IMG/VR virus record: IMGVR_UViG_3300015261_000018
Location: 1 to 23,008 of that record
DNA: 23,008 bases
Strand: one strand, 5' to 3'
Source of the DNA: a virus
Shown here: positions 1 through 23,008 of the stretch, in pieces
Position numbering within the stretch: the first letter of the stretch is position 1
How the letters are laid out: each line of letters begins with the position of its first letter
Position numbers and translations under genes: made by a program
The notes under the pieces: model-generated
Told to the model about the DNA's origin: nothing
The model's input: only the letters and a program-made list of their open reading frames with translations
Databases searched by the model: none

Positions 1-1
1 T

Positions 2-352
2 ACAGGATATGCCTGCGTAAACTGCCGAAAAATGGAAGAACTGGTTTGGTCAGATCCTAAAGTTCTTGGAGTTCTGAACAATGATGTGGTTTTGATTTCG
101 CTTTATGTAGACGATAAAAAAGAGCTTCCAGAAAACGAACAATATGTTTCTGAAACAACAGGAAAAAAGATTAAAACCATTGGTAATAAATGGAGCGATT
201 TACAGATTAAAACCTACAAAGCAAATGCACAGCCGTTTTATGTCATTGTAGATCATAGTAGCGCGAATTTGACAGAGCCGTCAGCTTATAATCCGAATAT
301 TGAGGAGTATTTCAATTGGCTTCAAATCGGAATTAAGAACTTTAAGAAGTAA
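2..352 (+). CDS. DsbD-like thiol:disulfide reductase, C-terminal thioredoxin domain (5' end outside window)
   Basis: The reading frame is open to the left edge and reads TGYACVNCRKMEELVWSDP at the start, so the ATG at 32 is internal and the gene is truncated by the window. CVNC is the redox-active CxxC of the C-terminal thioredoxin domain of DsbD-type reductases; the 'GY.CVNCRKME..VW.DP.V' context is characteristic of that family, which passes electrons from the inner membrane to periplasmic thiols. Roughly the last 116 residues are present. The rest of the domain (VVLISLYVDDK, then a long insertion, then QPFYVIVD with the cis-Pro region) is consistent. The gene is convergent with the tail cluster and looks like ordinary host chromosome, so it marks the left edge of the cluster. 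No att-like repeat is visible beside it. Confidence 0.82.
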   Translation, partial: TGYACVNCRKMEELVWSDPKVLGVLNNDVVLISLYVDDKKELPENEQYVSETTGKKIKTIGNKWSDLQIKTYKANAQPFYVIVDHSSANLTEPSAYNPNIEEYFNWLQIGIKNFKK

Positions 353-355
353 ATA

Positions 356-393
356 AAAAAACCTCCAAAATCAATTCGAATTTGGAGGTTTTT
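356..393. terminator. Bidirectional rho-independent terminator between dsbD-like gene and tail fibre gene
   Basis: A 13-bp perfect stem (356-368 AAAAACCTCCAAA with 381-393 TTTGGAGGTTTTT) encloses a 12-nt loop. There is a T-run on the plus-strand exit and an A-run (Ts on the minus strand) on the other side. It lies between two convergent genes and can serve both. Confidence 0.85.
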
Positions 394-396
394 GTT

Positions 397-2367
397 TTAG
401 TTAACTTTAGTTACGGAGTATTGAACCCAACCACTTTCGGCTTTTTCATAAATTAATCCTCCTCCTGATATTCCGGTGCAATGAACTCTAAAACCAATTC
501 CTGCATTTGGATAACTTGTATTTAAGTAACTTAGTGATAATGGTACAGTATTGGGATTATTAGTCGCAATATCACTAGTTAAAGCAATTGTACCATTTTT
601 GTCAGGAAGCTGATAATTTCGATCTGCAGTTAAGGTATTGGTTCTAATTTTAGCTGAAGCAGAATAAGAAGCTTGAATATAGATAGCAGCTTCAGAGGGA
701 ATTAATTGTATTTGTTTGTCTTCATATGAAGCACCTACGTAATCGTTACTTAATGAAGCACCAAACTGTTTTCCATTTTTTATTCCAGAAATTATTACAC
801 CTGTAGGATAAAAACTTAATGTTGAGTTGTAACCAGCAAAACCCTCACGAAATTCTATCTTGTTTCCATATTGATCGGTGTATTTTGTTCCATTTTCAAC
901 AATTTTTTGTAGATTTATTTGGTCTTCTGTAGCCAATTTATAATCACCTGCCGAATTTTTTGAAGGAATAAGTATGTTTACATTAGAAGATGAGTGAGCT
1001 GTATCAAACTTCAAGGTATTATATCCAAAGCCGGTTTGTTTATTTCTTAGAGAAAAAACACCATTATCGATAGAAAATGTAGTTACATCGCTGCCTTTCG
1101 CACCAGATAAAACTACTTTTGATGTGTCATTCTTTGCATACAAAAGAATATCTGTTTCACAAGTTCCATCTTCTAAGAAAGCTTCACCATTATTTTTTAA
1201 AATATCTTCTAAACCTTGACTTCCTATGCCGGATACTGAAATATTTCCTGTTTTGTCTGCACCTATGCCATTGACTGTCAAAGGAAGGAAATGGTCTCCG
1301 TTATTTTGAGGAAGAGTGACCTTTGTGTCAAAAGATTCAGTTAAAGAATTGTCCTGAGCATGGTTAAAAGAAAACGTATTTGCATGACCTGTTCCGTCAG
1401 CTCCAGCTCTATTTCTAAAAGATAAGCTGTTAACTCTCAAAATGTTTGAAAAATCATTATTCATTCCGTCAATAATGCTTATTTCGTGTGGTGATATAGA
1501 AGAAGTTGCTACTAAATCTGGCGCATGCGTCTGATCCTGTGTCTGGATTAGCATAGGGCCAATTGCTGATGCTCCTATCTGACCAGCTCCGCCTTCTGGA
1601 GAGTATCGCCAGACAGTGGCCTTATCAGTAGCTGTAAATCCTGCACCTAAAATTTGGTCAAACGTAGGTGTTGATCCTCCAGTGGAAATTTCTACATTAC
1701 CATTTGCATCAGCCTTCGCACCATTAACTGAGGTAACCAGGGTTCTAGGCTCTATGTCTAAATCTGATAAAGGAAAATAGTAAGTATCTGAATTTACCTC
1801 TAAAGGATTCTGCATAAGTTGTGCTCCTGCACCACCATCTTTTCCCAAAATTAAAACGCTATACTTCTTATTATCTGAATCAATCGTTGTGACTAGACTG
1901 GCTATACTTTGCCATGATTCCCATTCTGAAACCCAGTGTGATAGATTAATCCCATTTTGATAAATAGTAGTCTCTTCATTATTTACGTTACCTGCCCCTT
2001 TAAATTTTACAGATATAGCCGAAGGTTCAATAATTGCTTCGTTATTGTATTCAGGAAATCCTCCTGTTTTTATAATTATCTTAGGCGGAGAGTCACTTTC
2101 TGGTGTTGATTCTAGTTCAAACCCAAGATCAGACTTGTTTCCGTTAGTTAGGATAGTTTGTAAATCCTTAGAATCTCCTGGTGTCTCAAACTCGCTTCTT
2201 GACACAAATTTTATTGTCTTATCAGTGCCTCGTACAAGTACATCGTCTTCATTACTGCCTTCATTTACGGTTTCTAACTTTAGCGGTTTATTAATTATTT
2301 GATTTTTAGGTTTTGCGACTTGTTTAGACTCTTTTTCGAGAGTTTTATTACTATTGTTTTTTGTCAT
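397..2367 (-). CDS. Tail fibre / receptor-binding protein (656 aa)
   Basis: This is a long beta-rich, Gly/Asn/Thr-rich protein at the 3' end of the baseplate operon. Its N-terminus carries the module IINKPLKLETVNEG..DDVLVRGTDKTIKFV (about residues 24-57), closely matching the N-terminus of the fibre at 21162-22331; this is probably the particle-attachment part. Two fibre-type repeats follow (TSVNGAKADANGNVEIS and LTVNGIGADKTGNISVSG, about residues 210-230 and 363-380). Near the C-terminus is the 'NYQLPDKNGTIALTSDI' segment common at the ends of Bacteroidetes fibres. No enzymatic motif was seen. The likely role is host-range determination on the tail. The gene lies 74 bp downstream of the holin gene and is the last gene before the host flank. 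The exact receptor cannot be inferred. Confidence 0.75.
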   Translation of the reverse strand: MTKNNSNKTLEKESKQVAKPKNQIINKPLKLETVNEGSNEDDVLVRGTDKTIKFVSRSEFETPGDSKDLQTILTNGNKSDLGFELESTPESDSPPKIIIKTGGFPEYNNEAIIEPSAISVKFKGAGNVNNEETTIYQNGINLSHWVSEWESWQSIASLVTTIDSDNKKYSVLILGKDGGAGAQLMQNPLEVNSDTYYFPLSDLDIEPRTLVTSVNGAKADANGNVEISTGGSTPTFDQILGAGFTATDKATVWRYSPEGGAGQIGASAIGPMLIQTQDQTHAPDLVATSSISPHEISIIDGMNNDFSNILRVNSLSFRNRAGADGTGHANTFSFNHAQDNSLTESFDTKVTLPQNNGDHFLPLTVNGIGADKTGNISVSGIGSQGLEDILKNNGEAFLEDGTCETDILLYAKNDTSKVVLSGAKGSDVTTFSIDNGVFSLRNKQTGFGYNTLKFDTAHSSSNVNILIPSKNSAGDYKLATEDQINLQKIVENGTKYTDQYGNKIEFREGFAGYNSTLSFYPTGVIISGIKNGKQFGASLSNDYVGASYEDKQIQLIPSEAAIYIQASYSASAKIRTNTLTADRNYQLPDKNGTIALTSDIATNNPNTVPLSLSYLNTSYPNAGIGFRVHCTGISGGGLIYEKAESGWVQYSVTKVN

Positions 2368-2441
2368 TTTGATTGTTTTTTAAATTGATATAATTTAAGT
2401 TGATTGGCATTTGGCAATTAAGAATAATGTGTTTGCAGGAG

Positions 2442-2912
2442 TTATTTTTCCATATGATATTTAGGATCTATAGTAATGAGGAATTTTTTAAATAACTGGA
2501 TTAATCTGCTTCTTATGGATTTAAGAATTAGTGTCATGGCATCGAAATTTTCAACTTCTTTTTTGGTTTTTATCGCAATTATATTGCTGATGATTGAAAT
2601 TCCATCACTAACAATTAGTAAATCCATGACAATGGTGACAAACCATTTAAAGTTATAGTTAAGTCCTTTGCTCATTAATGCTAAAGCGGTTGGGATTAGT
2701 AAAACGGCTAATTTGGATACAAATCCTAAAGCTAATTTTTTAAAGCTAAAGGAATTGTTTAATACTATGGTTTTAATTATGCCCAGAAAAGTATCCATCA
2801 CCATTAAGTAAAAAAGTATTTTAACAATTTCTACATCCATTTCTAAGTACATAAAAATTCCATAAAGGAATAATTTTAGTTCATTTGAATATTCTGAGAT
2901 TTTAGGCATCAT
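2442..2912 (-). CDS. Phage holin family protein (156 aa)
   Basis: The protein has three hydrophobic segments (about residues 27-50, 60-82 and 89-112), with the D-T-F-L-G motif after the first one, as in the PF05105-type toxin-secretion/phage-lysis holins, and a basic C-terminus (KSIRSRLIQLFKKF). Holins of this type make holes in the inner membrane so that a cytoplasmic endolysin reaches the wall. Length fits the family. It lies between the two fibre genes, about 6 kb downstream of the endopeptidase gene, which is an unusual distance. Two ATGs stand in tandem at the start; the first is given. An independent non-lytic role cannot be excluded. Confidence 0.72.
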   Translation of the reverse strand: MMPKISEYSNELKLFLYGIFMYLEMDVEIVKILFYLMVMDTFLGIIKTIVLNNSFSFKKLALGFVSKLAVLLIPTALALMSKGLNYNFKWFVTIVMDLLIVSDGISIISNIIAIKTKKEVENFDAMTLILKSIRSRLIQLFKKFLITIDPKYHMEK

Positions 2913-3193
2913 AGTTTTTTGTTTTTTGGTCTTTTATTAAAGAATTTTAAGTAGGATCAAAATCAATGCTTTCATTGATAATGCATTGTTTTTCTCGTTT
3001 TTTCATAAGTTGTTGATTGTGGTTTTTCTAACGATGCCAAAGTGATTTGTAGAGCAAGGCATTATTAAACTGTCATTTGTTAAGCTAAATTTTCTCAGAT
3101 ATTTAAAAGTCTGATTTATCTTAAACCGGGATATATAAAACAAAGAAGGGAAAATCCTAAAGAACAAATCGATGCAAGTAAAAGTTGGGTCCA

Positions 3194-3217
3194 TTTTGTA
3201 GAATATTTTGTAGAATA
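3194..3217. repeat. Perfect 12-bp tandem repeat (2 copies)
   Basis: TTTTGTAGAATA occurs twice back to back at 3194-3205 and 3206-3217, directly beside the terminator stem. It may be a replication-slippage product. No function is evident. Confidence 0.8.
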
Positions 3218-3247
3218 ATCATTTGGGGTTCAAAACCCCAAATGATT
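3217..3247 (-). terminator. Strong hairpin after collar-fibre gene
   Basis: A 14-bp perfect stem (3217-3230 AATCATTTGGGGTT with 3234-3247 AACCCCAAATGATT) has a 3-nt loop, 20 bp beyond the stop of the 829-aa fibre gene. On the minus strand only a short T-rich tract follows, so it may be a partial terminator or an mRNA-stabilising hairpin that limits transcription of the holin and second fibre. Confidence 0.65.
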
Positions 3248-3266
3248 TCCATTTTTGTTATTAAGA

Positions 3267-5756
3267 TTATGGATTTGTTGGCGGATCTAATGGTTTATTG
3301 TTATGAGCGACAATTCCTGAAATAACATAATTATCTACAGTTTCTACATCTAAAAGCGCTACTTCTAAAGGTTCTTCTTTGAAAATGATTGATTCGATAA
3401 CTTTTGTTTTTCCGGTTTTATCTATTAATAACATGCTTTGCACGATATCTTTTATACATACCCATTTCAGGTTTTCACCATCTTCAGTAACTAGTAAAGG
3501 ATGTTGGCCAGTAGCCTTTATCGTAGCATCTTCTGTCTTAATTTCATAATAATCTGGTTGGATGCTTGTTATTTTGTTAACTACTGTAACTTCTGCTCTA
3601 GAAGCTTCACTTAATAATCCATTCCACAACATATAATCTCCCTCAGATTCATCAATTTCGTTAGGAAAAGTCAATCCTTGCAGTTTGTCTCCAACTATAA
3701 CATTTTTCAATTTTTTAGATTGGCCTGATGCCATTGTTACTAAAGATTCAACATCGAAACAAGAAGTAGTTTCTGTTGTTTCTGAAGCGTAATCAGACAT
3801 ATCTGATCGATTGTTAGCAGCATCTTTGGCGATTATATAATAAGTATATGTGGTATTGTATAATAAACCAGTGTCACTATAATAATTATTAGTAACTGAA
3901 GTAGGGAGTTTGTTAAAAGTTCCATTATTTACTCTCCTCCATATTTCATAATAAATAGTAGATCCACCATTATTAGTAGAGCTATCCCACTGAACCATTA
4001 TTTCATTTCTGTCCTGTAAATAACATGTTACGTTTTGAGGTATAGTTGGTGCAACTATTACTGATGTAGTGATGCTTACTGTATTGCTTTGCGCTGATGT
4101 ATTTCCTGCATCATCTTTTGCTACGACATAAAAGGTATATTGTGTCCCAGGATTTAATCCATAAATAGTTCGAGTAAAGACATTACCTACTGAAATTGGC
4201 GAATTAGCATTTCCGTATACGATATAATCAGTAACGCCATATTCATCACTTGATGCTGTCCAGTTTAAAGTTACCTCTGTAGAACCTATAGTGGACACAC
4301 TTAGAGTTGGTGGTGTTGGCGGTGTTTTATCACTTGGACGCCCTGTGTATTCAATAAACTGAACGACTCTATATGGACTCATAAGAGGAAAAGCTTTTCC
4401 TATACCAGCTTCTTTTGTAGTAAATGTAGTTCCTGTGGTACTATTTTTTACAAAGTCACTACCACCATCAGCATTAGCTCCACCTGTTCCAAGGCCTAAT
4501 CCGTGGCTATGTTTAGGCATTTCATCAACATTCAGATTTTTTGCGACATGGCCACCTTCATCTCCTAGTGTTTCAAAAGGCCATATTAAATCACCATTTT
4601 CGTTATAGTAAAAAGTTAAATTTTGATAATAATTTTTTTGACCAATTTGAACAGTTCGTATTTCTGGAGATGGATTAAATAAACCAACAGGCATTTTTCC
4701 TGAAAGAGGCACATATTCTTCCCAGCCTTCAGGAAATGGCGCTGGTTTTCCCCAAATTGCCACCATTCCGATTGGCACTGCGGTAGATTTTTGATCTTCA
4801 AGTTTAGTGATTCTATCAAGCAATGAACTTAATAAGTTATTACTTTTAATAACTTGATTAGCTGTATCTAGTACTAATAAGGAATTCTCAGTACTATCAG
4901 GAGCCTTGTAATTTTCTGTGATTGCTTTTAAATTATCTAAATATAGTTTTCCGCCAATAGAAGTATTTTGCCAGTCTGACTCATAATTTAAATTCAGAGT
5001 AGTGGAAGCCGATGTATTATCATCTACTAAAGCTCTTCCTAAATAATCTCCAGAATAAAATCTTCCTCTTCCATCACTTGAACCAAACCTGAAATCCCTT
5101 GCTCTCACATTTGCTTGCGAGTTTTGTTTGGTGTCTAATTTTGATAAGTGATAAAGGCCCAAATTCAAATCTCCTTCCATCGCTTTTGAACCATTGATTG
5201 GAAGATAAGATTGATTGATAAGATTGATGTCTGATTTAATGTTATTTACATCTCCTTCAATTGCATCAATATTAGATTGAATAGATTTTAAAATTTCATC
5301 AATTGTTTTAATATCAGTAATCGTTTCAAAATTTCCTAAATCATAATATCTGATGGTTTGCACTTCGCCATTTTCAGAAACAATAATAGTATCATCATAT
5401 TTGTTGGAACTATATTCTGCCTCATAATCATAATAAGCTGTTTGAGATTCTCCAGTTCCATAGACTAAACTTGTTTCGGTACAGATACTTTTTAAGTAAC
5501 TCATTTGAGTGCCAATTGCAATAGGATATAAGATTCCGACCGTATTTTCTGGTTTTACAGGATCTTGCTGGTGAATAACTGCCCAACCTTTTGCTTGGTC
5601 TGTTGCATGAGCAATTATGCAATTCTGACCGGGATTAATACTTAAATGTCTTTTTAAAGCATCATACAGCTCTGATCTATAAGCTGCTTGAAGTCTTTCT
5701 AAAGTTTCCTGCTCAAGCGGAAATCCACCAGGATTACTAAAATTTATTTGTTTCAT
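3267..5756 (-). CDS. Collar-domain tail fibre with two FN3 domains and a C-terminal Hint (intein-like) domain (829 aa)
   Basis: Visible architecture: a unique N-terminal head (1-140), a coiled or helical segment (145-182), a stalk-like part (185-325), a phage tail-collar domain (about 326-470, with VPIGMVAIWGKPAPFPEGW and MPKHSHG), FN3 domain 1 (478-565, ending in YTFYVVAKDDAGNTS), FN3 domain 2 (570-662), and a Hint domain from Cys666 to Asn819. The Hint part shows an N-terminal Cys (TTS|CFDVESLVTM), a block-B TxxH (TGQH, Thr749 and His752) and a terminal His818-Asn819 (VISGIVAHN). Ten residues rich in Pro and Asn follow. The residue after Asn819 is Asn, not Cys/Ser/Thr, which suggests self-cleavage (type-A BIL) rather than protein splicing. 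The gene lies 35 bp downstream of the gpI-like gene, the classical fibre position. The particle role is inferred from context. Confidence 0.82.
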   Translation of the reverse strand: MKQINFSNPGGFPLEQETLERLQAAYRSELYDALKRHLSINPGQNCIIAHATDQAKGWAVIHQQDPVKPENTVGILYPIAIGTQMSYLKSICTETSLVYGTGESQTAYYDYEAEYSSNKYDDTIIVSENGEVQTIRYYDLGNFETITDIKTIDEILKSIQSNIDAIEGDVNNIKSDINLINQSYLPINGSKAMEGDLNLGLYHLSKLDTKQNSQANVRARDFRFGSSDGRGRFYSGDYLGRALVDDNTSASTTLNLNYESDWQNTSIGGKLYLDNLKAITENYKAPDSTENSLLVLDTANQVIKSNNLLSSLLDRITKLEDQKSTAVPIGMVAIWGKPAPFPEGWEEYVPLSGKMPVGLFNPSPEIRTVQIGQKNYYQNLTFYYNENGDLIWPFETLGDEGGHVAKNLNVDEMPKHSHGLGLGTGGANADGGSDFVKNSTTGTTFTTKEAGIGKAFPLMSPYRVVQFIEYTGRPSDKTPPTPPTLSVSTIGSTEVTLNWTASSDEYGVTDYIVYGNANSPISVGNVFTRTIYGLNPGTQYTFYVVAKDDAGNTSAQSNTVSITTSVIVAPTIPQNVTCYLQDRNEIMVQWDSSTNNGGSTIYYEIWRRVNNGTFNKLPTSVTNNYYSDTGLLYNTTYTYYIIAKDAANNRSDMSDYASETTETTSCFDVESLVTMASGQSKKLKNVIVGDKLQGLTFPNEIDESEGDYMLWNGLLSEASRAEVTVVNKITSIQPDYYEIKTEDATIKATGQHPLLVTEDGENLKWVCIKDIVQSMLLIDKTGKTKVIESIIFKEEPLEVALLDVETVDNYVISGIVAHNNKPLDPPTNP
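3300..3761 (-). other. Hint / bacterial intein-like domain coding segment of the collar fibre
   Basis: This segment encodes residues 666-819 of the fibre. The Cys codon is at 3761-3759 and the terminal Asn codon at 3302-3300. At 154 residues it is the size of a minimal Hint module, with no room for a homing endonuclease. The N-terminal Cys, TxxH and HN motifs are all present, so autoprocessing appears chemically possible. Confidence 0.78.
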
Positions 5757-5791
5757 TTTTATTAATTTAAGTGTATATTGTTTTGGTGCTA

Positions 5792-6454
5792 TTAATTTAA
5801 ACTTGACGAATAAGCGTAGCTTTCATAACTTTTACCAGCTAGTTTATAGAAGTTTAAGAGGTTATGATATTCAATGTTTGCAATTTTGATTGCTGCCGAT
5901 GACGATTGAGGACTATTTCCGTTGGACTGAATAATGATATCTCCATTTAGTATTAAACTTTCGGGGATAAAGACTCTGAAGTTGGCGTAAGCGATTGTTG
6001 TGTAATCTTTTCGTTGAGCTAGATAAACTGGTTTTTTATATCCGTTTTTGTATTCATCATGTGTGTATACTTCCAGTTGAGGAATCAATAATTCGCCTTT
6101 TTTTATACCACCGCCTGGCAAATTGACATCAGGTTCGTAATATTCTTTATGTAGATATACATATTGCAAAGTAGGTTTTACAGATTCATCAATATAGATT
6201 AGCCCGTTTAATCGCTTCTGTTCTGTGCTTAAGTTAGGATCGTAATTTGTATAGGGATTGAAAGCATCATTCAAAACCTTTTCTAAATAAATTATTTGTC
6301 CTGTATGCTGCATTTTATAAAGCGTTTCTTCGTAAATCGAACGAATAGGAGCAAGTAAAACATGTAGCCATTGTGCGTGTGTGCGCTTTCTAAGGATAGG
6401 CGGAATGAGCCATAATAATAGCTTTTCCCATTTCAAAATGGTGTATTTATTCAT
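5792..6454 (-). CDS. gpI-like baseplate wedge / tail protein (220 aa)
   Basis: The gene sits 15 bp downstream of the gpJ-like gene and 35 bp upstream of the fibre gene, the place of gene I (P2) and its relatives. The N-terminus LLWLIPPILRKRTHAQWLHVLLAPIRSIYEE resembles the start of Bacteroidetes tail proteins found at this locus. The second half is beta-rich (YVYLHKEYYEPDV, AYANFRVFIPESLI) and could be the part that holds the fibre. No catalytic motif is present. The role is inferred mainly from gene order; sequence similarity to proteobacterial gpI is not obvious by eye. Confidence 0.6.
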   Translation of the reverse strand: MNKYTILKWEKLLLWLIPPILRKRTHAQWLHVLLAPIRSIYEETLYKMQHTGQIIYLEKVLNDAFNPYTNYDPNLSTEQKRLNGLIYIDESVKPTLQYVYLHKEYYEPDVNLPGGGIKKGELLIPQLEVYTHDEYKNGYKKPVYLAQRKDYTTIAYANFRVFIPESLILNGDIIIQSNGNSPQSSSAAIKIANIEYHNLLNFYKLAGKSYESYAYSSSLN

Positions 6455-6469
6455 TGTATATAAATTAGA

Positions 6470-7522
6470 CTATTGTTTATCTCGATAAAATGTATAAGGA
6501 ATATAGTTTACCTCAATCTGAAGAGTGTCCATATCAAAATAGCCTGCTCTTGGAATGAAATATTCAATTTTGGTCACATCTGGAAGTGATGGATTTGGCT
6601 GATCACTCGGATTTGTTGCGGCACCAGTTTGAACTTTTGTTAAAATTGGAATCTTAACTCCTTGTGCTTTTTGAACAGCATCAATTAAATACGTTTTAAC
6701 GAAAGCTCCATTAAATTCGATGTTTTTTAAATGGTCTGTAATGGCATCTAACACAGGAAATGCATCGCTATTTGATATCAATGAACCATTCTTTGGGTCA
6801 AGCTTGTACGCGGCTAATGGCATAATAGAATTTTCGTTTGAGCCATTTAAAAGTTTTGACTGATAATATTCAATATCTTGCGGATTGATATAAATGCTCA
6901 AAGGATCAACATAAACATTCAGGCTTAATTTTAAGATGTCACCTTGATCAGAACTGATATAAACCTGATTTCCTGCATCTTTTATCTTAGCAATGTATTC
7001 CTTAAATGCAAAAAGTTCATTAGGAACATCAATTCTAGAGATTTTTTTGTCTTTTACAGTGGCAACTTTAATAAAAACAACTCCAACTTTATTATGAAAA
7101 TAATCAGAGAATATTTCTTCTATTTTTGATTCAGGTTTAAGAACTGTTTCAAGATCAATTTCGCTTACAGCGCAATGTTTTATAATTTTAGATTCTTCAA
7201 TCTCCGATTCGGTAAGACCTGTGGTGTCAAATTGATAGGAACCGTTTTGCCACGTAAGAGATATTCTGTTGCTCGACTCTGAATTTAAAGGAGCGCCATA
7301 ATGAAAATTTAATGCTTGTTCTCTGTACCAGTTTAAAGTATGCGGTCTCGAGACCAGAGCATTTTTTTCTACTATTTTTTCATGAATCCAAATCGCAGTA
7401 GCCACTATGTTGGTCCAAAGTTTCCAAATCGCAGTTTTTGAATCTGTTAAGCCGCTTAGAGAATCGTAATTATCTTTTTCGTCCAGAATTTCTTTCTGTA
7501 TTTCAGCAATTGTACGTGCCAT
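6470..7522 (-). CDS. gpJ-like baseplate wedge protein (350 aa)
   Basis: The N-terminal helices (MARTIAEIQKEILDEKD... AIWKLWTNIVATAIWIHEKIVE) followed by a beta-rich middle with DVPNELFAFKEYIAKIKDAGNQVYI are typical of the baseplate J / gp6 family of Bacteroidetes contractile tails. The C-terminal part (DMDTLQIEVNYIPY) also fits. In a contractile tail this protein forms the wedge arms that open on contact. The gene is followed 15 bp later by the gpI-like gene and preceded by gpX- and gp25-like genes, which supports the call. It is shorter than P2/Mu-type relatives that carry longer arms. Confidence 0.68.
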   Translation of the reverse strand: MARTIAEIQKEILDEKDNYDSLSGLTDSKTAIWKLWTNIVATAIWIHEKIVEKNALVSRPHTLNWYREQALNFHYGAPLNSESSNRISLTWQNGSYQFDTTGLTESEIEESKIIKHCAVSEIDLETVLKPESKIEEIFSDYFHNKVGVVFIKVATVKDKKISRIDVPNELFAFKEYIAKIKDAGNQVYISSDQGDILKLSLNVYVDPLSIYINPQDIEYYQSKLLNGSNENSIMPLAAYKLDPKNGSLISNSDAFPVLDAITDHLKNIEFNGAFVKTYLIDAVQKAQGVKIPILTKVQTGAATNPSDQPNPSLPDVTKIEYFIPRAGYFDMDTLQIEVNYIPYTFYRDKQ

Positions 7523-7677
7523 ATTTTTATTTTTAGATATAGATTAGCCTGTAAGACATATGTAATATGCTTATAATTAGGGTTTTTATGTTTTTGTTAT
7601 GTATTACTACGAGACTGTAGTTTTATTTTTCAGAGCTTTACAAAAAGCAGATAGAATTGTAGAATTCAGGTAAGGTT

Positions 7678-7699
7678 AATTATTCAAAAGTGAATAATT
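7678..7699. other. Hairpin in the gap upstream of the gpJ-like gene
   Basis: A 9-bp perfect stem AATTATTCA / TGAATAATT with an AAAG loop lies 23 bp after the gpX-like stop codon. No T-run follows on the minus strand, so it is more likely an mRNA-processing or stabilising hairpin than a terminator. The rest of the 7523-7721 gap shows nothing else recognisable. Confidence 0.45.
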
Positions 7700-7721
7700 T
7701 CGATAAATGAGAAGATAGTTT

Positions 7722-8054
7722 TTAGTAAATGATAAAATCATCTTCAATAATCATGTAGTCAATTCCAGAGAAGTTATCTAGTAGAAATTGTTCTTCTTCA
7801 GTAAGTTCGGTTGCGGGTTTTAAGTTTCGAGAAGTATAATACTCTACAATATCTTTTTTAAAAGCTTCTCTGCCAACTTTTAAATCCTCATATACCGAAA
7901 TATCTTCAGTAAGATTAAATTGATCATTGTCTTCCAAAAGATCAAATACCTTTTCTATGCTTCCATACTCTTGCAAAGAGATGTCTAAAATGTTCTGATT
8001 TTGTTGTGGTCTAATAGTTCCCATCGATTTTAATGTTTTGTAAATCGTTGACAT
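7722..8054 (-). CDS. gpX/LysM-like small baseplate protein (110 aa; start may be 8024)
   Basis: QNQNILDISLQEYGSIEKVFDLLEDN (about residues 18-43) matches the LysM-like core of tail protein X-type proteins ('Q.l.DIa.q.YG....v..l...N'), which connect tube and baseplate. The C-terminal part is acidic (ELTEEEQFLLDNFSGIDYMIIEDDF). The listed start gives a 44-nt overlap with the gp25-like gene upstream; the internal Met11 (codon at 8024) would reduce the overlap to 14 nt and begin MGTIRPQQNQN, which fits the domain edge better. Either way the two genes are translationally linked. Confidence 0.6.
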   Translation of the reverse strand: MSTIYKTLKSMGTIRPQQNQNILDISLQEYGSIEKVFDLLEDNDQFNLTEDISVYEDLKVGREAFKKDIVEYYTSRNLKPATELTEEEQFLLDNFSGIDYMIIEDDFIIY

Positions 8055-8313
8055 CTAATGTTTTTACATAAAAGTTGTCATACGATAATTGTTTATCTAT
8101 TTCGTTTTCTAGTCTTAGTCTAGATGTCGCATCTGGACTGTTAATGTATTTTTCAATTCCTACTCCAAGTATCGGAAACTCTTTATAACTTCCTTTTTGA
8201 CTTAACAGTAAATGCTCGATGTTTTGTTGATCTGCTACATTAATGGCAAAATCACCATTTCCAGAAGCATCTGTTACAATTAACAAGTCGTCATCCATGA
8301 TAAAATCTTTCAT
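8011..8313 (-). CDS. gp25/gpW-like baseplate wedge protein (100 aa)
   Basis: This small protein has the pattern NIEHLLLSQKGSYKEFPILGVGIEKYINSPD, equivalent to the 'lLl..kGe....P..GvGi..Yl' core of Bacteroidetes gp25-type wedge proteins. It then has an amphipathic helix (RLRLENEIDKQLSYDNF) and a short beta end. It is the first gene after promoter A and overlaps the gpX-like gene, the usual W/X/J/I neighbourhood. The start at 8313 is chosen over the internal Met6; both are possible. The assignment rests on motif shape plus order. Confidence 0.62.
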   Translation of the reverse strand: MKDFIMDDDLLIVTDASGNGDFAINVADQQNIEHLLLSQKGSYKEFPILGVGIEKYINSPDATSRLRLENEIDKQLSYDNFYVKTLDVNDLQNIKIDGNY

Positions 8314-8399
8314 ATGTTGTTATTTTGTTATTATTTAAATTGATTTTTTTCTTTTGAATTTGCGCGCCATACCCAAAAGATTTCCTTTTATTTGATACT

Positions 8400-8466
8400 G
8401 TAAAAATACGCTATGCTTACTCTTTAAACAAGATTTTGAAGCTTAGGAATCAGTAGTTTCAGTAAG
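8400..8466 (-). promoter_or_regulatory. Promoter A of baseplate operon: activator element plus -7 box
   Basis: On the minus strand the element CTTACTGAAACTACTG (8466-8451) is followed after exactly 42 bp by TATTTTTAC (8408-8400), a match to the TAnnTTT core. A TTG lies 20 bp before the box, the Bacteroidetes -33/-7 arrangement. The first codon of the gp25-like gene is 87 nt beyond the box. The same element and spacing recur at promoters B, C and D. Confidence 0.8.
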
Positions 8467-8535
8467 TTAAATTTAGTGTTAACTTATTTTAAATCAATTG
8501 ATTGGTTGTGGTTTTGATTTGAGGGTTAATTTATT

Positions 8536-8868
8536 TTATCTAGTTGGAATAATCAGCCCAATAATCACATTTAAAATAATTTTGATAATGTTGTTTTTAA
8601 TCGTGTTCAATTTTATTTTTGATATTCCAGCAGTTTGAAGTCCTTGTAAAGACACCAAATCCAATTGGCTTTTTAAGAGCCATTCTAACTCTTCTTCGGT
8701 CAAATCTCCAGAAGAAAAAAGAAAGAGCCAACGTTCCAATTTTATTTTAGATTTTTCTAAAAATGTATTTAAATCTTTCTCCAATTGAGGTTTAATCTCT
8801 TCGTAATTTTCGGTTATTAAGGTTTTTAATTTGCTTTGTAACTCTTTTAATAATTTGTCGTTATCCAT
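8536..8868 (-). CDS. Small C-terminally membrane-anchored protein of the lysis operon (110 aa)
   Basis: This protein is charged and helical through residue 45, then has a conserved-looking stretch (SSGDLTEEELEWLLKSQLDLVSLQGLQTAG), and ends in one hydrophobic helix (about 93-108, IIKIILNVIIGLII). It is the last gene of the endopeptidase-lipoprotein operon, 13 bp after the lipoprotein stop. A single anchored helix beside an endolysin and a lipoprotein suggests a lysis accessory such as an inner-membrane spanin-like partner, but I do not recognise the family and topology is predicted by eye. Similar short proteins with the 'SG.LTeEEfEwLL' pattern are frequent in Bacteroidetes genomes. Confidence 0.5.
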   Translation of the reverse strand: MDNDKLLKELQSKLKTLITENYEEIKPQLEKDLNTFLEKSKIKLERWLFLFSSGDLTEEELEWLLKSQLDLVSLQGLQTAGISKIKLNTIKNNIIKIILNVIIGLIIPTR

Positions 8869-8881
8869 GATTTTCTAGCTA

Positions 8882-9346
8882 TTATTGGTTGATTAAGTCT
8901 AAAAGAGCATCTTTAGATTTTTTGTCTTTTTTAATTTCATATTGAATCAATAAATCAAAAGCATCTAAAACTTGTTTTTTTGATTCCTCAAGAAAAGCCG
9001 GAGATAGTGTTTCTTTGGTTTCCCAACGTTTAAAGAATGCCGCTAAAAGATTTTTTTCTTTATCAGTCAACATCTTCCACATTGCAAAAGTGATTTCGTT
9101 ATTCGGTTTATTTTTTTCATATTCCACCAATTTTTCTATTTCAAGCAACAGCATTGTAACTTCTTTTTGATGAAGCACATAAGGACTAGTAGCTTCACTC
9201 ATTAATTTTTCAGCTTCAACTTTTATTTCAGTCGTTTTTTGGTAAGAGTATTGGTCGTAAAGAGCTGTTTTTGTTGAAGAACATGAAGTAAATAGAAATG
9301 AAATGATGATTAAAAATGCTGTAAGTTTTAATTTTAAATGATTCAT
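8882..9346 (-). CDS. Outer-membrane-type lipoprotein, possible spanin-like lysis protein (154 aa)
   Basis: A signal peptide with lipobox (FLIIISFLFTSC, Cys22) is clear, so the mature protein should be a lipoprotein. The mature part is a charged, almost all-helical rod (KTTEIKVEAEKLMSEAT..., EEIEKLVEYEKNK) with no enzyme motif. It lies 4 bp after the M15 endopeptidase and 13 bp before the membrane-anchored protein. Endolysin plus lipoprotein plus membrane protein is the composition of a phage lysis cassette, so a role in the last step of lysis (outer-membrane disruption) is inferred. It could instead be an immunity or wall-protecting lipoprotein. Confidence 0.55.
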   Translation of the reverse strand: MNHLKLKLTAFLIIISFLFTSCSSTKTALYDQYSYQKTTEIKVEAEKLMSEATSPYVLHQKEVTMLLLEIEKLVEYEKNKPNNEITFAMWKMLTDKEKNLLAAFFKRWETKETLSPAFLEESKKQVLDAFDLLIQYEIKKDKKSKDALLDLINQ

Positions 9347-9350
9347 CGGT

Positions 9351-9833
9351 TTATTTGTATAAGATTACATAATTCTTTCTGTCTCGTTTGAGTTTGCTTA
9401 ACACTTTCCAATCGCTATATCCCTTTTTATCAAAATGAGGAAGATCTTTGAAGGTTTTCCAGTCTCCGCCCCAATTCCAGCCATTTTTCTTAAAGATTTC
9501 TACACATTCCTGCCAGTCCGAAATTTGATCGTTGTCCCAATCTTTTGCTGTGTCCCATGAAGCCTTTTTACCGTCTATAATCAAACAGATATCTACTGCA
9601 AAACCATAATTATGAATAGATTGTCCGCCTTTGGCATTAGTTACTTTTTTTCCTGGTTTGGTTCTGCCAAAAGCATACAGATCTTCCTGTTCTTGAAAGG
9701 TTCTAAGACCTTGTGTAATGCGAACTTTTGCTCTTCCGCTCAAAGCGATATCGCATTGTTCGATAATTTTGGTAACTTCTTCTCTGACTGAGGGATGAAG
9801 CAAATCAATGTGTTTTTTTGTTGTTTGATCCAT
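9351..9833 (-). CDS. M15-family L-alanyl-D-glutamate endopeptidase, endolysin (160 aa)
   Basis: The zinc-binding and catalytic pattern of CwlK/VanY-type M15 peptidases is present: SIHNYGFAVD (His74, Asp81) and the C-terminal WNWGGDWKTFKDLPHFD (His133, Asp135), with QGLRTFQEQEDLYAFGRTKPG in between as in phage endolysins of this type. It cleaves the peptide stems of peptidoglycan. No signal peptide is seen, so a holin or other membrane step is needed for export. The frame is open upstream to 9959, but homology begins only at MDQTTKKHIDLLHPS, so the ATG at 9833 is chosen. It is the first gene behind promoter B and starts the lysis operon. Confidence 0.85.
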   Translation of the reverse strand: MDQTTKKHIDLLHPSVREEVTKIIEQCDIALSGRAKVRITQGLRTFQEQEDLYAFGRTKPGKKVTNAKGGQSIHNYGFAVDICLIIDGKKASWDTAKDWDNDQISDWQECVEIFKKNGWNWGGDWKTFKDLPHFDKKGYSDWKVLSKLKRDRKNYVILYK

Positions 9834-10027
9834 ATTGTATGTATTAATGATTAAAGAATAGAAGACTTTCTCGGTTATTAAAAAACACCAAGGGAATTGA
9901 TAATGAGATAAGATAAATTTGTGTTTTGAAATTATTTTGGAAACTGAAATTAGTTCCAAAATAAAATCGTGAAAGGTTCTTTTTTGAACTTGTTATTTTA
10001 GCTAAAACAGATGCTTCTAAGAACAGT

Positions 10028-10094
10028 GTAAAGATATGTCCAAATGATGGTTTTGAAAAACAATATAACTTTGTAAATCAGTAGTTTCAGTAGG
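10028..10094 (-). promoter_or_regulatory. Promoter B of lysis operon: activator element plus -7 box
   Basis: On the minus strand CCTACTGAAACTACTG (10094-10079) is followed after exactly 42 bp by TATCTTTAC (10036-10028). No TTG stands at the -33 position here, which suggests a core promoter more dependent on the activator. The leader to the chosen endopeptidase start is about 190 nt. Confidence 0.75.
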
Positions 10095-10145
10095 AAAATA
10101 TAAGCTTTTTATTTTGGTTTGTAGTTTTAAAATGCTATAAATTCA

Positions 10146-10187
10146 AAAAAAAACACCCATTTCTATGAAAGAAAAACGAGTGTTTTA
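10146..10187 (-). terminator. Terminator after the isolated membrane-protein gene
   Basis: On the minus strand AAAACACTCGTTT pairs with AAATGGGTGTTTT (some G-U pairs) and is followed by a run of nine Ts (10146-10154 on the plus strand are As). It lies 44 bp past the stop of the 97-aa gene and 52 bp before the lysis promoter element, isolating the two units. Confidence 0.7.
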
Positions 10188-10230
10188 ATGCACTAATAAC
10201 AGCTGTCAAATTAAAAATCAACTTTTGTTT

Positions 10231-10524
10231 TCATTCTAGAAAATTGTCAAAGTACAAAAACATTTTACTTAAAAATATTAAATTGATTATCAATAAAATT
10301 AGCGAGAAAATCAGATAGACTTTATTTTTAAAAGTTCTAAGAAATAAATAAGATAACCATCCAAAAATAATGCTAGTGATAGCATAAAGCAATTTTAGAA
10401 ATCCGACAACATCTGCGTCAATTACGATGTCGTTTCCATCGTGGACAGTATAGGGATCAATAAAATAGCTGAATAGAAAGAGAAAAAGTCCAACAAAAAA
10501 TAATATTCGTATTAAAATTTTCAT
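10231..10524 (-). CDS. Small membrane protein with three predicted TM helices (97 aa)
   Basis: There are three hydrophobic segments (about residues 3-24, 42-64 and 69-92), a short acidic periplasmic-type loop (DPYTVHDGNDIVIDADV), and a phenylalanine-rich first helix. No family is recognised. The gene stands apart: a possible promoter of its own upstream (TATATTTG at 10605-10598), a terminator behind it, and no activator element in front. It lies between the sheath/tube/lysozyme operon and the lysis operon. Such placement is typical of 'moron' genes expressed independently of the particle genes; an immunity or self-protection role is possible but not shown. Confidence 0.6.
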   Translation of the reverse strand: MKILIRILFFVGLFLFLFSYFIDPYTVHDGNDIVIDADVVGFLKLLYAITSIIFGWLSYLFLRTFKNKVYLIFSLILLIINLIFLSKMFLYFDNFLE

Positions 10525-10597
10525 AGTATTGGTTAATAATTGTTATTAAAGTAAAATGCAAGTTATTTTTTAAGTTGTTAAGTAAAACAGACTATGT

Positions 10598-10605
10598 CAA
10601 ATATA
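10598..10605 (-). promoter_or_regulatory. Possible constitutive -7 box for the 97-aa membrane protein
   Basis: TATATTTG on the minus strand matches the TAnnTTTG consensus exactly and lies 74 nt before the ATG at 10524. No good TTG is found about 20 bp upstream, so this is a weak call. Confidence 0.35.
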
Positions 10606-10707
10606 AAATAATATTGAATAAGATTTTTTTAATAGTTTTAAACTTTTGAATTTTAGGAAAAAAGATGGTGGTTTAGAATAATTAATTCTGATCTCGTTAA
10701 TGTATTA

Positions 10708-11595
10708 TTAGTTCAAAGCATTATTAATTTCTTTTTGATGTTTGTAAATTGATCTTCCGTATGAAGTATCTTTCTTAATATTTTCTTTTGACAATTCTAA
10801 TCCTCTATTATAGCGGCTGGCAATAATTTCTATATCTGGTTGTGTTAATTTATCTACTGGAGTATTTTTAAAATCTACATTTTTTAGCCTTTTTACGTGC
10901 ATAGCAGCAATATAGATTCCAATTACAGGATCTAATAAAGACTCTTGTATGGCGTCTCTATCTGTTTTATTTATGCTTTCGTAACCTAACTCTTTGCCAG
11001 CTCTGCCTAATTGAATTGCCATGTCTCCAAAAGATGTTTTGTCTGGATGATTTGTTGTTGTTAGATTTCTATCTATGATATCTGGTCCACTCCAATCCAG
11101 CTCTCTAAGAGATCGAACTCCCTTTTTTAGCCAATCAGGTTTTCCTCCAAATTCTGTAAACGCAATACCTGCTAGTAAAAATGGTGGTATTCCATTCATT
11201 TTAGCAGCATGTTTTATTACTGCACTATAATACTTAACAAACTCTGCCTTTCTTTTAAATAAATAATCATTGTTTCCCGATTTTTTCCATTTTATTATAT
11301 CGCTGTTTGTCCAGGCAACGGTGTCACGGTCGTATCTCCACAATTTAGAAAGATTATTAGTTTGAACATGTAAAGGTGTAATTGATTCTTTTGTGTCAGA
11401 ATCATTAGAATATAAATTTAGTTGACTCAAATCTTTCCGATTTGTTTGAGAATTTTCAATATATTTAAGCATTTCTGCGCTATTTTTGTCGTCTTCAATC
11501 TGCTGACGCCAAATGCTCAGCATAATTTGTCTAAACCGAGCCATTTCTGAAGCACTGGTGTCTTTTAATTCTATATTATGGTTTTTAACAATCAT
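10708..11595 (-). CDS. Lysozyme/lytic-transglycosylase-like protein in the tape-measure position (295 aa)
   Basis: The N-terminal third (1-115) is charged and without a recognised fold. Residues about 118-285 look like a lysozyme-superfamily domain: AAKMNGIPPFLLAGIAFTEFGG places a Glu (148) after a long helix as in goose-type/SLT enzymes, and IIASRYNRG (258-265) with SYGRSI (278-283) resembles the later SLT motifs. The expected activity is cleavage of the glycan strand. There is no signal peptide. The gene follows the tail chaperone by 36 bp, where contractile phages carry the tape-measure protein. The product could be a tail-borne muralytic protein used during penetration or part of the lysis set. 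Assignment of the catalytic Glu is by eye. Confidence 0.6.
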   Translation of the reverse strand: MIVKNHNIELKDTSASEMARFRQIMLSIWRQQIEDDKNSAEMLKYIENSQTNRKDLSQLNLYSNDSDTKESITPLHVQTNNLSKLWRYDRDTVAWTNSDIIKWKKSGNNDYLFKRKAEFVKYYSAVIKHAAKMNGIPPFLLAGIAFTEFGGKPDWLKKGVRSLRELDWSGPDIIDRNLTTTNHPDKTSFGDMAIQLGRAGKELGYESINKTDRDAIQESLLDPVIGIYIAAMHVKRLKNVDFKNTPVDKLTQPDIEIIASRYNRGLELSKENIKKDTSYGRSIYKHQKEINNALN

Positions 11596-11631
11596 GATGC
11601 TTGATGTTTTAAAAGAAAAGTGTTTGTTTTT

Positions 11632-11976
11632 TTAAAGTATTTCTACCTTAACTGGTTTAGGCTGAATATGATCTGAGAAAGCGGTTGTGATATTAAGACG
11701 TAAATCATCTTCTTGTTCGATTTTGCCATCGCCTCCCAAATAGCAGTTTTTGAACAAGACTTCTAAAGCCTTAAATTCATCCATTTTAGAAGCTTGCAAA
11801 ACAGCAGCACGAATGCTCATGTCTGGTTTCTTGAAATAAGCAAAAAGAGTAGTGTCGTCGTCATCGTTAATGGTAAGCTTTACTACTTTTTTATGCTTAT
11901 ATTTCCATTGGTTTAATTGTGCTTGGGTGATATTTCCGTCTAGAATTTCGGTAGTTTCTGGTGTTGCTGTTTTCAT
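11632..11976 (-). CDS. Tail assembly chaperone-like protein (114 aa)
   Basis: The pattern LNQWKYKHKKVVKLTINDDD.TTLFAYFKKPDMSIRAAVLQASKMDEFKALEVLFKNCYLGGD is that of Bacteroidetes tail assembly chaperones, which bind the tape measure or tube during assembly; the second chaperone-like protein at 19243-19713 shares the 'yckKPsf......A...LFK.CLL' layout. It lies behind the tube gene, the usual order. A 251-bp gap with a terminator-like hairpin separates it from the tube, so its expression is probably lower than that of sheath and tube. No -1 frameshift product is apparent, since the next ORF begins 36 bp later with its own ATG. Confidence 0.62.
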   Translation of the reverse strand: MKTATPETTEILDGNITQAQLNQWKYKHKKVVKLTINDDDDTTLFAYFKKPDMSIRAAVLQASKMDEFKALEVLFKNCYLGGDGKIEQEDDLRLNITTAFSDHIQPKPVKVEIL

Positions 11977-11997
11977 GTTGAAAATCTTTTTTGTTTT

Positions 11998-12052
11998 AAA
12001 AAAAGAGGCTGCTCGAGCTTTATTTCAGGACGAAAATGCTCAGAGCAGCCTT
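11998..12052 (-). terminator. Intra-operon terminator/attenuator between tube and chaperone genes
   Basis: On the minus strand AGGCTGCTC (12051-12043) pairs with GAGCAGCCT (12014-12006), and an inner GAGC/GCTC pair extends the stem. A run of seven Ts follows (12004-11998). It has the shape of a rho-independent terminator, 22 bp before the chaperone ATG. As no other promoter is seen here, it would act as an attenuator lowering chaperone and lysozyme expression relative to sheath and tube. Confidence 0.75.
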
Positions 12053-12070
12053 CTGAAGTAAATAAGCTGT

Positions 12071-12190
12071 TTAAAACGGACTCCTAAAGAGCGGTTAAAA
12101 TAGTTTGCTTGCAAAAATCATGTTGCTCAGAACTTCTTTTTTGCGTAACGCATGATAAAATTGGTTTTCTCTTTGGAGTCGGTTTTTAAA
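12071..12190 (-). other. Structured 3' UTR of the tube gene: long imperfect inverted repeat
   Basis: Plus-strand arms TTAAAACGGACTCCTAAAGAG (given as two parts: 12071-12080 and 12081-12091) and 12169-12190 (CTCTTTGGAGTCGGTTTTTAA) are complementary over about 20 of 22 positions. The loop holds smaller hairpins (TTTGC/GCAAA near 12104 and TGCG/CGCA near 12142). It starts 38 bp past the tube stop and precedes the terminator hairpin. A stabilising mRNA structure or a small RNA processed from the 3' UTR is possible. Confidence 0.5.
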
Positions 12191-12227
12191 CAATTTATAG
12201 TTTAGGTAAGTTGGTTTTTGTAATGGA

Positions 12228-12653
12228 TTAGTTCCACTCGATGTGTGAACAGATCAAGTCGAAAGAAACAGCGATTTTAGTATCTCCTTGACTGATTCCT
12301 CTACTGTTTGAATTGAATTCGCAGTTTCTTACAGTATGTGTGATAACTTCATTGCTGTCATCTAAATAACTTACAATGATGCTGAAAGGATTAAGATCCT
12401 GCAATCTTTGTCCTTTTGGTAAAGTAGCCAAAATCGCTTCTACTTCGTAGTTATATAAAGTAAGTGAAGCTTTAGCCTCATATTTTCCTCTTCCTCTATG
12501 TACTGGCATGTCTCCAGCTCCATAATGGTTTTCTTTAGATACCGAGTCACTGTAATTTACAGCTGTAATACCCGTTACGATATTACCTGCAATGCTTACT
12601 TCAATTGATGACCAGCTGTGTTGTTGTCCGTTAATTAATGGCAATTTATTCAT
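12228..12653 (-). CDS. Tail tube protein (141 aa)
   Basis: The length and pattern of contractile-tail tube proteins are seen: a short N-terminus, SSIEVSIAGNIVTGITAVNYSD, then the GRGKYEAKASLTLYNYEVEAI segment and a beta-rich C-terminus (RGISQGDTKIAVSFDLICSHIEW). Tube subunits form stacked hexamers inside the sheath. The gene directly follows the sheath gene and is followed by the chaperone, the canonical order. A 132-bp spacer from the sheath holds no clear promoter. Confidence 0.8.
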   Translation of the reverse strand: MNKLPLINGQQHSWSSIEVSIAGNIVTGITAVNYSDSVSKENHYGAGDMPVHRGRGKYEAKASLTLYNYEVEAILATLPKGQRLQDLNPFSIIVSYLDDSNEVITHTVRNCEFNSNSRGISQGDTKIAVSFDLICSHIEWN

Positions 12654-12785
12654 AGTGTAGCTTTTGTTTGTTTTTTAATAATCCCGATAACGTTCAGGGG
12701 CTATCATCTGTTTTTGTTTGCTTTTCTAAAAAAAGAGTTAGGATGATAACATTTTGTGAATTTTTATGGTCTGTGAATTTTTAAA

Positions 12786-13943
12786 TTACGCTTTGTCGAT
12801 TCCAAAAGGATTTTTAAATCCTAAATCAACCGTAATTTTGCGAGCAGTTCCAATTGGAGTAATTTCTGCTTTAATTTTTAATTCAGAAGTTGCTAAAATG
12901 TTTTGTTTTGGGTCTACATAAACATCAAAAGCAGAAACCTCTTGGTTAGCCACCATTCCTTCTAAAGCTGATCTGCATAATCCTTCAAAACTTTTTGATA
13001 CAGATTGCGGTAATTTACCATCAATGTCAACTAAAACAGGAGAAGTCAATTTTGGCAATAAGGCAGTACGCAATAAACGAGTTGCTTTGTTGATTGTACG
13101 GTTGTTTTCGATATAAGCAAAGTCTGATGTATCTGCCGTACAAGTAGAGCTGTCGTTAAAATAAATACCTGCTAAACCTGTGTGTGTTCTTGCAAAAATG
13201 AATCTATTGTCATTCAGTTCTCTTAGTTGGCTAAGAGTTTTAATTTCTTCTCCACCAACAAATCCAGCTTGTGAAAAACCTTCACCAGTTAGGTTGAATT
13301 TTTCAATCCAGGCAATGTTTTCTGATACTTTTGCTTTTGAAACGGCACCTAATGCTAATCCAACTGCTGCAGAATTTGGATATTTCTCAGCTTTTTTAAC
13401 ATCCATAGCTACAACAACAGATACATTTGCTGATTTTCCAGCTAAAGAAGGCACGTCATTTCTGTCAAAGCCTTTTCCTTCAAGAATTACTTCAAAAGGC
13501 ATGTAATCTGCAAAAGCAAGTTCTGCTTGAGTTTGCGCTACAGCAACTGCATCCTGAGTATCCTCAAAAGTGGTTGCTCCAGAATAGATAATTGCCATTT
13601 GGCGAATATTTCCATTTGCTTTTTGCTGCATATCAAAAGCTTTTCCTGCAATATCTTCATAAGAATTGGCAGCTGTTTTCATGATGTACAAATCACCAGA
13701 AGGATTTAATCTGAAAAATTGCTGAACTTGATAATAAACAGATTGACCATTTAGATCATTATCTTCTGTAATGCCAAAGTCTTTAGCATCTTCCAATGAA
13801 GCTAGGCGTTCAACCTTGTCCGCTTCAAATTCTCCAGTAGTTTCTCCATCAAAAAGTAATCCTGAAACCATGTCTTGTTCTGGAGTTCTTCTTCCTAATC
13901 CGCCAGATAGTTTGTTAATTACTACATCGTTTAATGTACTCAT
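12786..13943 (-). CDS. Contractile tail sheath protein, DUF2586-like (385 aa)
   Basis: The N-terminus MSTLNDVVINKLSGGLGRR.PEQD and the C-terminal handshake-like region (residues about 340-385: SAFDVYVDPKQNILATSELKIKAEITPIGTARKITVDLGFKNP) are typical of the DUF2586-type sheath proteins of Bacteroidetes and Mannheimia-type phages. The middle is a Rossmann-like alpha/beta domain. Presence of a sheath makes this a contractile (R-type) rather than flexible tail. It is the first gene after promoter C, with a leader of roughly 230 nt. The gene is richer in Ala/Gly codons than its neighbours, as expected for a highly expressed structural protein. Confidence 0.83.
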   Translation of the reverse strand: MSTLNDVVINKLSGGLGRRTPEQDMVSGLLFDGETTGEFEADKVERLASLEDAKDFGITEDNDLNGQSVYYQVQQFFRLNPSGDLYIMKTAANSYEDIAGKAFDMQQKANGNIRQMAIIYSGATTFEDTQDAVAVAQTQAELAFADYMPFEVILEGKGFDRNDVPSLAGKSANVSVVVAMDVKKAEKYPNSAAVGLALGAVSKAKVSENIAWIEKFNLTGEGFSQAGFVGGEEIKTLSQLRELNDNRFIFARTHTGLAGIYFNDSSTCTADTSDFAYIENNRTINKATRLLRTALLPKLTSPVLVDIDGKLPQSVSKSFEGLCRSALEGMVANQEVSAFDVYVDPKQNILATSELKIKAEITPIGTARKITVDLGFKNPFGIDKA

Positions 13944-14178
13944 AATATAAAATGTTTAAATGTTTAAAATTTGTTTTTGGTTTTTGCTTGAAAAAAGGCA
14001 AAATGGGGCTGTAGCAAGTAGTTAAACTTGTTATAGTCAATGGTTTATTTTTTTTAAAATGATATTTGTAATCAGGAATCCAAAAAGGAAGAATTACTAT
14101 TTTTGGACGATTTGCAAAACTGGTTTTTTATTGAACTTTACTCTTGGCCAAGAGATAAATTTGCTTTTGATATCGAGT

Positions 14179-14245
14179 ACAAATTTAAAGTTTAATATCG
14201 TTTTTTACAATTTTTGTGATTGCTAAAACCAGTAGTTTCAGCAGG
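14179..14245 (-). promoter_or_regulatory. Promoter C of sheath-tube operon: activator element plus consensus -7 box
   Basis: On the minus strand CCTGCTGAAACTACTG (14245-14230) is followed after exactly 42 bp by TAAATTTGT (14187-14179), a full TAnnTTTG match, with TTG 20 bp before it. The element starts at the base after the stop codon of the 59-aa HTH gene. The leader to the sheath ATG is about 230 nt; I found no ORF in it (13944-14178). Confidence 0.82.
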
Positions 14246-14425
14246 TTAAGCTTTAGCTTCTGTTGCCAATCCTTCGTTTATAATGGTATAAATAGTGCGC
14301 TCTGTTAAGAACAAAGTATCAGAAAGTTCGGCAACAACAACTTTCATTTGTTTAGCCTGATTGTTGTTAAGATAATTAATAACGTAATCTCTTCTTTTGT
14401 CTAGTAGTGTTCTGCTTCTTTTCAT
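14246..14425 (-). CDS. Small HTH protein, candidate activator of the tail operons (59 aa)
   Basis: The ATG at 14425 opens a 59-codon frame ending in TAA at 14248-14246. It begins MKRSRTLLDKRRDYVINYL, and residues about 25-52 (KQMKVVVAELSDTLFLTERTIYTIINEG) read as a helix-turn-helix: VVVAELSDTLFLTERTIYTII, in the style of 'the cell must respond to a sensed state' HTH_23-type small regulators. A basic N-terminus supports DNA binding. It lies in a short operon behind the tail terminator, controlled by the divergent S24 repressor region, and its stop codon abuts the activator element of the sheath promoter. These facts suggest it binds the five repeated elements, but this is inference. It could instead be a cofactor or an anti-repressor. 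Confidence 0.65.
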   Translation of the reverse strand: MKRSRTLLDKRRDYVINYLNNNQAKQMKVVVAELSDTLFLTERTIYTIINEGLATEAKA

Positions 14426-14525
14426 ATGTGGTATTTATAGTAGAAGTTAATTTTGCTTAGGTTCGTTTTTGGCTTGTAATATTTTAATTTTTTATGAGAT
14501 CTGGGGAATACTCATATTTTGAAGA

Positions 14526-15101
14526 TTACGAATTAGAGTTTAAATCGATATCTCCTTGAACTTGATTTGGGTTAATTTCAATTATTCCAGAGGTTAAATC
14601 GTATCCTAATTCTTCTAAATCTTCATTGCTTAATCCGTTATTAAAAAGGATATATTTCTTTTTCAATGTATTTTCAACCAATGTTGTTTTATAAGTGATT
14701 TCCCAGATGAAGTAATCGTTTATATTCCAGTAAGTATGTTCATTGGTATATTGCTTTTCTCTTACCTTAAAGATCGAATTGCTATCTATAAGGGTATTGT
14801 TATTGCTTCTAGACAATACAGCTTTGTCAACTCTTTGTGCAATATCGAATGCATTTGCATAACTTGTTGAAGAGATCGTGTCAACAGGAAGCACGATGTA
14901 TAAACAAAAAGCAACATCTGCTTTGTAATTTTTCTCAGAAGAGGTCTCCCAAGAAATATTATCGTATTTAAACATCACGATTGGTTCTTCTATTGAAGAT
15001 TTAAAAATGGCATCACTATAAAGATGAACAGCTGGCGCACTAGAGGAAAACTCTGTTTCAATAGCGCTCTTTTTTTCGGTATAAAATTCTTTTAAAATCA
15101 T
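14526..15101 (-). CDS. Tail terminator (gpU/Gp37-like) protein (191 aa)
   Basis: MILKEFYTEKKSAIETEF...VHLYSDAIF....EEPIVMFKYDNISWE and the following alpha/beta pattern (YKADVAFCLYIVLPVD... AFDIAQRVDKAVL...) resemble the small terminator/neck proteins that cap contractile tails in Bacteroidetes prophages. It precedes the sheath gene, as in many contractile phages. The frame is open upstream to 15155, but promoter E (-7 box 15128-15121) lies inside that extension, so the ATG at 15101 is chosen, giving a leader of only some 10-20 nt. The C-terminus is acidic. Function is inferred from position and fold-like pattern. Confidence 0.62.
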   Translation of the reverse strand: MILKEFYTEKKSAIETEFSSSAPAVHLYSDAIFKSSIEEPIVMFKYDNISWETSSEKNYKADVAFCLYIVLPVDTISSTSYANAFDIAQRVDKAVLSRSNNNTLIDSNSIFKVREKQYTNEHTYWNINDYFIWEITYKTTLVENTLKKKYILFNNGLSNEDLEELGYDLTSGIIEINPNQVQGDIDLNSNS

Positions 15102-15120
15102 ATGTTGGATTATTTTTAAG

Positions 15121-15187
15121 CAAATATAAAACATATGTTTTGTTTTTACAAACATATTACATATAAATATGCAGTAATTTCAGTAAT
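15121..15187 (-). promoter_or_regulatory. Promoter E of terminator/HTH operon: variant activator element plus consensus -7 box
   Basis: On the minus strand ATTACTGAAATTACTG (15187-15172) is a two- to three-base variant of the element at the other operons. It is followed after 43 bp by TATATTTG (15128-15121), an exact TAnnTTTG, with TTG 20 bp before it. The extra base lies before the TTG, so core spacing stays the same. Palindromes overlap this core. Confidence 0.72.
15128..15171. promoter_or_regulatory. Candidate operators of the S24 repressor at promoter E
   Basis: AAAACATATGTTTT (15128-15141) is a 14-bp perfect palindrome touching the -7 box. CATATT-N7-AATATG (15153-15171) is a second dyad ending exactly where the activator element begins. 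ATGTTT/AAACAT (15135-15155) is a third overlapping one. AAACATATTACATA at 15150-15163 recurs at 15349-15362. Binding by the neighbouring repressor is inferred. Confidence 0.5.
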
Positions 15188-15285
15188 ATGATTTAACTAT
15201 TTGACTACTAATATGTATGATAATTCATATTTTTGTTAATTATTAAGTGCTGATAATCAGTGTATTTGAAAAATTGCCTATAAAA

Positions 15286-15318
15286 TTGTGATTATTAGCC
15301 ATATATTGTGTAGTTTTG
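15286..15318 (+). promoter_or_regulatory. Possible promoter of the S24 repressor gene
   Basis: TTG at 15286-15288 and TAGTTTTG (15311-15318, a TAnnTTTG match) are 22 bp apart, slightly longer than usual. The leader to the ATG at 15384 would be about 60 nt. No competitor in the 15188-15383 region looks clearly better; TATTTTTG near 15219 is a second option. Confidence 0.4.
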
Positions 15319-15333
15319 CAACATATACTTGAA

Positions 15334-15362
15334 GTTTTGCTTTAAGTAAAACATATTACATA
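15334..15362. promoter_or_regulatory. Candidate autoregulatory operator in the repressor leader
   Basis: An imperfect dyad GTTTTGCTT / AAGTAAAAC (15334-15352, one mismatch) overlaps the second copy of AAACATATTACATA (15349-15362), the 14-bp direct repeat also found at promoter E. Placement just upstream of the repressor ATG fits autorepression. Confidence 0.42.
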
Positions 15363-15383
15363 AAACCACAAACGATTTGCAAC

Positions 15384-16184
15384 ATGGAAATACATGATAA
15401 AATAAAACGTATTATAGATGAAATGAAGTTGAATAATAACTCATTTGCAAAATTAATAGGAGTTACCAGTACAACTATAGATAGTATTACGATTGGAAGA
15501 TTACAAGCCGATGGAGAAAGAAAAAGAACCAAGCCAGGTTTTGATCTGCTCCAAAGTATTATTACACATTGTCATGTAAACCCTGAATATTTTTTTGGAG
15601 ACAGCGAAGATATTTTTGCGAGCAAATCTAGTAATGCGGTTAGTTTGCATGTGCCGAAAATTATAACAGTAAATGAAGAGGGCGACGAAAATATCAATTT
15701 TGTGGGAGTAAAGGCTCGAGCAGGATATTTAGACGGATATGCGGATCCTGAATATATGGAAAGTCTTCCTTCTTTTAGCATGCCGATGCTTAAAAACGGC
15801 ACTTACAGATGTTTTGAAATTAAAGGAAATTCGATGTCTACCACAATACATGATGGAGATTATCTTTTTGGAAAATATGTGGATAATTTTGATGATATCC
15901 TAGACGGAAGAATTTATGTAATTGTGAGTAAGAATGATGGAGTAGTAGTAAAAAGGGTTTTGAATAGAATTAGAGAAAGCGGAAAATTGATATTAAAATC
16001 CGATAACCGAGACGGAAATTATCCAATGTATTCTATTTATGCCGAGGATATTCTGGAAGTTTGGTATGCAAGTATGTACGCATCTAGACAAATGCCCGAT
16101 CCAATTAATATTTATGAAAAGCTGCATGCACTAGAAAGTAAATATTTTGAATTGGAGGAAACGCTGAAAAAGAAACTGAATTAA
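15384..16184 (+). CDS. S24-family (CI/LexA-like) transcriptional repressor (266 aa)
   Basis: There is an N-terminal HTH (residues about 5-70: NSFAKLIGVTSTTIDSITIGRL) and a linker. The S24 peptidase domain (about 105-230) has the catalytic Ser150 in the motif KGNSMSTTIHDGDYL and the Lys190 in VVVKRV. ARAGYLDGYADPEY contains Ala113-Gly114, a plausible self-cleavage site of the LexA/CI kind. A short coiled coil ends the protein (IYEKLHALESKYFELEETLKKKL). Proteins of this class repress phage or tailocin genes and are cut with RecA help on DNA damage. This is the only plus-strand gene within the cluster; it is divergent from the terminator/HTH operon with shared operator-like repeats between, and it ends at a bidirectional terminator. 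Confidence 0.85.
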   Translation: MEIHDKIKRIIDEMKLNNNSFAKLIGVTSTTIDSITIGRLQADGERKRTKPGFDLLQSIITHCHVNPEYFFGDSEDIFASKSSNAVSLHVPKIITVNEEGDENINFVGVKARAGYLDGYADPEYMESLPSFSMPMLKNGTYRCFEIKGNSMSTTIHDGDYLFGKYVDNFDDILDGRIYVIVSKNDGVVVKRVLNRIRESGKLILKSDNRDGNYPMYSIYAEDILEVWYASMYASRQMPDPINIYEKLHALESKYFELEETLKKKLN

Positions 16185-16212
16185 TATCATTTTCTAAAAA
16201 GTTTTGAAATAA

Positions 16213-16248
16213 AAAATGCCTCTTGTAATTTTTTACAAGAGGCATTTT
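16213..16248. terminator. Bidirectional terminator between repressor and hub operon
   Basis: AAAATGCCTCTTGTAA (16213-16228) pairs perfectly with TTACAAGAGGCATTTT (16233-16248), a 16-bp stem with a TTTT loop. It serves both the plus-strand repressor (stop 16184) and the minus-strand hub operon (last stop 16268). Confidence 0.9.
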
Positions 16249-16267
16249 AATTTTAGATTACATGGAT

Positions 16268-16516
16268 TTAAGAAATGTATCCTGTTCCAGTTCCTGTTTG
16301 TGCCGATGCTGAACCTGTTGTGGCTACCGTTGTAGTTACAAGCCCTGTTTTGACAAACGTATCAATGGCAGTTGCTAATTTTTTTGCGGTAGTTTTTCTG
16401 GCATTTTTTGTTTTATTAGCATTATCATCTCCGTTATCGACATCAACACTTATTTTTGAGTTTTCTTCTAATGCTTCTAATATTGCTTCTTCCAATGCTG
16501 ATATTTGTAGTCCCAT
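16268..16516 (-). CDS. Small spike-linked protein (82 aa)
   Basis: The gene begins 2 bp after the stop of the spike gene. An acidic helical N-terminus (ALEEAILEALEENSKISVD) is followed by a Lys/Thr region (KTKNARKTTAKKLATAIDTFVKTGLV) and a Thr/Gly/Ala tail (TTVATTGSASAQTGTGTGYIS). The closing 'TTGSA.AQTGTGTG' resembles the C-termini of small proteins found next to gpV-like spikes in Bacteroidetes prophages. It is the last gene of the hub operon. The role is unknown; a spike-associated or chaperone function is possible. A plus-strand 90-codon ORF over the same bases is a shadow. Confidence 0.6.
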   Translation of the reverse strand: MGLQISALEEAILEALEENSKISVDVDNGDDNANKTKNARKTTAKKLATAIDTFVKTGLVTTTVATTGSASAQTGTGTGYIS

Positions 16517-16518
16517 TT

Positions 16519-17364
16519 TTATTTTTTTAATAAATTATTTAATTTAGATTTTATTGCAAGTAGATTTGCAACATTTGGACCTACGCCTTGCACGACGACA
16601 ATCTTTGATACTTCTGTTATGAAATTTTCTAATTCAAGTAATAGATTGTTTCCATTCGCATCAATTTTAAATTTCTCATCCATTTCAAAAGTTAATTTGT
16701 CTTTTACTATTGAAACTTTTTTGTCTGTAATCGTGGCTTCAAAACCATCTTTGATGCTTACTTTTACTTCTTTGTCTTTAAAATTGAAAATAGTATTTCC
16801 TTCGTTAATGCTGATTTTTTGCTCATCGATGCTAAAACTGCTTTTAGAAATTTCTTTTCCATTTTCATCATAAAATGAAGCACTTATATTTGCCGATTCG
16901 TTGCTGTTAAATTCTAGTTGAGCAATATTTTTATAGGAAGGCGTTGAAACAGCAGAAGAATCATTACTATTTTTTTCTTTAAATAGCATTTTAAATTTAT
17001 CTACATCAGTATCAATTTCCAGATATTGATTTTGTTCATTTTTAAAGCGGATAAAAGTACGTTCAACCTCAGATAATTGCGAAATAAATGCTCTAGTTTC
17101 AACTCCATCAATAATAGTAGCCAAAACCCAACTGTCTTTTTTAGGAACAGAAATAATTCCTTGTTCCAAATCTTGAATTGAAGCTTTTAATCGTACATTT
17201 TTAATAATTGCCCCATCAGCGCGCATTACATTTACGGTATAAGCATCTTCGGGATCATGGAGCGAAGTTTTTTCGGTATTGATTTCGATGACTTTTGCTG
17301 CAAAGGTTTCAATGATTCGATTTTTGCTGGCGACATCTTTTATTAGGTTTGTTATATTCCCCAT
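16519..17364 (-). CDS. gpV-like baseplate spike protein (281 aa)
   Basis: Residues about 20-125 have the pattern of the OB-fold that begins gpV/gp5/VgrG-type spikes (ETFAAKVIEINTEK..., SVPKKDSWVLATIIDGVETRAFISQLSEVE). The second half is a run of short alternating beta strands (ISKSSFSIDEQKISINEGN, FNFKDKEVKVSIKDG, EATITDKKVSIVKDK), as in an intertwined beta-helix needle, with a helical end. The protein should form the trimeric puncturing tip under the hub. No metal-binding tip motif (HxH) was seen. It lies 10 bp after the hub gene and 2 bp before the 82-aa gene. Confidence 0.7.
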   Translation of the reverse strand: MGNITNLIKDVASKNRIIETFAAKVIEINTEKTSLHDPEDAYTVNVMRADGAIIKNVRLKASIQDLEQGIISVPKKDSWVLATIIDGVETRAFISQLSEVERTFIRFKNEQNQYLEIDTDVDKFKMLFKEKNSNDSSAVSTPSYKNIAQLEFNSNESANISASFYDENGKEISKSSFSIDEQKISINEGNTIFNFKDKEVKVSIKDGFEATITDKKVSIVKDKLTFEMDEKFKIDANGNNLLLELENFITEVSKIVVVQGVGPNVANLLAIKSKLNNLLKK

Positions 17365-17374
17365 TTTTTTCTTT

Positions 17375-18673
17375 TTAAATTTCTACTCTTCTTCCAATAT
17401 AAATTCTCTGTCTGTATCCATTTTCGCCATAACTTCGTTCTACTTTCTCTACCTGAAAAGTTCCATTTTTTTCCTTATCCTTTGCATTTTCAAGTATTAC
17501 TTTGTCGGTTGGCCTTACAAATGGTTCTCCAAAAGTGAGAAAAGAACCTTCAAATCCACTTGGCTTACATTCCATGGCTCTTAAAGCGCCATATTGGTAC
17601 AGTTCTGAGGCAGTTTTTGTCACTGCATTTTTGAAAGCTTCGGGATTATTTGGCAAATCTTCACTATCATCATGTAAAACATGCGTTTTGATTAATTGAC
17701 CATTCGGATCTCCTAATTCAACATAAACGGGAGTATTAGAGTTCTTAAAATACTTTTCAATTCTAATGCGTGTGTTCTTTGTTGACTCTTTTACAACAAT
17801 TAGTTTGTCTTCTATAATGTTATATCGAAATCTAAAATGAACCTGTCCTAAAAAACGGTCAGAAACAGATTTACTTAATTTATTAAGCTGAGAACCTAAA
17901 AGACTTAAACCTTGAGTTATTAGTTTTTTGACCAATGTTCCTGCGAGCGGACTTTTAATGAAATTTCTATCTATAAAACTACCTAGTTCGCTTACAGTAT
18001 GCTGCTGCGGGTTATTGGTAATGGTTAATACCGGACCAACTTCTTCGGTTTTAAAATACGTATAGATTCCTTTGTCTTTTAGCATTTCAAAAACTTGTGC
18101 CAAACTGTGGCTTCGATTGATCATTATGTTTCCTAATTCCTCGTCAAGAGCATTTATTTTAAAAGGAAATTTTAACTCTTTTATTCTTTTTTCAAAAAAT
18201 GTTTTAGGATTAAAACTGTCAACATTTGTGGTCGGATTTGTAGCGACGGCATTTAGAGTGTCTTTTGAATTTTGAACGTCATCATCTTTTACGGCTTTTA
18301 CTTTTTTGAAGGCATACATTGCATCTTCACAAGAAATAGTTGCAGTTATATCAGATTGAACTCCTGTGATATAACCTCTAAAAGCGGGTTTGTAATCTCC
18401 ATCATAACCTAAAAATATCTCGATGTAATTTTCTATTTTAAAGAAATCATGGATCGTTTTTTCTTCTCCATTTGCGTTTTTAAATAAGCTTTGATCAAAT
18501 CCTTTCGTATCAGTATATACTTTTTTGGGCATCACAATAGTTGCTGTATCGGTCAACGATTTATATGAACTGTTTATTTCTACATTTTTTACATAAGTAA
18601 ATTCATAAAATTTAGGAGTAGGTATAAGGCTTACTGTTTCGTATACTTTAATTTTAGCATTTAGTTTAAGCAT
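17375..18673 (-). CDS. gpD/gp27-like baseplate hub protein (432 aa)
   Basis: IEIFLGYDGDYKPAFRGYITGVQSDITATISCEDAMYAFK (residues about 86-125) is the characteristic first hub domain of gpD/VgrG-N-type proteins. HSLAQVFEMLKDKGIYTYFKTEEVGPVLTI and HFRFRYNIIEDKLIVVKESTKNTRI follow the usual order, and the C-terminus DKVILENAKDKEKNGTFQVEKVERSYGENGYRQRIYIGRR is typical. Size is right for a hub without a fused spike. It overlaps the preceding gene by 8 nt, so the two are translationally coupled, and the spike follows 10 bp later. Confidence 0.78.
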   Translation of the reverse strand: MLKLNAKIKVYETVSLIPTPKFYEFTYVKNVEINSSYKSLTDTATIVMPKKVYTDTKGFDQSLFKNANGEEKTIHDFFKIENYIEIFLGYDGDYKPAFRGYITGVQSDITATISCEDAMYAFKKVKAVKDDDVQNSKDTLNAVATNPTTNVDSFNPKTFFEKRIKELKFPFKINALDEELGNIMINRSHSLAQVFEMLKDKGIYTYFKTEEVGPVLTITNNPQQHTVSELGSFIDRNFIKSPLAGTLVKKLITQGLSLLGSQLNKLSKSVSDRFLGQVHFRFRYNIIEDKLIVVKESTKNTRIRIEKYFKNSNTPVYVELGDPNGQLIKTHVLHDDSEDLPNNPEAFKNAVTKTASELYQYGALRAMECKPSGFEGSFLTFGEPFVRPTDKVILENAKDKEKNGTFQVEKVERSYGENGYRQRIYIGRRVEI

Positions 18674-19223
18674 TGTCTCTAATTATTAGTTCTACAGTTT
18701 CATCTGATGTGGCGCTGGCCGTAAACTTTTGGATGTTTTTTGTTCCAGAAATCGAAGGTATTGAATAGGAATCGATAACGAGTTCATAAATTCTAAATCG
18801 ATTCAGAATGGCATGGGTAACTCTTAAAGAATAAGGCGCATTTAAGAATTGTTTCAATAAAAAAAGCTTTTCTTTTGGATATTCATCTCCAGTTTCATTA
18901 GCAATTAACCCTTCTATGGAAATGCTAAAATCGCCATTTGTAATATGTTCTTTGATTGTTGAATCTCTTCCTTCGATTCCTTCTTTTTTGATAATTTTTG
19001 AACGATTGATATTTACCGTAACCGCATCTATTCGTAAACTCGGTAAATTAAGATCATTTTTTACAAGAGGTTCAAAAACTAAAGGAGCAAAAACTCTAAG
19101 ATTAAATTCGCCCCCAGTTTTATCTATAATAAAATCTTTTGATTCAGATTCGTTATAGTTTAGGCCACTATATTCAATGTCTTTATTTTCTAAAATTTCA
19201 TTTACATTAAAATTGAATTTCAT
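18666..19223 (-). CDS. Tube-baseplate connector-type protein, DUF6046-like (185 aa)
   Basis: The beta-rich protein carries RIDAVTVNINRSKIIKKEGIEGRDSTIKEHITNGDFSISIEGLI and FLLKQFLNAPYSLRVTHAILNRFRIYELVIDSYSIPSI. These resemble the Bacteroidetes phage family I know as DUF6046, encoded just before the hub gene. In other contractile phages this slot holds the LysM-bearing protein linking tube and hub. No LysM is visible here. It is 19 bp after the 156-aa gene and overlaps the hub gene by 8 nt. Family assignment is from memory of the pattern, not a search. Confidence 0.6.
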   Translation of the reverse strand: MKFNFNVNEILENKDIEYSGLNYNESESKDFIIDKTGGEFNLRVFAPLVFEPLVKNDLNLPSLRIDAVTVNINRSKIIKKEGIEGRDSTIKEHITNGDFSISIEGLIANETGDEYPKEKLFLLKQFLNAPYSLRVTHAILNRFRIYELVIDSYSIPSISGTKNIQKFTASATSDETVELIIRDNA

Positions 19224-19242
19224 AATAATTTATTTTTTGTTT

Positions 19243-19713
19243 TTAATTTGAAAATGTTTGTGCAAAAGCTGTCATAAGTGTGTTTTCCATTCTTTTCTCA
19301 TTATGCTTTTGTAGCCAGAGGGCTTCTTCCAAAAGTTTGTAAAACTCATCCATAGGTAATTGGTAAGGATCTACGTGAAAAGCGTATCTAATAAGTGCAG
19401 CCGATTTTTTGAATTCGTCTTTTTGTGGTGTTGCATCTATAATGAATTCACTGTCTTTTTTGATTATTTCGACGATTGAGTTTCCTGAAGAAAGCATGAA
19501 CTCGTCATTATAATTTTCTTTCTCAAGTAAACATTCTTTAAATAAAAATAGAATCGCTTCATGTGGATTGTCTTTGTAAATATTTTGATAATTTAGAAAT
19601 GTATTGAAAGAAGGTTTTTTGCAGTAAACTGTAACCAATTGATCATCAGAAGTGATTTTAAGCAAAGAGCCGTGTTTTTCTTTTAGGTTTTGAATTGTTA
19701 TTTCGTCAAGCAT
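19243..19713 (-). CDS. Tail assembly chaperone-like protein, second copy (156 aa)
   Basis: TIQNLKEKHGSLLKITSDDQLVTVYCKKPSFNTFLNYQNIYKDNPHEAILFLFKECLLE has the same layout as the 114-aa chaperone at 11632 (beta strands, 'KKP', helix, 'LFK.C.L'), then a C-terminal helical part (FYKLLEEALWLQKHNEKRMENTLMTAF). In contractile phages chaperones lie just before the tape-measure gene, but here the next gene is the 185-aa connector. It is possibly a paralogue dedicated to hub or tape-measure assembly. It follows the 64-aa gene by 23 bp. Confidence 0.55.
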   Translation of the reverse strand: MLDEITIQNLKEKHGSLLKITSDDQLVTVYCKKPSFNTFLNYQNIYKDNPHEAILFLFKECLLEKENYNDEFMLSSGNSIVEIIKKDSEFIIDATPQKDEFKKSAALIRYAFHVDPYQLPMDEFYKLLEEALWLQKHNEKRMENTLMTAFAQTFSN

Positions 19714-19736
19714 TTTTTTATGTTTTTGATTAAGAA

Positions 19737-19931
19737 TTAAATATTGCTGTCTCTGAATTCTTTTTTGACGGCTTCTTCCAGGCTTTCGTTTTTTGGAGAA
19801 ACGTTTAATGGAGTGATTGTAAACTGTTCGATAAAAATGTTTCCTTCAGAAGTCTGAGCCAAAGGATTTTTAAAATTGCTCATGTCTGGTGCAGGAGGTG
19901 TTTCTCCTAAATCTTTTGGTGTAAAATCCAT
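19737..19931 (-). CDS. Small protein heading the hub operon (64 aa)
   Basis: First gene behind promoter D. It is Pro/Asn-rich at the start (TPKDLGETPPAPDMSNFKNPLAQT), has a short beta-like middle (GNIFIEQFTITPLNV) and a charged end (ESLEEAVKKEFRDSN). No family is recognised. The tight 23-bp spacing to the chaperone-like gene and the stable ORF behind a regulated promoter support it being real. It may be a small tail component or chaperone partner. Confidence 0.55.
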   Translation of the reverse strand: MDFTPKDLGETPPAPDMSNFKNPLAQTSEGNIFIEQFTITPLNVSPKNESLEEAVKKEFRDSNI

Positions 19932-20065
19932 GATTAGTGATTGTTTAATTGTTAATATGAATAGTTGAGTTAAGGGTATAGTTGAGGTATCTGCTTTCTA
20001 AAATGTTTTGAATGCAGAAGTTTTTTTATGCTGTTTAAGTAAACTAATAGCCGGAATTAGAGTAT

Positions 20066-20132
20066 GTAAAAATAAGACTTAAGGAGGCGAAAAACGAAAA
20101 ATAAGAAGCTCGTTTTCAGTAGTTTCAGTAAG
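20066..20132 (-). promoter_or_regulatory. Promoter D of hub operon: activator element plus -7 box
   Basis: On the minus strand CTTACTGAAACTACTG (20132-20117, identical to the site at promoter A) is followed after exactly 42 bp by TATTTTTAC (20074-20066). No TTG stands at -33. The leader to the 64-aa gene is about 130 nt. The 19932-20269 gap holds only this promoter and the terminator at 20208-20249. Confidence 0.8.
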
Positions 20133-20207
20133 AAAAAAGTAAGCTGAGTTATGAATTTTCAGAGATTCATTTCAATAAGTAATTGTTTTTATTCTTTAGG
20201 AATATAA

Positions 20208-20249
20208 AAAACCAGAATTAAAGATTTTTAATCTTATGATTCTGGTTTT
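20208..20249 (-). terminator. Terminator after receptor-binding block
   Basis: AAAACCAGAAT (20208-20218) pairs with ATTCTGGTTTT (20239-20249), and an inner AAGATT/AATCTT stem (20221-20226 with 20230-20235) extends it. It is 21 bp beyond the stop at 20270 and has a T-tract on the minus strand. It ends the adaptor/fibre transcript before promoter D starts the next. Confidence 0.82.
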
Positions 20250-20269
20250 GGATTATATCAAATAGATTT

Positions 20270-21088
20270 TTAATGTTTGGTTTTTATTCTCATTAAGGTT
20301 TCCCATTTTCCAAACCAATTGCTTTGTAAATCAGTTTCTCTATAAGTGCCATTATCGCTGTATTCTACTAATTTGTAAGATGATTCGAAGGCATCAAATT
20401 GATTTGTTAAACTACCTCCTAAATATAATCTTGGCCTTAAAATAGCAGGTGATTCCCCTGCAGTAACATTCATGGTGAGTTGAAATAATAAAGATGGATT
20501 TTCAGATAATATACTATTTACAGTATTTGAATTCATTATCATAAATTCAGCCAATTTCAAACCGCTTTCTCTACGAGCAACTGAATTGTATGGAGAGGGT
20601 AGTGCGCCTTGAAAAATTGGATCTAAGTAACTATAATCTGGTGTAAGATATCGGACTGTATTTTCAATTATACCATTTCGATTCTCAATATTGTTATAAA
20701 ATAGATTAGTGCCATTATAACTATTTATATCCGATAAGGTTATATTTTCTATAATTGCTTCTGTAAGTGGTTTGAAACTGCTTATCAAATTCGTATCTCC
20801 ACCATAATAAGTTGCTTCTGCCAGGAAATTTCCTTCGCAATAACCAATTACACTGTCGCCAATTTCTAATTTATCTGTTGTATTGGGGTCAACTTTAAAA
20901 ATTAGAAATTCTCCCGATGGAATAATCTTTTGGCTATTTTTTAGTTGGTCAATATCCTCAATATCTTCTTCAGGAATTTTGTCATATTTATGCCGAAAAG
21001 AATCCCAAGTATCCCAAAACTGAGTTTGCGTTGGTTTTAAACCCGTTCTAAACCAGTTTTTGATTGTTTTTAATGCTTGTATTGCCAT
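20270..21088 (-). CDS. Tail fibre adaptor-like protein with conserved N-terminal module (272 aa)
   Basis: MAIQALKTIKNWFRTGLKPTQTQFWDTWDSFRHKYDKIPEEDIEDI is a common N-terminus of Bacteroidetes tail-associated proteins. The following part (IIPSGEFLIFKVDP..., GDSVIGYCEGNFLAEATYYGG, to about residue 107) is nearly the same in the partial gene at the right edge. The C-terminal 165 residues are unique and beta-rich (YSYLDPIFQGALPSP..., RPRLYLGGSLTNQF). A constant head with a variable end suits a receptor-binding or fibre-adaptor protein. It is the last gene before a terminator and 73 bp behind the fibre gene. Confidence 0.62.
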   Translation of the reverse strand: MAIQALKTIKNWFRTGLKPTQTQFWDTWDSFRHKYDKIPEEDIEDIDQLKNSQKIIPSGEFLIFKVDPNTTDKLEIGDSVIGYCEGNFLAEATYYGGDTNLISSFKPLTEAIIENITLSDINSYNGTNLFYNNIENRNGIIENTVRYLTPDYSYLDPIFQGALPSPYNSVARRESGLKLAEFMIMNSNTVNSILSENPSLLFQLTMNVTAGESPAILRPRLYLGGSLTNQFDAFESSYKLVEYSDNGTYRETDLQSNWFGKWETLMRIKTKH

Positions 21089-21161
21089 GTATTATAGGTT
21101 GATTTAGTTATAGATTTTTATCTATTTCAGTGTTGTGTTTTTATTCGTTTTAAGTTTCTTG

Positions 21162-22331
21162 CTAATATTTTATCATTAACAATCCAGTTGGTGTGCGATA
21201 GACATCGCCCGCTACCAGTGCTCCTGCTGTAGCTGCAGCATTATCAGCATAAACGGGAACATTTGATATGTTTAGTTTATTTTGCAATACTGTTTTACCT
21301 GAAGAATCAATTACGATTCTTTTATTTTGCTGTCCATCAGCTATAATAACCGTATTGTTCATTACTCCTTGATTTGGGTTAAGATTACCAATAACCACAT
21401 TGTAACTACTGCTTGTTCTAAATGGACTTGCAGCCATACCGACAAAAATATTACCATTTCCTGTGGTTAATCCTCTGGCAGAATTAGTCCCTAAAATTAA
21501 ATTTCCTGTGCCTGTTGTTAGCTCTATGCCAGCGCTTGAGCCAAATGCGGTATTATTTCCAGTTAAAGAAGAAGATAGCGCTCCTTGCCCAAAAACAGTA
21601 TTGTCTCCAGTTCCATCCCATGAAGCCAAGGCACTTGCTCCGAAAACGGTATTGTAAAAAGCATTTCTAGCTGAAGAGAAAGCATTCCAGCCATATACTG
21701 TATTATGTTTGGCATAATCCTGGTCTGAACCAAGTTTAAAAGCGTCTTTGCCAAAAATAGTGTTAGTGAAGGCGAATGTACCTCCATGAGCAGTTACATA
21801 ATTATCATTAATAATTAAATTTGATAAGTATGGTCGTACACCGTTTGCTTTTGTTATTTGTTTATAGGAAGATCCATCCCATAAGAAGAATTTGCTTCCA
21901 AAGGCAGTAGTAATGTACATTACAGAAGGATCTCCTGTGGCTGGTAAATCTTCAGGATAATTTAAAGTTATAATGTCTTTAAAATAAGCAGGTTTGTTTA
22001 AAATTTGTTCGGCACCACTTGTAGCATTCCAGTCAGCATTTGCTTGAGTGCTTTCATTCTCGATAACTAAATTGCCTGATCCTAGTATTGATGAACCATT
22101 AATTGTTTTAATGTTAATCCCTGAATCAAGATTTTCTTGCTTATTGTTTATCTGACTTTGTAAATCAGGAAATAAATTGTTTATATATTTTACTTCATTA
22201 TCAAAGCCACGAACTAAAATTCCATCTGTTGGTTCGCCTTTATTAACTGTATTTATTTTTAAAGGTTTATTAACTATTTGAGTCCCTGTTAATGATCCTT
22301 CATCTTTTTTTAGTGTTGTGTTTTCTTTCAT
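21162..22331 (-). CDS. Tail fibre with 'NTxFG..A' beta-helix repeats (389 aa)
   Basis: Residues 14-52 (LTGTQIVNKPLKINTVN..TDGILVRGFDNEVKYI) match the N-terminal attachment module of the fibre at 397-2367. Residues about 189-316 are a series of short repeats (NTIFGKDAF, NTVYGWNAF, NTVFGASAL, NTVFGQGAL, NTAFGSSAG, NLILGTNSA, NIFVGMAAS, NVVIGN), the pattern of YadA-head/trimeric left-handed beta-roll stalks. The C-terminus PVYADNAAATAGALVAGDVYRTPTGLLMIKY is typical of Bacteroidetes fibre ends. A trimeric receptor-binding fibre is the likely product. Confidence 0.75.
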   Translation of the reverse strand: MKENTTLKKDEGSLTGTQIVNKPLKINTVNKGEPTDGILVRGFDNEVKYINNLFPDLQSQINNKQENLDSGINIKTINGSSILGSGNLVIENESTQANADWNATSGAEQILNKPAYFKDIITLNYPEDLPATGDPSVMYITTAFGSKFFLWDGSSYKQITKANGVRPYLSNLIINDNYVTAHGGTFAFTNTIFGKDAFKLGSDQDYAKHNTVYGWNAFSSARNAFYNTVFGASALASWDGTGDNTVFGQGALSSSLTGNNTAFGSSAGIELTTGTGNLILGTNSARGLTTGNGNIFVGMAASPFRTSSSYNVVIGNLNPNQGVMNNTVIIADGQQNKRIVIDSSGKTVLQNKLNISNVPVYADNAAATAGALVAGDVYRTPTGLLMIKY

Positions 22332-22382
22332 TTTTTTGCTTTTTTAATTAATAATGTATTTTATAATATTTCCTCAAAAAAA

Positions 22383-22426
22383 CACTCAGGATTATTAGAA
22401 ATCTATATCTTCAATAATTCTGAGTG
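22383..22426 (-). terminator. Terminator after the right-edge adaptor gene
   Basis: CACTCAGGATTATT (22383-22396) pairs with AATAATTCTGAGTG (22413-22426), 14 bp with one G-U pair, followed on the minus strand by a T-run (22376-22382). No promoter could be recognised between it and the fibre gene start at 22331, so read-through may be needed. Confidence 0.78.
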
Positions 22427-22483
22427 CTTCATTAAGTGATTTAAAAGTTTTAAAATGCTTAAAGTTTTTTTAAGATTTTTTCT

Positions 22484-23008
22484 TTATGAAACTATAAATT
22501 CCTCCGAATCTTCAAAGTCACCAAGAGTGTCTGTTAATTTCATAATTGTACCAGAAGGTAAGTCAAGCCAATACACATATAATTTAGGATAATAACCTGT
22601 CGGCCATGAAGTAGAAAACTCAAGTTCTCCAGGTCTTTTATACTTAATAGCAATTCCATTGTAAGCACCGCAGGTATAAGATCTTAAAAGTATTTCGTCA
22701 TGAAGTTCGTAAGTGATAGAATTAGTATCAAATGATATGATTTTTCCAACTAGATTATTAGGCTTAGTAAAACTGCTCATCAAACTTGTATCTCCACCGT
22801 AATAGGTTGCTTCTGCAAGGAAATTTCCTTCGCAATAGCCAATTACACTATCACCGATTTCTAATTCGTCAGCTGTATTAGGAGCAACTTTAAAAATTAA
22901 AAACTCTCCGGATGGAATAATTTTTTGCCCTGTTATTTGATCAATATTTTCAATATCTTCTAAAGGGATCTTATCATCTTTATGTCTAAATGAATCCCAT
23001 GTATCCCA
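22484..23008 (-). CDS. Tail fibre adaptor-like protein, paralogue of 20270-21088 (5' end outside window)
   Basis: The minus frame is open to the right edge and reads WDTWDSFRHKDDKIPLEDIENI, matching residues about 25-46 of the complete paralogue at 20270, so the true start lies beyond 23008. A TTG or ATG near 22783 is internal. The shared part runs to YYGGDTSLMSSF; the remaining about 95 residues (NLVGKIISFDTNSITYELHD..., YPKLYVYWLDLPSGTIMKLTDTLGDFEDSEEF) are unlike the paralogue's end. DNA identity in the shared part is high (22806-22849 and 20811-20854 differ at two of 44 bases). A recent duplication with exchange of the C-terminus is inferred. Confidence 0.72.
   Translation of the reverse strand, partial: WDTWDSFRHKDDKIPLEDIENIDQITGQKIIPSGEFLIFKVAPNTADELEIGDSVIGYCEGNFLAEATYYGGDTSLMSSFTKPNNLVGKIISFDTNSITYELHDEILLRSYTCGAYNGIAIKYKRPGELEFSTSWPTGYYPKLYVYWLDLPSGTIMKLTDTLGDFEDSEEFIVS

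Follow-up and report, generated by a model that had tools for sequence, protein, structure and literature searches.

The DNA analysed here (the window, a single IMG/VR record of 23,008 bases) encodes a tail fibre that ends in a Hint domain, which raises the question of what protein-splicing chemistry might do at the tip of a contractile particle. The fibre gene occupies positions 3267–5756 of the minus strand, with its ATG at 5756 and its stop ending at 3267, and specifies 829 amino acids; the original prediction had named no strand. All parts of the fibre described below lie on this minus strand, and relatives across the whole length of the protein are present in IMG/VR. The N-terminal part (residues 1–322; 4791–5756) is common to fibres with and without the Hint domain, as seen in alignment A2 and in the tree. 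It is followed by a collar-like region (residues 323–472, GMVAIWGKPAPFPEGWEEYVPL ... FIEYTG; 4341–4790) that diverges strongly among relatives. This region had been called a collar domain, a name that is less secure than the other assignments: the Pfam search found no collar family in the window protein, PHROG tail and tail-fibre matches over residues 394–479 are weak, and a Gp10_C match in homologue L010 is sub-threshold. The two FN3 domains that had been foreseen were recovered: Pfam fn3 matches the fibre at 8e-15 in two stretches, and the fibre model matches tandem FN3 structures in Foldseek. The first domain spans residues 482–561 (4074–4313) and the second approximately residues 573–646 (3819–4040), where the fn3 stretch overlaps a match to Pur_ac_phosph_N. 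Further fibre-like genes in the window (397–2367, 20270–21088 and 21162–22331) have the N-terminal motifs NKPLKLNTVNEG.. and MAIQ.LKTIKNWFRTGLKPTQ in common, and their copy number varies among relatives.

The Hint domain comprises residues 666–819 (3300–3761), and Pfam, alignment, profile and fold-model evidence points to an A-type BIL-like module. Cys666 (3759–3761), preceded by Ser665, is the predicted nucleophile of an N–S acyl shift and is invariant in alignment A4. The Thr and His of block B (T749-x-x-H752; 3501–3512) and Asp803 of block F (LLDVE; 3348–3350) are likewise invariant, as is His818-Asn819 (3300–3305), at which cleavage on the C-side is predicted to proceed through Asn cyclisation. 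Only the ten residues of the C-tail remain after this pair (NKPLDPPTNP, residues 820–829; 3270–3299), with Asn820 at the +1 position and Lys821 at +2. Cys666, the TxxH motif, His818-Asn819, Asn820 at +1 and the ten remaining residues agree exactly with the original prediction, which was also right about the residues for cleavage at both ends, the non-nucleophilic +1 residue and the very short C-flank.

Detection of the domain depended on profiles and fold. A PDB search with the single Hint sequence returned a DnaE intein as its sole match (E 0.28). With the full-length protein, three Hint-type Pfam families match below their curated cut-offs; with the isolated domain, Intein_splicing (3e-8) and PT-HINT (4e-6) match at sub-threshold or borderline level, and both families match 19/19 homologues. 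A sequence search with a profile of the window Hint and its relatives in jumbo phages recovers the Clostridium thermocellum A-type BIL, 2LWY (E 1.8e-9). The same structure is the best PDB match of a fold model of the Hint alone, built from the 21-row alignment A6 (pLDDT 82, pTM 0.74), with E 9e-9 and TM 0.83 on target; second place goes to BIL2 from the BUBL1 locus of Tetrahymena (6Y75, 6TMM), followed by inteins and then the hedgehog autoprocessing domain 1AT0. According to this model, the domain has the HINT fold. In a joint FN3–FN3–Hint model the Hint is poorly modelled and matches are to FN3 only, so that the good model is that of the Hint alone. The nearest predicted viral structures come from phage NCTB, where they are tail proteins, and from uncultured Caudovirales, where they are named ‘Fibronectin type III’ proteins. 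A match of the Hint-alone profile A4 to the phage tail-tip fibre 7z4b (E 0.26) was set aside as chance, the aligned region being devoid of Hint motifs, and LR756508 (H2) was not counted as a relative, the retrieved ORF reading as a portal-like protein with what is probably an ordinary intein.

The Hint domain was found in the genomes of 13 Flavobacterium species. Loss of catalytic residues in close homologues would have spoken against an active domain; in the homologous fibres of Flavobacterium species and IMG/VR every one is kept. In Hint numbering, Cys1, Thr84/His87, Asp138, His153 and Asn154 do not vary among 19 Flavobacterium rows, and Cys1, TxxH, the block-F Asp and His-Asn are also invariant in a distant alignment with aquatic phages. 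Such invariance of the catalytic residues across 19 homologues shows that the Hint assignment is not a product of chance.

The particle that carries the fibre can be read from its gene content. Bases 1–350 of the window belong to the host: they form the 3′ end of a DsbD gene and share 92% identity with the copy in F. tagetis GN10. That genome holds a complete locus of about 29 kb and another Flavobacterium genome a second; both encode sheath, tube, baseplate hub, spike, fibres, holin, an M15/VanY endolysin and a repressor of the S24-peptidase type, and a lysis gene in the complete loci reads as an Rz1-like lipoprotein. An inventory of the loci of two genomes and one 42-kb record found no terminase, portal or capsid. 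Since head and packaging genes were not found and the whole loci in the two genomes consist only of genes for tail, lysis, repressor and effector-like proteins, we read the element (window 1–23008; L057–L059, L060–L062 and L063–L065) as an R-type-tailocin-like contractile particle of Flavobacterium, by the gene content of three loci. Sheath, tube, baseplate and fibre genes without capsid, terminase or portal, accompanied by a lysis cassette and an SOS-type repressor, are the gene content of R-type tailocins, and the particle would presumably kill. The original prediction needs amending here: the carrier is a tailocin-like contractile tail that lacks head genes, and it is not evidently a phage. 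It is filed as a virus in IMG/VR. An array of small lipoprotein-like genes follows a large plus-strand protein of 1381 aa at L062:3922–8067, whose F. tagetis copy has a baseplate-hub-like PHROG match. In one relative, a DUF4280 (PAAR-like) protein has a metalloprotease motif and another protein has an AHH nuclease at its end (L064:4435–6729, L063:14864–17236); small lipoprotein-like genes adjoin the gene of the former, making effector and immunity candidates. These proteins suggest that some relatives also carry effectors.

The closest known counterpart of the window Hint is the A-type BIL, whose hallmark is the lack of a conserved nucleophile at +1 (PMC4031507). With 2LWY the window Hint has in common the HINT fold, Cys1, TxxH, the terminal His-Asn and a non-nucleophilic +1 residue, as well as a short, variable flank and a carrier that is a variable surface-type protein. 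Across relatives, the +1 position is N, S, T, D, L or K, with no conserved C/S/T nucleophile, and the −1 position is Gly or Ser in 19/24. The window Hint differs from A-type BILs in that the carrier is a tail fibre of a contractile particle and the Hint is always the last domain, and in that the insert separating block A from block B (FPNEIDESEGDYMLW) is longer. B-type BILs lack the intein-like C-terminal His-Asn, which the window Hint has.

We consider it fairly probable, judging by its residues and by analogy, that the window Hint is a catalytically intact, A-type BIL-like, exchangeable tip module that processes itself and is removed from the fibre. Speaking for this reading are the fold matches to BIL domains, the invariant catalytic residues, the variable +1 position, the low dN/dS and high identity of the Hint, and the retention of Cys and His-Asn in all 42 aquatic-phage loci, as detailed in this text. 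Thioester formation, Asn cyclisation and both cuts have precedent in A-type BILs (PMC4031507, PMC5874633, PMC7765530). The Hint would fold after the second FN3 domain, and Cys666, assisted by Thr749 and His752, would attack the Ser665–Cys666 bond in an N–S acyl shift that converts the fibre end to a thioester. Asn819, assisted by His818, would cyclise and cut off the 10-residue tail; the thioester would be resolved by water or an amine, leaving a mature fibre that ends at or just after FN3-2. We infer that cleavage occurs, as well as its timing and the agent that would resolve the thioester. Probably, then, the Hint either removes itself or couples the end of the fibre with an amine. The original preference for autoprocessing over ordinary intein splicing is borne out as BIL-like autoprocessing, but the reason given against splicing is weakened: because BIL-type splicing can join flanks without a +1 nucleophile (PMC4031507), the short tail could conceivably be joined to the FN3 end. 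Counting against autoprocessing is that trimming would convert a Hint-bearing fibre into the Hint-less type that exists naturally, as are the one Hint cut by a frameshift (L087), the Pfam scores near or below their cut-offs and the poorly modelled Hint in the joint FN3–FN3–Hint model. Since Hint-less fibres already end where a cleaved fibre would, the mere removal of a conserved Hint would hardly account for its retention; that the Hint acts in folding or assembly prior to its release, or that the fibre end is coupled to an amine, would presumably account for it better.

The second of these explanations, in which a lysine attacks the fibre-end thioester and the fibre becomes locked or anchored through an amide or isopeptide bond, strikes us as rather improbable. 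The attacking lysine could be the fibre’s own Lys821 or belong to an adjacent fibre subunit or another protein of the particle; alternatively, the target surface could supply the amine. For such thioester coupling, an idea already raised in the original prediction, precedent exists in a close structural relative, BIL2 of the BUBL1 locus, the second-best fold match, which forms an isopeptide bond between its N-flank and a lysine of the C-flanking domain (PMC8616854). Both BIL2 and the window Hint have a lysine in the C-flank, but BIL2 is flanked by ubiquitin-like domains and its lysine sits in a folded partner, whereas the window lysine lies in a 10-residue tail, for which conjugation is putative. 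Lysine is at +2 in 16/17 distinct, otherwise variable Flavobacterium tails, and the seventeenth has it at +1. In an FN3 virion protein of aquatic phages (IMG/VR L107–L148), the Cys ... THNK[GE] pattern around the Hint is kept in 42/42 loci, with Lys at +1. Like the window fibre, this protein has Cys1...HN and an FN3 neighbour, and it is among the closest viral fold matches, with BFVD A0A6J5NYB8 a likely member of the family; unlike in the window fibre, its Hint is internal, between an N-terminal domain and FN3. Conjugation would account for the kept His-Asn and short tail, and for retention of the Hint despite the existence of Hint-less fibres. However, Lys is frequent in AT-rich genomes and may merely favour Asn cyclisation or solubility, and the C-tail could simply be released.

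A third explanation, which we regard as distinctly unlikely, is that the uncleaved Hint caps and stabilises the fibre or contacts the receptor and that its catalytic residues are a relic. The tip position is consistent with such a role, and swaps between presence and absence resemble those of receptor-binding modules. In the tree of the fibre N-terminal part, Hint presence takes 8 changes, of which well-supported branches require at least 5, and even close sisters disagree (L006 has the Hint, L012 lacks it). Hint-less fibres that end naturally at FN3, also without the C-tail, make up 15/40 tree rows. A draw of 299 Flavobacterium genomes contained 23 with the fibre, 13 of which have the Hint in an unbroken frame. 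In one of the 23 (L087), a frameshift in an A-run cuts the Hint from L087:3367, just after block A, and the remainder is still open in another frame; this could be a recent loss or a sequencing error. No gene strictly linked to the Hint was found downstream of the fibres, and a 154-aa gene (MKIVKFIF...) adjoins fibres with and without it.

If the Hint contacted the receptor, it should be the most variable part of the fibre. Instead, all its catalytic residues are invariant while the FN3 domains and the collar-like region vary. Hint dN/dS is about 0–0.13 in fibre pairs versus 0.2–0.9 for FN3 and 0.1–0.8 for the collar-like region (the C-tail has too few codons for this comparison), and mean pairwise identity is 0.81 for Hint versus 0.42 for FN3. 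By these measures no other part of the fibre is as constrained as the Hint, the FN3 tip is variable, and strong purifying selection on the Hint argues that the domain is maintained. Repeated gain and loss, constraint and the lack of an empty allele with a joined tail together characterise it, at the level of sequence, as an exchangeable yet maintained tip module, neither in decay nor an intein with an empty allele.

The same catalytic residues are also kept in unrelated carriers, which argues further against an uncleaved cap or binding tip. A Hint domain on a tail fibre had been thought unusual, but related ones occur in phage NCTB, in jumbo phages of Erwinia, Dickeya and Yersinia, and in the aquatic phages. 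Phage NCTB has two tail proteins with a C-terminal Hint (GGGG-Cys ... HN-AVMVAKK and HN-APVDQKH), and collagen-like virion proteins of the jumbo phages end in a Hint (HN-TDIVAKAEKK and similar). As in the window fibre, the Hint ends a fibre-like virion protein and a tail of 6–10 residues follows His-Asn; the poly-Gly linker before Cys in NCTB is a further likeness to the window fibre. The carriers differ, with collagen, Ig and Calx-beta in the NCTB and jumbo-phage proteins versus collar-FN3 in the window, the Hints are about 30% identical, and the Erwinia-type tail (TDIVAKAEKK) is itself conserved, unlike the window-type tails. Phage NCTB (L024 6960–14219) also has a standalone Hint-like ORF without an obvious Cys1 region that ends in VHN-KVD.

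That the domain is what remains of a pretoxin Hint after loss of its toxin domain seems highly unlikely. The window Hint resembles the PT-HINT of polymorphic toxins in its sequence family match, PT-HINT being among the best Pfam matches, and in the predicted autocleavage role; related tailocins carry the effector-like proteins described above, and in a Flavobacteriaceae RHS protein (L150) the terminal Hint has KEID as its tail, directly behind His-Asn, the same short-tail layout. Plasmids yielded distant polymorphic-toxin Hints only. Against this origin, the tails after His-Asn are 7–14 residues long in every relative, with no toxin domain found there among the fibres examined, the Hint is under purifying selection, and no Hint remnant was found downstream of Hint-less fibres. 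A selfish mini-intein is scarcely credible despite the HINT fold and splice-site residues, as the +1 residue is Asn and not the nucleophile of a canonical class 1 intein, Pfam searches found no homing endonuclease in the 154-aa domain, a conserved insertion site is lacking, the tail is missing from Hint-less fibres as well, so that no intein-free allele with joined exteins exists, and the Hint is fixed in the aquatic-phage relatives.

Self-cleavage in the maturation of tail fibres is known for other C-terminal domains, such as intramolecular chaperones. In the limited library searched, no paper dealt with what a Hint does in tail fibres, and none described protein-splicing chemistry on the receptor fibre of a tailocin; papers on phiCbK, CBB and Staphylococcus phages concern ordinary inteins or Hints in other proteins. 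Our favoured reading, self-processing by a tip module, suggests that protein-splicing chemistry may help to finish or anchor a fibre. It is a rather improbable extension that virion and tailocin fibres make up a family in which an inbuilt BIL/Hint turns the fibre end into a thioester and couples it to an amine, be it the conserved tail lysine, a neighbouring subunit or the surface of the target cell; if true, this would be a covalent assembly or anchoring step, of which none is described for contractile particles in the papers searched. If the Hint acts, it would equip contractile killing particles with a self-contained step of processing or conjugation, would give a biological context to BIL domains, whose roles are poorly understood, and might perhaps offer a natural tool for making thioester-ended fibres.

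Follow-up and report, generated by a model that had tools for sequence, protein, structure and literature searches.

The window, meaning the entire 23,008-base stretch of DNA analysed here, is an IMG/VR record whose nearest relative in our genome collection is the chromosome of Flavobacterium tagetis (sheath 98% identical). In that chromosome the same island adjoins a dsbD-like gene (named by eye), of which the 106-aa end lies at window positions 32-352, and the island ends past an effector-like gene and a lipoprotein gene. The island carries a DUF2586 sheath, tube, hub, terminator, M15 endolysin, holin and fibre genes. On the minus strand of the window we located the tail sheath (12786-13943; DUF2586, Pfam E = 3.1e-73; phrog_907), the tail tube (12228-12653; phrog_4579, E = 6.8e-22, with a match to the tube of phage lotta8-1), a hub/spike operon encoding a 64-aa protein, a 156-aa protein, a DUF6046 protein, hub, spike and an 82-aa protein (16268-19931), a lysis operon composed of the M15 endolysin and a lipoprotein (8882-9959), and a set of baseplate and fibre genes (3267-8313). 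When the genes of three Winoviridae phages were used in tblastn searches, no terminase, capsid, protease or transposase was found in three whole island regions, although such queries could miss more divergent head genes. The tape measures of three phages also had no match in the island regions, and none was obvious in the window. A DNA-level search of the window against the phage collection returned no match, and an NCBIfam search returned no convincing one. Judged by its gene content, this is a headless contractile-tail island, R-tailocin-like, with its own lysis genes; islands of this kind occur in soil and water bacteria.

A two-gene operon on the minus strand encodes a tail terminator/collar protein of 191 aa (14526-15101), followed by HTH59, a 59-aa protein and the proposed activator (14246-14425). 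For the terminator we used the conserved start at 15101 rather than the 15155 of the ORF list. The structure model of this protein matches the monocin cap, lambda gpU and the pyocin R2 collar (E = 3.6e-6 to 1.1e-4), which makes the first gene of the operon a structural gene and not a regulator. The AlphaFold model of HTH59 contains three helices (mean pLDDT 86.9) and resembles homeodomains in shape, with homeodomain-like matches of which none reached E ≤ 0.001. Fold searches of the PDB and BFVD gave no significant match for HTH59; the best in BFVD was a 60-aa protein of phage lotta8-1. The third helix is nearly invariant from Flavobacterium through Aquimarina, and a pN/pS of 0.094 (91 pairs) indicates purifying selection on the gene.

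The initial annotation described an S24 repressor with intact Ser150 and Lys190 and an Ala-Gly cleavage site, divergent from an operon that ends in the 59-aa HTH gene. Gene positions and strands agree with this description: the 266-aa repressor is encoded on the plus strand (15384-16184; Pfam Peptidase_S24, E = 1.2e-10), and both catalytic residues, as well as Ala112-Gly113, the single Ala-Gly of the protein, were confirmed in its sequence. Full length and the Ser, Lys and Ala-Gly motifs were found in 52 of 56 repressor matches, the window included. The other four, all from Aquimarina, are 118-123 aa long and have no protease domain, and thus the cleavage step is not universal. Since these Aquimarina repressors (L032-L035) retain the DNA-binding half without the S24 protease, the induction signal there must differ. 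Three islands (L030, L031 from Dokdonia, and L067) have no neighbouring repressor. Full S24 homologues are also encoded away from the tail island in Dokdonia (L125, 60%) and Tenacibaculum (L126, 57%), and both lie divergent from genes of unassigned function that resemble each other.

Operator-like sites had been noted at the promoter of the HTH operon, and comparison of 52 related loci places operators both there and in the leader of the repressor itself. In the window, AACATATGTT (15130-15139, no strand assigned) abuts the -7 element of the HTH operon, GTAATATGTT lies between that element and the box described below (15151-15160, minus strand), and GTAATATGTT recurs in the repressor leader (15350-15359, minus strand). 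Across the 52 loci, some of which are duplicates between genomes and IMG/VR, the operator words GTAATATGTT (or its complement) and AACATATGTT occurred 146 times within 16.2 kb of repressor-terminator intergenic DNA versus 37 times in 1,048 kb elsewhere. One stray match lies inside a gene of the window (18940-18949), and the late promoters of the window carry no repressor operators. At L030 and L067, which have no neighbouring repressor, the promoter of the HTH operon has no operators. One operator remains in Dokdonia (L031), where the 60% S24 homologue is encoded elsewhere in the genome. Aquimarina keeps one as well, adjoining the -7 element.

The putative activator box, TACTGAAACTACTGA, is a 15-bp direct repeat with a 9-bp period, TACTGA-AAC-TACTGA. 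With up to two mismatches allowed, the window contains five sites versus 0.08 expected, and none of 100 shuffles reached five. These comprise the element previously reported before four other operons, namely those for baseplate/fibre (8450-8464), lysis with the M15 endolysin (10078-10092), sheath (TGCTGAAACTACTGG, 14229-14243) and hub/spike (20116-20130), and the copy at the HTH operon promoter, TACTGAAATTACTGC (15171-15185), all on the minus strand. This last copy had been called weaker, which is the case in 35 of 36 distinct sequences. Downstream on the same strand lie the -7 elements TATATTT of the HTH operon promoter (15122-15128, 56 bp from the box) and TAAATTT of the sheath promoter (14181-14187). 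Among 164 distinct sites from Flavobacterium loci, TAnnTTT began 55 bp from the box in 123 cases and 56 bp from it in 38. HTH operon promoters have the 56-bp distance, with the box 1 bp further out. Averaged over the four late promoter classes, the information content is 1.6-2.0 bits at the positions of the box and likewise at TA and TTT in the -7 element. A TTG region between box and -7 element, beginning ~20 bp downstream of the box end, is also conserved, while the remaining spacer drifts and spacers of different promoter classes are unrelated. The flavobacterial -7 element is placed at -12 to -5 in the available text of PMC9723704, which would put the box centre near -61. The arrangement varies outside Flavobacterium: boxes in Dokdonia (L031) are degenerate, L034 has a box without a spaced -7 element, and Aquimarina has a single box, which precedes the sheath, while its HTH operon has none. 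Neither feedback nor multi-operon control is therefore universal.

We then examined the co-occurrence of box and HTH59. A scan of all IMG/VR contigs for the box followed by 40-44 bp and TAnnTTT yielded 131 sites in 57 contigs, a count that, like those below, comes from related sequences and not from independent events. All 30 contigs encoding a close HTH59 (at least 79% identity) carried the box, with 104 sites in total, and the gap was 42 in 89 of these and 43 in 15, with no other value although 40-44 was allowed. The 27 contigs without a close HTH had one site each, with gaps of 40 (10 contigs), 41 (1), 42 (8), 43 (3) and 44 (5); judged by sequence, at least one of these contigs (L139) comes from an island of this type. 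Of the 30 whole genomes that carry the sheath group, 29 had the composite site (gap 40-54), with 117 sites in total versus 11 for a control with the reversed pattern. Counted by hand, 108 of the 117 are close to the island on the contig that carries the HTH gene, and the other nine lie outside that region in G002 (1), G006 (2), G015 (1), G021 (3), G022 (1) and G122 (1). The genome that had no site is that of Tenacibaculum (G019), which is also the only one of the 30 without the HTH gene. Among the window genes compared, its island (L029) keeps the terminator, sheath, tube and baseplate genes and has no HTH, neighbouring repressor or box; it is a single case of HTH loss, and the neighbouring repressor is gone too.

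Presence of the HTH gene is narrowly distributed. Twenty of 249 Flavobacterium genomes match it, 19 strongly and one weakly (G172, E = 1.1e-4), the latter in a different, prophage-like setting. Strong HTH matches and the sheath group coincide in the same 19 genomes, with one HTH copy each, and 17 further genomes have distant sheaths only. The composite site was absent from all 25 Flavobacterium genomes without HTH that were searched, including 15 with a distant DUF2586 sheath; two more distant-sheath genomes, G111 and G256, were left out of this set. The initial annotation had raised the prospect that the HTH family is common without the element. This is not so for the close subfamily, as all 19 genomes have the element, but it is partly true of distant relatives in 11 IMG/VR contigs, a Chryseobacterium phage (MA9V-3) and the Winoviridae. 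The 11 contigs encode relatives of 32-60% identity without an exact box, and no box was found in the surroundings (6.5-8.2 kb) of six of these genes.

Two other proteins were considered as the box-binder. The repressor was rejected because seven islands, with either no repressor nearby (L030, L031, L067) or a protease-less one (L032-L035), retain both HTH and box. The terminator was rejected because of its structural fold and its presence in the Tenacibaculum island, which has no box. Separately, a sequence nearly identical to the sheath promoter, box included, occurs off-island (L134, G015:C211:248537-248598) upstream of an unrelated gene that by eye may encode an HTH protein, and the activator may therefore have an off-island target.

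Tailocin control is known in detail for Pseudomonas aeruginosa. In the R and F pyocins of this species, the cleavable repressor PrtR blocks the gene of an activator, PrtN, which binds a P-box before the tail and lysis genes (available text of PMC8609362 and PMC10598620). Based on the gene order, operators, boxes, spacing and co-occurrence compared across loci, we consider the best explanation of the island to be a cascade like that of PrtR and PrtN in which the activator is a different protein, derived from phages (probability about 0.8). The PrtR/PrtN-like logic proposed initially thus gains support at the level of sequence from the operators at the HTH promoter, the boxes before the late operons and the association of box and HTH gene. 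For binding, activation, cleavage, the DNA-damage signal and particle release, we infer the following course. The S24 repressor would occupy the operator in its own leader and those at the terminator-HTH promoter, two of which lie between box and -7 element. Its loss, presumably by RecA-stimulated self-cleavage at Ala112-Gly113, would allow transcription of the terminator-HTH operon. The homeodomain-like HTH59 would then bind TACTGA-AAC-TACTGA, probably as two monomers in tandem, and from a box centred ~61 bp upstream of the start, a class-I activator position, could recruit RNA polymerase at the hub/spike, sheath/tube, lysis and baseplate/fibre operons. Outside the window, its targets would include a fibre operon and, in a subset of islands, an effector-like gene in divergent orientation. 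The weaker box at the promoter of HTH59 itself would provide positive feedback.

The likeness to PrtR/PrtN lies in an S24 repressor with cleavage motifs set over a separate putative activator gene, and several features differ. HTH59 has no match to PF11112 (PyocinActivator) at E ≤ 0.1, so the earlier observation that it lacks similarity to PrtN holds at the Pfam level. A PF11112 search of three carrier genomes was also negative, a weak result since control genomes gave none either. Unlike PrtN, HTH59 is encoded downstream of a tail terminator as the second gene of its operon, and unlike the P-box, its candidate site is a direct repeat of 9-bp period before a Bacteroidota -7 element, with a weak copy at the promoter of the activator gene. 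A further P. aeruginosa system pairs AlpR, a PrtR homologue, with AlpA, an activator of a holin operon that acts once DNA damage has lifted repression by AlpR; as presented in the available text of PMC8609362, AlpR/AlpA controls a lysis operon and not a tail cluster.

We also compared the island with Winoviridae phages. The phages lotta8-1/pippi8-1 and FPSV-S1 share the DUF2586 sheath (36%), tube and hub with the island but differ from it in being complete phages with heads. An HTH59 homologue is encoded beside the protease/capsid operon of lotta8-1 (gp33, HMM E = 3.6e-6; hhalign probability against HTH59 94%) and of FPSV-S1 (HMM E = 1.2e-7). Two genes from gp33, lotta8-1 also encodes gp31, which is weakly related to the terminator (hhalign probability 74%, E = 2.7e-5). 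The HTH gene of FPSV-S1 (L131, 13531-13725) is absent from the public annotation. The box of the window was not found in the phages L129, L131 and L132 or in L130. Instead, the HTH/protease promoters of these Winoviridae phages have a different direct repeat, TAAAGACAAAWTAAAGAC. In both L129 (19545-19562) and L131 (13501-13518), a direct repeat TAAAGACAAA(A/T)TAAAGAC is situated between the HTH gene and the protease gene. By hand count, the distance from this repeat to a -7-like TAATATTG is 51 bp in both lotta8-1 and FPSV-S1; among the matches listed, those elsewhere in the two phages are weaker. This suggests, as a lead from sequence comparison, that the activator came with the phage and that the box has changed. 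P2 Ogr and Mu Mor/C are small late-operon activators of phages that act from sites upstream of -35, and as far as we are aware they belong to families unrelated to HTH59; a Mor-family model gave HTH59 only a non-significant fold match (E = 0.26).

With a sheath, tube, hub, HTH and, weakly, terminator related to Winoviridae and no head genes found, the island is at most a derivative of such a phage. Its filing as a virus record in IMG/VR, together with the head genes not being found, would suit a decaying prophage remnant whose switch is out of use. We regard such a remnant as highly improbable, because the layout is kept across dozens of loci, the HTH gene has a pN/pS far below one, and box letters stay near 2 bits while the spacers drift.

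The sign of regulation by HTH59 does not follow from sequence alone. Many small HTH proteins act as repressors, and HTH59 could bind the boxes but repress the late operons as a timing brake. The placement of the box ~20 bp upstream of the TTG region, at a fixed 55/56 bp from the -7 element, is typical of activators, and the operator-free late promoters of the window imply that something else must keep them off in the absence of HTH59; we therefore view a brake as unlikely. The box, being a fixed promoter element, might also be an extended promoter motif recognised by a host protein or an alternative sigma factor, leaving HTH59 with some other role. This is very unlikely in our view, given that the -7 element is of the ordinary kind, that Flavobacterium genomes without HTH have no composite site, and that nearly all sites cluster near HTH on the island contig, where a host regulator should have host targets.

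If the cascade with a phage-derived activator is correct, it provides a concrete, testable tailocin circuit in another phylum, in which the same control logic was reached with a different activator. HTH59 and its DNA word would identify the whole regulon by sequence, the box would also mark cargo genes adjoining the island, and it could serve as a tight promoter in Flavobacterium work. A review describes the control of tailocin loci without conserved regulators as unclear (available text of PMC10598620), and searches of the open-licence literature for tailocins of Flavobacterium or Bacteroidota gave no title on this subject, and none turned up for DUF2586. More tentatively, and with somewhat less than even confidence, we propose that HTH59 founds a family of ~60-residue homeodomain-like master switches for late genes in Bacteroidota phages and tailocins. 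In such a family the activator and a tandem-repeat box would form the stable core, retained between phages and tailocins, and the repressor layer would be exchanged, being a cleavable S24 protein in Flavobacterium, protease-less in Aquimarina and not adjacent in others. Tailocins of different phyla would then have reached the same two-step logic separately.

Several further features of the island were observed. The fibre-like protein at 3267-5756 combines fn3 domains with a C-terminal Hint/intein-like domain, and an 87% repeat between 20775-20932 and 22770-22927 reflects two fibre genes with duplicated starts, a pattern known from fibre exchange. Two phrog_19076 genes in different operons (11632-11976 and 19243-19713) are apparently a duplicated tail assembly gene. 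A 1325-aa protein (G001:C2:78430-82407; L117:4430-8407) has a conserved N-terminus and a variable remainder; its gene and the lipoprotein gene next to it are divergent at the island end, and a homologue in G123 (3060042-3056668) is faced by a box. The protein resembles a polymorphic antibacterial effector accompanied by an immunity lipoprotein, or else such an effector fused to a tape measure. Lastly, a MAG titled Limnohabitans (L023) contains an island of the Flavobacterium type (sheath 70%, HTH 73%) and is probably a wrongly binned contig.
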